From Symbiodinium natans (Eukaryota; Sar; Dinophyceae; Suessiales; Symbiodiniaceae), in contig CAJNDS010000180.1 in the NCBI GenBank assembly GCA_905221605.1, positions 394,501-458,500 of the forward strand: a stretch of 64,000 bases of DNA, in the 5' to 3' direction. Below are positions 1-64,000 of this stretch, one piece after another (within the stretch, counting starts at the first letter, position 1; each line of letters begins with the position of its first letter). A program made the position numbers and the translations under genes. A model generated the notes under the pieces. The model was not told the origin of the DNA and ran no database searches. It saw nothing but the letters and a program-made list of their open reading frames with translations.

Positions 1-12900: not shown

Positions 12901-15900
12901 CTACAACAGCCGTCTTCGTTCCTAGCTTCTGTTGCAGGGTTATTGAAGAGGCAGAAGAGATAAACCGCAACTCCTACAGTCCAAAGCGAAAATGGCCGGG
13001 TGATCGAGTTTTGCAGGGCCAGCTCTTGGGATAGCCATGGTTCTATCAGCACGGGTTGTGGCTTGGGATGTTCATTTTTCGTACTTACAGTCCTGAGTAG
13101 GGATTATAGTACCCCCCCCCCCCCGTTATGGAATCCCTACTAGGGACTGTTTGAAAACAGGGGGAACATCCCAAGTTGTGGCGCATCCGCGCACCACGGC
13201 AGTCACTGCAAAGGCACCTTCGATAAGGACCACACGAACTTGGAAGTGCGGATGCGCACCGAGTCGTGCCTTGGTCTTCTTTGTAGAGGGTAGGGCTTAG
13301 GGTTTAGGGTTTAGGGTTTAGGGTTTAGGGTTTAGGCCCTCAGTCCGGCTGCAAAAAAGGGTTTAGGGTTTAGGGTTTAGGGTTTAGGGTTTAGGGTTTA
13401 GGGTTTAGGGTTTAGGGTTTAGGGTTTAGGGTTTAGGGTTACCTACTTGGAGGTTCAGGGCACTTATGAACGATTTATAGTTGTACTTATAATCCAAATT
13501 ATCCTCCAAGTAGCTGCAGCGGGAGATTTCGGTGCCGTTGCAAGTTGCATGAGCTCGCTGTTGGGTTTTGGTTGTACAAGCCTCAGCCCTTCCACGCACG
13601 CACTCAGAGTCGGGTTGCATCCTAGCCCCGAGGAGTCGTGCACTAAACCCTAAACCCTAAACCCTAAACCCTAAACCCTAAACCCTAAACCCCCTTGCAA
13701 TTGCTCATCCCCAGATGCCAGCCGGTCCAAGATGTCACGCACGTGTATTGAAGCCAAGCCTCAACCATGGGTGGTTTTGCGAAAACAATTCAGTCACCCA
13801 CAAAAAGTAGGATTCCCAAAAAAACAGCGACTCCTAGCATCGTCCCCCCAAAATAGTAGGATTTCCTTGTCATAAGGACCCCAATGAGGCCTAATTTCGG
13901 AAATCCCCCAAGCCCTAAACCCTAAACCCAAAGCCCTAAACCCTAAACCCTAAGCCCTAAGCCGTAAACCCTAAACCCTAAGCCAAGGGAGAGACCGGCC
14001 GCCACAGTGCTCGACGTGATTCTGCCTCGAATTGGCGTGTCGTTGGTCGGGCGGGTGCAGACCAGGCTGGTTGAGTCGGAAGTTGGCGCGAGACGGGTTT
14101 AGGGTTTAGGGTTTAGGGTTTAGGGTTTAGGGTTTAGGGTTTAGGGTTTAGGGTTTAGGCTTGATCTTCGGGCGACAGTAGACGAATCCATTGGGTCGCC
14201 ACCGAATCCACAGGCCAGCTTGGCCCAAAGCTGCGGGTCGCATTGATTTTAAACACCACCTGCTGCAGACCTCACTGAGCTTTGCAATGTTTTTTTCGGG
14301 GGGTCGGAATTAAATGCTACTAGTGATATTCCTTTACGGTCCCTTTATAAGTATACTACAGTAAAACCCAAGACCCTATTCTAGTTATTAAGGCCCCTAA
14401 TTTTAAACCCTAAACCCTAAACCCTAAACCCTTAGGTTTTCGTCAAGCCACTTCCTTTGTCTTGTATGGGCGTCCCTGGCAGGGTCTCCAATGCCGAGCT
14501 TGTTTACATGGAAATGGCCCTGCTGCACCTCGCTGACAACATACTTTCAATTGTGGGAGGGAAAGTAGAGTTTAGGGATTAGGGTTTAGGGTTTGGGGTT
14601 TAGGGTTTAGGGTTTAGGAAACCTAAAACCCTGAACCCTAAAGCTCTGACTCCATCAGCTCGGCGTGTTGCAAAAAAACCTAAAGCTCCGGCGGTTGAAA
14701 ATTGCATCGGCTTAGTTTCTGCTCATGACGCACTGATCAAGGCCAAGGGAGCCGTCAAGAGCAGGACACCCACCCTGACGCTATCGGTGGTAGATAGTTA
14801 TTCGCTACAATAGATATAAATATAAGTATATAAATACATATATATATATATATATTATGTGTGTGTGCGTTATATATATATATGTATATACATGTAAGAC
14901 GTGCCCTTCTTCTTAGGGTACCCAAAAAGGGACCATCATCTGGAGAACTGACCGTAAGTGGGCATGAAACGAAGAGGTCTGTCTTTGCCTTTGCCTTGCA
15001 AGGTCGATCTCCGCCGTGATAAATCCAAAGGAGGACACTCAGACCCTGAACATGTCCATTGGCGACATGCAACTGGGCTTAGGGTTGAGGGTTGAGGGTT
15101 TATGGTTTAGGGTTTAGGGCAACTGGGCCTGGGCAGAGCAGCTGGGATGGAGCATGAGAAGTATTTTTGGGAGTGGTCTCTGCACCCGAAGCAGTACACA
15201 ACATAGTCAGATGGCCAGAACAGCGAAGTTTGGGCTCCTTCTTTCACAGTTCGAGAGACGTCGTGGGCTCGAGGTGTCCGGTTCGTTAGTCCGAGTTCGA
15301 CCATGCGTGAGGTGCGGGGGCTGCTGCCGCGACACAGAGAAACCCCTAAATCTTTGTAACCCTGAACCCTAAACCCTAAACCCTAAACCCTAAACCCTAA
15401 ACTTAAGCCCTCAAGGGCAGGGCAGGGTTTTGCTTTGAGCTTCCTCTTGGCTTCCGCTCGGGCACAGTTGGCGGTTTCCTTTTGCATTGAGGCAGCCCTG
15501 TGCTTTGGATGTCATGCCTTTGTTCAGACCTCCTGTTGCGTACCTCGCCTGGCTTATCCGAGTTCCACGCTGCCAGCCTTAAGCTACCGCAAGCTCTGGT
15601 CCAAGGCAGGTGGATTACCAGATGACTGAGCACAAGGAGCGGTAAAGCGGTAAAGAAAGACCTTGCATCCGAGATGCTCAGTGCCCCGCGTATTGTGAGG
15701 ACCAGCATCCAGTGATTATTGGCAATGCCGGGGTCTCCAGCCACCATCTGGAAGCTTGGCAGCATTTACTTCAACGGAGGTGTGTCTGCACCTGCATCGC
15801 CTCCTCCTATATACATATGTATTCTGGTGGCCAGAGAAGAGATCGTGCAGACAGTTACATGACGTGTTTGAAGCACAGATCCCTAAATGCCCTTGTGCGA

Positions 15901-18900
15901 GTGTGGGGGGTCTAAGCTCTCTAGACCCCAGCAAAATGCAGATACTTATTGCCCTAAACCGTATGCCCTAAACCCTTTTGTGCACTGCTCATGCGACTAT
16001 CGCGCATCGAGGTGCGGCCCTTGATGCAGCTCCACATTGAACGCGGACAGAGTTCCTCTTCGGACCTACACTTGTCTTTTGGCCGAACTTCGTGAATTTC
16101 TCAGTTCGCGTCCAGGGATCATCATTGGAGATTCTGCGTGAGTCCTTCGCTGGCAGAGAAGCAGACGAAGATATCTCAGCGGCATTCCCCGGGCCATGCC
16201 GATGAGTTTGCCTGCTCAAACCCTAAACCCTAAACCCTAAACCCTAAACCCTAAACCCTAAACCCTAAACCCTAAACCCTAAACCCTAAACCCCTGGCAG
16301 GTGCAAGATGGTCGCGCGCCTTGACCAGCTGGAGGCGAAAGACGCTCCAGGGTCTTGATTGCGCTGTAGCCCTAAACCCTAAACCCTAAACCCTAAACCC
16401 TTATAAAGCCCAGAGCAAGATGGCAACAGAACCCAGAGCAAGACGGTCGCGCGCGGAGGAAGATTCGGAACCAAGGTGTGCTTGCCGGGCTGCGTGAACC
16501 CTTAAACCCTAAACCCTAAACCTAAACCCTAAACCTAAACCCTAAACCCTGCAAGATCCTCGCCCGCCTATGACAGAGTTGTGTAGGCGATAGAATGTTC
16601 GTCGCGGAGGAAGTGCCAGGAACTCAAGTACGAACAACATCTTCGGGTTTAGGGTTTAGGGTTTAGGGTTTAGGGCTTAAGGAACCCGAAAGCCCGCAAC
16701 ACACCCCACAGGCAGGTTGCACTAGTCAGGCCCTTGGGAGATTTTGCATGTTCCCCTACTGGGCTTTAAGACTGAGAGGGTCATGTTGAGGCATACTTTT
16801 CAGAGGAGTGCCCACCTAGTGTAACCCTAAACCCTAAACCCTAAACCCTAATGAGTTAGGCCGCGCTCTTGAAAGCCGATCTTCTCTTCGAAGCCAGCTT
16901 GACAGGTCTCGGTCAGCGATCCGCTCATCACCATCATGAGCGACTTCATGGCTTCTCGCCATTTAGGGTTTAGGGTTTAGGGTTTAGGGTTTAGGGTTAG
17001 GGTTTAGGGTTTAGGGTTTAGGGCATCTTAGGGTTTAGGGTTAGGGTTTAGGGTGGGATCAATGAGGGTCTACCTGGAACTATGTACCTACAGTAATGTC
17101 TTCCGAATCAGTAGGTATAACTGTAGCTGTATTCCCCAGAAGCAGCTGTAGGTAAACGGATGGTGGCGGGCAAGGGGCTGTCCTGCGTTTGGAGCACAGA
17201 AAATGACGTCATTCACATGGCGACCGTACCCAAAGCACAGGTCTCTACAGTGTTTTGGCTTCTTTGCGCAACATGCTGAACAAGTTCCTGGAACGAGACA
17301 CTCTCACGAGCGTTCATACCTTTGGCGAAGAAACAAGGCGCTGGTGCTTACAGCGCCTCTGCCTCTCTGTACAGCACACTGCGCAAGGATGGAACAAGGC
17401 AGTCAGAAGCATGCATGGCTTTCGTGAAAATGCCGACAACAGCCTCGACCTTGCTGCGAGCGCAATGATGGTTCTTCGGGATGCCCAAGGGAATCCCAGC
17501 ACCAATCGGCGTTATGACCATGTTCCAGCTTTATGAAGTTTACCCGTAGCCCTAAACCCCAAACCTTGAAACCCTGAACCCTACCCTAAACCCAAAACGC
17601 AAAACCCCAAAACCCTAAACCCTAAACCCTGAACCCTGAACCCTGAACCCTGAACCCTGAACCCTGAACCCTACTCTGTGGGTGACTCTTATCATCGGTT
17701 GCCTGATAGAGGAGCAGCTCCGGGAGTTGTTGCTGTGCCTCAGCCACCAAAATGGCTGAGAAAACCAAGTTCACCAACTGAAGCCCGAATATAACCCTGC
17801 TGCAAAGCCTTTAAGAAAGCCCTCTAAAAAACCCGAAGCCCCCTCGACCCGAAACCCTTTACAACCCCAAACCCTAAATTGTGTTTAGGGTTTAGGGTTT
17901 AGGGTTTAGGATTTAGGGTTTAGGGTTTAGGGTTTAGGGTTTAGGATTTAGGGTTTAGGGTTTAGGATTTAGGGTTTAGGGTTTAGGGTTTAGGGTTTAG
18001 GATTTAGGGTTTAGGGTTTAGGGTTTAGGGTTTAGGGTATAGGGAAGCCCAGGAGCGCCTGCAGCCCGCGAGCACAACCAGCATGACGGCAGACCCCCGG
18101 CCTAAAGATTTGACTCAGGTTTTTTTTGGGGGTTTTTAGGGTCTGTAGGGTCGGGTTTATCGGGTTTTATAGGGTTTAGAGGGTTTATAGGGTTTAGAGG
18201 GTTTAGAGGGTTTAGAGGGTTTAGAGGGTTTAGAGGGTTTAGAGGGTTTAGAGGGTTTAGAGGGTTTAGAGGGTTTATAGGGGGTGCTTAGGGTTTAGAG
18301 GGTTTGCAGTTTTTGTAGGGTTCATAGGTTGATAGGGTTTGTAGGGTTCATAGGGTTTATAGGGTTTATGGGGGTCCATAGTACATAGGGTGTACAGGGT
18401 TTATGGGGTCCGTAGCTCTTCTTTTAAGGGGAGTTGCTTGGGGGGGCTTAGTGCTTGTTGGAGGAGTTCGTGGGCACTCTTGTGTCCCACTTGAGACACA
18501 GAGCTGCCCAGATTGTCCGGAACCTAAGCCCTAAACCCTAAACCACTGACTACTGCAGGTGATGGAAGAAAATGGTCGTAGGCCGGTTGGTGTCAAGGCT
18601 ACTAAGCGGCTACTACTTTCTCGGGGGAGGCTCGGAGCGTCCAGTTTAATTTAGAGTTTAGTAGAGCGTCCCATGAGACCCCTGAACCTGGGAAAAACAC
18701 CGGGGGCCACAGTTCGCCCACGGTCCCGAGGGAAGCAGAGCTTGGCTGGTGTCGTAAGACTGTGTCTTTCTTTGTTGCCTGATGGCTCCGCTTGTGCACC
18801 CTGAATGCACGATGTGGTAGGGTTATGTGGTGGGGTTTGTCATGTTGTGTTAATCTAAACTCTAAACCCTAAACCCTAAACCCTAACCCGAGGGTGGCAA

Positions 18901-21900
18901 AACGAGCCCTAAACCCTGGAAAGTTGCCTCCACGCGTTTTGTGCGCATGGCCCAGGCCGGCTTCGAAAGGAAGCACGTTGCTGCTGTACGACAAAAGGCT
19001 GGAAGCTGCACCCCTGCTGTTTGGGGTTTAGGGTCATAGGGCTTGGGGGAGTTGGCGGCCCATTTTTCTTTTGTTGCGCTTTGTGATGTGGGAGTGGTTC
19101 CCCACATGACGTTTCAGGAGACCAGAACACAAGTGATCGAGGCTTGCAGCAACTTCGTACTTAGGGTAGTTTAGGGTTCAGGGTTTAGGGTTTAGGGTTA
19201 GGGGTTGTCTTGGCCATCGTAGCGCGTGGGTGCAAGTCAGCCTGCGTGCAGGCTGCCACGGTTTTCGGAGGCAGCGATCCTGCAGCGATTCCGAAAGACG
19301 CTCTCCTTAGTCTGGTGCACCTAAACCCTAAACCCTAAACCCTAAACCCTAAACCCTAAACCCTAACCCCGGTGGGGTTGGGAAGGGGGGCAGGATGGTA
19401 TCAACTAGGCGCAAACGTTGTGGTGAAACCTAACCCGCCCTGAGGCGTTAAAACGAACTTGTGAACTTGTGCAGCTCATTCTTCACTTAGAAACCTGCTC
19501 TGACCCAAACGGTTTTGTGGAATTTGCAGTATATTTATCTTACATAATTATATCATCATTTTATAATCATTATATGAATATATATATATATATACATACA
19601 GAGAGGAGGCTGTGGGGCCTGCGTTTTGGCAGACCCCACTTTTTTTTAAAAAACAATCTTTTCGCGCACTTGCGAGTACGGGAACTATTTGCTCACAGTA
19701 CTCTCGTTTTCCCGGGACTTGCGCCCAGGGTTTGTTAAAGTGTCGTGTGTTTTCTCTGCTTTGGGTTTCTCTATACATATATATATATGTATATATATAT
19801 ATATATCTATGTATACATATATATATATATATGTCATATGTATCTATATATATATATATATATATATATCATACTTTCCTTTAGTAGTATGTATATATCT
19901 GTATACTATACATGTTGTTTTTTGTATATCCGTATAATGCAGGAACTTAAGAACCCAGGACACCATCCTCCAGATTGACCAGCTGCCTCTTGCCTGTTGC
20001 ATTGGCAAAGGCACTACACTGCGGGCCCAAGTTGTTTAGGGTTTGGGGTTTCGGGGTTACGCTTTAGCAACTAGTGTTTAGGGTTCAGGGTCACTTCGCA
20101 GGCCTGTACCCGCATGATGTCCCAGAAGATAGGATGGAGGTGGCGAACCCCTTGCTGCGAAGGTTGAGGGTAATCCCTTCCCTGTAATATTAAAACCCCC
20201 CCCCCTACCCCCGAATAAAATACCCCCCCCCCCCCCCGTATTATGATTGTGCTTTAAAGTATTTTGAAGGATTTTAATACCAGGGGGTACGGGGGGGGGG
20301 GGGGGGGTTTAATATTTGGGGGTAGGGATGGATTTGCATCCCTGTATGACCTGACTGGGCACGAGAGCTTGTGAGCATGTGGCGCTGTCCAGGTTCATCG
20401 CCGATGTGCAGCTGCTCAGCTTGTCGATGGATGGCCTTTAGGGTTTTTTTAGCGTTAAAGAAAAACCTAAATGGGTGTTTACGTTAAAGAATCCTTTTGG
20501 GTTTGGTGAGGGGCTGTTTTGGGGGCAGTCGTCGGCTTCTAGCTGCTCTATGTTACAGGCCTGCTCGCTCGATGTTGCCGAACGAACTATGGTGGTGACC
20601 TTGTTGACAACTCCGCTTGCAACTGCCGATGGTCGATGCAATCCAAAACCTATCCTCAAAAGCCCTAAACCTTAAACCCTAAACCTAAACCCGAAACCCA
20701 GGATGAAGCTCTGGATCTCTGTGAAACTGAAGCGGCTCCGCCCCTACCTTCCCAGCTGGGTTCGGGCTGTCGTAGGCCAGGCGGCATGCAGTCATGCATG
20801 GGTTTAGGGTTTAGGGTTAGGGCTTAGGGTTTAGGGTTTAGGGTTTAGGGTTTTAGGGCTTAGGGTTTAGGATTTAGGATTTAGGGTTCAGGGTTTATAT
20901 AGGGTATAGGGCTTACGTAGGGTTTGAAGGTTTCGGGCATGAGCGAGCGCCGAGAGGTCTGCTCTTGCAGCTTTCCTTGACGCTGCGACTGGGAGCTACA
21001 AGTAGCTTTGCATCGGGCCGCCTTGGGGATGCCTGAAGACATTGGTCGAGAAATTCGGGGGGTGCAGGGTTTAGGTTTAGGGTTGAGGGTTTAGGGCAGT
21101 CATCAAGTCCAGTTTCAAAAAAGGGTTTAAGACTGACCGGTTCTTTGCTTTTTGGAGGCAGCCTGTCCATGTCCAAGAGCTTCAGCATGGACGGCGCCAA
21201 CATAACCTGCAACCTTGCCAGCATTGAACTCCAGATTTTTCCATTCCGATTCCAGGGATGTACTTCTGACGCAGGGAGTGGGGTCTCAGGGAGCGTGACA
21301 GGGTGTTCTCGCTCATGTGATCTTATGTGTCAGTGTAGTTTAGAGCACAGTGGGAACAGTCGTTGGATTCGGGCTCAGCTGTTCTCCCCTGCACCAACCT
21401 GAAACACATTGAACCACTATTGCTGTAAACCCAGTATCCGACGCTGAGAGCCTGAACCCAAGATAGGCGTTTGAGTCAGCGCCGGCTTTCCGCCTGCTGC
21501 GCTATACACACCTCGACCCAACTGGCTCGTGTTGTTGATGTTCTTGGTACCCCCGTGGTGCCCTTTACCCTTTTTTGGTTGTGGTTCCCTATAAAGCCAA
21601 CCCAAAACATGGTGCCCTTATCAAAAACATGGCTATGGTCTACCAAGCGTTGCTTCGTTTTGCGAATGGGGGCGTTGAACTTCAGGCTCTGCAGGGTTCG
21701 TAGTCATGTTGTCAGCAGGCCCAAGCATGGAAGTTGCGAAGAGATCGCTGCCAGAAGGCCTCTAGCCTAAAAGCTAAACCCTAAACCCTCGCAGGTCATC
21801 CAGATTTCTGGAGGGCCTCCGTGGCAAGCCCGGAGATCTGGCATCGAGCTTTTGCGCACGAGTGGATGGGCAGCGTGATTCGGGCAGCCGCCTCCGCCCT

Positions 21901-23116
21901 AGCAGGGGTTTTTAGGGTTTAGGGTTGGGGTTGGGTTTAGGGTTTAGGGTTTAGGGTTTAGAGGAGCTCAGAGAGAAGACCACTTGTTTACATAAGATAT
22001 ATTGTTACTAGAACTATATTATATACCCTCTATGTTTACATAAGATATGTTGTACTATAACTTTCTCATATACCATAGGTGCACATTATACGTTGTAATA
22101 TTCAACACATGTACCGTAGAAGTCGCTGCAATGGAGGGTGCTTCACAATCGCGAGGTTTAGGGTTGGGTTTATATGGGTTTAGGTGTAGGGTTTAGGGTT
22201 TAGGGTTTAGGGTCCAGCGCATCCCCTTGCAGGTCACTCGTCCTTGATGGCGATCCCCAAAACACCCATTGCGCTGGTCGGCTCGGCTGGGGAGCTGGCA
22301 GCACCACAGCTTGGCGGATGCCTAGCAGAACTGACAGATCTGGGTTCGGGTTGTTTGCTGAGTAACCCCTAAACCCTAAACTTTAGGTTCTCTGGCTCTC
22401 CTCCTCCCCCCCCCCCCCCGTCAAAACCCCTAACCCCCCGCCCCTGCCTTCAAAGACCTCAGAAGACAGGCAAGGAAGGTGGCTGCGCGTTCCTTAAGGG
22501 GTAGGGCTAGAAGGACCCTTAGTCTTATTCCCCTTTCTATAACCCTTTTATATATATATATATATACCTTAGATCGCCTTGTATACCTCAGTCGCCCCTA
22601 AGCAGTCCCTCTTTTACTCCCTTGAGTTCCCCGGTGATCCGGGTTCAAGTGCGCTGCCCGCCCAAGGAGCTGCGGGCAACACCTCTGCCTTCTTTGACAG
22701 CATGACCTTCGACAAGGAGTATGCGGCGCGCCACGATAAGCATCGAAACGCAGAGATTGCAGGCCGAATTCAGGATGCTCTTCGTCCCTGTTCTAAACCC
22801 TAAACCCCAAACCCCCAAACCTTAAACCCCAAACCCCTAACCCTAAACCCTGAAGTTGCGCTCGCCTTGTTTTGGCGTTGCTTGGGGAGTCTGACTCCTA
22901 AACCCACGAAACTTGGAGGTGCCAGCCAGGGAATGTCTTCGGCCGTCAACAGTCTCGGCGAGGGCCTCAACGGCCTCCTGGATGTTTTCCGGCGCCTCGG
23001 TTCGGATTTGAGGGTTTGGGGTTTGAGGGTTTGAGGGTTTGAGGGTTTAGGGTTGGGCGTTTGACTTTAAAAACTTGATACCCTCAACCCTCAACCCTCA
23101 ACACTAAACCCCCCTA

Positions 23117-23183
<67 letters not shown>

Positions 23184-25788
23184 CCTATTTCGGTTGGGCT
23201 TTGCGTGGGGACACGACACCGACCCTTCGCTAGCAATTCGGCCTACTGCGCCGCAACAGCAGCCTATGGGGGTCGAAAACTTGGCCGCAGAACCGTCATA
23301 AGGGTTTAGGGTTTAGGGTCTAGGGTTTAGAAAGAAGGGTTTCTTGGATGCAGAGAGTTCGTCCCAGGCAGGCAGTGCAGCAGTCCTAGCCGTAAAACAA
23401 AAGGGTTTAGGGTTTAGGGTTTGTGGTTGAAATAGAAGCCAATAGAACCGCCCAGTCGCGCCCGCAGCGGACCTAGAGAAGTCCTTTGGCCAGGAAGCCG
23501 ATCGAGGGTGCCAAAACTGACGGCGTCGGCGGCTTCGTCACTGGAATTGGGAAGGCTCCGGGGTTTAGGGTTTAGGGTTCAACTCGTGCAAGCCGTGAGC
23601 GAACTTCCTTCATCGGAAACATTCGAAAACGCTGCACGGATGGCCCCTGCTGTTTCCATGGAGTCCATTCGCTGCTTAAACTGAACCTGTCCTGGGCCCA
23701 GCTGCCAGGGACTGTCGAGCTCCGTGGTCAAGGGCTTCAACGGTGTGGCAGCGACTCAGCTATATATCACGTTAGTATAGATAGATAGATAGATAGATAG
23801 ATATTATATATATATATATATCTTACAGAATATATGTGTATATAGATTTTCTTTTCATTTGTATTTCATATTATATGATAGAACATAATAACTGTAAGAC
23901 TTAGATGCTGGGAGGGTCAAGTGGGGACTGAGGATGCGGCGGCGGACCTGGGTCGTGGAGTGATGGCAGAGGCCAAGAACCTCTAGAGAAGTGCGGTTTA
24001 GGGTTTAGGGTTTAGGGTTTAGGGTTTAGGGTTTGGGGTTTAGGGTTTAGGGTTTAATGTTGGACTCGCTTTAGTATCCAGGGGTCCCCCCCCCTCCCCC
24101 CCAAACAATTTTGGGGTTTTCGGGGATCCTGACTAGTCTTATTCGGGGGCTGGGGGTAGGGCGGCTACGTGTCGAGGGGAAGCCTTGAAGCTTAAGGGTC
24201 TAAGCCCCTGGCCAGAGGGGCTGCGGATTAATGCGGGTAACCGAAAATTTACTAAAAGCGGATCAGCTTCTTCAAAATCATTTTTAGTTCTTGGCTCCCC
24301 GGCCCCCCGCCCTTCATCCCCGGCCTGCGCACTTCGCATAATTCAGGACCAGCCTCATCAAGGGGCGTCCCCTATAAGATTTCCGGAAAAACGCATAGTA
24401 GTGCCTCTTTTCACTACGACGGGTGCAACATTAGGGTTTAGGGTTTAGGGTTTGGGATGTTCCCCCCCTTATACTAACAGTCCTTCATAGGGATTGTACT
24501 AGGAGGTACTGTAATCCCTATCAAGGACTGTTTGTTTCATGGGGACCATCCCATAGCGTGTTGCAGTAGGGGGCGTTGGGGGGGGGGGTTGCAGGGGCAT
24601 GCGCGTTCTGTGAACCCTGAACTCTCGAAACACAATAAACCGTAAATAGGAGCCTGCAGAAGACCCTGATCTTCCCATCCCCTCCCATGGCTGCCCTCGT
24701 GCTACAGAGACCCCAAGTAGCTCAGGGGCGTCATGTGCCCAGGGCAACTTGTGCCGCCAGAATGCGTTCGAGGCTTGCTACGCAGCGTTTATGTAGGACA
24801 GAGCTAGTAGTCGCCCCTGCTTGAAGAGTCATGGGGATCGACTTATAATCCCAAACCTTCAGTCTACTTATAACTAGGGTTTAGGGTTTAGGGTTTAGGG
24901 GGCTTATGAAGTACAGTTCTACTGGGCGTTCTAAGTACCCTGAAGCTCCAAGTGGCCGTAGGCGGACAAGAAGATACGACCTCCGCATGGCCGAACCTTG
25001 GAGACCAAAGGAACCCTAAAATTGGGTTTAGGGTTTAGGGTTTAGGGTCTAGAATTGCGAGTTTAGGGTCTAGGGTTTAGGGTTGAGGGTTTAGGGTTTA
25101 GGGCTTACCCTCTACTACTGTAATCCCTATTTCGGTAATATGCGCCAAAAAATCCCTCTCCTACTATAATCCCTACTAAGGTATATGAACCCTGAACCCT
25201 TTTAGGGTTCATTTCGTCCCCAAGGAAATGAACGCGTCCGCCAACCGCGAGCCCTGTACGGCCCCATCGGCGCGATGAGGGATTTCTCGGCATCTCGGCT
25301 GGCCTCGGGTGCCTCAAGTTGGCTAGGGTTTGGGTTTTGGGGGTTTAGGGTTTGAGGTTTGGGGTTTAGGCTTTAGGGTTTGGGATTTGAGGTTTAGGGT
25401 TTAGGGTTTGGGACTTGAGGTTTAGTGTTTGGGGTTTGGGGTTTGGGGGTAGGCGCTCCCTGAAATGAGAGAACCAAAAATGGATGTTGCCTGAATCCCT
25501 GAAACGAAGCAAGAGGGCGCTGGCCCATCCTGGTAAGCAGACGAGGAGGAGTAGGCCACCGCGCGTGAACTCCTTAGAACCTCGATCTTGCTTCCACGAG
25601 CTATGCAGGGGGACGTTTAGGGGTTGAAGGCCGATGTGTGGGTTTAGGGTTTAGGGCTCAACCTGCAGGAGCTGGATAGCCATGTGCTTTCGTTCCTGCA
25701 AGACGTCCCAGAAATTAGCGCCTTGGAGTCGTTCAGGCACATGCGAACACCACCGCTTGACGTGTTCGTTGCGGGAGCTTTGCTTTAA
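495..25788 (+). CDS. VPS13: VPS13-like bridge-like lipid-transfer protein gene, C-terminal part (overview of scattered exons)
   Basis: Gene-level entry; exons are listed separately. VPS13 proteins are very large rod-like proteins that move bulk lipid between organelle membranes at contact sites; the C-terminal half carries the adaptor-binding/SHR-type region and targeting helices. Diagnostic pieces occur on + in the family's order: PVRIFNDTTVKLGLQFG (3.2 kb), QTWLIDRRGKPHLE (7.55 kb), LLPRYVVVNQLP (10.2 kb), SDHGVIYFIVREGS (11.4 kb), SNSSPHQICEIHVRN then PGEACFFAWLD (11.7 kb), VILPRIGVSLV (14.0 kb), NAELVYMEMALLHL (14.5 kb), QHPVIIGNAG (15.7 kb), MTFDKEYAARHD (22.7 kb), KPIEGAKTDGVGGFVTG (23.5 kb), RVRQPRALYGPIGAMRD (25.2 kb). 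The chorein N-terminus is not in the window. Exon order and matching phases at many junctions support one gene; the exact end is unclear (about 25.8 kb or beyond). The symbol means family membership, not a specific paralogue. Confidence 0.75.
710..773 (+). CDS. Candidate coding exon
   Basis: Acceptor CTCCAG|G and donor ACG|GTGGGT frame an open segment reading LRDPGRCFKMLHVRKALLL, with nearly all third positions G or C. Function not recognisable from 21 residues. Confidence 0.5.
1091..1387 (-). repeat. Interstitial telomere-type array, CCCTAAA orientation
   Basis: About 290 bp of nearly perfect CCCTAAA heptamers with rare variants (CCATAAA, CCCTGAA). One of the two longest arrays here. It is flanked by near-identical copies of CCTGAACCCTGGCCC.GACGATC (1068-1090 and 1386-1409), which suggests the array sits inside a duplicated target. 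Confidence 0.95.
1404..1490 (+). CDS. Candidate coding exon after the telomere-type array
   Basis: Starts after GGCCCAG|; reads TIDLGLLNSQRPGLPATG then FQGPLPKNFE. Third positions are mostly G or C. Its first bases belong to the sequence duplicated on both sides of the upstream array. No GT donor is obvious; GA (TTTT|GAGCCC) is possible. Confidence 0.5.
2228..2320 (+). CDS. Coding exon with canonical splice sites
   Basis: 31 codons between TGTGCAG|G and CAT|GTAGAT, phase 0 at both ends; reads DPEFAVGGSDAATQRRGRTG then IDVLAAWKNQH. Strong as an exon; family unknown in isolation. Confidence 0.6.
2378..2436. mobile_element. TIR family B, truncated copy
   Basis: Right half of family B: GGGGGTACTAGGATCC..., CAAGGACTGTTTG, GGGGGAACATCTCAA. 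The left TIR is missing and replaced by telomere-type sequence. Confidence 0.6.
2572..2642 (+). CDS. Possible coding exon
   Basis: After GTGGCAG| an open frame reads LGLGFKDMPQRYFNPSLGSR up to a TTTAGGG tract. An overlapping frame is also open, so this is tentative. Confidence 0.35.
2648..2700 (+). repeat. TTTAGGG array
   Basis: Seven or more perfect GTTTAGG units starting directly after a possible exon. Confidence 0.9.
3197..3278 (+). CDS. VPS13: VPS13-like exon (start of the adaptor-binding region)
   Basis: Between CCCGAG|G and ACG|GTGTAG; reads PVRIFNDTTVKLGLQFGNQQ then ACLGTKT. The I.N.T....L pattern resembles the repeated 'N.T' strands of the VPS13 adaptor-binding region. Third positions are almost all C or G on +; the overlapping minus-strand frame is a shadow. 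Confidence 0.65.
3310..3604. mobile_element. TIR family H element carrying a telomeric insert and a nested family C element
   Basis: Family H starts GGTCCATGTACC and ends TTTAGGTACATGGAC; compare the intact copy near 33.57 kb. A telomere-type block at about 3328-3360 is flanked by an 18-bp perfect direct repeat GGGTCCATGTACCTTATT (3310-3327 and 3361-3378). A complete family C copy (3435-3582) interrupts it between CCCAAGTA and CATTCCC. Confidence 0.75.
3435..3582. mobile_element. TIR family C element, nested in family H
   Basis: Left end GAGGTTCAGGGTACTTATT, right end AATAAGTACTGTGAACCTTC. Inner arms (ACCAATTATAACTGTAC and its complement) form a long hairpin around a spacer that includes GTGCCCTAACATGG. 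Confidence 0.8.
3727..3852 (+). CDS. Possible coding exon
   Basis: After CCGGAG| an open frame reads DARKRGRFAFEAGKLSSGPL then CKQRPSLSSM, stopping near 3850. Composition is moderately coding-like; no clear donor. Confidence 0.35.
3987..4136 (+). CDS. Possible coding segment next to a poly-C run
   Basis: ATG-initiated frame reads MFATGVLPFLAFAATARLW then a hydrophilic part (AESKLLREQLHQDRGHKD). Third positions are about two thirds G or C. It runs into a 20-plus C homopolymer at about 4137-4159. The N-terminus looks hydrophobic, but nothing ties it to a known gene. Confidence 0.3.
4316..4436. mobile_element. TIR family M element, copy 1
   Basis: Starts TATAGCTCCCTTAGG and ends GCTCTAAGGGGAGTATA; the arms are imperfect inverted repeats. 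A second copy with the same ends lies at about 41.20-41.29 kb. Confidence 0.5.
4482..4660 (+). CDS. Exon encoding an acidic Ser/Asp/Glu-rich segment
   Basis: After TCTAG|G the frame reads PSAGPVPSWLMPDGFTSAP, then PPDRESDDESSDEDELKPED, then GGGLLRAACR, with a strong donor AGA|GTAATG (or CC|GTAGAG 5 nt earlier). The acidic stretch looks like a CK2-type disordered linker. Probably an insertion loop in the VPS13-like protein, but the gene assignment is by position only. Confidence 0.55.
4740..6010 (+). other. 1.27-kb tract-free segment with long open + frames, unassigned
   Basis: The longest stretch in the first 10 kb without telomere-type repeats. Consecutive + frames of about 100-137 codons are open (for example 4770-5072 with KRAKLTQLDVQSMLCLMG, and 5592-6002), but their third-position bias is weak and frames overlap. 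It could be a large exon, a decayed gene or simply intron. A degenerate family D element lies near 5385-5440. Confidence 0.35.
6290..6408 (+). CDS. VPS13: Coding exon, VPS13-like gene
   Basis: Between GGCTGCAG|G and CTG|GTAACC; reads DVEVSYSLDSPDTADKKNHR then SVTRYLPQTGHLGSC. About three quarters of third positions are G or C. Ends in phase 0 and joins in frame to the next exon across a 54-bp intron. Confidence 0.65.
6409..6462 (+). other. 54-bp mini-intron made largely of degenerate telomere units
   Basis: GTAACCCTAGTAACCCTGAA... to ...CATGGCAG. Flanking exons are in the same phase (0/0) and frame. The first half is CCCTAGTAA/CCCTGAA-like, so a very short intron seems to derive from telomere-type sequence. 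Confidence 0.6.
6463..6528 (+). CDS. VPS13: Coding exon, VPS13-like gene
   Basis: Exactly 22 codons between CATGGCAG| and CGA|GTACGT; reads KPPRPGTLPVYDVDFPSTVY then LR. Very high GC3. Confidence 0.7.
6716..6756 (+). CDS. Possible short exon
   Basis: ILLEDEAGAVRGP before the donor CCAG|GTTGAG; coding-like third positions. The acceptor (TCTGAG|) is weak. Confidence 0.35.
7199..7342 (+). CDS. VPS13: Coding exon, VPS13-like gene
   Basis: Starts after CCGGAG|G directly downstream of a CCCTAAA array; reads DIGEEDRLTSRLEGEMTVKS, then ETHADFTVSILDKGNGKANR. Strong + strand codon bias; the open minus frames here are shadows. Ends at GTGAATATG, or slightly earlier at a GC donor (GGGG|GCATGT). Confidence 0.6.
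7369..7420 (+). CDS. Short coding exon
   Basis: CTTTGCAG|CT then VSLAVATFRRAKPPNA and donor CAAG|GTGGAT. Good codon bias but only 17 residues. Confidence 0.45.
7550..7606 (+). CDS. VPS13: VPS13-like exon with the WLID motif
   Basis: Exactly 19 codons, VMLCCQTWLIDRRGKPHLE, between GCTCCAG|G and TTGGAG|GTTCAA. VPS13 proteins have a conserved strand of the type YW(I/L)(I/V)(N/D).TG.PL at this point. The last codons (CACTTGGAG) equal the left end of family C elements, so the following intron appears to be a family C copy whose TIR overlaps the exon edge. Confidence 0.75.
7598..7676. mobile_element. TIR family C element, truncated, forming an intron edge
   Basis: ACTTGGAGGTTCAAGGGTA at the left, then CCCCTTAAGTGCCCTAATCTGG and a degenerate right half (GGTTCTAAGTACA). 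It begins at the 3' edge of the WLID exon. Confidence 0.55.
7690..7880 (+). CDS. Probable coding exon
   Basis: Open frame reads IEGRAVSTSFQDCPRFTTCH then RCHLGLSVTSDKKPLVDAGE, with about 70% G/C third positions. It would follow the WLID exon in the VPS13-like protein. Exact splice sites unclear. Confidence 0.45.
8694..8758 (+). CDS. Probable coding exon
   Basis: CCGGGCAG|G then SGRLDRDFRAAWMSWAAI with nearly perfect GC3; followed directly by a TTTAGGG array whose first GTTTAG may be the donor. Confidence 0.5.
8813..8952. mobile_element. TIR family C element
   Basis: CTTGGAGGTTCAGGGTACTT at the left, AAGTACCCTGAATCTCCAAG at the right; inner arms CCAATTATAGCTGTACTT and AAGTACAGTGATACTTGG. A full-length copy of about 140 bp. 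Confidence 0.8.
9126..9238. mobile_element. TIR family L element, copy 1
   Basis: CTGATTCTTAGTAGGGAATG at the left and CATTCCCTGCGAAGAACCAG (to about 9254) at the right, with an AT-rich TATATACATATATA middle. The same ends occur at 55.02-55.33 kb. Confidence 0.6.
9393..9452. mobile_element. TIR family D element
   Basis: CCTTTAACCTTTTTGGGGTA followed by ATTCCCAAAGGTTAACC; arms AACCTTT.GG pair with CCAAAGGTT. Related copies near 33.74, 52.38 and 59.42 kb. Confidence 0.6.
9506..9608. mobile_element. TIR family B element with 8-bp target-site duplication
   Basis: TTGGGATGTTCCCTCTTCTA at the left and ACCATCTCAA at the right. Flanked by AGTATTCT (9498-9505) and AGCATTCT (9609-9616), an 8-bp duplication with one mismatch. 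About 103 bp, no coding capacity. Confidence 0.75.
9764..9938. repeat. Poly-C, (CA)n, poly-C cluster
   Basis: A C run at about 9762-9780, a CA run at about 9827-9866 and a roughly 33-bp C run at 9905-9937, separated by unique bases. Glycine- or proline-rich open frames across it are artefacts. Confidence 0.9.
10170..10271 (+). CDS. VPS13: VPS13-like exon with the PRYVVVN motif
   Basis: 34 codons between CCTAACAG|G and TTA|GTACGT, phase 0 at both ends; reads DKLVRVLELLPRYVVVNQLP then CDVEFRPGYI. PRY(V/I)(L/V)VN..P is one of the most recognisable strands of the VPS13 adaptor-binding region. Followed directly by a 260-bp trinucleotide-rich stretch. Confidence 0.85.
10272..10535. repeat. Degenerate TAC/TAT (ATTACT) microsatellite inside an intron
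   Basis: Roughly 260 bp of ACTATT/TTACTA triplet and hexamer units, starting within a few bases of the splice donor GTACGT. Confidence 0.9.
10777..10883 (+). CDS. VPS13: VPS13-like exon
   Basis: ACTCCCCAG|G then LTWNPSAEVIVDAGKTALPR, then TTDALQFRLRERSP before CCCG|GTCGAT. Matches the hydrophobic/charged spacing of the strand after PRYxxVN. The join to the next exon does not keep frame with the sites I chose, so one edge is wrong. Confidence 0.65.
11005..11110 (+). CDS. VPS13: VPS13-like exon (TWSSDIPV segment)
   Basis: AAACCAG|G; reads TATWSSDIPVTEQSAGAPAV then ARDGTLLYFQLARY before GTATAT. VPS13 proteins have a WS..F.I segment followed by a beta strand at this point. Confidence 0.7.
11382..11453 (+). 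CDS. VPS13: VPS13-like exon with an apparent GC donor
   Basis: GCTACCAAG|G then ECYIVEIRSDHGVIYFIVRE, GSAL. Fits the VPS13 strand pair V.(I/V)....G.(I/T)(F/Y)(V/I)(V/I).. . The frame stops at TAG 11454 region, so the intron probably begins with GC (TTG|GCTTAG, or AG|GCAGCG upstream). Confidence 0.7.
11492..11615. mobile_element. TIR family G element, copy 1
   Basis: AAGGAGGGACCCCTAGAAG.AGGGACCC then TTGCATAGTCCCTGTATACCTAAGTAGC. Two related copies at 22.49-22.61 and 27.63-27.78 kb share the ordered blocks. Confidence 0.55.
11670..11777 (+). CDS. VPS13: VPS13-like exon, SHR-type core
   Basis: CTCTGAG|G; reads MFRLSNSSPHQICEIHVRNM then IFRAHPGEACFFAWLD. The pair N.(S/T)P..I....V......PGE...FAW is highly characteristic of the VPS13 region formerly called SHR-binding. 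Ends near a G-rich run (about 11785-11837). Confidence 0.85.
11785..11837 (+). repeat. G-rich homopolymer/GGGGA run
   Basis: About 50 bp of G with a few A, directly 3' of a VPS13-like exon; potential G-quadruplex and a likely sequencing-error hotspot. Confidence 0.85.
11953..12040 (+). CDS. VPS13: VPS13-like exon
   Basis: CTGCTTGCAG|G then DPFDNDKNLEVAQLHFGGM; ends at CTAT|GTAGTG or at AAA|GTAGTG (12014). Confidence 0.6.
12440..12472 (+). CDS. VPS13: VPS13-like micro-exon
   Basis: 33 bp, 11 codons VELVIGDDDFK, between ACCGAG|G and AAG|GTGCGC, phase 0 at both ends. In frame with the next exon. Confidence 0.65.
12586..12651 (+). CDS. VPS13: VPS13-like exon
   Basis: Exactly 22 codons, VDPRRAYRKKLRGGLELYSC then LE, between CTCTTCAG|G and GAG|GTATAA. 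Flanked upstream by a CCCTAAA array and downstream by TTTAGGG units. Confidence 0.7.
12801..12839 (+). CDS. VPS13: VPS13-like micro-exon using a telomere-type donor
   Basis: 13 codons NGLSIISCPEYLM between TTTGCAG| and ATG|GTTTAG, where the donor is the first unit of a TTTAGGG array. Confidence 0.6.
13063..13174. mobile_element. TIR family B element with a perfect 8-bp target-site duplication
   Basis: Starts TTGGGATGTTC and ends GAACATCCCAA, 112 bp. Perfectly flanked by GTTGTGGC (13055-13062 and 13175-13182). The right end (CATCCCAAG) supplies an AG directly in front of coding sequence, so this copy looks like the 3' part of an intron. Confidence 0.85.
13176..13281 (+). CDS. VPS13: Coding exon starting at a family B element
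   Basis: Starts right after CATCCCAAG|; reads CGASAHHGSHCKGTFDKDHT then NLEVRMRTESCLGL, very high GC3, ending at TTT|GTAGAG. The acceptor uses the element's CCCAA plus the first G of the duplicated GTTGTGGC. Confidence 0.55.
13290..13440 (+). repeat. TTTAGGG arrays (two blocks)
   Basis: Blocks at about 13290-13335 and 13360-13440, split by CCCTCAGTCCGGCTGCAAAAA; a truncated family C copy (about 13441-13508) follows immediately. Confidence 0.9.
13988..14096 (+). CDS. VPS13: VPS13-like exon (LPRIGVSLV) with a telomere-type donor
   Basis: CCAAG|G then ERPAATVLDVILPRIGVSLV, GRVQTRLVESEVGARR, donor CGG|GTTTAGGG. Fits the VPS13 (L/P)..IG(I/V)S(L/I)(I/V) segment. The 5' splice site is the first base of a nine-unit TTTAGGG array. 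Confidence 0.75.
14214..14236 (+). CDS. Possible 23-nt micro-exon
   Basis: AATCCACAG| ASLAQSC |GTCGCA. Its length exactly restores the frame between the exons at 13988-14096 and 14483-14564, which otherwise disagree by one base class. Confidence 0.45.
14297..14403. mobile_element. TIR family F element, copy 1
   Basis: GGGGTCGGAATTAAATGCTA..., TCCCTTTATAAGTATAC, CCCTATTCTAGTTATTAAGG. Same ordered blocks at about 60.89-60.98 kb. Confidence 0.6.
14483..14564 (+). CDS. VPS13: VPS13-like exon (NAELVYMEMALLHL)
   Basis: CCTGGCAG|G, reads VSNAELVYMEMALLHLADNI then LSIVGGK, donor AAA|GTAGAG. E(L/I)(L/V)Y(I/M).(L/M) following a GVSLV segment is typical of VPS13. Confidence 0.75.
14742..14789 (+). CDS. 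VPS13: VPS13-like exon
   Basis: ATCAAG|G, 16 codons AKGAVKSRTPTLTLSV, donor GTG|GTAGAT; phase 0 on both sides and in frame with the previous exon. Confidence 0.6.
15031..15083 (+). CDS. VPS13: VPS13-like exon (SIGDMQL)
   Basis: After CCAAAG| (or upstream CTTGCAAG|): EDTQTLNMSIGDMQLG. VPS13 has (L/V).(V/I)..(I/M)Q(I/L)DN at this point. The 3' edge lies in a short sequence (GCAACTGGGC) that is duplicated 50 bp downstream. Confidence 0.65.
15700..15779 (+). CDS. VPS13: VPS13-like exon (QHPVIIGN)
   Basis: ATTGTGAG|G, reads DQHPVIIGNAGVSSHHLEAW then QHLLQR, donor GGAG|GTGTGT. Corresponds to the VPS13 segment ...Q....(F/Y)PV(I/V)(I/L). Confidence 0.7.
16012..16195 (+). CDS. VPS13: VPS13-like exon(s) with an apparent one-base frame break
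   Basis: CATCGAG|G, reads VRPLMQLHIERGQSSSSDLH in one frame up to the T4 run at 16077-16080. The next frame continues PNFVNFSVRVQGSSLEILRE then ESFAGREADEDISAAF. The two halves look like one protein stretch (VPS13: short strand, then F.V.(V/L)......LL). Either a 1-base assembly error in TTTT or a roughly 31-nt intron (GTCTTT...CTCAG). Confidence 0.65.
16218..16293 (-). repeat. CCCTAAA array
   Basis: Ten or more perfect units ending in CCCCTGGCAG, i.e. the array runs to within 10 nt of a splice acceptor. Confidence 0.95.
16301..16351 (+). CDS. VPS13: Coding exon
   Basis: CCTGGCAG|G, reads CKMVARLDQLEAKDAP, donor G|GTCTTG. Degenerate copies of its first 20-25 bases recur at about 16437 and 16548 inside the following intron. 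Confidence 0.55.
16369..16620. repeat. Tandem degenerate units: CCCTAAA block plus exon-derived GCAAGATGGTCGCGCGCC-like sequence
   Basis: Two further blocks each combine a CCCTAAA array (16369-16399, 16500-16547) with a decayed copy of the exon start (GCAAGACGGTCGCGCGC at 16438, TGCAAGATCCTCGCCCGCC at 16549) and GCGGAGGAAG. Confidence 0.6.
16916..16967 (+). CDS. VPS13: Coding exon, VPS13-like gene
   Basis: GCTTGACAG|G, reads VSVSDPLITIMSDFMASRH with almost uniform C/G third positions, then a TTTAGGG array whose first GTTTAG is the likely donor. Hydrophobic pattern like VPS13 (L...PLL.(L/I)..F). Confidence 0.6.
17251..17536 (+). CDS. Possible long exon
   Basis: Open frame after TCTACAG|: VLASLRNMLNKFLERDTLTS, ..., AAQSAMMVLRD-type sequence, ending with a stop at 17534-17536. 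GC3 about 60%; alpha-helical character. No recognisable domain; the donor may lie before the stop. Confidence 0.4.
17549..17672 (-). repeat. Mixed CCCTAAA/CCCTGAA array
   Basis: Variant-rich C-strand units ending in seven tandem CCCTGAA copies. Confidence 0.9.
17884..18042 (+). repeat. TTTAGGG array with periodic GATTTAGG variants
   Basis: About 22 units; the variant ATTTAGG recurs in an ordered pattern, which suggests unequal exchange within the array. Confidence 0.95.
18150..18380 (+). repeat. Variant array (TTTAGAGGG)n and TTTATAGGG
   Basis: Ten or more tandem 9-mers GTTTAGAGG, then degenerate GTTTATAGG/GTTCATAGG units: a telomere-like variant not shared with neighbouring arrays. Confidence 0.9.
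18559..18597 (+). CDS. Short coding exon with a possible GC donor
   Basis: TACTGCAG|G, 13 codons VMEENGRRPVGVK, followed by CAAG|GCTACT (GC donor). Confidence 0.45.
18924..19018 (+). CDS. Coding exon
   Basis: GGAAAG|TT, reads ASTRFVRMAQAGFERKHVAA then VRQKAGSCTPA; donor GCT|GTTTGG, again telomere-like. Family not recognised. Confidence 0.5.
19252..19314 (+). CDS. Coding exon
   Basis: GCGTGCAG|G, exactly 21 codons AATVFGGSDPAAIPKDALLS then L, donor CTG|GTGCAC. Followed by a CCCTAAA array (19320-19368). Confidence 0.6.
19574..19870. repeat. Several (TA)n/(AT)n blocks
   Basis: AT-rich dinucleotide blocks at about 19578-19593, 19774-19805, 19818-19834 and 19846-19870. Tyr/Ile-rich open frames here are artefacts. 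Confidence 0.9.
20102..20169 (+). CDS. VPS13: Coding exon ending exactly at a family O element
   Basis: ACTTCGCAG|G, reads LYPHDVPEDRMEVANPLLRR then LR; the intron begins with the first base of a family O TIR (GTAATCC). Confidence 0.6.
20170..20335. mobile_element. TIR family O element (GTAATCC ends, C/G-run arms)
   Basis: GTAATCCCTTCCC..TAATATT.AAA(C)nTACCCCC at the left; its partner TTTAATATTTGGGGGTAGGG at the right. The arms hold C/G homopolymers that pair with each other. The second copy at 44.24-44.36 kb ends in GGATTAC. Confidence 0.75.
20393..20433 (+). CDS. Coding exon
   Basis: GCTGTCCAG|G, reads FIADVQLLSLSMDG with very high GC3. The frame stops at 20438, so a GC or GA donor (GATG|GCC or ATG|GATGG) is needed. 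Confidence 0.5.
20702..20801 (+). CDS. VPS13: Coding exon with a telomere-type donor
   Basis: AAACCCAG|G, reads MKLWISVKLKRLRPYLPSWV then RAVVGQAACSH, donor TGG|GTTTAGGG. Lies between a CCCTAAA block and a TTTAGGG array. Confidence 0.6.
20802..20905 (+). repeat. TTTAGGG array, variant-rich
   Basis: GTTTAGG units with GCTTAGG, ATTTAGG and GTTCAGG variants, directly at an exon 3' edge. Confidence 0.9.
21158..21257 (+). CDS. VPS13: Coding exon
   Basis: TTTGGAG|G, reads SLSMSKSFSMDGANITCNLA then SIELQIFPFRFQG; donor GGAT|GTACTT. Beta-strand-like alternation, consistent with the VPS13 rod. Confidence 0.6.
21556..21618. mobile_element. TIR family I element, copy 1
   Basis: GGTGCCCTTTACCCTTTTTT at the left; ACATGGTGCCCTTA at the right. 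Similar elements at 40.72-40.79 and 57.57-57.64 kb. Confidence 0.5.
21795..21907 (+). CDS. VPS13: VPS13-like exon
   Basis: CCTCGCAG|G, reads HPDFWRASVASPEIWHRAFA then HEWMGSVIRAAASALAG; donor GGG|GTTTTT. Similar to the amphipathic segment just before the VPS13 C-terminal helices (...(E/Q)....(I/V)..........). Confidence 0.55.
22233..22349 (+). CDS. VPS13: VPS13-like exon, start of the C-terminal conserved region
   Basis: CCTTGCAG|G, reads SSLMAIPKTPIALVGSAGEL then AAPQLGGCLAELTDLGS; donor CGG|GTTGTT. Leaves 1 nt (G) that completes GGA with the next exon. Confidence 0.65.
22493..22612. mobile_element. TIR family G element, copy 2
   Basis: TTAAGGGGTAGGGCTAGAAGGACCC at the left, TTGTATACCTCAGTCGCCCC at the right, with an AT repeat in the middle. 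Confidence 0.55.
22667..22789 (+). CDS. VPS13: VPS13-like exon (MTFDKEYAAR)
   Basis: GCCCAAG|GA; reads AAGNTSAFFDSMTFDKEYAA then RHDKHRNAEIAGRIQDAL. (L/M)(T/S).D.(E/D)Y...R is a hallmark of the VPS13 C-terminus. Phases match both neighbours (2 nt in, 1 nt out). Confidence 0.85.
22919..23013 (+). CDS. VPS13: VPS13-like exon
   Basis: ACTTGGAG|G, reads ASQGMSSAVNSLGEGLNGLL then DVFRRLGSDLR; donor AGG|GTTTGG. G......(I/V)..G(L/I)(N/T)G is the usual VPS13 glycine pattern. The acceptor CTTGGAG|GT equals the end of family C, perhaps the relic of an element. Confidence 0.8.
23119..23180 (+). repeat. 62-bp uninterrupted poly-C run
   Basis: All C over about 62 positions inside an intron; length certainty is low in any assembly. 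Confidence 0.9.
23494..23562 (+). CDS. VPS13: VPS13-like exon (KPIEGAKTDGVGGFVTGIGK)
   Basis: TTGGCCAG|G, reads KPIEGAKTDGVGGFVTGIGK then AP; donor GG|GTTTAG. The motif KP(I/V)EGA(K/R)..G..GF(V/I).G(I/V)GK is one of the best VPS13 signatures. The donor is the start of a TTTAGGG unit; the spliced codon GG+C joins in frame to the next exon. Confidence 0.9.
23702..23770 (+). CDS. VPS13: VPS13-like exon
   Basis: TGGGCCCAG|C, reads CQGLSSSVVKGFNGVAATQ then LYIT; donor AC|GTTAGT. Confidence 0.65.
23777..23825. repeat. (TAGA)n then (TA)n microsatellite
   Basis: GATA-type tetranucleotides at about 23777-23802 followed by a TA run. Confidence 0.9.
23915..23959 (+). CDS. Possible exon
   Basis: CTGGGAG|G then GQVGTEDAAADLGRG-like frame and donor GGA|GTGATG. 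Phase does not fit the neighbours, so tentative. Confidence 0.35.
24452..24553. mobile_element. TIR family B element
   Basis: TTGGGATGTTCCCCCC, CCTTCATAGGGATTGTACTA, TAATCCCTATCAAGGACTG, GGGGACCATCCCA. No clear TSD, because the left flank is telomere-type sequence. Confidence 0.7.
24733..24792 (+). CDS. Possible exon
   Basis: TGTGCCCAG|G, reads NLCRQNAFEACYAA with good GC3; donor TTTAT|GTAGGA. Confidence 0.4.
25125..25219. mobile_element. TIR family A element, rearranged copy, whose right end is the acceptor of the RVRQPR exon
   Basis: Contains two partial CTACTATAATCCCTA blocks and the intact right TIR GGGTTCATTTCGTCCCCAAG|. The next base starts the VPS13-like exon. Confidence 0.65.
25220..25327 (+). 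CDS. VPS13: VPS13-like exon (RVRQPR motif) spliced to a family A end
   Basis: After CCCCAAG|GA; reads NERVRQPRALYGPIGAMRDF then SASRLASGASSWL; donor GG|GTTTGG. R(V/L)R.PR.(L/F)......(I/M)..(Y/F)S is the conserved segment near the VPS13 C-terminus. Confidence 0.8.
25325..25450 (+). repeat. Variant array TTTGGGG/TTTAGGG/TTTGAGG
   Basis: G-rich heptamers dominated by TTTGGGG and TTTGAGG, starting at the 3' edge of the RVRQPR exon. Confidence 0.9.
25669..25788 (+). CDS. Probable exon, possibly near the 3' end of the VPS13-like gene
   Basis: ACCTGCAG|G, reads ELDSHVLSFLQDVPEISALE then SFRHMRTPPLDVF, stop TAA at 25786-25788. It could be terminal, or spliced at GAC|GTGTTC (25762). Confidence 0.5.
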   Translation, partial: ELDSHVLSFLQDVPEISALESFRHMRTPPLDVFVAGALL

Positions 25789-26150
25789 GCGGAGCTGCCA
25801 TCACATGCGCTTGAGAAGGGGGGGGGAGGGTTGAAAGTTCTTGTGTCACACGAACTTGTCACTTTCATGTCTGCTGCTGGCGCCGAAGTCCCTAAGCCCT
25901 TAACCCCAAAACCTGAAACCCTAAACTAGGCCCTAAACCCTCAACCCTAAACCCTAAACCCTCATACGAGGGCCATGTTTTTTGGGGCCTTGTCATCGTC
26001 GGTTCCATCAAACTTGAGGTGAACCGGTGGAGGCCGTCGTGCCACTCTTCAGGCGCCCCTTAGGGTTTAGGGTTTGGGGTTTGGGGTTTGGGGTTTTAGG
26101 GTTTGGGGTTTGGGGTTTAGGGTCAGGGGGCTGAAAGCCACCTTGTGCAG

Positions 26151-26290
26151 TTCCCCCACCCTCTTGCGATGACTTCGCAAGATGGGGGAGGTTTACGAAA
26201 ATCAGGGACTCTCAATATAGACCCCAAATAGCGGGATTCCCTTGTACTAGAAGGACCCCCAATCAGGTACCAGTTATGTCGTAAACCCTC
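26151..26290. mobile_element. Short candidate exon (26151-26190) followed by a TIR family E element
   Basis: TTGTGCAG| FPHPLAMTSQDGG |GTTTACGAAAATCAGGGACT. The element then shows TATAGACCCCAAATAGCGGGATTCCC and GGACCCCCAATCAGG. Other E copies: 13.80, 30.01, 46.75 and 60.31 kb. If the exon is right, the element's first GT is the donor. Confidence 0.45.
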
Positions 26291-26291
26291 C

Positions 26292-26323
<32 letters not shown>

Positions 26324-26504
26324 TCAACATTTTGTTCCCTGAGCCTCTAAACCCTCAACCCGATCAGAATATCTCCTTTGAGAATTCTAACTTGGGCTCT
26401 TGGCTTTATTTCAACCATGCGAAGTGCCCGTGGAGCGACTGCTAGACGGGTGGCCCTAAAACCTAACCCTCTCTCTCCTTTTTGATTCGAGCCCTGCACT
26501 TTTT

Positions 26505-26635
26505 TGTCGATCTGGGACCGTTGTTGAGCGCACTTGGTCAATCGGCACCGTCGTTGAGCACTTCTTGGTCAGTCGGCACCGTTGTTGCGCCATTTTCGGT
26601 CATTTTCTGGTCTGTCGGCACCGTTGTTGAGTGAA
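26505..26635. repeat. Short tandem repeat, about 40-bp units
   Basis: Three to four imperfect copies of CGGCACCGTTGTTGAGC...CTTGGTCAGT. Confidence 0.8.
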
Positions 26636-26739
26636 TTTTATCTATACTTTATATTTTTTTTACTATTATGGGATTCTTTGGGTGGGTGGGTTTGTTCCTA
26701 AGCCTGGATTCCCCTAGCGACTAGTGAAAGCTAGAGCAG

Positions 26740-27040
26740 TGACCCTCTAAACCCTATAAACCCTAAACCCTAAATACACACCCTAAACCCTAAACCCTAA
26801 ACCCTAAACCCTAAACCCTAAACCCTAAACCCTAAACCCTAAACCCTAAACCCTAAACCCTAAACCCTAAACCCTAAACCCTAAACCCTAAACCCTAAAC
26901 CTAACCCTAAACCCTAAACCCTAAACCCTAAACCCTAAACCCTAAACCCTAAACCCTAAACCCTAAACCCTAAAAAAACCCTAAACCCTAAACTAACCCC
27001 TAAACCCAAACCCTAAACCCTCCCTAACCCTAAACCCTAA
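26740..27040 (-). repeat. Long CCCTAAA array
   Basis: About 290 bp, mostly perfect, with scattered slips (CCTAACCC, CCCTAAAAAAA), then C and A homopolymers to 27132. It lies between the VPS13-like exons and the next group. Confidence 0.95.
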
Positions 27041-27134
27041 AACCCCCCCCCCCCCCAAAACCCCAAACCCCCCCAAAACCCCAAAACCCCAAACCCAACC
27101 CCCCCCCCCCCCAAAAGAAAAAAAAAAAAAAAAC

Positions 27135-27256
27135 AGGCAAAACACACCAAAGAAAAGGCAAAGATCCCCGAAAGGTGGCAGCCGGGAAGTTCCGGAGGCG
27201 GACTCCAGCAGCGACGAAGAGACACCGAGCCTAAGGAGAGCGTTGAGGCGTAGGGG
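27135..27256 (+). CDS. Candidate exon with an acidic serine cluster
   Basis: After an A-rich tract ending AACAG|; one frame reads SREVPEADSSSDEETPSLRR then ALRRRGRG, GC3-rich. An overlapping frame (KHTKEKAKIPERWQPG) is also open. Confidence 0.4.
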
Positions 27257-30200
27257 CAGAGGGTTAGGGTTTAGGGTTTAGGGACACAAAAGGGGTTTAG
27301 GGAGAAAGGCTTTAGGCTTGAGGCTTCCCTTGGGGGCCTCACTGGGCGTTCACGTTGGGGGGGGGGGGGGGGAGAGTGCCTTGCAATCGGCGTTCGCGTT
27401 GCGTTGCCCGAGGTTGGGAATGGAGCTCTGAGATTCAATAGGATTGAGGGTTTAGGTTTTTTTGGAGATTTAGGGCAAAGTTTAGGGTTTGCAGGCTTTT
27501 ATTGGGTTTTTAGGGTTTGGGGTAGACTCTGCCGGGGTGCCTTCCTGACCTGAAGTGCCTGCTACCCATGCCGGGCAAAGAGCTGGCGGTGGAGTTCTGC
27601 CTTGTGTGTCACCTGCTGCAATGCCCTAAATGGTATAAGGAGCGACCCCTAGAAGGGACCCTTCATCTGATTCCCCATATAGCCCTACGTACACATATAT
27701 ATATATATCTATATATATAGAATTATATATATATATATACACCAGAAAAAAGCCCCTGTATACCTAAGTAGCCCCTGCTTCAGGTGATGGTTCTGGCACG
27801 CAAGTCGTTTTGGATTGCGGAAGTGCCGCTTCGGAGGCGTGAGACCCGATTTCATCAGAGTTAAACAGCCGCATATTATTATTAATATTATTACCAATGA
27901 TATTATTACTATTACTAATCTTAATATGATTAATAACCTCACGACTCTCAAAGTCCGGAACAGCATGAGAGAAGGAAGGTGCACGAAATGTATTCTGAAC
28001 GACGGCTGTTCATGAGAGACCCCGCCTGACCCTCCCTGCAAACGTGCCTCCAACATGAGTTAGACCAGAAGTTCGGGGGCCGAACGTTTGGCCAGGTTGA
28101 TCCCGGTACGCTCCTTCTATCCCGATGCGGGTCGCAGCTATGGCAACATATATGAGGCCAAGCTCACCACGCTCACGGCACAAGTTGCGAGCCTTGCTGT
28201 ATCCGCCAGCACAGACCCTCATTCTGCTCAAAAGGAATGACAGCATATGGCTAGAGTTCCGCTTGACAGCTCTTCGTGTGTCCTCGCGATGCCACAAGCC
28301 AGACGCCGGTTGTCTCAAACCTCTGCTGCACGTTCTCTTGCCCGCCGCGAGGTGAGAAGCTTGCTGGTGTCGCGGCTTTTGCCCATGGCACGGCCACAGC
28401 ATGACCCAAATGCTGGCACGTTCCAGCCGCCCGGAATGAAGAAACCTTGACATCGAGATAATGCAGCTTGCCGAGGCCGAAGGCTAGACGTATGTAGCCT
28501 TTGTTACCCTAAACCCCATACCGCAAAGGTGAGCAGGTGTGAGTCACTGACAATGCCAGCACGGAAGCTTAGGACAACCATGCAAAGTCCTGAAACATGC
28601 TCTCAAAATCCGAAGCCAGCTTGGGTAGTACATTGGTAGTAACATGCACGCACATCGCCCGCTCCCAGAAGACAGGCAGGAGACATGCTGACATCAGTTT
28701 GAGAAGGGAGGTGAAGTTGAAGGATAGTTCTGTAGCCCTTCCTGAGGTACCTAACCCTAAACCCTAAACCCTAAACCCTAAACCCTAAACCCTAATCCCC
28801 GCAGTGCTGTGGCCAGTCGGGTGGCAAAAAAAATCCTAAACCCTAGAGCTACCCATACCCATGAACCTTCCATTCAGGATCCACAAGCACTTCCCGATTG
28901 CGGCGCTGAAGAGCGTGAAGTGGGGGCCCCGACTAAACGGGGCGCGCCCGGATCTTCTGCTGGAAGGCCTGGTGCAGCCGGGTAGGTCGCCACCGGGCAG
29001 AGTTTAGGGTTTAGGGTTTGGGGTTTGGGGTTTGGGGTTAGGGGTTTAGGGTTTAGGGTTTGGGGTTTGGGGTTTAGGGTTTAGGGTTTAGGGCTTATAG
29101 GGTTTATAGGGTTTAGGGTCGCGGACCGAGTTTGAAGGGTCTCTTAGTCTTTTGGGTCTGCTGCATGGTCTTCGGGTACCAAAAGTGCTGAAGATTTTGG
29201 GGTTTAGGGTTTAGGGTTTAGGGTTTAAGGTTTAGGTTTTAGGGTTTACCGGTTTACCCACCATGTAGAGCTGTGTAGAAGGAAGCGAATTCTAAGGCCG
29301 TTGAAGATCACAGCTTCAAGACACCAGAGATTCCTCATACAGGTAAGGATCTGTCTGCATGCGTTCATCCCTATGAATTATGGTAGAAAAGCGAGACCAG
29401 TGCCAGTCCGATGCCGTAGCACGTGGCTATCCGCCTCCAACCATCGCAACCCCCAAGCCCTCAGGGTTCAGGGTTCAGGGTTTAGGGTTTAGGGTTTCGG
29501 GCTTACATCCTGAAGCCCGAATGACTGGGTTGTTCTGGGATAGTTTTTAAGCTTCCCTTCTTTCCTTATAAGGGAACCTATTCATAAATACTTTTCAAAG
29601 GGTTTAAAGCACAACTCAGATGAAAGCAACCCCCACCCCCCAAACCCTAAACCCTAAAGGGGGGTGGCGTTTTGTGGTTCAGATCTGGGCGACAGCGCGC
29701 CCGGTCGAAGCCTGCTGAGTGATGCCCTGCAAGCCGGGCTATGCGACAGTTTTTTTTTCGGGCGTGTGGAAACTCGTAGACATATGGGATGACTAGATGA
29801 ATGACAGCTTGCGGTCTCGCACAAAATACAGTAAACGCCAGAAAGTTGGAACATGTTTTAAGGATAAATTAGAGCCGGGGTTCCCTTTAGTGTTACCTTT
29901 TTGGCGTATGGGGATAAGGATGTTCCAACTTTCAGACATGTAGTGTATGTTGACTCCACATGTAGGGTTGGGAATGGATGTGGGTACTGGTTTAGGGGTT
30001 GATCTACTTATATGTGCGTTTACGAAAAAAAGGGACCCCTATAATAGCCCGCCCAAATCGTTGGATTCCCTTATAGTAAGGTACCCCTAATTTCGGAACC
30101 CCCCCCCCCCCCCCATACGTGTGTGTTGGTGTATCGCGCGCGGTGTCAGATTCTGAATGAAACATGCTCTAGTTTGTGCCGCTGATGACATGTGGAGTGA

Positions 30201-33200
30201 AAAAATGACCCTAGAAGCCTCTGCCAAATGACCTGCCTGTGGGGTGATCGGCGAGCTTCGTTAGGGACTAAACCCTGAAACCCGAAACCCTGAAACCCTA
30301 AACCCTAAACCCTAAACACTAAACCCTCACAAAGAGCATCCCTAAGCCAAGGCAGCTCTTTGGCATCAAGATGCCTTGGACCTTGGACCCGGAGATGCCG
30401 AAAGCTGTCCTCACCATGCTCACGGAGAGCCTTCAAACTGGAAAGATTCAGGCCCGCGGGGTAGGGTTTAGGGTTTTATAGGGTTTAGGGTTTAGGGTTT
30501 GTAGGGTTTGTAGGGTTTATAGGGTTTGTAGGGTTTGTAGGGTTTTAGGGTTTAGGGTTTCGGGGTGTGTTCGGACTCCTGCGGGTTCTAGGGCTTTTGC
30601 AGGGCTTTTGGGGGATCTGTGGGGTTGTAGGGCCGCTTGGGCCAATAGATGGAAGCACCCCAAGCCATAAACCCTTAACCCTAGAGGGCTGTTTAGGGTT
30701 TAGGGTTTACGGAGTTTAGGGACTTTAGGGTTTGCTTCACGGCCCAGTGCCTTACCACTGTTCCGCCTCTTTTTTAGAAATCCGGTGAAGCCGACAGTCA
30801 CTCGACGAGTCCTTGCGTGCTGTCACCGTGCCAGGGGTGCACGTATGTCGCCGCTGAAGCACCCTCTAGGGTTTAGGGTTTAGGGTTTAGGGTTTAGGGT
30901 TTAGGGTTCCTTTCACGTGACCTTGCTTGGTGATGGCTCGTCCCGCGACGTCTAGTGTTCGGGTGCTTGTACTTGCTCCGCACAGTGACGATTCCTGTGG
31001 AGAGGTTGAGGAAGTCACGGACGTTCAGAAATGGCTGCTTGACTGCAGGGATGGGAGGGGTAGGGAGGGGGGCAGATCTCGCAGGAGCACTCTTGCTTCA
31101 GGGTGTGGCTACATCGGGACGTCGCTTCGTCACTGAAGGACCTATTGTGGTGGAACCTGCTTGCTGACAGCCCCCTGATTCCATGCCGCTTCCTTTTGGT
31201 GTGTAGTACCTTGGGGACGACATGAACCCTAAAAGGGTTTATGGTTCATAGACCTTAAGAGGTATTATAGTAGTACAGGGTATATGATGGCAATTTTGGG
31301 GTTCATTTGGTCCCCAAGGTATGCCATGTCCGGGTGAATGCAGGCCCGTGCTTTTGTTGCCACGACTCGCCCAGGGTGCGCCAAAGTCTCATGGGCGACG
31401 AGCTGTCCAATCCGGTGGAGGTTCTCACACGGGGCCACATGGGGGCCACGGGTCATGAATCTACACCCTAAACCCTAAACCGACCTGCATCGGCGTACCA
31501 TGTTCATGTTGTGAATGGCCTCGAAGGTGCAAGAAGAAGCATGGGAGATCCAACGCGCTGCAATCGCTGCAGGTGCGGCGTAGCACGGAGCTCAAGCCCT
31601 GGGTTAAGTGCCCTATGCAACGCTGCACCCGCACAGTCAAAACGAGAGCACGAAAACTACCCAAGTCTCTTCTCAACCCTAAACCCTAAAGCCTAAACCC
31701 TAAACCCTAAACCCTAAACCGGTTTAATCCTTGTATTCGGCAATCCTTGAAGCGGATTGCACACCTTCTTGCACCACGCGAAAGAGGGTCCTGCAAGGAA
31801 GGGCCCCACACTGGGATTCATGCCTTCTGCAGGGTTTCCCGGGCAAACCAGGCAGGCGATTGGCAACTTCAAGGCAGTCAGCTAAGTAACTTCTGTGGCA
31901 GCACCAGCTTCACATCGAACAAACTTGTGGCGGGCTCGGGGGTTCAGGTGTGGCCAGCCCGTTCTGGAGGTCTTAACTTCCAGCATGTAAGGCCCCGAAG
32001 CCCCTCTAAACCCTAAAGTCCTAAACCCTAAACCCCAAACCCCAAGCCCCAAACCCCAAGCCCCAAGCCCCAAAAGCAAAGCTTCTGGCAAACGTGTGTC
32101 ACGACCTCCCGGTGCCAGGTGCCAACAGTACCTGGCAGATGCTTTTCTGCACTAAGGTAAGGTATCTAGGGGCTTGAAAGGAATTATCATCATGATAAGT
32201 GCAACTATACGAAGGTTTAGGGGCTTGAAAGTTATCATGATGAGAGTAACTATACTATTGTGAAGGCAGGTTCTGACAGGGAGAGTCCCCGGATGCAGAA
32301 AGGGCACTAAACCCTAAACCCTAAACCCTAAACCCAGGCTCTTGAGGTTCTTGGGGGATCTGGCACGTAGCTCGCGAGTCGGCCTAGACCCGATCCCAGG
32401 TCTTAAGCTCCTCATCGGGAAGTGTCTACTTACCAGGGCTGAGGGTTTAGGGTTTAGGGTTTAGGGTTTAGGGTTTAGGGTTCATGGTTTAGGGTTTAGG
32501 GTTTTCTTTGCATCTCAGGCCGAAGCCTCAGCAGTCTTGGGTTAAAAAAAGGCTTTAGGGCAGTACAGCCTTCTGCCGCCTGTCCCGGCGCATGCGCCTT
32601 ACAAGGGTGGCCATTGCTTTCAAGTGCTGGGCTTGGGTTTAGGGTTTGGGGTTTAGGGTTTAGGGTTTATGGTTTAGGGCCGCAGCTCTTCTGAACTGTT
32701 GAATGGGCTCCTTCACACCATCCGCCATGGTGAACTCCAGAAAGTCGGAACGTGGGTTTAGGGTGATGAGTGCTGGGTTTTCCCTCTACTTTCCCTTAAG
32801 GGCATTAGGATAATGATGTTCCAACCTTCTGGAGGTTACTAGCCCTAAGGCCTAAGCCCTAAGCTCTAAACCCTAAACCAAGTCAACATGCGCCGATCTC
32901 GAAGTGACACCGCACCCCAAGATGTTTCGAAGAACGCATGCCCTGGCCTATTGTTTTTTGGGGGGGAGGTTTAGGGTTTAAGGTTTAAGGTTTAGGGTTT
33001 AGGGTTTAGGGTTTAGGGTTTAGGCACCCGTCATGAAGGAAGCCCTTCCTGCCTACGGAGCCGGAACAGCAGCAAGTGTGGATGGACGCAGGATGGGCCG
33101 ATGGGGTTGCGGCTTCATGTGCAGTTGCATGTCAACACTATAGCCCCCGTAGGAATTATTATCATTATGTACATGTATATATATATGTATATATTTATAT

Positions 33201-36200
33201 TTATTTATACTTGTTTATTTATATATACTTTATATACACCCAAGGAAATATATGGAAATACGATTTTCGTTAAGGTCCAACAGCTGTTGCTTTTTTGAGC
33301 AGCCCCCATTCCCTGGCGCAGCCAAGAGGACTGGAGATGCGCCATCCAATGCTGGACCCCAAGCGCTTCACCACGCCCTACAAGAAGTCGGGCCCACCCA
33401 TGAAGTCCTTGAAGCTTGGCTGAGGTCAAGCGCCGTGGAGTTCCGATAGATGTGTTTTTGTTCTAACCCTAAACCCTAAACCCTAAACCCTAAACCCTAA
33501 ACCCTAAACCCTAAACCCTAAACCCTAAACCCTAAACCCTGCAGTGCGGGGTGGCAGTCTTTACGTATCTCTAGGGGTCCATGTACCTCAGTATCATATA
33601 CTTGGGCCCCAAAGCCCCTACATAGGATGTACTTTAAGGCCCAAGTGGCGGCCCAAGTATTCCCTATTTAGGTATATGGACCTTTGAGGTATCTTCAAAC
33701 CCCAAAGAAGATCTTCACGTATCTTCTCAGTGGTAGAGTAGGTCACCTTTGACTTTTTTGGGATATTCTAATCTCTTGAAAATCCCAAAGGTTAATTCTT
33801 GAAACTCCTAAGCCCTCAACCCTAAACCCTAAACCCTAAACCCTCAACCCTCAACCCTCAACCCTAAACCCTAAACCCTAAACCCCCCAAGATGCCACCT
33901 AACGAGGCGATTCTGGAAGCCGCAGGGGACCTGGCAGCTGGAGGTGGACGACGATGAGACGGACAGGGCCCTTCTTTTGTTTTTCCTCCCTGAGGGCTTT
34001 CGTAGAGGCTTGTTGGGGTTTAGGGTTTAGAGTTTAGGGTTTAGGGTTTAGGGTTTAGGGTTTAGGGTTTGCTTGCTTCCTTCCATCTCAGGCCGGAGCC
34101 TCAGCAGTCCTGGGTTTAAAAAGGGTTTAGGGTTTAGGGTTTAGGGTTTATAAGGCTTAGGGGTTCATGTTGAGGTGCTTTGCCTCAGATTCTGAAAGGG
34201 TCGGAGCTCGTGTGGACCTCGTAGTGTCCCGGTGTCGCATGGAGGAAGATCATTCTTACTCGATTCTTGCCTGCTGTTGGGGCGAATACTAATAGGGTTT
34301 AAGGTTTAGGGTTTAGGGTTTAGGGTTTATGCCCGTTTACTATTCGGCACTCATGGGCACATGGAGAGGCTGCAGCCTTTCCGAGAGGTCGCTCACGGGA
34401 AATGCGCGCCCTTCCTCTTCGGGTCATGAGTGGTGTGGACTAGGACTAGCACCCAGTTGCCGATTTGCACGGATCCCCTAAACCCGAAACCCTAAACCCT
34501 AAAAAAGAGGTATCAGCTGCAAAAAGTGCAGGGCGTAACTGCCGTGTTGTGGTTACCAATGCTTCACGGTGGCTGGGTTCAAGTACGGAGTGCCGTGTGT
34601 AGATTGCAGGGCCTGCCTTGAGAATGTTTAAAGTTACTCCTTGTCGCTCGCACTGTCAGACCTGGGGGCTTTGCCAAATAGGGGTGCCCTGCTTGGGGGT
34701 TTCATTACGTTCTGGCCGCCGAGGGTCTTTAGTGGGTTTAGGGTTTGGGGTGTGGGGTTTAGGGTTTAGGGTTTAGGGTTTAGGGTTTAGGGTTTAGGGT
34801 TTAGGGTTTAGGGTTTAGGTCTGTAGCCAGAAGCTTGAAGCTTCTCTCTTCCCAGGAAAGATTGTTGGCACCAAACACATGGAACTCACGGGGGCTCTTG
34901 GCATCTGGGATTGAGAGGTACTCAGGGTACATATTAACCAACTATGATACCGAGGCTGGGGTTCAGGGTTTAGGATTTTGGGTTGAGGTACTTATTCACC
35001 AACTATAACAGTACTCCTATAAGCCAAGTTATCACCATACTAGGGCACTTAAGTTGCTAAGTGGGTGATTAAGTACGGACATAATTGGTGAACAAGTACC
35101 CTGCCTGACAGGACACCGAGGGCTGGATGTACGCCCCCATCTGGGGCAGTACCGACTGGCAGCCTGAGCCGCGCGTGCTCATCGATGCCGTGCGCAAGCG
35201 CAAGTGGACTTTGACCTACAAACTCAACTTCCTGGCCAATGAGACCATGCTGCCGCATGTCTGCATGTTAGTAGGCTGCGGGGCGCCGGGAGTTGGCCGA
35301 TTTCTTTGTACGCTTTGCTGCCACGCCCGAGTCTCGGGTGCTTGCGGCTGCGTGGGGGTGGAGGGCTATGACCGACAGTACGACCCGGATCCAAGCAAGA
35401 AGGAGAGAGAGCGAGAGAGACAGAGGGGAGAGACAGAGAAAGACACAGAGAGAGAAAATAGTGGCAGAAAGAGAGACAAGAGCAAGAGAAGGAGAAAGAG
35501 CGAGAAAGAGAGAGTCAAGCGAAAAGGGAGAGAGAGAAAGGCACATCAGGATCCCTAGAACACAAATACGAGGATTTCTCGCAGTGGGCGTAGGGATGGC
35601 AAGAGCAACAGTCCCCCTCTCAACAGGGAAAGAATGCCCCAAACACCCCCCCCAGCCGTGCCAGCAGCTCGGGGAAGGGGCCCCAAGAGGGGGGTCGTCA
35701 GCCATGAAAGGAAGCCGTGGATGAAACAGAAGCTCCAGCGACGGTTTAGGGTTTAGGGTTTAGGGTTTAGGGTTTAGGATTTCGGGTTTAGGGTTTAGGG
35801 ACTAGGGAGAAACCAGCCTCCAGACGACCCGGACGACCCCGATGCCACTGACAGGGACAGCATGGTCAAGCAGTGGCAAATGCATCAGGCTGAGCAACGA
35901 CGGTGGAGTTGCAGTGCCTTCAGTGGCTTTGCGTTCCAAAGTTTGAGAAAGTGGAGGTTGGGAGAGGGGGATTTGTACGTGTATGACCACTCGGAAGTTA
36001 GACATTCGTGATTCGTTACCATAAACCCTAAACCCTTGAACCCTGACAAGCTCTGAACTTTCTTAGTGGGAGCTAGGATTTTCGGAGATGGTTGCGTGCG
36101 TGGGACCTATGCAACATCGAAGAATCAACTACTCACCGTGAGCTTCTCGTATGCCCCCTGAACTAGCCTTGGGGCACCAAATGAACCCTAAAATTGGGGT

Positions 36201-36938
36201 CATATACCCCATACTATTATAATCCCTATTGAGGTATGTGAACCTTAAACCCTTTTAGGGTTCATTTCGTTTACAAGGAGAGGGCGGAAGACACTCTCGG
36301 AACCGAGCCGTGCAGTGTGACCGTGGGAAGAGTTTGCCTTGGGTGATTCTCGTGTGTTGCACTCTCTTCGTGCGCATTCTACCCCGGCTACGCGACCAGA
36401 GCCGCATAGCACTGCGCCTGCGAGAGTTCCTGGTGTCACGGAGCTCAGGTAGCGCTAGATGCGGCTTAAAAGACCCAACGCGAAAAGACGAAGTGGAGTG
36501 GGGGCAGGGGGGGCGGGTGGGGAGCTGACCTCGGGCCCCATGCCCCTCGAGAGAGAGAGAGAGAGGCATGCGGTGGAAGGAAGGAAGGAAGACGCGGACA
36601 GAGAAGCCGCAGGGCACGTTTGTGTTCAAGTCGTGCTTTCGTGCAGGGCAGCTCTGCCATCGTTGCGGGCACTGCGATGGGTGGTGCGATCTTTAAAGAG
36701 TAAGGGTTTAGGGCTTAGGATTTAGGGTTAGGGTTTAGCGTTTAGGGTTTATGGTAGCTAGGAACAACACTTCGCCAATCAGATTCCATCAGGGGGCCTC
36801 TAAAGTCTGCGCATCACTGAGGCCGAGCGCAGCGTCCATCGGGATTCCATCCCGTGTCTCTGCTACATGGAGATACGTAAATATGTATATGTATGTATAT
36901 ATATATATTCATATTCTTAATTCTTTCATTGTTACTGT

Positions 36939-36973
<35 letters not shown>

Positions 36974-39900
36974 AATATGTATATATGCATATACACTTAT
37001 ATGTATATCTGTATATACATATATACATATATATATAGAGTATGTTCATTATTATTCTTTATGATCTTATGTCGGGAGAGGGAGAGAGATAGAGTGTTTT
37101 GGATGTTTTGGGTTGCGCTTCGGGCATCAACTCTGGTGAGGGGTGCAGCTTCAGGACCATGATGTGAGTTTCGGAACAGTCCAACATTGGGATGTTCCCC
37201 CTTATGCTAACAGCCCTTGATAGGGATTGTAGTAGCCCTAAACCCTAAACCCTATTAAGGACTGGTAGTATAAGGGGGAACATCCCCAGTTAAACGGCAA
37301 GTCCCAAGAAGGCCGGAAAGCTGTCGAACATGCCAGGAAAATCACCGAAGTATACCTACATGTAGCTCAGGGTCCAGGGTTCCATCGAGTTGAACCCTAA
37401 ACCGTCCCTAAACCCTAAACTGCTACACGGTGTGCTGCCAGAGATCTTCTTCCTCGTCCCCACCCATTTCTGCCCACACTCCTTTACAACGAACAGCATG
37501 GCAACTATGTGCGTAGTTCTCGAAATTAGGGTTCCTTTTGGGGACCCCTTTTTCAAGGCCTCCGCCTTATAACGGGTATCCAGAAAGGGGCCCTAAATTA
37601 GGAAACTACCCATGTGCCTTCTCGGAGAGAGACGGAGAGCAGACTGACCTGAACCCTAAACCCCTAAAACCCCCTAAAAACCGTAAAACCCCTAAAAACC
37701 TAAGGCCCTAAAACCCTCAAACCCTCAGGACCATCTTCCCGCATGCAAAGTCCAACATCGCGGTCGAACTTCAAGTCGTTCAGGGGTTCGCCCAGGCAGG
37801 TGGCAGGAACTAACCCTAGACCTTATGAAGTGGGCGTTTTGGAGGGTTTAGGGTTTAGGGTTTAGGGTTACTTTCTTTGGACATTGAAGCCTTGCCTGTC
37901 GTGCGCGGGCGTGAGCGTCCATGCCCTGCAGACCCTAAACTTTCGGTGGTTTCTTGACTTGCGGCTCTTGAGGAGATACCCTGGCGGTTGGTTGGATGAT
38001 GCAATCCTTGGGGAGGAAATGAACCCTAAAACGGGTTTATGGTTCACATACCTTAATTGGGATTATAGTAGTAGAGGGTATATGACCCCAATTTTAGGGT
38101 TCATTTGGTCCCGAAGGATCTTTGTCATAGTTGGGTGACATGTTCAAGGGTACTTAAACCCAATGAGGTGCATACATTTAGATTTGTAAGACTATCCCAA
38201 CCACTAGCAATGTGGTGCAATCCGACACGTGGGCCGTCGATACCGTTGCTAGTGTGAGAGTTTCTGCTGAGTTCAGTGGCACCTGTGTACGGTTTTTTTC
38301 CAGTCAGCGGCCTGCAGTGTGTCCGAGAAGTCAGCGAGGCAGGTGGCAAGCAAGCCCGCCTTTGTAAATCTGAGTCACATGCCAAGCATTGAATTCTAGC
38401 AAAAGGTTGGCCACAGGGGGCCCATGTTTCGAATATGCAGTGAGGTTCCCAGAAGCCACTTGATACTGGGACCCCAACCAAAATCACGAAGGAGTATTTA
38501 GAGTATTTCAAAGCTGTGTTCTTAGTCGGATTGGCACTCGGCAGGCACTGAACTTCCCAAAGCTACAAGTTGCGTAGCAGCCCGCCGGAGTCTAGTGACC
38601 TACCGCGACCGCTGGCGTAAACGCGGCGCGTTCCCTGCACTGACATGCACATCTGCTGCAAGGGACCGCTCGCCTTCCGCCGTCAGCGGAATGGTAGAAG
38701 GCTCCGTGGCGGCAGTACTTCTCTCCGAAATGGCAGCCTTGCATTGGGCAACTTCTCCAAGCCATGTTCGGCACTGTACCTCACATGCCAACCATGAGCC
38801 CGAGGATTTCGGATCCGCTAGCGCAGTTAAACTTGACAGATGCCCCCGACAACCCTCGACCCCAAACCCTTAACCCTAAAATTCTAATAACCCTAATAAC
38901 CCTAATAACCCTAATAACCCTAATGCCCCCAAATAACCCTAAAAACCCTAATAACCCTAATACCCCTAATAACCCTAATAACCCTAATGACCCTAATAAC
39001 CCTAATAATCCTAATAACCCTAATTAATAACCAAAACCCTGTCCTTCAGGAAGATGGCGCAAGGACCCGCTGCTCCAAAGTATCTCCTCGCAGTCCAGCT
39101 TGAACTCGAGGAGGCCTTTAAACACCTTGTGGGTTTAGGGTTTAGGGTTTAGGGTTTGGGGTTTTAGGGTTTTAGGGTTTAGGGTTTAGGGTTTATTGTC
39201 AAGAAGTCACTAGAGTTTACCGTAGAATTGCATGCTATACATGTGGTTATGCTACATACTATGTATTGTCTATTGTATTATGCATTATATACTATACATA
39301 CATGCATCTGTGGCGGCGACTCTCGACTCGGGCTGGTTGGAGAAGGAGTTTCTGTAAATTATTGCGGCTTAGGGTTTAGGGTTTGGGGTTTGCGCGTTCT
39401 GTGCGTCAGGGCTTTTTCTGGGACTACACGCATCAGCGACTTTTGCTTGTATTGGCCTGCAAGCATCGCATCTCACCCATCCCACCCTCATAGGCCTAAA
39501 CCCTAAACCCTAAACCGCGACAAATCCTAGAAATCCTCCCTGTGCGGCTCGCTCACCCCAAGTATCACCAAGTCGGGGCAGGGGAGACACTGCAGGGCAG
39601 GGGAGGGGCAAACATGCGAACCCAAGCCAATACAGAAAGGAAGGAAGGGCGCAAGAAGGAGCAGTGACCTAGCCGATCCTTGTTCTTGCCACTAGAAGCC
39701 CTCAACCAGAAGCTCTAAACCATACTTTGCATGGGAGGCAGTCCGAAAGCGGCAGTCCAAGAGCACCAGCAATGGTGCAAGGCGCCATCGTCATCGGGTG
39801 TGAGGTCATGCTTGCAGCCTGCCATGCCCTGCTGGCCCCCTAAAGAGAAGCCTCGCAGCTGCCACAGCTGCGAGCACCCCAAATCGCAAGAGCAACGCGG

Positions 39901-42900
39901 TACCCCAAGAGTTTTGTGTCCTGCAGGTCCAAGTTTCTCAAGCTTCTCCTCGCAACCTGGTACCAGGCAAGCCGTACTGTGGGAAACCGAAGTTCGGACT
40001 GAATTTGCCGCCCCTAAACCCGAAACCCCAAACCCTAAACTCTTTTTGGCAAGCTGTAGACACGGCGAAATGCCAAGCCGGTATGTTCACAACAAAGCTG
40101 CAGCGATTTGACCTGGGCATGCCCCGCTTCATGCCACGCTGCATCTCGCACCTTCCTGGTCAGAGAACCCGAAGCCCTAAACCTAAACCCCAAACCCTAA
40201 ACCCTAAGCCCTAAGCCCTAAACCCTAAACCCCAATCCAACCTGATGCATTCGTTGAACCAGCTGGCTTGGATCTCATCTCATCTCGGCCTACCCCCGCC
40301 GTGGTGTGAGGCCCGCGATACTGCCCGGTGCCTATGCAGGCGGCCGTCCAGTAATTGGATCATGTAGGCAGCATGCGGCACCCTTCCACCCCTACACGCA
40401 GGCCCATATGTTCTGCATGCATGACGCAGGCTGCAGGTCCCACACATCTTTAGTCCCTGCTAACTTTCCTTCCGATGGTGCTAATAATACTGCTCCAAGT
40501 TAAATTTACTGTTGAATTAAGTGAAATGTATTTTTTTGAGAAAAGAAATGATAGACAATCAGAAGACTTCTGATGCGCGGGCCGAGCCTCAATCCCAACC
40601 CCTGAGGGGACCCCCAAGCACTTTCCAAAGGCGAACATGAAGTAATCAAAGGCCCAATAAACTGTCCGATGCACCCGATTCCCTAAGTAGCAGAGTGCTT
40701 AAGACTAGGACTGGGAGTAGGCCCTTATTGCCTTTTTTTCGGGTTGGGGCTCCCTTATAATCCCCTTAAAACCAAAAAGGGCACCCTTTTCATTTCTGAA
40801 GTACTCCCGGGTCTACTAGAACATTCCGCAGGCCAAGCCAGACCACAGCTGCAGATCAGGTCGAAACAGCCTGCCAGGCCGGGGATTCTGGGGTTTAGGG
40901 TTTAGGGTTTAGGGCTTTGTGGTTTTGGGGTCAATGATGCGTGCCCACCAGAAGCACGATCTGCGAGCGCATTCGTCTGCAGACCTACCCGCCCCATGCA
41001 ACATTCATGGAGTTAAGGTCCTTTTTTTCTCTTTCTTTGACATTTTTCACACTTTGTTTATATTCGCAACGGCCTGATGATGGTATTTCTTTCAGAACTG
41101 CCGTTGTGCATGCTGGCACGCAGTGATTCTCCAGATGCAGCTTCTGTTCTGTGCTGCTTCTTGCGCGTGCCCAGACCTGCCTGCTCGAACTTGACATGAA
41201 ACTATATCCCCCTTGGGGATGTTTTTGTTTGTATAAACCCCAAGACGATATTGAACATATTAGTTTTATAAAGGTTCTAAGGGGAGTATAGGAAAGACTG
41301 AAGTCCTGTGAGCTCAAGATACTTGAGACGTGTGGGGCACTTGAGTCACTTGGAACCACGTGGTCGCCTGGGACACTTGGGACACCTGTGTCACTTGGGG
41401 TGGCTTCCTCGCAGGGTCTTGCTCAGTGTCCGACCGGCCCCTACCCAAAAGACAAGTGAGCGCCTGGTTTACGGTTTGAGGATCAGGAGCATGAGCATGA
41501 ATCAGTTTTTGGAGACCGTATACTTGGAGAGGATGCAACGAGTGGCAGCTTCGCTGCCCAACGCCCACCACCCCACGCCAGCCAAGAAACACCCGCACCT
41601 CCCTACCCCAAGACCCAGATTTTCCAAAAGAGCTTAATTCAGGAACATTCCTAACATTCCTTAAATCACCTAGGAATTCTCATTATGGGTTTATGGCTTC
41701 TTCCCCAATGGAGCCATGTGGGACGATCCGGGACTCAAACTCCGGATGTGAGGCCGGCCTCTGCGCAGCCTTATCCACAGATGCGGCTGCCAGGTGGGGG
41801 TTTCCGAAATTCGTGGTTTAGGGTTTAGGGTTTAGGGTTTAGGGGTATCTTATTGGGGTCCTGAATGTAGGGGAACCATGTGGGGGTCAATATGAGGGCC
41901 TGATTGCTTGTAGGGTTTTCAAGGTTAATGCAGTTTGTTGGTGCAACCCCATATAAACCCTAAACTCTAAAACTAAACCTGTCTAGGCATCTTGACTTCA
42001 GCCTGCGACGTGGTGATTTTCAAGCAGTTGTTCAGTGCGGACCCTCTGAACTAGTCCCCGCGGTGTGCGCGAGTGCTGGGCGGGTGGCAAAAAACCCTAA
42101 ACCCTAAAGAACCCTTGTCTAAACCCTAAACCCTTAAGGGTGAAGCATTGAAGGATGCATACGGCATATGGGCCTCTGTCAGCTTCAGCTTTAAATCATC
42201 CATCTTCTCACCTCGGGATTCCCGCCGTTGTTGAGTTTGTCATTATATGCACACACATATGTGTGGATATATATATGTATATACATACATATATGCACAT
42301 ACAGTTTATATGCACGCCATCTCATCGACGTACATATCTCACAGCGTGAAATTATTTCTTCTGCATGTAATATGTACATAAAAAAATTGTTTGAGGCCGA
42401 AAACATAGTGCGAACGCTGAAGCCGATCTGTCTCCGCTGTGTTGACATTTTGCAAGCAGTAAAACAGCAAAACCGCAGCGGATAGATTTCGGCTTTAAAC
42501 CAAACCGGTTTATACACATACATTACAGACATCTAAATATGTATTAATAATGTATAAATAATGTATAAATATGTATAAATAATGTATAAATAGTGTATAA
42601 ATAATGTATAAATATTGTATAAATATGTATAAACATGTACATATGTACATGTTGGCCGCGCCCTGGGTTGCACCGTGCCTCTCGGAAATCCCTTCCCAGG
42701 GCAGATGCTGAGCCCCACGTCGCAATCCAGCAACTCCGCCGCGAGGCATGGGCTTGCTGGGTGCTTGAGGGTGCTTAGGGTTTCTCTGAGTCTGGGTTCA
42801 AACCGGGGGTTTAGGGTTTAGGGTTTAGGGTTTAGGGTTTAGGGTTTAGGGTTTAGGGTTTAGGGTTTAGGGCAGTGCCCCTGAACTCCCTGAGCCCTCA

Positions 42901-45900
42901 ACTTGCAACAGCGCTAGGGCCTAAACCCTAAACCCGCAAACCCTGAAGCCCCACCCTAAGAAAAGACAGCCCTTGGCCAGCCCGGGGCATCAAAACCTCC
43001 CAAACCCCAAACCCCAGACCCTAGACCCTAAACCCTAAACCCTAAGCCCTCAACCCTAAACCCTAAACCCTAAACCCTCGCCAAGCAGGCCGGCAACGAT
43101 GCCTCCCCAGCAGCTGCGGCCACTGCCAGGAAAGTCTGAGACGCGGGTGTAGGGAGTAGGGATTAGGGTTTAGGGCTTTTCGGGGGTTTAGGGTTTAGGG
43201 TTTAGGGTTTAGGGTTTAGGGTTTAGGGTTTTTAAGGATTGTTTTATGGATGTTTGAGAGTTTTCAAGGGTTTGTTCAAGGTTTTTGGGGCTACAAGGGG
43301 GCCCAGTTGCGGAAAAAGGGGGCCTGAGGGCTTGCAACAAACAAGAGTCTTTGGACATGGACTCCTGCAAGATTCTTGGTCTAGGGCCGGGCGCGACATT
43401 CCTCCCAAGCTGGTAGGGGTTTTGGGTGTTGGGTTTCGGGTTCTTGGGTTCTTGCGTTCTTGGGTTTTGGGTTTTGGGTTTCAGGGACAGAGGCAAATCG
43501 CACGGCAGTCCGTCCTCAAAAAAAAGGGACAGAGGAGGAGTATATCAGGAAGAGCCTAAACCCAGGATGCCTCGAAGTCCCCGAAACCTTAGCAAGGAGT
43601 AGCAGTTTCAGCGGAATCACCCTAAACCCTAAACCCTAAACCATAAACCCTAAACCCTAAACCCTAAACCCGTTTCAGCTGCGGCCACTTCGCAGGCCCA
43701 ATGCTGTCCAATGCAACCTCTTTTTCACAGTCGAGCGTGAGGTCGTCCAGGCGCTTCCCGGGATGGGGCCAAACACGTTTCGCGCCTACTCTCGGGTGTT
43801 TGCTGCAAGCGTGAGCATCGAAACCGGTCCACGCGAAAATGTACTAAACCCTAAACCCTAAACCCTAAACCCTAAACCCTAAACCCTAAACCCTAAACCC
43901 TAAGCGACGAGGCCTCAGACATCAGCACTTGCTCCCATTCTCACCCTAAACCCTAAACCCTAAACCCTAAACCCTAAACCCTAAACCCTAAACCCTAAAC
44001 CCACTGCGTAACTTCCCCCGGCTCTGTGAAGGCCCTCCACGGTGCTTCCCGCGCAGCTACGGGCAGCACCAGGAAGGGCAACAGGGTTTAGGGTTTAGGG
44101 TTTAGAGTTTAGGGTTAGGGTTTAGCAACAAGAGGGGGGGGGGGAACCACCCAAAGAGACGCCCGGGCCAACTCAGACTCAAAGCTGCCGTGCACAACTA
44201 GGGCTTGGCGTCATTGAGCTCTATTTGCCCTATTCTCCCTTGCACCTAATATTCAACCCCCTCCCCCTACCCCCGAATATTTAACCTCCCCGTATACTAT
44301 GCTACACAACTACAATGGGGGGGGTATTCAATATTGGGGGTGGGGGGGAAAGGATTACTCTTAAACCCCAAACCCTAAATTCTGAACCCTAAACCCTGAA
44401 CCCTAAACCCTAAATTCTGAACCCTAAACCCTAAATTCTGAACCCTAAACCCTAAATTCTGAACCCTAAACCCTAAATTCTGAACCCTAAACCCTAAACC
44501 CTAAGTTCTGAACCCAATTCTTCTCCCTTGCACCAGGCGCCTACACGTACCCAGCCAAGCCCGGCCTCTCACCATTGTCCACTATGAAGCCCTGGGCTCA
44601 GCCGAGAAGCCTGCAAGGTGCCATAGGTTTAGGGTTTAGGGTTTGGGGTTTGGGGTTTAGGGTTTAGGGTTAGGGTTTAGGGGACATTTTCACACTTGCC
44701 CGGATACACCGAGGCCCGCCGTGTCGTTTACGCAGCAGCCACGCGTCTCGGCCCAACTCGAAGCCGGTGCGCCGCAAGCCCGAGGCGCAAGGGATAGGCT
44801 CTTCAATGGAGCTCAACAACGCGCACACCTTGCCGAGCTGTTTTTCGGAACAAAGGCACTAACCTGGGGGGACCAAGGGTTCATATACCCTAGACTACTA
44901 TAATCCCTATTATGGTATATGAACCATAAACCCTTTTGGGGTTCATGTCGTCCCCAAGGAAGAGTTTGGGCCCATCCCACAATCAGAGGCCATTGTGGGC
45001 CTCTGTGGGGTCTCAAAACAATATACGTGCACACACATACATACACATATATGTGTGTGCGTGTATATATATATGTATATAAATAAATATGTATATATAT
45101 ATATATATGTACACATGGATGGCGGTGTCGTGCGTCTCCTCTCTCGTTATCTTCCTCTTTGTCTTTATCGTCTTTCTTTCTCTCTCTGCATATTTGTGTA
45201 TGTAGAAAAATGAACAAATGATTCAGTAAACGAACAAGCAAATATTCAAAGATATATACCCATACACAGATGAGGCCCCAACTCCCCCCCCCCCTCCCAG
45301 GGTGAAATGTTGCGAGCTTTCGGAGCCCGAGGCGTCTACTCTTTGCAGAGCCCATCTGGTCCATCAACAGCGTCCAGCGTGCGCTCGGGCAGGCCCTAAA
45401 CCCTAAACCCTAAACCCTAAACCCTAAACCCTAAACCCCCACGAGGGCCCGCACAACGAAGTCAACTGAGGATGGCCATTACTTGGAGGTTCAGGGTTTA
45501 GGGTTTAGGGTTTACTTGAAGGTTCATGGTACTTTTTAACCAATTATAGCTGTACTTATAACCCAAATTAGAACCACATAAGGGCGTATAAAACTGAGAG
45601 GTTGATTTCTTGGTTCCTGAGCCTAGACTACGAGCGATGCAAGGTCGATAGGGTCTAGGGGGTAGGGTTTAGAGTTTAGGGTTTAGGGTTTAGGGTTTAG
45701 GGACTGAACTTCATGTCGTGTGTATGCCTTGGCCTGGTTATCTGACCTGGTGAACGTAGTGCTGGGCAGGGTGTGACCGGCTGGGTTACTCGTTTACTTC
45801 AGGGTTCGGATGTGTCGGGGTTCCGTTTAACCGTTTAGGGTTTAGGGTGTAGGGTTTAGGTTAACCCCAAACCCTAAACCCTAAACCTTAGCATCATCTT

Positions 45901-48900
45901 TGGGGGTACGTAAGGGAAACCGTTTTCCTACTATATGCTTGTATGAATCACCCCCCAAACCTTACCTCCTGATATGGGCAAGAAGAGGGATTACTATTTT
46001 TCTTTGTTTATATATATATATGTATATATATATATATACGTATATATATATATATATCTATATGTGCACTTTGTGAGTGTAAGGGGGTTACTGCAAGCAA
46101 CTCGTGGAATTTTCTTGGAAATGCCGTATCGAGATGTAAAGATCGAGCCTGGCGTCTTGCGTCCCTAAACCCTAAACCCTAAACCCTAATCCCTAAACCC
46201 TAAACCCTTTTCAGGCCCCAGGTTGCCTGGATGCAGCAGCCACGAGGCGCGGTTTGGGCTTTATTTTGGGATGAACTCCCCCTTGTACTAACACTCTAAA
46301 CCCTGAGCCCTAAATCCCTTCTACTAACAACCCTTAATAGGCATAAGAATCGGGATACTATATAATCCCTATGAAGGACTGTTAGTAGAAGAGGGGACAT
46401 CGCAAGATTCGGGTTCGCTCATTCGGGGTTTAGGGTTTCGGGTTTACCTGGAGTTGTAAGCTTCAGCCTTCTGAGGTGGAGCGAAGGATGTAGGATGTTT
46501 GCAGCACCAAGCTCGCAGGGTCGCAGAATGGGTCCCACTGGTAGGATGCGTCCTGTTCCTGTGAGCAGTGCCATCGAATTCCTGGGCTTCTAGAAGACGG
46601 CTTGAGGGTTGCGAGCTTGCACAAGTGCTTGTGCGAACCTCTAGGCAGTTTCGAACAGAAGGACACAAGGTGTGACCCTGACAACTCAGAAGGTTGTTCG
46701 GCCCTTGGCCGCAAGCTTCCCGAGTGTGTGAACAAATGCTGGAGATGCAGGGGACCGCTAAAATAGAGACCCCGCAACTAGAGGATCTTCTTATTGTAAC
46801 CAGCACCCCAATAAAGGTACCGCGTCGACTTTCGGAAACCCCCCATCCGCATCTTTTTTGCGGAAGCTGACAGAACTTTGCAGCAGCCCGAATTCCTGCC
46901 ATGGTGTGTTCCCTCCGAGACTGAGGATCGGCGCGCCAGTTTCGTGTTTAGGGTTTAGGGTTTAGGCTTAGGGTTTAGGGTTTCCGCGGGCGAGTGCCCT
47001 ACTTCAACCCTTAAGGGCATACAAAGCACATTCGCAGCCCGGAAAGGCATGGACCGTACCGGGAACCGGAGGTTGATGAGGGGCATGATATGGCTCATTC
47101 GTATCTGCTTTTTGCTTAAAGACGCCCTGCCCATGCGAGGAAGATTTTTGTGTGTGTGTTTTTTTGCTGAGGGGGTGGGGGTTCTTGAGCAAATGCGTAG
47201 GTAATAGGAGGTTTACAAACCCACAAGCTCAGGAACAGTGGATCTTGAGGGGCACTCGATCGCTGAGAATTCTAAGAGGTAGGGTGCAGTTCTTGGTTTT
47301 TGCGGTTTAGGGTTTAGGGTTTAGGGTTTAGGGTTTAGGGGATCGTGGGTTCATGGTTGGGCTTACGTTAGGATTCGGGAAGACTCCGCAATACAGATCT
47401 CCGGATCCGGTGCCCGAATTTCAGGGTTTAGGGTTTAGGGTTTAGGGTTTAGGGTTTAGGGTTTAGGGTTTAGGGTGGGGAGGGGGTGGGGGTTCGGGGG
47501 TGCAGCCCGAGAGCCCAGATGCGGCAGTGGTTTTGATGAGTTTTGATGAGTTTGGGCGTTTTTTGAAGTATTGAGGTCTCTTGAAAACCCGCCCTCCAAG
47601 ATTTCCGAAGCCCCCCCTCCGGTTCCAAGGGGTCCTGAACTCTAAACCCTACACCCTAAACCCTAAACCCTAAACCCTAAACCCTAAACCCTCAGCTCGA
47701 TAGGCCCTGCCGACCCGCTGTTGGGCAGCCGCTCCTCGCAGGGCAGCGTCCAGTCCGTCAGGCGAGCCTTGGGGATCTGTTTTTTTTTTTGAACATGATT
47801 GTACTTCTGAGTTTAGGGTTTAGGGTTTTAGGGTTTTAGGGTTTTAGGGTTTAGGGTTTAGGGTTTTAGGGTTTAGGGTTTAGGGTTTGGTGTTTTAGGG
47901 TTTAGGGAGCCTGAAGCAAAGGAGGGTTTTGGGGTTTATCTCTTTGCAGTGTAAAGGATGTACCGGTCTTGTGTCACGAAGGGTTTGTCTCTTGGGATGT
48001 TTCCCCTCATACTACCAATCCTTACTGGGGATTATCATAGGGGGTACCCTAAACTTAAACCCTGAACCCCGTATTATAATCCTTAAGGACTGTTAGTATA
48101 AGCGTGAGTATCCAAGGTTATCTCTTTCGTTGCTTTACCGGTCAGTGTTCGAAGAGGCCTGGATGAGAAAGAACAGGTTGCTTTTTCAGAAGGGTTTAGG
48201 GTTTAGGGTTTAGGGTTTAGGGTTTAGGGTTTAGGGTTTGCTTTGCAGGGTGGACAGGAGGCTCACTGAGTTTGCGGTACCGCTTTCAGAGCCCACCTTT
48301 TCGACACGAAGGGCTTCGCAGAGTTGCTGAAAACGACGGATCAATGCGACCGTGGGGACCAAATGAACCCGAAAATTGGGGTCATATACCCTATACTACT
48401 ATAATCCCTATTAAGGCATATAAACCCTCAACCCTAAACCCTAATCCCTTTTAGGGTTCATTTCGTCCCCAAGGTAGGATTCTTCGGTACGGGTGAGCCG
48501 TGCAGTTGGAAGAGCGCTTGAAGTGTAAGGCGCAGCATCCCAACCCATGGTGTAGGAGCTAGAATAGGGTTTAGGGTTTAGGGTTTAGGCGCTAATAGGG
48601 TTTAGGTAGGGTTTAGGGAGCCCTTGTTGCGGTTTACGGTACATTTTCGTGGATGCATTGAACAAGAGCGATCTATAGAATGACGAGCCAACGTTGCGTT
48701 GCTTTTTGGCTATAGGCCTGCCTCCGGCTCAGCCGCATGCTTGCATGTACCTCCGTTCCGGATATGAACCCACTAAACCCTAAACCCTATGCCATGGCAC
48801 CGTCATCACAGTGGCTGGTCTTCTTGGCCAGTGGCAACAAAAACTATGGCAATTGGGATGTTCCCCCTTAGACTAACAGTCCTTAGTAGAGATTATTATA

Positions 48901-51317
48901 GCAGGGGGTACTATAATCCGAGCTGCTAGTATAAGGGTGAACATCCCAATATGGGCCTGATATACCTGGGAGCAACCCTAAACCTAAACCCTACACCCTA
49001 AAGCCCTAAAACCCTAAAGCCCTAAAGCCCTAAAACCCTAAAACCCTAAAGCCCTAAAACCCTAAAACCCTAAAACCCTAAAACCCTAAAACCCTAAAAC
49101 CCTAAACCCTAAAACCCTAAAACCCTTGCTAACATGCAAATCTCTCGGCCAAGGTTGGTGGCGCAGCCCACCTACGCAGCCAGCCGCGAAGAAGCATTTC
49201 TGTTCCCATTTTTTACTACTAGTAGTATTACTTTTCATTGCTTTTTACTATTACTATTCCTATTACTATTGCTACTACTATTGCTATTTCTATTGCTATG
49301 ACTATTTTCTAACTATTTTCTATTTACTAATTACTAATTACTAACTTCTAATGACTAATGACTCATTTCTAGTTACTAATCATTCATTGCTAATTGCGAA
49401 TTGCTAATTACTAATTGCTAATAACTAGTTACTAATTTCTATCACTAGTTCTATTACTATTGCTGTTGCTGTTACTGTTACTATTATTATTACTAGTACT
49501 AGTTGTGCACATAGTACTAGTGCTACTACCATTACTTTAATTATTACTATTATTATTATGATTATTACTATCACTATTACAGAAATCTTTAAGCCTTAAC
49601 CCCTAAAAGCAAGTTTGTTGGAGGCTTCGGTCTCGGTTTTTTTTGCGAAGTCCCGACAGGTCGTCCCGTCACCATACTGGCAGGAAAGCCCCCTCTTCAG
49701 GGGCCTTCAGGGCTTTTTCAGCTGGTTTGGACAGGATAGGGATTAGAATAGGGGGCACGAGAATCCAGATGAGGGACTGTTCGTATAGTACCCCCTAGTA
49801 TCTTCCCTATGAAGGACTGTTCGTACAAGGGGCCCTGCAAGCCGCCAAAGTCCGAAGTAACCCTTGGAGAAGCGATCCGTGCGCCTGAGGCCCATACCAG
49901 CCAGCACCGTTGATGGGACCCGGAAGACCCCAGGCACATTTAGGGTTTAGGAAGGGTTTAGAGTTTAGAGTTTAGGGTTTAGGGTTTAGGGTTTAGGGTT
50001 TAGGGTGAGTTGACTTTGGGGAAGCTGGGATGGTTCCTCCCTTGTACAAACAGTCCTTAATCGGGATTCCAGCACCCCCTATTTTAATCCCTGTTAAGGA
50101 TGGTGAGTGGGAAGCCTTATCAGAGGCTTTCCCAACAATGACAGCGTTCGACCATTCTCACTGGCCACCCGGTAATGTTGCACCCGCAATGTTCTAGGGG
50201 GACGCTATTATGAAAAGGTTTTCGGCTATTCAGGATCTTGGCCCTTTGTTTTGGGGGTCCGCCAAAATGAAAAGTTTTCGGGCCGCGACTGTTTTTTTGT
50301 AATGGTTTTTGAGGTCCAAGTTCTTGGTTTGAGATCTGATTCAATCTCCTGACCCCTTCCCTGCCTGACTGTTTGGGGTTTTTTAATTCAGGGTCCTCGT
50401 CTGTTTGGGGAGGGTTACATTATTAAAGCAGGTCCAACATTAGTGTTGTTTTTAAGGTTTAGTTTGTTGTTTGTTTTTTGTTTGTTGGGGGGGGGGGGGG
50501 GCTAGGGTTTAGGGTTTAGGGTTTAGGGTTTAGGGTTTAGGGTTTAGGGTTTAGGGTTTAGGCATCAGAGAGCAATGCCACGGTCGCCAGGTCATTGCAC
50601 GACAGAGATGAGTGAGCACGTGAGCGGGATGTGTTACAGGACGTTTGCTCCCGACACGCTGTGTGTGTGATCTGTACACATGGGGATTTCCGAGAATAGG
50701 AGACCCGGGCAGCTTAGTCAAGGGCCCGTATGTGGTACCTCTAATCCCCAGTATATATATATATATAGATCTCTCAGCAGGGTTGTCTCGCAGTGCAGTT
50801 TCGACATTCATCCATGTGCTCAGATCATTCCTGCCAGCCCAATGTCGAATGTACCCATTTTAATTACAACGAGATCCTGGGACCCTCTTGACCAGCAGTT
50901 TTATGGGTTTCTACCGACGAATTCAGGTTAGTTACTACTAAACTGTAGGTAAAGAGGGCCCCAGGTTGAGTTTTTGAGTATCACTTCTACGAACGTAGCT
51001 GAAATCAAGCCGACAGAGCATGTGCTGGCTTGCCAAAGTGTCCATGGTGGTGCGCAGAGCTTTCCTTTGCTGTGCACCAAGTTGTGTGTCTTGTGTGTCG
51101 ATGTGTTGGTAAATATGTAGGCAGAAGATGTACATGTGTTGTCGTCGAAGAAGGCACCGCCGGGCCGCAGGTCCCCAATGCGACTGCCCAGCAGTTTATT
51201 TTCTCGAATTGCTTCTCCAACTTATGGCGGACGTTGAAAAGACGCAAAGGGGCGCAGCAGCCCCAATCAGACCTTAGAGAGCCCCGCCATAACGCCCTTG
51301 TAGAGGACGACGTCTAG
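27135..51317 (+). CDS. Unnamed multi-exon gene region (one or more genes), overview
   Basis: More than 40 candidate + strand exons share the codon bias and AG|G sites of the VPS13-like gene but carry no family signature I can name, except a DysF-like exon at 35.1 kb. They may be a distal part of the VPS13-like protein (some VPS13-family proteins have extra C-terminal modules), a separate DysF protein, or several genes. Acidic and basic low-complexity segments (SSSDEETPS at 27.2 kb; Ala/Ser/Arg-rich exons at 43-48 kb) suggest long disordered linkers. The most likely stop is TAG at 51315-51317. Confidence 0.45.
27526..27632 (+). CDS. Coding exon ending at a family G element
   Basis: GGTAG|, reads TLPGCLPDLKCLLPMPGKEL then AVEFCLVCHLLQCPK with very high GC3; donor ATG|GTATAAGG at the left end of family G. 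Not recognised. Confidence 0.6.
27633..27783. mobile_element. TIR family G element, copy 3, filling an intron
   Basis: GTATAAGGAGCGACCCCTAGAAGGGACCC at the left (quoted in parts), CTGTATACCTAAGTAGCCCC at the right, then TGCTTCAG|. The whole interval between two candidate exons is this element plus AT repeats. Confidence 0.6.
27784..27858 (+). CDS. Candidate exon
   Basis: TGCTTCAG|G, reads VMVLARKSFWIAEVPLRRRE then TRFHQS; stop at about 27859. Good codon bias; frame does not join the previous exon as drawn. Confidence 0.5.
28062..28351 (+). CDS. Candidate exon(s) in a tract-free 1-kb segment
   Basis: A frame reads LIPVRSFYPDAGRSYGNIYE then AKLTTLTAQVASLAVSAS to about 28231. A second frame reads VPLDSSSCVLAMPQARRRLS then QTSAARSLARRE to a strong donor GAG|GTGAGA at 28352. 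Minus frames are also open here; direction is inferred from the neighbours. Confidence 0.4.
28740..28796 (-). repeat. CCCTAAA array followed by GTGCTGTGGCCAGTCGGGTGG
   Basis: Seven units; the adjoining GTGCTG...CGGGTGGCAAAAAA block recurs at about 6846-6910 and 42072-42100, each time next to CCCTAAA units. Confidence 0.8.
28878..28981 (+). CDS. Coding exon
   Basis: CCATTCAG|G, reads IHKHFPIAALKSVKWGPRLN then GARPDLLLEGLVQP; donor CCGG|GTAGGT. Strong exon; family unknown. Confidence 0.7.
29000..29115 (+). repeat. TTTAGGG/TTTGGGG array
   Basis: Alternating runs of GTTTAGG and GTTTGGG within 20 bp of the exon above. Confidence 0.9.
29297..29342 (+). CDS. Possible short exon
   Basis: TCTAAG|G, reads AVEDHSFKTPEIPHT, strong donor ACAG|GTAAGG. 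Confidence 0.45.
29838..29940. mobile_element. TIR family N element, copy 1
   Basis: CCAGAAAGTTGGAACATG at the left and GTTCCAACTTTC at the right; TTTTTGGCGTATGGGGATAAGGATG inside. The second copy at 32.73-32.85 kb has the same ends. Confidence 0.7.
30008..30105. mobile_element. TIR family E element
   Basis: GTTTACGAAAAAAAGGGACC, CCTATAATAGCCC, GGATTCCCTTATAGTAAGG, ACCCCTAATTTCGGAA, then a poly-C run. Confidence 0.65.
30352..30460 (+). CDS. Coding exon
   Basis: AAGCCAAG|G, reads QLFGIKMPWTLDPEMPKAVL then TMLTESLQTGKIQARG; donor GGG|GTAGGG followed by a TTTAGGG/TTTATAGGG array. Very high GC3. Confidence 0.7.
30778..30827 (+). CDS. Possible exon after a clear polypyrimidine acceptor
   Basis: GCCTCTTTTTTAG|A, reads NPVKPTVTRRVLACCH; donor ACC|GTGCCA. 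A second frame is also open. Confidence 0.4.
30941..31063 (+). CDS. Possible exon
   Basis: Frame reads VRVLVLAPHSDDSCGEVEEV then TDVQKWLLDCRDGR, ending at AGGG|GTAGGG. Confidence 0.4.
31216..31318. mobile_element. TIR family A element (putative GA-AG introner)
   Basis: ...CTTGGG|GACGACATGAACCCTA and CAATTTTGGGGTTCATTTGG to TCCCCAAG|. The internal AGGGTTTATGGTTCAT pairs with ATGGCAATTTTGGGG-side sequence as in other copies. Its right edge is the acceptor of the next exon. Confidence 0.75.
31319..31451 (+). CDS. Coding exon starting at a family A element
   Basis: TCCCCAAG|G, reads VCHVRVNAGPCFCCHDSPRV then RQSLMGDELSNPVEVLTRGH; donor CGG|GTCATG. About 72% G/C third positions. Confidence 0.6.
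32731..32846. mobile_element. TIR family N element, copy 2
   Basis: CTCCAGAAAGTCGGAACGTG at the left, GATGTTCCAACCTTCTGGAG at the right; a TTTAGGG unit lies just inside the left arm. Confidence 0.7.
33301..33417 (+). CDS. Coding exon
   Basis: Reads SPHSLAQPRGLEMRHPMLDP then KRFTTPYKKSGPPMKSLK, with about 84% G/C third positions; an overlapping frame is open but less biased. Edges uncertain (possible donor GAA|GTCCTT). Confidence 0.55.
33570..33686. mobile_element. TIR family H element, intact copy
   Basis: GGTCCATGTACCTCAGTATC at the left, TATTTAGGTATATGGACC at the right, with TACTTGGGCC and GGCCCAAGTATTCCC as inner arms. Template for reading the split copy at 3.3-3.6 kb. Confidence 0.75.
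33736..33810. mobile_element. TIR family D element
   Basis: ACCTTTGACTTTTTTGGGAT at the left, AATCCCAAAGGTTAATTC at the right. Confidence 0.55.
33926..33978 (+). CDS. Coding exon
   Basis: AAGCCGCAG|G, reads GTWQLEVDDDETDRALLL; donor TTTT|GTTTTT. It precedes the DysF-like exon by 1.1 kb and could be part of the same domain. Confidence 0.5.
34735..34820 (+). repeat. TTTAGGG array
   Basis: Eleven or so units, near perfect, after GTTTGGGGTGTGGG variants. Confidence 0.9.
34915..35111. mobile_element. TIR family C element with an internal telomere-like block and a duplicated arm
   Basis: GAGGTACTCAGGGTACATATTAACCAACTATGA is followed by a TTCAGGGTTTAGGATTTTGGG block, then a second left arm GAGGTACTTATTCACCAACTATAAC (each quoted as landmarks, imperfect). 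Right arm AATTGGTGAACAAGTACCCT. Ends GACAG| at the DysF-like exon. Confidence 0.65.
35112..35270 (+). CDS. Exon encoding a dysferlin (DysF)-like domain segment
   Basis: CCTGACAG|G, reads DTEGWMYAPIWGSTDWQPEP, then RVLIDAVRKRKWTLTYKLNF, then LANETMLPHV; donor TTA|GTAGGC or CAT|GTCTGC. DysF domains have GW.YA..F....W....... followed by (V/D).VRRR.W; here GWMYAPIWGSTDW and DAVRKRKW match that layout. DysF occurs in ferlins, peroxins (Pex30 type) and TECPR1, at membranes. Which protein this is cannot be told. Confidence 0.7.
35400..35545 (+). repeat. Purine-rich (GAGA/AGAGAG) low-complexity stretch
   Basis: About 145 bp of nearly pure A/G on + just 3' of the DysF-like exon; Arg/Glu-rich frames across it are likely artefacts. 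Confidence 0.85.
35817..35974 (+). CDS. Coding exon with a Pro/Asp-rich start
   Basis: AGAAACCAG|, reads PPDDPDDPDATDRDSMVKQW then QMHQAEQRRWSCSAFSGFAF; strong donor GATTT|GTACGT. Continues the DysF-like protein by position; tryptophans after an acidic linker fit a DysF C-terminal half. Confidence 0.6.
36174..36277. mobile_element. TIR family A element (putative GC-AG introner)
   Basis: ...CTTGGG|GCACCAAATGAACCCT, ATTGGGGTCATATACCCCAT, TATAATCCCTATTGAGG, GGGTTCATTTCGTTTACAAG|. Here the base after GGG is GC instead of GA. Confidence 0.75.
36278..36342 (+). CDS. Coding exon starting at a family A element
   Basis: TTTACAAG|G, reads ERAEDTLGTEPCSVTVGRVC then L; donor TTGG|GTGATT. Good GC3. Confidence 0.55.
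36762..36876 (+). CDS. Probable exon
   Basis: GTAGCTAG|G, reads NNTSPIRFHQGASKVCASLR then PSAASIGIPSRVSATWRY; donor TAC|GTAAAT. Followed by (TA)n and (ATCT)n microsatellites (36.88-37.03 kb). Confidence 0.5.
37187..37288. mobile_element. TIR family B element
   Basis: TTGGGATGTTCCCCCTTATG, CTAACAGCCCTTGATAGGGA, a short CCCTAAACCCTAAACC insert, ATTAAGGACTGGTAGTATAA, GGGGGAACATCCCC. Flanks AGTCCAAC/AGTTAAAC resemble a decayed TSD. Confidence 0.75.
37505..37612. mobile_element. TIR element (family R), single copy
   Basis: GTAGTTCTCGAAATTAGGGT at the left, CCCTAAATTAGGAAACTACC at the right, with TTCCTTTTGGGGACCCC and CCAGAAAGGGGCC inside. Confidence 0.55.
37729..37799 (+). CDS. Coding exon
   Basis: ACCCTCAG|G, reads TIFPHAKSNIAVELQVVQGF then AQA; donor GCAG|GTGGCA. 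Confidence 0.65.
37932..38012 (+). CDS. Coding exon ending in GGG before a family A element
   Basis: GCCCTGCAG|, reads TLNFRWFLDLRLLRRYPGGW then LDDAILG, phase 0, followed by |GAGGAAATGAACCC. The open frame runs into the element; a GA donor directly after GGG fits. Confidence 0.6.
38013..38116. mobile_element. TIR family A element (putative GA-AG introner)
   Basis: |GAGGAAATGAACCCTAAAA, GGGTTTATGGTTCACATACC, GGGTATATGACCCC, AATTTTAGGGTTCATTTGGT, CCCGAAG|. A family K element starts 7 nt later. Confidence 0.8.
38124..38205. mobile_element. TIR family K element, copy 1
   Basis: GTCATAGTTGGGTGACATGT, CTTAAACCCAATGAGG, ACTATCCCAACCAC. GGTTGGGATAG-type right end pairs with CATAGTTGGG. Copy 2 at 53.67 kb. 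Confidence 0.6.
38878..39030 (-). repeat. Variant array (AATAACCCT)n
   Basis: About 15 copies of a 9-mer CCCTAATAA (telomere unit plus TA) with CCCTAATGA/CCCCTAATA variants; unlike the heptamer arrays elsewhere. Confidence 0.95.
39050..39132 (+). CDS. Coding exon with a telomere-type donor
   Basis: GTCCTTCAG|G, reads KMAQGPAAPKYLLAVQLELE then EAFKHLV; donor GG|GTTTAGGG. Confidence 0.6.
39410..39489 (+). CDS. Probable exon
   Basis: GTGCGTCAG|G, reads GFFWDYTHQRLLLVLACKHR then ISPIPPS to a TAG at about 39490; may end earlier at CTT|GTATTG. Confidence 0.45.
39745..39995 (+). CDS. Possible long exon, Cys- and Pro-containing
   Basis: Frame reads AVQEHQQWCKAPSSSGVRSC, CWPPKEKPRSCHSCEHPKSQ, RVLCPAGPSFSSFSSQPGTR. 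GC3 about 62%; the CxxC-like spacing is suggestive only. No confident splice sites. Confidence 0.35.
40054..40158 (+). CDS. Probable exon
   Basis: TTGGCAAG|CT, reads VDTAKCQAGMFTTKLQRFDL then GMPRFMPRCISHLP; donor CTG|GTCAGA. Confidence 0.5.
40718..40792. mobile_element. TIR family I-like element
   Basis: GGCCCTTATTGCCTTTTTTT to ACCAAAAAGGGCACCCTTTT around TCCCTTATAATCCCCTTAAA. Confidence 0.45.
41200..41294. mobile_element. TIR family M element, copy 2
   Basis: ACTATATCCCCCTTGGGGAT at the left; AAGGTTCTAAGGGGAGTATA at the right, as at 4.3 kb. Confidence 0.5.
41415..41636 (+). CDS. Probable long exon
   Basis: TCCTCGCAG|G, reads VLLSVRPAPTQKTSERLVYG, LRIRSMSMNQFLETVYLERM, QRVAASLPNAHHPTPAKKHP; GC3 about 68%. 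TAA at 41634-41636; may be spliced at ACC|GTATAC (41517). Preceded by a degenerate CACTTGGGA minisatellite (41318-41400). Confidence 0.55.
42002..42050 (+). CDS. Coding exon
   Basis: GACTTCAG|CC, reads CDVVIFKQLFSADPLN with almost uniform GC3, then TAG; donor unclear. Confidence 0.45.
42535..42640. repeat. (AATGTATAAAT)n-type AT-rich minisatellite
   Basis: About nine copies of TATAAATAATG/TATAAATATG. Confidence 0.85.
42700..42760 (+). CDS. Coding exon
   Basis: CCTTCCCAG|G, reads ADAEPHVAIQQLRREAWACW; donor TGG|GTGCTT. Confidence 0.55.
42806..42872 (+). repeat. TTTAGGG array
   Basis: Nine perfect units. Confidence 0.95.
43089..43133 (+). CDS. Ala-rich micro-exon (repeat unit 1)
   Basis: CCAAGCAG|G, exactly 15 codons AGNDASPAAAATARK, donor AAA|GTCTGA, phase 0/0. 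Resembles the exons at 44032 and 46215 in sequence and layout. Confidence 0.6.
43679..43795 (+). CDS. Ser/Arg-rich exon (motif SSVRSSRR)
   Basis: CGTTTCAG|C, reads CGHFAGPMLSNATSFSQSSV then RSSRRFPGWGQTRFAPTL; donor CGG|GTGTTT. Aligns by eye with exons at 47696 (SSQGSVQSVRRALG) and 45301 (SGPSTASSVRSGR). Confidence 0.6.
43845..44002 (-). repeat. CCCTAAA arrays (two blocks)
   Basis: Blocks 43845-43902 and 43944-44002, separated by GCGACGAGGCCTCAGACATC-type unique sequence. Confidence 0.95.
44032..44085 (+). CDS. Ala/Thr/Arg-rich exon (repeat unit 2) with a telomere-type donor
   Basis: CTGTGAAG|G, exactly 18 codons ALHGASRAATGSTRKGNR, donor AGG|GTTTAGGG. Confidence 0.65.
44240..44358. mobile_element. 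TIR family O element, copy 2
   Basis: CACCTAATATTCAACCCCCT, CCCCCTACCCCCGAATATTT at the left; GGGGTATTCAATATTGGGGG to GGGGAAAGGATTAC at the right. Confidence 0.7.
44365..44512 (-). repeat. Higher-order array (CCCTAAATTCTGAA)n
   Basis: Alternation of CCCTAAA and TTCTGAA units in a 21-bp period repeated about six times: a higher-order variant of the telomere array. Confidence 0.9.
44537..44626 (+). CDS. Coding exon with a telomere-type donor
   Basis: TGCACCAG|GC, reads AYTYPAKPGLSPLSTMKPWA then QPRSLQGAI; donor ATAG|GTTTAGGG. Confidence 0.6.
44714..44870 (+). CDS. Coding exon ending in GGG before a family A element
   Basis: ACACCGAG|G, reads PAVSFTQQPRVSAQLEAGAP, QARGARDRLFNGAQQRAHLA, ELFFGTKALTWG. 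The last GGG codon is followed by |GACCAAGGG. Splicing there joins phase 0 to phase 0 with the next exon. Confidence 0.7.
44871..44958. mobile_element. TIR family A element acting as an 88-bp GA-AG intron
   Basis: |GACCAAGGGTTCATATACCC ... TTTTGGGGTTCATGTCGTCC CCAAG|. Both neighbours are strong exons with matching phase, and no GT donor gives an open join. The clearest candidate introner here. Confidence 0.8.
44959..45009 (+). CDS. Coding exon between introns
   Basis: TCCCCAAG|G, exactly 17 codons EEFGPIPQSEAIVGLCG, donor GGG|GTCTCA, phase 0/0. Confidence 0.65.
45301..45392 (+). CDS. Coding exon with a GC donor leading into CCCTAAA
   Basis: CCCTCCCAG|G, reads GEMLRAFGARGVYSLQSPSG then PSTASSVRSG; ends GGCAG|GCCCTAAACCC, so the intron begins with GC from the telomere array. 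Phase 0 start matches the previous exon. Confidence 0.65.
45482..45610. mobile_element. TIR family C element, left arm split by a telomere-type block
   Basis: ACTTGGAGGTTCAGGG (45481-45496), then TTTAGGG units, then a second left end ACTTGAAGGTTCATGG (45514-45529) that continues into TAACCAATTATAGCTGTACT. The right end is degenerate. Confidence 0.7.
46215..46251 (+). CDS. Ala-rich micro-exon (repeat unit 3)
   Basis: CTTTTCAG|G, reads APGCLDAAATRR, donor CG|GTTTGG. Same AAAT(A)R(K/R) ending as unit 1. Confidence 0.5.
46266..46405. mobile_element. TIR family B element split by a telomere-like block
   Basis: TTGGGATGAACTCCCCCTTG at the left; ACTGTTAGTAGAAGAGGGGA at the right. CCCTTGTACTAACA (46280-46293) and CCCTTCTACTAACA (46316-46329) flank an inserted CTCTAAACCCTGAGCCCTAA block. 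Confidence 0.7.
46440..46905. other. Tract-poor segment with open frames on the minus strand, unassigned
   Basis: About 460 bp with minus-strand frames of 104-152 codons and no clear + exon. A family E element lies at about 46752-46848 (TAGAGACCCCGCAACTAGAG ... TCGGAAACCCCC), so a continuous minus gene is unlikely. Confidence 0.35.
47038..47145 (+). CDS. Candidate exon with a hydrophobic stretch
   Basis: CATTCGCAG|CC, reads RKGMDRTGNRRLMRGMIWLI then RICFLLKDALPMRG, GC3-rich. MIWLIRICFLL could be a membrane or buried segment. Confidence 0.45.
47696..47778 (+). CDS. Ser/Arg-rich exon (SVQSVRR motif)
   Basis: CCCTCAG|C, reads SIGPADPLLGSRSSQGSVQS then VRRALGI; donor ATCT|GTTTTT. Aligns with the exon at 43679. 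Confidence 0.55.
47812..47910 (+). repeat. TTTAGGG/TTTTAGGG array
   Basis: Mixed heptamers and octamers. Confidence 0.9.
47992..48115. mobile_element. TIR family B element
   Basis: TTGGGATGTTTCCCCTCATA, CCAATCCTTACTGGGGATTA, ATCCTTAAGGACTGTTAGTA, GTGAGTATCCAAG. A short CCTAAACTTAAACCC block is inside. Flanks GGTTTGTCTC and GGTTATCTCT resemble a decayed TSD. Confidence 0.65.
48290..48356 (+). CDS. Coding exon ending in GGG before a family A element
   Basis: CGCTTTCAG|A, reads AHLFDTKGFAELLKTTDQCD then RG with very high GC3; followed by |GACCAAATGAACCC. Confidence 0.65.
48357..48473. mobile_element. TIR family A element (putative 117-bp GA-AG introner)
   Basis: |GACCAAATGAACCCGAAAAT, TTGGGGTCATATACCC, an internal CCCTCAACCCTAAACCC block, GGGTTCATTTCGTCCCCAAG|. 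Phase 0 on both sides if GA is the donor. Confidence 0.75.
48474..48492 (+). CDS. Possible 19-nt micro-exon
   Basis: CCCCAAG| VGFFGT, donor ACGG|GTGAGC. Confidence 0.4.
48853..48949. mobile_element. TIR family B element, well preserved
   Basis: TTGGGATGTTCCCCCTTAGA, CAGTCCTTAGTAGAGATTAT, CTGCTAGTATAAGGGTGAAC, ATCCCAA; flanks TATGGCAA/TATGGGCC suggest a decayed 8-bp TSD. Confidence 0.75.
48971..49130 (-). repeat. Octamer array (CCCTAAAA / CCCTAAAG)n
   Basis: About 20 units, mostly 8-mers. Confidence 0.95.
49154..49201 (+). CDS. Probable exon
   Basis: GGCCAAG|G, reads LVAQPTYAASREEAF; donor TTTCT|GTTCCC. Confidence 0.5.
49205..49590. repeat. Long TTACTA/CTATTA trinucleotide-like microsatellite
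   Basis: About 380 bp of degenerate (ACT)/(ATT) units, like 10.27-10.53 kb. Confidence 0.9.
49660..49724 (+). CDS. Coding exon
   Basis: CCCGACAG|G, reads VVPSPYWQESPLFRGLQGFF then S; donor CTG|GTTTGG. A truncated family B copy (49731-49835) follows. Confidence 0.6.
49842..49908 (+). CDS. Probable exon
   Basis: CCTGCAAG|, reads PPKSEVTLGEAIRAPEAHTS then QH; donor CACC|GTTGAT. Confidence 0.5.
50838..50926 (+). CDS. Probable exon
   Basis: CTGCCAG|C, reads PMSNVPILITTRSWDPLDQQ then FYGFLPTNS; strong donor TTCAG|GTTAGT. Confidence 0.55.
51171..51317 (+). CDS. Probable 3'-terminal exon with stop codon
   Basis: GGGCCGCAG|G, reads VPNATAQQFIFSNCFSNLWR, TLKRRKGAQQPQSDLREPRH, NALVEDDV, then TAG (51315-51317). 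No good donor precedes the stop, so this may be the end of a gene. Confidence 0.55.
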   Translation, partial: VPNATAQQFIFSNCFSNLWRTLKRRKGAQQPQSDLREPRHNALVEDDV

Positions 51318-51431
51318 CAAGAAGAAGTTAGAGTCACTCTAAACCCTAAACCCTAAACCCTAAACCCCAAACCCTCAGAGGGTTTTAAGGGAGCCATTCT
51401 GTAGCCTTGAAGGCTGGCGTATGCTATGAGC

Positions 51432-51539
51432 ATGCAACGCCACACTACCCGCAGCATCGAGCTGTCCCGCTCTGTGGTTGCCACACATCCCCTCATCAGT
51501 AGAGATTACAAGGAGCCCATGGAAGCCCTGAATCCCTTT
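51432..51539 (+). CDS. Candidate first coding exon (ATG at 51432)
   Basis: 36 codons from ATG: MQRHTTRSIELSRSVVATHP then LISRDYKEPMEALNPF; donor TTT|GTGATT. About 75% G/C third positions. It could also be internal. Phase 0 joins the next exon. Confidence 0.5.
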
Positions 51540-54500
51540 GTGATTTTAGGGTTTAGGGTTTCGGGTTTAGGGTTTAGGGTTTTAGGGTTTTAGGGTTTTA
51601 GGGTTTAGGGTTTAGGGTTTAGGGTTTCAGGTTTATGTTCTGGAGCTCTCGGAAGCCTTCGTGCCAGTACCTGGACCTTTTTTGGGCGGCTTGGTTTGGG
51701 TCTTCTTGAGGAGCGCCGCCCTCAGTAGGGAAGGTGCCCGAGCTTTAGGCGCCAGCTTCCGGGGCCCTAAACCCTAAACCCTAAACCCTAAACCCTGAAC
51801 CCTGAACCCTGAACCCTGAACCCTGAACCCTGAACCCTGAACCCTAAACCCTAAACCCTGTGCCGTGCCATACCCAGTCACGTTGGGCGTTTAGGGTTTA
51901 GGGTGCAGGGTTTTGGGGCTGCTACCTATAGAGATTGCTACACGCCTTGGGGACGAAATGAACCCTAAAAGGGTTTCTGGTTCATATACCTTAATAGGGG
52001 ATTATAGTAGTATGGGGTATATGACCCCAATTTTAGGGTTCATTTAGTCCCCAAGGTGAGCATATATCCTACGCACAGCGATTTCACAGGTGAATATGGT
52101 GCAAGCCATTCATGCTGTCATCATGTGCATGAACCCTTTCCCTCTTCTCAGGGCTGCCTTCAGTGACTTGCACGATAGTAGGGAACACGCTGCGTATGGC
52201 GTTCCTGCCATAGCATTCGCGCACGCGCTTTTTGGGCTCGAGATGTATCACGGCTGCTGCTTCAGTTTAGGGCTACGAATACCGGGCCCCTCGCTGATTC
52301 ACGTGGCAGACATTGTCAAGGGCCCCCTTGGCGGACAAAGGCCCAAACAGCCTGGGAATCTGAGGGGCTGGGAAGCTATAACCTTTAACCTTTGGGGTTA
52401 CCTTCAATAAGCTTTAACAGGGTTAACCTTTAACCTTTTGGGTTACCTTTGATAATACTATTACAAGTAAAGGGCTAACCTTTCTTGGGCTAGGGTTGCC
52501 AGCCCCCCGCAGGATTGTGGGTTTAGGACCTCAGGTAAATTTTAGCGCTTCGAGGTTGTGGCGGGGCGCCATTTTGGGTTTATTGGGTTTCTTAAGAAGG
52601 CAGCTAAAAATTAAATTACAGCTGCCCTGCTAAGTGCAGCCAAGTGAAGATGCTGAAAGGGTAGCTTGGGTGCAACAGCTATGATCTGCCCCCATGCTTT
52701 ATCAATCATTGGAAGCAAAAAGGGGTTCACAAAAGACAAGGCAACTTGACCCAGATGTAGCACATCCCTTTGGCGTTGGCGTTGCGTATACGGAGCCTTA
52801 CCCAAATAGACATGAACCCTAAACCTTCAACCCTAAACCCTAAACCCTGATATGTAGCTAAAGGGTACCTAGATATGTTCGGCCGTCAGGCTTCACCATA
52901 GCGCTCCCACAGGGGAAGAGGCCCGTGAATCTTGAGCCTGCACTCCGTGTCTCCATGTGCTGTGGAGTGCTCTCTGAGGGTTTAGGGTTTAGGGTTCAGG
53001 TTTTAGGATGTTTTAGGGTGTTCTGTGAAACTCTGAGCAGGTGATCCAGTCGTGGTTGGGAAAAGCTGGGTGGCAGGATTTTGTGCCAGTCCGCATTCAC
53101 ATTGAGATTTCTGCAACTGTCCTGGGAGGCATGGGCTCATGCGCCGCTGCCCTGAGCGGAAAGAATAAGGTTCAACCGGAGGACGAGGCGCCAGCGAAGA
53201 CAAAAATGTTTTGGAGAAATCAGAGTGGGTGTGGCAAGCAAAAGTTGGCCAGAGTCTGTAGTATCTTGGTTTCGTGGCATGTGCGTGCGCCTTCCCAGCG
53301 GAAACCTCCAGTCGTCAGATCTCATCAACCCAAGCTGTCATAAAGTGGCAAGAGCATGAGGGCCTAGCGGTAGTTCAACTGTCGTTCCACGCCCCTTGCC
53401 CGCAGGACTACCATCGCGTTGCCGGGGCCTCGAGTTGCTTTCACGCTGTCTCAGGAGCAAGCTCCATATGGGTGGTTGACAAAATGATGATCCCTTTTGG
53501 GGTACCCTAAATATAAGGTGCTGTATTATAATAGGGATCCAAAAAGGGACCATCATTTAGACAACCACCCATATGCAAACGAAAGCTTCGAGAGTCCTGA
53601 ATCGCAGATCGAGCCCCACCATGTATGCCACGCGTGACTTTGTAGATGGACTGTGACGAAACTCCTTGTCATAGTGGGGTAACATGTTAGATTTTTAAGG
53701 GTACTTGAACTCAATAAGGAAGAGGAATGTACATGTTTAGTACTATCCCAACCATGAACTAGGTTTAGGCTAAACCCTAAGCCCTAAACCCTAAACCCTA
53801 AACCCTCGGAAACTGATCTGGGCGTGTTTGCGACAGGTGCCTGGTCCCGCCACCCGGCAGCAAGCTCGAGCATGTGCTCACGTCACAACGCAGGCAAACA
53901 CCATCTTCGGCTTGCCTACGAGTTGCTTAAGAACCCCCCCCCCCCCCCCCACAAAAAAAGAGACAATATTCCCTTTATTTCCCTTATTAAAAGAATATGT
54001 ATTACTATGATTACTGTTATTATTATGTTTTTTGTTTTTTTTGGTGGGGGGGGGGTTCTTAAGCAAATAGTAGTTGCTGGGGGTGAGGGACCAGGGGTTC
54101 AACAGGCACTGTGACAGCAATATAGGACACGCCCTTCGGATTCTTGCAACGCAAGATGTCACACAGCAGTTTTTGCTGAAGTCCCAAAGTTTCAAGAGGA
54201 GCAACCGGACAATGCATGGGGACGCACCTTGTTGTGGGACTGCCGAGATGACATGCATTACTATTACAATAATTAGCATCTCTATTCTTGTATACTGTCT
54301 TTATTATCATTGCTGTGTGTGATTCTTATTATGATTGTTGTTCTTATTTCTTTTAATTGTAATTACACTGAGGCGCCAGACGCAGGCTTCGATGGGGGGC
54401 GCCGGGCTTAGTTGACCGATATTGACGTGCTTGATGAGCTTGCAGCCCTACCTCCCCCTCCCTCCTCCTCGGTCCCCCTCTCTCGTCTCTCCTCCACTTG

Positions 54501-57500
54501 TTGCTTTTTTGCGTCTGTTTCTCTCCCGCTCTCTGTCTGCTTCGTTACCTGTGATCCCGAAGAGGCTCTGCTGTCAAGCTCAGGAGCGATCCGAACGGCG
54601 TGCCTGTGCAAGGCTTTGGGCATTGCTTCATGCTGATGAGCCTGAGAGCCACTGAGCACCGGACATCCGTTCTGCTCCCCAGGTCTCTGGAGAGGTCGAA
54701 CTTCTCTTGTACTGCACGAGAAGCCCAAACAAGCAAGCCCGTAGGCAGCCATGTAGCCCTCGCCAATCAAACCCTGTGGGTTCCTGGTACCGATCTGCAG
54801 GCCGGAAAGCCAACAAGTTACAACGAGTAGTTCGCGGCGGCGGAAAGGACAGCCTGTGGCGGCGTAGCGGATCATGGGATTCTCCGAACAGCCATATGCA
54901 CCTTTCTGGCAGGACGCTGCTGCTCCGAAGTCGGTAAAGCAAACAGCCACTTGATTAAATTGCGCGGAAAGGTTGCTGCGATCTCGGCAATGGCTAGCAG
55001 GTACAGTACAGTACCCCTATGGCTGGTTCTTTGTAGGGAATGAGGGAATGAGGGCCCTATATGGAATGAGGGCCCTATATATGGTTGCGCCCCGGCGGGC
55101 CCACCCCCCCCGCCCCCTGTGGGGTGGTTCTGGGTGGTTTGGTTTAGGGTTTAGGATTTAGGGTTTAGGCGTGGGGTTAGGGTTTCCCTTGGGGGGGGGG
55201 GGGGCGCAGAACGCACAGCGCGCAACCATATATACCCTTCAAGGGATGAACAAGGGCCCAAACCCTAAACCCTAAACCCTAAACCCTAAACCCCTCATTC
55301 CCTCATTCCCTACTAAGAACCAGGGGGCCCCCTACCTTGAGACAGTCCTTTCCTTCGACTGTAGAACTGCAACTGCAGGAGCCCGAGGCGTGGTGCGGTT
55401 TCTAGGTTTAGGGTTTAATTAGGGTTTAGGGTGTAGGGTGTAATTAGGGTTTAATTAGGGTTTAGGGTGTAGGGTGTAGGGTTTAGGGTTTAGGGTTTAA
55501 TTAGGGTTTAGGGTGTAGGGCGTAGGGTTTAGGGTTTCTATGGGGTGGACATGGTTGGACGTCATGTCCCGTTCTCGTGCCACCTACGGTGAATACTTCT
55601 TCTACTTTTTGTAGCGGCAAGCATTAGTCGGGCTTGTAGAAAAGACAAAGGTCCGGATTCATAATATGGACCGACACCGTACAACCCAAGCAAGTGGTGT
55701 GCCTTGGGATGTCCCCCTTATACGAACAGTCCTTAGTAGGGGTCGTAGTACCCTCTTTTGTATAAGGGCAACATTGCAACGTGCACCCCAAAAGCATAGC
55801 CGCTAAGGTCAGTGCGGAGAACCGGAAGTTCATACTGAAGGTTTTGCAGAAGCACTTTGTCTTCGGCAATCTGGACGACGACCCATGGCCAAGTTGCATG
55901 TGCATTTCAGTGTAATTACCAACTAGCTCGGAAAAGCCGCGGAGCATGCAGGTCAAAGGTTTCAGCATCCATCTTCGGGCTCCAAGGCTCCTTCCCCCCC
56001 CCCCCCCCCCCCTATACCTCCCCTTAAGATACGCCAGTCGGACTCGAATCCCTATGGTGGGAATCCCCCCCCCCCCTCTGTTTAACCCCTCAACCCTAAC
56101 CCCCTCCCCTCTGTTTTCCAGCCCAGGAAGAGCAAGAGATGGTCGTGGATCATTTCGAAATGCAGCAGTCCAAACCAGACCCTCGGTCGGCTCTAGGCTA
56201 GAGGTCATCATGCTGCAGTTTTAGGGTTTAGGGTTTAGGGTTTAGGGAGCCCCCGATGAGTACCGGTACAATGGTGCAATCCCTACAGAACCGTTTAAAT
56301 CAACTGCCCCAAATGCCTGCTTTAAGTAAACAGGCCCGTGGATTACGCCTAGAAACCATATAGACCCTTTCAAACCTAGGAACCTATAAGTCTTTTAGCC
56401 TGTGGACCCCAAAACCAAGGTTGTTAAGCAGACTCTGAAGAACCCAAATCGCTTTGCAGGTTCTTGCCTTGCAAGGTGCTGGACAGCCGATGCCTTGTTA
56501 AGGGTTTTGGGTTTAGGGTTACGTTTCGGGAAGAGCGTACAAGGTTGAGGTCAAAACCCCCTGCGTGCGGCAAAGGTTCAGAATTGCCTGTCCAGCCATT
56601 GCACCCTGGTAGTTTATTTAGTTGGCTTAAGAACCATCAAGAAACACAAAAAGTGTTCTTCCTTACACGGGTAATTTTTCTGGGTCGAAGCGGGTGCCTT
56701 CCACACCCTGCCAAGCATTTTTTGAGCTTTCCAGATGCCCAAACCCCCCCCCCAGGAAGAGGTCATCTTTTCACAGGATGAGGTCGGGGACTGCTTCGTG
56801 GCTGCAGTGAGCCCTCAAAACCTCGAGTTGGGGCTTCGAACATGACTCGCCTGCTTACTTAGCACGTGGGAGGTGCCCCCCTTATACTCGACACCATAAT
56901 CGCTATTACTGACTGTTAGTATAAAACCCTAAACCCTAAACCCTAAACCCTAAACCCTAAACCCTAAACCCTAAACCCTAAACCGTGGGACATCCGTTAG
57001 TATAAGGGGGAACATCCCAACTTAGCATCATATTTCCGGGGGGCCCCTAGGAGTTGAGAACTTCGGCCTCCCTAAGGCATCCAGGGTTTCGGGTTTAGGG
57101 TTTAGGGTTTAGGGTTTAGGGTTTAGGGTTTAGGGTCCCTTCAGGTGCGGGCAACCAGTTGGGATGTTCCCCCCTTATACGAACATTCCTTAATGGAAAT
57201 TCTAATAGGGGGGGGAAGGGTACTAGAAGCGCTATGCAGGACTGTTAGTATAAAGGAGGAGACCCCTACCTTAATCCCCAAACCCTAAACCCTAAACTCC
57301 TTGAAATCCCCTGGGAAACCAGGCTGGTACATTATCCAAAGCGGCATCTTTGAGGTCCACCTGTGGCTCATGTCGGGATAAGGGTTTAGGGTTTGGGGTT
57401 TAGGGTTTAGGGTAAGCTGTGGGGGGAAATACGCGGGGATACCCAAATTGCTGAGGGAGGGTGTTCGGATTTCTGAAGAAGGCAGCTAAAAAATTCACCT

Positions 57501-60500
57501 ATGGCTGCTCTATAAGTGCGGCCAAGTTAATGGGGTAACTCATATATACCCTTGGTAGCCCAGGTGGTACCCTTTACCCTCTTTTTTTGGTTATGGGTTC
57601 CCTGATGAAACAGCCTACCAAAGAAGGGTGCCCTTATGATAATATGGTTACTGGTTTAGGGTTTAGGGTTTAGGGTTTAGGGCTAATAAGTGCCCCTTGT
57701 TTCTACCAAGCCTTCCCTTTGCAGGTCTGCGTCGGCAGCACCGCCGTGCGCCAGCTCCGCGCCAAGCACAGCTTCGGGGAGCTGGCGATGCTGTACAGCG
57801 TGCGACCCGTCCTTCATTTATATATATATATATATATATATATAGGTATATACATATATATATATATATATGTATATGATTTTGCTTATTTTGTTTCATT
57901 TCATTTTTTCGGGGGGGGGGGGGGGAGCTTCGGTGGAAGCCTCCGTGGCATTGTAGGGTGTTCATGGATTCATGGGCTCCAGGGAAAAGGCTGCCTCGCT
58001 TAGGGGATGTGGGTGGAGTTTATAGGTCTGAGACGTCAGCATGGCGCACTGATGGTGCCCTCTGCACCCCAGCCCATAGATCCTATAAGGCCCTAAGCCC
58101 AAGCGGGAGCGAACAAAAGCCCTCCAGCCGCCTAAACCCTAAACCCTAAACCCTAAACCCTAAACCCTAAACCCTAAACCCTAAACCCTAAACCCTAAAC
58201 CCTAAACCCTAAGCCACATCCCAAGGCCAAGAACAGCCACAGTCACCTCCAAAGAGAAAGGCGTACTGTGGAAGATGGACGCTGACCAATTCAGAGCCTC
58301 ATGGTCTCAAAACCCTTTTTGCAACCCTAAACCCGACACCCTACACCCGAAACCCGAAACCCTAAACCCTAAACCCTAGGGTTTAGTAAAACCCTAAACC
58401 CTAAACCATGACCCTAACTGTGGGATGTTCCCCCCTGATACTAACAGCTCCTTAGTCGGGATTACATTAGGGGGTACCTATCATCCCTATTAAGGACTGT
58501 TAGTATAAGGGGGAAGATCCCAACTTTCAACCCTTAACCCTAAACCTTTTTTGGGGGTTAGGTACGGATCCTGTGAGATACCCAAAAGCGGACTAGCCGA
58601 CAAGCCTACACCAGAAGCTCCCTATGGCGACTTCTACGGGACGCGCGAGCCCCTTACGACAGATGCGTTGACTGCCCAACTCAACTTCATGTCATATGGC
58701 AGTTGTTCTATACCAGGGCTTCGTTGATTGGTGTGGGCGCTCCCCAGCTTTATGAGGCCTGCCTCGTTCACGGCCTTTCCTTCCTCGCGGTTTTTGGATA
58801 GTTTTCGCCGCGCGCGTCCGTTCTGGGGGGGTTCTGCGTGGTGTTTCGGAAACCCTAAACTCATCGTCCAGAATTGCCTTGGAACCCAGAAGCGCGCTCC
58901 GTGATGGTGACATTGGTGATCTGCTGCGTCGTGGTCTTGCACGTTTGCGGTCTAAGTCAGCACAACTCTTCTCTGTAGAGAGGACCTATAAGGGAGACCT
59001 GAATTCGCACAATTGTCCCGCATGCCCATATTTGATGCCCGCCGAACAATCCTGGAGCATCAGGTTTGCATGCAACACTTGAGCTCCAAGAGCATGAAGA
59101 AAGCGAGCCGTGGCTGGCTATTGAGGGCTTATGGGCTTGGCATTTGGAGCCTCCACTCTGCACCATTTGCGTGGAATGTGACGTTCTTGATGTACTACCG
59201 CAAGCAGTTAAGGGATGTTGTGGGTTTCACTCGAGAAGTTCCGGGGACGAACTTGTGGGACACTTGCGTCTACGGATTCTGGATGCGTGCACACCCAAGG
59301 CTGGAGTTCTTCGAGGCAGATTCAAACTATCGACATATGTCGAAGGAGGAGAAGAGCGTCCTCGCCACTGCCTGCTCGGTGCAGAACTTCGCTGCCGGAG
59401 ATGTAACTTAGCAGTAGAGTAGGCAACCTTTAACCTTTTTGGGGTGATAGATTCCCCTTATATTCCCAAAGCTTAACCTTTAAAACCCCTGGGTACTGGA
59501 CAACTAAGGTAATCCTGCGCGAGGGCGAGGTCGGCGAGTGGATGTTTATTGTTATTGAGGGCACCGTGAAGATCGTGGACCAGCTCCTGGGCGGCTTTAG
59601 AGAGAAGGTGCTCCGAGAGCCTCGTAGACTGTAGAGATGCTCAGACCTGGCAACCGAGGTTCGGGAATTCCGAAATCCGGAAGCCCGGTACATTGCTGGG
59701 CAGCTCCGGTGTGTCCCTTTTCATCATAGTGGTTGGGTTCCGGTGCTGCGCAGTCGCTTCACCTGCTTCAGGGCTTAGCCCCTTGGGAAAGCTCTGAGTA
59801 TGATCGACGCACGTGTATAAAACCAAAGTATCAGTTCTCTTGGCACTGGTCCTCACCCCGCATCCAGACCTTAAGCAACAAACAAAAATTGGACGTCTGC
59901 AACACACGTTGCTTCTGCCACCAAGGATGTACTCTAGTTTGCACTGCAGTGGCGCCACTGCGGTCGACAAAGTGACCCTCAGCTTGACAGAGCTGTGTGC
60001 AGGGCCGAGCCCATACGCAAGCTGCACACTAGGACGTCGTGTACTTTGTCACATTAATGGCATCAATCATGCAAGTTGCGTACAGGCCGCGCGGCGCTAG
60101 AACAACGCCCTCACAGATGAGAGTTCAGTTTCCCTAAACCCGAACGGCCCGAACCCTAAACCCCCTTCTGGGGTTTTGGCAGGGAATCGGCTGACTTCAA
60201 CCAGGGCCCTGTAGCTTGCACATGAGGCACTGGGATGGAATTCGCAATCTTCCACCTTTTGCACAGTCCCTTCAGCCAAAAACCCTGAGTTTAGTAGGTG
60301 ATGGTTGATGAACATGCGGGACCCTATAATAGACCCCCCAAAGAGTCGGACTCCCTTGCAATCAGGACCCCAACAAAGTACCCCTAATTTCGGAAACCGC
60401 CAGGTTCACAACCCTCAATACCTTACGTTAACCCTAAACCCTAAACCCTAAACCCTAAACCCTAAACCCTAAACCCCAAACCCCAAACCCCAAACCCCAA

Positions 60501-63500
60501 ACCCTAAACCCTAAACCCTAAACCCTAAACCCAACTAATTAACGAGGACTTGCCTGGCCTTGGGCAGAAAGTCGCTGGAGAGCTTACTCGGTCCAGGAGG
60601 CAGCGTCCTTCGCAGAAGTGCGATCAAGTCGCTGCTGATGGACAACGCGCCTGGGACCGCTGAAGAGTACCAGCAAGAACTACGACAACTAAGATTCATC
60701 CTATTTTTGCAAAATTGAATACCTAACTGTTAGGGTTCAGGTCAGCCTAGTTAGTATTTTAATACCTCCCTCTTAGGCCTAAGGTTAGACTTTCAGGAGT
60801 CTTACTTTAACTCCTCGGGCCGGTAAGAAGGAAGACTTCGGTGCCCCCCCCCCCATGAACGCGCAGAGTGCTTGCATGCTGTAGGGGTCGGAATAATTAC
60901 TAATAGTATTCCCTTAGGGTCCCTTTATAAATGTACGATAAGAACCCCCAAAACCCTATTCTAACTATTCAGGCCCCTATATTGTCCGAGTGTGTGAGAG
61001 CGACTGGCCGTTGAAGCTGAGCGTGCAGATTTGCCAAGTCCTGATTTCCCAAGAATGGCCTCTTGAAAGAGGTGGCCCTTTTGCAGCAGCTGATTGTAGT
61101 CTCAGGCTGCTGCAAATCCCCCGCGCCACACCCACCACTCACCTTCCTTCCTTTCCTTCCTGTCCCCACCGCATCAGTGTACGCAGCCGCTCTTCGAGAG
61201 TTTGGTTTGTTTAGGGTCAAGCCGGATTCAGTCACAGTGGCACTGGTGATTTTGGCGCCACCAGTTCCGCATTCCGGTTGTTGAGGTGGAGCATGTGGAC
61301 TACTTCAAGGAGCTTGCTGAAGCCGAGCTGCACAAGGTGACTCTTCCCAAACCGGTAGCCCTCTCTGCGAAACCCTAAACCCTAAACCCTAATCCCTAAA
61401 CCCTAAAGCCTAAGCCCTAAATCCCTAAACCCGAGATGGTTTCAGGACCCATGAAGTGCCTGTGGAGTTCAGGTTCCACAAGTTTCTGCTGCACTTGGAG
61501 GTTCAGGGTACTTGTTACCCAATTCAACCTGTACTTCTAACCCACTTGTAAGCCCCTTAAGTCCCCTAATGTGGTTATAAGTACAAACCCCACACCCTAA
61601 ACCCTACAGTTATAATTGGTTAATAAGTATCCTGAACCTTCAAGCAAGCCAACAGGTGGTGGACAAGTTCGAGGAGACCTCCTTCCCACCCCTTGGAACG
61701 TGCCTTGTCAGCACCTGAAGCAGGGTTTAGGGTTTAGGGTTTAGGGTGTAGGGTATTGGCGAGTGTATTTAAGGTTCCTTTGTACTATTGGTGAGTGTAT
61801 ATACTTTGTGTCCTTTTGGGGTTGCTGCTCTGGGCCGAGCCCGAGCCAAAAAGAGCCAAGCAACGGTGCTTGCGACGGCGGTGCTTAGGTGACGACTCAA
61901 CCCTAGCCGGCTTTCATGTCAATGTGCAGAACTGGGCGTACCAGGATGGGCCATTATACCCTTTACCCCCTTAAAAAGACCCTTTGTAGGGTTGTTTATA
62001 AACCCCAAACCCCTAAACCCCTAAACCCTGAACCCTAAATCGCCCATCCTGGTACTGCCTACCAGGACCTTGCATAGCCGGGTCGAAGATGTCGGAAGTG
62101 GAGAAGTTTTTAACCCTAAGCCCTAAACCCTAAAAACCCTAAACTCCTAAACCCTAAACCCTAACCCTAAAACCCTAAAACCCTAAACCCTAAACTGACG
62201 CTCAGGATTGTGTCGGCTGGTGCGCCTGCTCAGCTGATCGTCGTCGTAGCCGGCCAGGCCAAGATGCCCCTTAAGGGGGGGAGGGGGGAATAATAGCAAT
62301 AATAAGAAGAAGAACACAAATATTAGTAAGAACAATAATACTAGTAAAGATAATAAGAATGAGAAGAATAAGAATAGTCATATTAATAGCACATAGGTGC
62401 TACAAACATACATGGCGACTATTACCAAGTACTTGTCTGTGGTAGGGGGAGAGCCCGACCCTGCGTCACCCTCACAGATCCCCGACCGGGCTTCCTTGCG
62501 CAGTGCATGGGCCGAAGACGTTGTAAAGAGGAGCCTTTCAAGGTCAAGTCCCGTCCTTGAGAGGGGGGTGGGCGTATTCCTAAACCCTAAACCTCAAACC
62601 CCAAACCCTAAACATTCAACCCTAAACCCTAAACCTAAACCCTGGGCACAGGTGGCCATACTTGGCCCTGATGCCGAGGAGGTGCAAGATGCAGCCATCT
62701 TGGAGAAGCAGGTGCTGAGGGGGGTTTAGGGTTTAGGGTTTAGGGTTTAGGGTTTAGGGCAGGAGTCGAAGAATGGGAGATGGTGTGAGAACTCACCGAC
62801 TCGGGTTCGTACCCCCATGCACCCCTCTCTGGTTGGGGAAAGACGCAAGATGGAGGACGGTGGAGGGTCTAGGGTTTAGGGGTTTAGGGTTCAGGGTTTA
62901 GGGGTTAGGGGTTTAGGGGTTTAGGGTTTAGGGTTTAGGGCCCTAATTTCTTTTCTGATCTTCATGCGTTGGTCACGTCAAGTCTGACGGTGCTACGACC
63001 CCCCTCCCAGCATCGCAGGGCATGCGGACACCCGTGACGCCCAAAATCATATACTCGGTGGAATGCCTAAATTGGCCAATAAATCATGTATTTAGAGACA
63101 TGATCAGATATTGGCGTCCTGAACTGCCGCACTTGGTTTTCTCCGAGTTTTTGAGTCACACCTTGCACGACCTGGTTTGGCTTCAGCATTTTGGGGTTGT
63201 AGAGGGCCCGGGGTACCTAGGATTCTTCAAAGGTGATCTGCGAGAAGCTGCACAAGTAAGGGATTCGAAGTTCCGCAGCGACCTAAGGCGTGGCGAAGCG
63301 ATGTAGGGGTCGCCAAATCCAGAAACGAAGAGGGTTTAGGGTTTAGGGTTTAGGGATTTTAGGGTTTAGGATTTAGGGTTTAGGGGTGTATTCCATTCTA
63401 TTCCTGAATTCAGAGGGGGTTTGTTCGGCTTCCCTCTCGCTCCTCGCTCCCCCCCTCCCACACCCCAAGCGCGGTCGATCTGAGTGAACTTCAGCGGCAC

Positions 63501-64000
63501 CGACCCAGAAAAGGCTTCAGAGTTTCAACCCTGAACCCTTAACCCTACACCCCAAACCCTAAACCCTTAACCCTACACCCCAAACCCTAAACCCCTAAAA
63601 CCTGTTCAGAGTCCACCCTGGAGGCCATTAAAGTCGTGCTGCCGGGGCAGTTGCATGGGGCGCAGTCACTGCTCAACAATACCCCGATGGAGTACAAGCA
63701 GCCAGCCTCGAACAAGTCCGGGATTTTGGCCATTTCGGGCACAGGATTTCGGGCCCCTTCTGTTGTGACAAGAGCGAAGAACTACATTGCTGTGGAGGGC
63801 GATGTTGCGGCAGTCCACGGATTACGATCGACTCGAAAAAAGGCACAAATTCGAAGATGGCGGGGTCACTGGTCATTACACAATGTGCTTCGTGCTCGAC
63901 CCTTCGCGTTCCTGTAGTCAAGGGCTCTTGGAATGTGGGCTGCAGCACCTGCGATGAAGACGCCGAAAACCCGGGCGGTTTCGAACTCGGGGCCACATGC
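51432..64000 (+). CDS. PKG: cGMP-dependent protein kinase (PKG)-like gene, regulatory half (overview)
   Basis: Gene-level entry. Successive + exons carry cyclic-nucleotide-binding-domain (cNBD) pieces in the right order: RKFILKVLQKHFVFGNLDDD (pre-domain helix), EEVIFSQDEVGDCFVAA, AKHSFGELAMLYSV joined to PRTATVTSKEKGVLWKMD (cNBD1 with phosphate-binding cassette FGELA...PRTA); MSKEEKSVLATACSVQNF, FAAGD joined to VILREGEVGEWMFIVIEG (cNBD2); VDYFKELAEAELHK joined to VVDKFEETSFPPLGT and IVSAGAPAQLIVVVAGQAKM (cNBD3, degenerate); IKVVLPGQLHGAQSLLNN (cNBD4-like). Alveolate PKGs are known to have four cNBDs before the kinase; that layout fits. The kinase domain is not in the window. PKG sits at membranes or in the cytosol and is switched on by cGMP. 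Where the gene starts is uncertain (an ATG at 51432 is one candidate). Confidence 0.75.
51631..51763 (+). CDS. Probable exon with a GC donor into CCCTAAA
   Basis: GGTTTCAG|G, reads VYVLELSEAFVPVPGPFLGG, LVWVFLRSAALSREGARALG, ASFR; ends CGGG|GCCCTAAACCC (GC donor) or earlier at GAAG|GTGCCC. Confidence 0.55.
51767..51862 (-). repeat. CCCTAAA array with a CCCTGAA core
   Basis: CCCTAAA units flank eight tandem CCCTGAA units. Confidence 0.95.
51932..52089 (+). CDS. Two small exons around a family A element
   Basis: 51932-51951 reads IATRLG, ending GGG|GACGAA; 52056-52089 reads VSIYPTHSDFT after CCCCAAG|, donor ACAG|GTGAAT. Phase 0/0 across the element. Confidence 0.45.
51952..52055. mobile_element. 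TIR family A element (putative GA-AG introner)
   Basis: |GACGAAATGAACCCTAAAAG, GGTTTCTGGTTCATATACC, GGGTATATGACCCC, TTTTAGGGTTCATTTAGTCC, CCAAG|. Confidence 0.75.
52092..52290 (+). CDS. Possible exon
   Basis: Open frame reads NMVQAIHAVIMCMNPFPLLR, AAFSDLHDSREHAAYGVPAI, AFAHALFGLEMYHGCC; GC3 about 62%, helical. Splice sites unclear. Confidence 0.35.
52375..52487. mobile_element. TIR family D element, tandem or extended copy
   Basis: AACCTTTAACCTTTGGGGTT ACC and a second AACCTTTAACCTTTTGGGTT block, with a GGGCTAACCTTT end. Confidence 0.5.
53041..53169 (+). CDS. Coding exon
   Basis: CTGAGCAG|G, exactly 43 codons: VIQSWLGKAGWQDFVPVRIH, IEISATVLGGMGSCAAALSG, KNK; donor AAG|GTTCAA. Phase 0/0. 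Family unknown; upstream of the first cNBD. Confidence 0.6.
53465..53578. mobile_element. TIR family J element with near-perfect long TIRs
   Basis: CATATGGGTGGTTGACAAAATGATGATCCC-type left arm and its complement (GGGACCATCATTTAGACAAC, CACCCATATG) at the right, about 30 bp each, around GGGGTACCCTAAATATAAGG. The best inverted repeat in the window. Confidence 0.85.
53666..53758. mobile_element. TIR family K element, copy 2
   Basis: GTCATAGTGGGGTAACATGT, GTACTTGAACTCAATAAGG, ACTATCCCAACCATGAACTAG-type right end. Confidence 0.65.
53835..53920 (+). CDS. Candidate exon ending at a family Q element
   Basis: TGCGACAG|G, reads CLVPPPGSKLEHVLTSQRRQ then TPSSACLR, followed by |GTTGCTTAAG. Confidence 0.45.
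53921..54066. mobile_element. TIR family Q element (GTTGCTTAAGAACCCCC ends)
   Basis: GTTGCTTAAGAAC(C)n at the left and (G)nTTCTTAAGCAAATAG at the right, with an AT-rich middle (AAAGAATATGTATTACTATG). Starts GT and ends TAG, so it could be an entire intron. A right-end fragment also occurs at about 47172-47195. Confidence 0.7.
54106..54240 (+). CDS. Probable exon
   Basis: TCAACAG|G, reads HCDSNIGHALRILATQDVTQ, QFLLKSQSFKRSNRTMHGDA, PC. Composition coding-like; 3' edge uncertain. Confidence 0.5.
54449..54545 (+). repeat. CT-rich low-complexity stretch
   Basis: About 95 bp of mostly C and T (CCTCCCCCTCCCTCCTCCTC...). It could serve as an extended polypyrimidine tract. Confidence 0.8.
54683..54933 (+). 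CDS. Long exon, basic Ser/Arg-rich
   Basis: CTCCCCAG|G, reads VSGEVELLLYCTRSPNKQAR, RQPCSPRQSNPVGSWYRSAG, RKANKLQRVVRGGGKDSLWR, ending CGAAGTCG|GTAAAG. About 83 codons, disordered-looking; an N-terminal linker of the PKG-like protein is one possibility. Confidence 0.55.
54972..55000 (+). CDS. Possible micro-exon
   Basis: GGAAAG|G, reads LLRSRQWLA, donor CAG|GTACAG; phase fits the previous exon (CG+G). Confidence 0.4.
55015..55328. mobile_element. TIR family L element, copy 2, containing telomere-type blocks
   Basis: GGTTCTTTGTAGGGAATGAG GGAATGAGGG at the left; CCCTCATTCCCTCATTCCCT ACTAAGAACC at the right. GAATGAGGGCCCTATAT is duplicated internally, and TTTAGGG, poly-G and CCCTAAA blocks lie inside, making a roughly 310-bp palindrome-like element. 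Confidence 0.7.
55400..55540 (+). repeat. Variant array TTTAATTAGGG / GTGTAGGG / TTTAGGG
   Basis: A higher-order mix in which TTTAATTAGGG and GTGTAGGG recur in the same order two to three times. Confidence 0.9.
55704..55779. mobile_element. TIR family B element, internally shortened
   Basis: TTGGGATGTCCCCCTTATAC, GAACAGTCCTTAGTAGGGGT, TTTGTATAAGGGCAACATTG, CAA. 76 bp. It lies just upstream of the PKG pre-domain exon. Confidence 0.65.
55808..55909 (+). CDS. PKG: PKG-like exon: helix before cNBD1
   Basis: GCCGCTAAG|G, reads VSAENRKFILKVLQKHFVFG then NLDDDPWPSCMCIS; donor TCA|GTGTAA or CCAA|GTTGCA. PKG cNBDs begin with (K/R)..I..(A/V)L..(N/H).(F/V)..(N)L; RKFILKVLQKHFVFGNLDD fits well. Confidence 0.7.
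56460..56496 (+). CDS. Possible short exon
   Basis: GCTTTGCAG|G, reads FLPCKVLDSRCL, donor CTT|GTTAAG. It would fall between the helix and the first strands of cNBD1. Confidence 0.4.
56756..56806 (+). CDS. PKG: PKG-like exon: cNBD1 beta strands
   Basis: CCCCAG|G, exactly 17 codons EEVIFSQDEVGDCFVAA, strong donor GCA|GTGAGC. Matches (E)(V/I)I..QG(D/E).GD.(F/C)(Y/F)(V/I) of cNBDs, with the usual G replaced by D at QDEVGD. Confidence 0.8.
56865..57019. mobile_element. TIR family B element with 8-bp TSD and a telomere array inserted into it
   Basis: Flanked by ACTTAGCA at 56857-56864 and 57020-57027. Ends TGGGAGGTGCCCCCCTTATA and GGGGGAACATCCCA. A CCCTAAA array (about 56930-56985) splits it, with GTTAGTATAA repeated on both sides (56919-56930 and 56994-57005). 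Confidence 0.8.
57159..57270. mobile_element. TIR family B element
   Basis: TTGGGATGTTCCCCCCTTAT, GAACATTCCTTAATGGAAAT, GACTGTTAGTATAAAGGAGG; right TIR decayed. Confidence 0.65.
57568..57640. mobile_element. TIR family I element
   Basis: GGTACCCTTTACCCTCTTTT TTTGG at the left; CCAAAGAAGGGTGCCCTTAT at the right. Confidence 0.55.
57725..57801 (+). CDS. PKG: PKG-like exon: cNBD1 phosphate-binding cassette, apparent GC donor
   Basis: CCTTTGCAG|G, reads VCVGSTAVRQLRAKHSFGEL then AMLYSV. If spliced at AGCGT|GCGACC (GC donor), the codon GT+G joins to PRTATV, giving the canonical FGELAMLYSVPRTATV. Any GT donor nearby breaks the frame or inserts extra residues. Confidence 0.8.
58130..58212 (-). repeat. 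CCCTAAA array
   Basis: Eleven perfect units ending 13 nt before a PKG exon acceptor. Confidence 0.95.
58226..58303 (+). CDS. PKG: PKG-like exon: end of cNBD1
   Basis: ATCCCAAG|G, reads PRTATVTSKEKGVLWKMDAD then QFRAS; donor CATG|GTCTCA. PR(T/A)ATV.....G.LW.(L/M)D...FR is the classic PKG/PKA end of a cNBD; the Arg of PRTA contacts the cyclic phosphate. Confidence 0.85.
58421..58522. mobile_element. TIR family B element, well preserved
   Basis: TGGGATGTTCCCCCCTGATA, CTAACAGCTCCTTAGTCGGG, ATTAAGGACTGTTAGTATAA, GGGGGAAGATCCCA. Confidence 0.75.
59300..59402 (+). CDS. PKG: PKG-like exon: start of cNBD2
   Basis: ACCCAAG|G, reads LEFFEADSNYRHMSKEEKSV then LATACSVQNFAAGD; donor GAT|GTAACT. The same frame is open far upstream, so the 5' edge could be earlier. 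Joins in phase 0 to the next exon to give FAAGDVILREGE. Confidence 0.75.
59403..59508 (+). mobile_element. 106-bp intron consisting mainly of a family D element
   Basis: GTAACTTAG...AACCTTTAACCTTTTTGGGG...TTCCCAAAGCTTAACC...ACTAAG|. Both exon junctions are fixed by the cNBD2 reading frame, so this is a good case of a TIR element occupying a whole intron. Confidence 0.7.
59509..59623 (+). CDS. PKG: PKG-like exon: cNBD2 beta barrel
   Basis: CAACTAAG|G, reads VILREGEVGEWMFIVIEGTV then KIVDQLLGGFREKVLREP; donor CCTC|GTAGAC. I(I/L)R(E/Q)GE.G(D/E).(F/M)(Y/F)I(I/V)..G.V is the cNBD signature. Confidence 0.85.
59950..60100 (+). CDS. Possible exon, end of cNBD2
   Basis: Frame reads GATAVDKVTLSLTELCAGPS then PYASCTLGRRVLCHINGINH, GC3-rich at the start. 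It would be in the right place for the end of cNBD2, but the expected FGE...R.A cassette is not evident between 59624 and here. Confidence 0.4.
60314..60400. mobile_element. TIR family E element
   Basis: GCGGGACCCTATAATAGACC, GGACTCCCTTGCAATCAGGA, TACCCCTAATTTCGGAAACC. Confidence 0.6.
60423..60532 (-). repeat. CCCTAAA/CCCCAAA array
   Basis: CCCTAAA units flanking a CCCCAAA core. Confidence 0.95.
60887..60978. mobile_element. TIR family F element, copy 2
   Basis: GGGGTCGGAATAATTACTAA, GGGTCCCTTTATAAATGTAC, CCCTATTCTAACTATTCAGG. Confidence 0.6.
61286..61336 (+). CDS. PKG: PKG-like exon: start of cNBD3
   Basis: GGTTGTTGAG|G, exactly 17 codons VEHVDYFKELAEAELHK, donor AAG|GTGACT. Joined directly to 61656 (phase 0/0) it reads ELHKVVDKFEETSF, a textbook cNBD helix-strand transition. 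Confidence 0.8.
61488..61645. mobile_element. TIR family C element inside a PKG intron
   Basis: ACTTGGAGGTTCAGGGTACT at the left, AAGTATCCTGAACCTTCAAG at the right, with a short AACCCCACACCCTAAACCC insert. It lies within the intron 61337-61655. Confidence 0.8.
61656..61699 (+). CDS. PKG: PKG-like exon: cNBD3
   Basis: CCAACAG|G, reads VVDKFEETSFPPLG; donor GAAC|GTGCCT. AC+G joins the next exon as T, giving PPLGTIVSAGAP. Confidence 0.75.
61938..62055. mobile_element. TIR family P element
   Basis: GTACCAGGATGGGC (61938-61951) and GCCCATCCTGGTAC (62042-62055) are perfect 14-bp inverted repeats. A CCCTAAA-type block lies inside the right half. Confidence 0.75.
62206..62268 (+). CDS. PKG: PKG-like exon: cNBD3 strands (degenerate)
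   Basis: GACGCTCAG|G, reads IVSAGAPAQLIVVVAGQAK. It keeps the I(V/I)..G......(V/I)(V/I)..G.(A/V) pattern. No GT donor follows closely; GC (CAG|GCCAAG or AAGAT|GCCCC) is likely, which leaves the 3' edge open. Confidence 0.65.
62285..62395. repeat. (AATAAG/AATAAT)n microsatellite
   Basis: About 110 bp of purine-rich AAT/AAG triplets. Confidence 0.9.
62481..62541 (+). CDS. Possible exon
   Basis: CCTCACAG|, reads IPDRASLRSAWAEDVVKRSL then S; donor TCAAG|GTCAAG. Confidence 0.4.
62652..62711 (+). CDS. Coding exon, possibly cNBD3 cassette
   Basis: TGGGCACAG|G, exactly 20 codons VAILGPDAEEVQDAAILEKQ, donor CAG|GTGCTG, phase 0/0. L.P......(A)(A/L)(I/L)L resembles a cNBD cassette lacking FGE, as expected if cNBD3 no longer binds nucleotide. 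Confidence 0.6.
63018..63255 (+). CDS. Probable long exon
   Basis: GCATCGCAG|G, reads GMRTPVTPKIIYSVECLNWP, ..., GFFKGDLREAAQ, strong donor CAA|GTAAGG. RTPVT at the start resembles the R(T/A)A(T/S)V step of a cNBD. Confidence 0.5.
63327..63600. repeat. TTTAGGG array (63330-63388) and CCCTAAA/CCCCAAA blocks (63525-63600)
   Basis: Two opposite-orientation telomere-type blocks bracket a CT-rich stretch between two PKG exons. Confidence 0.9.
63610..63758 (+). CDS. PKG: PKG-like exon: cNBD4 cassette
   Basis: CCTGTTCAG|AG, reads STLEAIKVVLPGQLHGAQSL then LNNTPMEYKQPASNKSGI. (V)(L)..G...G..(S/A)L(L)(N)(N).P......A(S/T) is the cassette layout, with FGE replaced by LHG. 3' edge uncertain. Confidence 0.65.
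63946..64000 (+). CDS. Coding exon running off the window
   Basis: GGGCTGCAG|C, reads TCDEDAENPGGFELGATC with very high GC3 to the last base. Presumably continues the PKG-like gene. Confidence 0.55.

Follow-up and report, generated by a model that had tools for sequence, protein, structure and literature searches.

The window analysed here, a 64,000-nucleotide stretch of a Symbiodinium natans contig, contains seven copies of an inverted-repeat element, family A, between 24,996 and 52,056 (25.0-52.1 kb), and part of a gene resembling cGMP-dependent protein kinases (PKG). The terminal ends of family A read CCTTGGGGAC...GTCCCCAAGG, with CCTTGG...CCAAGG as the outermost bases at both sides, and the right ends of the window copies carry CCCCAAGG or a variant. 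A repeated element had been recognized at these places in an earlier note, and the search bears this out: GGGGACGACATGAACC, allowing up to three mismatches, has 11 matches in the window vs a mean of 0.61 and a maximum of 4 in shuffled sequence, and seven full copies are present. That note placed the start of the element at GAC. The terminal repeat instead begins 7 bases further left (CCTTGGG|GAC), or 8 at 44871, and the supposed exon ending in GGG therefore ends in element sequence.

A 2-bp direct repeat lies outside the ends of five of the seven window copies. These are 24996-25225 (230 bp, AA/AA, preceded by G), 31209-31319 (TA/TA, preceded by G, opposite orientation), 36167-36278 (plus strand, AG/AG, preceded by T), 38006-38117 (minus strand, AT/AT, preceded by A) and 44863-44959 (plus strand, AA/AA, preceded by T; previously given as 44871-44958), the last having an altered and shortened left end, CCTGGGGGGAC. 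Flanks are mismatched at 48350-48474 (plus strand, GA/TA, preceded by C) and 51945-52056 (minus strand, CG/TG, preceded by A).

The PKG-like gene served as a control. It comprises nine exon pieces on the plus strand (55808-60652), which, once joined, have PDB matches among cGMP-dependent protein kinases (E 3.7e-35 over query residues 12-166), the best of them presumably apicomplexan PKGs. Homology places five introns, which account for ten of the exon boundaries; the remaining eight are tentative, and the last piece (60548-60652) was called by eye outside the PDB match. The five introns are GA-AG, GC-AG, GT-AG, GC-AG and GT-AG; GA and GC donors are thus nothing unusual here. In each, the donor dinucleotide is repeated after the acceptor AG, the exact bases being chosen within the limits set by homology. 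One of the gene's introns, of 106 bases (59403-59508), reads GTAA CTTAG...CTAAG GTAA, with short inverted ends, a 4-bp direct repeat and GT-AG boundaries, and looks like an introner of another family.

Other repeats are also present. A second inverted-repeat family (GGGATGTTCCCCCTTATACTAACAGTCC...) occupies 37189-37286, 48852-48950, 57006-57173 and 58431-58513, and also occurs at 24476 and 46318; a PKG-like intron of 530 bases encloses its copy at 57006, away from the intron ends. A third, with ends CTTGGAGGTTCAGGGTACTT, is found at 3440-3577, 8813-8952 and 61494-61644, and one of its copies lies directly downstream of the PKG-like exon pieces. Telomere-type TTTAGGG/CCCTAAA runs are widely scattered, as seen across 24-54 kb, and make up many of the long inverted repeats. 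A coding-like stretch at 35109-35300 (EGWMYAPIWGSTDWQ...AVRKRKW), which may resemble a dysferlin-type domain, had no Pfam match in six-frame scans. Such scans of 24-54 kb found nothing at E 1 or E 10; in the kinase gene this kind of scan did detect two pieces, one at 58.2 kb (E 0.22) and one at 59.5 kb (E 0.033). The window contains no Rfam match at the gathering threshold and no predicted tRNA. One pattern had no match in IMG/VR, while two others had 15-base matches in 38 and at least 120 stretches; in the records of the 38, neither a telomere-type run nor a second end motif was present. A 21-base pattern had no match in GTDB contigs.

Genome-wide copies and their target sites

To place the window copies in context, the genome assembly was searched (759 Mb, 2,543 contigs). 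The 13-base end motif GACCAAATGAACC has 680 + 690 = 1,370 matches vs 8 + 7 = 15 for its reversed control, and the 20-base end CCTTGGGGACCAAATGAACC has 224 + 223 (447) vs none. A first set of stretches was taken around places among 100 listed of the 1,370 motif matches, the window included. Both ends were found in 80 copies, with an exact 2-bp repeat in 39, a 3-bp repeat in 6 and a 4-bp repeat in 1. The second set covered 60 of 100 listed places out of the 447 perfect ends; both ends were found in 44, of which 24 have the 2-bp repeat, and the right end was absent within 280 bp for the remaining 16. Pooling both sets and adding the window copy at 44863, 65 of 125 copies with both ends have a 2-bp target-site duplication and 60 lack a perfect one; in the first set the proportion is 24/35 among copies with clean ends. 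No two of the 125 elements are identical. Terminal inverted repeats and a target-site duplication are both features of MITEs, or non-autonomous TIR transposons. Among the copies examined, none was autonomous.

The duplicated dinucleotides are 85% A or T, and the first target base, both strands pooled and counted from the duplications, is approximately 38% A, 47% T, 12% C and 4% G. A G immediately before the duplication is weakly enriched (43/130 sampled flanks, P 0.024). Genome-wide it precedes only 128 of the 447 perfect ends, and most copies are therefore not introns; the majority are not demonstrably exonic.

Proposed intron boundaries at family A insertions

Copies with a G before the repeat read exon|GNN CCTTGG...CCCCAAG|GNN exon, an arrangement in which excision recreates the empty site exactly. 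Thirteen introns at 12 loci were picked by eye because their translation looked like a domain or their codon score was high, not all of them anchored by homology. All follow exon|GNN CCTTGG (CCCTGG once)...AAG (TAG once)|GNN, having been selected under that same rule, with one-base end variants at L186 and L201. Their donors are GA in 6, GT in 6 and GC in 1, and the element lies forward with respect to the gene in 10 and reverse in 3, although this assignment is weak for L186, L191_419 and L241. A third set was chosen beforehand by the GNN rule, as 20 of the 128 G-preceded places. The right end was absent in 4 of these, and 8 of the 16 with both ends have the duplication. Six of the 8 score at least 14, with 3 GA, 1 GT and 2 GC donors. 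The 19 putative introns together, chosen by domain or codon score, have 9 GA, 7 GT, 3 GC and 0 GG donors. The earlier note had proposed GA and GC donors: these indeed appear to be used, but the donor lies in the target rather than in the element. One locus, L191, carries two family A introns (209-318 and 419-548) approximately 100 bases apart in a single SAM-like gene, one donor being GT and the other GA.

These data suggest, with a probability of roughly 0.88, that family A is a TIR transposon that becomes an intron when it lands at G-NN, taking its acceptor from the element and its donor from the target. The element would be non-autonomous and MITE-like, with many copies of approximately 110 bp, and would target and duplicate a mostly AT-rich NN. 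Landing in a coding exon at G-NN would yield ...G NN CCTTGGGG...CCCCAAG G NN..., from which the spliceosome would excise GNN plus the element minus its final G. The donor would then be the target G with the first target base (GA, GT or GC), and the acceptor the element's own AAG (AAG|G). The element's last G would stand in for the target G, so that the mRNA would be restored exactly, and the palindromic ends would thus offer an acceptor in either orientation. We infer that such introns are spliced and that a transposase moves the element.

We assessed coding potential across restored junctions with codon-score models. A coding model self-trained on 254 kb converged on simple repeats, and exon-trained models took its place. 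The initial model drew on 201 codons from the nine PKG-like exon pieces in the window. With the kinase-gene model, the 28 rule-fitting strands of the first set, where the rule was discovered, differ from the other 50 (P 0.0012), as do the 15 fitting strands of the fresh second set from the other 33 (P 0.0098). In a larger model (693 training codons, each training copy left out in turn) the median is 9.6 on rule-fitting strands (n 43) vs 3.8 on others (n 87; P 9.6e-6). Scores of at least 20 occur on 9/43 vs 0/87 strands, of at least 15 on 13/43 vs 3/87, and of at least 10 on 20/43 vs 13/87. Random joins have a median of 2.4 and 90th, 95th and 99th percentiles of 7.3, 10.1 and 15.2. For the five homology-anchored PKG-like introns the scores are 16.7-39.2, obtained with the earlier model, whose training codons came from the exons of the same gene. 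Strand specificity of the score is not strong: L321 of the third set reaches 20.8 on the wrong strand. Two third-set copies without the duplication, L323 and L334, score 18.6 and 14.5.

Within the window, the rule is followed on the plus strand by two copies only, those at 25 and 31 kb. The first is a candidate introner intron at 24993-25224 (GAA CCTTGG...CCCCAAG|GAA, GA-AG), with a restored join scoring 9.6 vs a random 95th percentile of 10.1. The second, at 31206-31318 (GTA CCTTGG...CCCCAAG|GTA, GT-AG), scores 7.9 on the plus strand, entirely from its right side, and 9.1 on the minus strand. These are the copies whose "similar right ends" had been read as acceptors at 25219 and 31318; both do fit the intron rule, but their coding support is marginal at the first and one-sided at the second. 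An earlier search for G[T/C/A]...AG pairs near the ends placed none of the seven window copies above the random 95th percentile in total score, whereas its weaker-side score gave P 0.037 at 25 kb and P 0.026 at 31 kb. The copy at 38006 fits the rule on the minus strand only, and its restored join there scores 3.1, which is no coding support. The copies at 36167, 44863, 48350 and 51945 do not fit. The remaining copies of the window look like non-intron copies, or copies within non-coding DNA.

The five copies previously named as having GA or GC donors (36174, 38013, 44871, 48357 and 51952) are all among these: on the plus strand none fits the rule, and at no copy are the exons convincing on both sides. 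Strong exons had been described around 44871, where the proposed join scores 1.5 and the joined peptide has no Pfam match (E 0.5). The join proposed at 48357 scores 7.4 (left 5.8, right 1.6), near the 90th percentile of random joins; those at 51952 (1.4) and 38013 (2.2) resemble random joins, and the one at 36174 scores 5.1 with nothing on its left side. The copies at 44863, 48350 and 51945 could instead be old introns whose splice sites have drifted, with some of the previously described exons real and spliced elsewhere. The left flank at 48350 is coding-like, in a frame other than the one described, its restored join scores 8.9, and a GA donor at 48348 with a TAG acceptor at 48477 would join open frames. 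The search ranks other pairs higher, however, neither joined peptide matches Pfam, and the total scores lie in the upper tail of random positions with none past the 95th percentile; we consider such drift unlikely.

Beyond the window, restored frames run ungapped through the junction, in the alignments as printed, in a subtilase (L309, GT donor, E 4e-23) and a CDK-like kinase (L264, GT, E 5.7e-10), and in a pyruvate kinase (L336, GA) with 1.2e-6 in PDB (ungapped) and 2.4e-7 in Pfam. Pfam matches also span the junction for ankyrin at L186 (GA, 1.8e-6) and L339 (GT, 7.5e-9) and for DUF4116 at L263 (GT, 2.1e-9). The element, its 2-bp duplication and the exact restoration of these conserved frames can all be read directly from the DNA. 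Weaker matches span the junction at L200 (Band_7 0.045), L229 (Peptidase_M2 0.1) and L191 (SAM 0.12); L200 also has a weak stomatin match (0.27). At L237 an HRDC match (0.12) falls on the rule-fitting strand. At L200 a NUP210 domain match (0.3) does not span the junction, and at L229 a PDB neurolysin match (0.14) begins past it. On non-fitting strands the matches were DUF3915 (0.094) and ArgoL2 (0.15), neither across its junction. Three third-set loci chosen by score (L325, L326 and L328) have no Pfam match.

A pooled Pfam scan took 113 junction-spanning frames, the best per strand and open for at least 22 residues; they represent 61 of the 65 copies with the duplication, and 41 lie on rule-fitting strands. 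Below E 0.05 five copies have a match (L309, L263, L264, L186 and L200), and each of these matches falls on a rule-fitting strand and spans its junction. A further match, to MGS_GT (0.016), straddles two unrelated pieces and was discarded as an artefact of pooling. The family is thus found as putative introns in unrelated genes, with subtilase, kinase, pyruvate kinase, ankyrin and DUF4116 domains among those hit by the 13 + 6 introns, and with boundaries set by the element end and the insertion site. The proposal of an introner family is supported by the ungapped frames of the subtilase, CDK-like kinase and pyruvate kinase, which are restored exactly.

A MITE confined to non-coding DNA or to the depths of longer introns, with exon joins arising by chance, would account for the absence of a coding join in most sampled copies, and the different inverted-repeat family at 57006 does sit within a longer intron in this way. 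It would leave unexplained the ungapped subtilase, kinase and pyruvate kinase matches over the exact junction and the confinement of scores of at least 20 to rule-fitting strands, and we regard it as very improbable.

The notion that the element supplies the AAG acceptor agrees with the restored joins, which appear to end at the element's AAG|G. The companion notion, that the element fixes both splice sites, does not hold: the donor is made up of the target G followed by the first duplicated base, and at a CCTTGGG|GAC end this lies 10 bases to the left of the site proposed. A GGG|GAC donor would not keep the frame. In each of the 13 copies tested it leaves a 10-nt scar (10 mod 3 = 1), consisting of 7 bases of the element together with its last G and the duplication, and in 9 of the 13 the best join then scores 1.0 or less on one side (full model without leave-out); at L241, the exception, the GGG|GAC join scores 14.3 vs 12.1 restored. 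A GGG|GAC donor and an AAG acceptor both fixed by the element is a very improbable reading: there are short open frames beside some copies and GA donors do occur in this genome, but the scar is out of frame throughout, nearly all of one side's score is lost in most copies, and at the named copies the scores are no better than those of random joins, with 48357 close to the 90th percentile. The pyruvate kinase points to GA donors working in conserved enzymes without the element supplying them.

With the donor recruited from the target, the second donor base varies with the insertion site while the next bases are nearly fixed (CCTTGGGG), and family A therefore provides a natural test of which 5' splice sites are acceptable to the dinoflagellate spliceosome when an intron is new. 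It is conceivable, though doubtful, that in a newborn intron the spliceosome ignores the second donor base altogether, with GA, GT and GC used in proportion to their supply by insertion. If so, a palindromic stem ending at the acceptor would help to place the junction, and the genome-wide excess of GC donors (58%, as tabulated in PMC10666404) must arise later or through other families. Owing to the inverted repeats, the predicted RNA folds of the 31 kb candidate and L200 form a single long stem (z -6.0 and -7.3), of which the 3' strand ends exactly at the acceptor and the 5' strand begins four bases past the donor G. We infer that this stem may aid splicing, as the account of Amoebophrya in PMC7789003 proposes for its introner elements.

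Relationship to known introners

Published values for S. natans give GT 23.6, GC 58 and GA 18.4% of donors and AGG at 97.1% of acceptors (PMC10666404). Gozashti et al. 2022 (PMC9860276) describe introners in Symbiodinium microadriaticum that have inverted repeats and 4-bp duplications; the 3' site is their own, and the duplication supplies the 5' site. Since introners with a donor from the target and an acceptor from the element are thus described for Symbiodinium, the kind to which family A belongs is known: it shares with them the terminal inverted repeats, the duplication, a 3' site of its own and a 5' site recruited from the target. As far as the descriptions of the two families allow comparison, they differ in the length of the duplication, 4 bp in S. 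microadriaticum and 2 bp here, and in that the donor G of family A lies one base outside the duplication and is replaced by the last base of the element. The same account mentions introner families with up to 40% GA donors and reports that most of its families leave mRNA length unchanged (PMC9860276).

Like the dinoflagellate introners of Roy et al. 2023, as cited in PMC11453091, family A represents recent insertions in a dinoflagellate. That source attributes 15 introner families with at least 100 introns each to Polarella glacialis, and family A may already be within the list of Roy et al. 2023. The introner elements of Amoebophrya, as presented by Farhat et al. 2021 (PMC7789003), resemble family A in their inverted repeats at the intron ends, their hairpin, their boundary direct repeats and their non-GT donors. 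Those elements have direct repeats of 3-5 nt and highly variable splice dinucleotides, whereas family A follows one rule, G[A/T/C]...AG|G. The introners described for Aureococcus sp. (PMC9860276) carry both splice sites, as the earlier note had proposed for family A. In that case the element adds 12 bp in frame, unlike the 10-nt, out-of-frame scar that the proposed donor would leave here. What is new in family A is therefore in the detail: a 2-bp duplication, a donor G outside it that is replaced by the element's last G, and GA donors at least as frequent as GT among the 19 introns. For one introner family, it spells out a rule by which introns would be born: a dinucleotide behind a G is duplicated, the element contributes the acceptor and the target contributes the donor.
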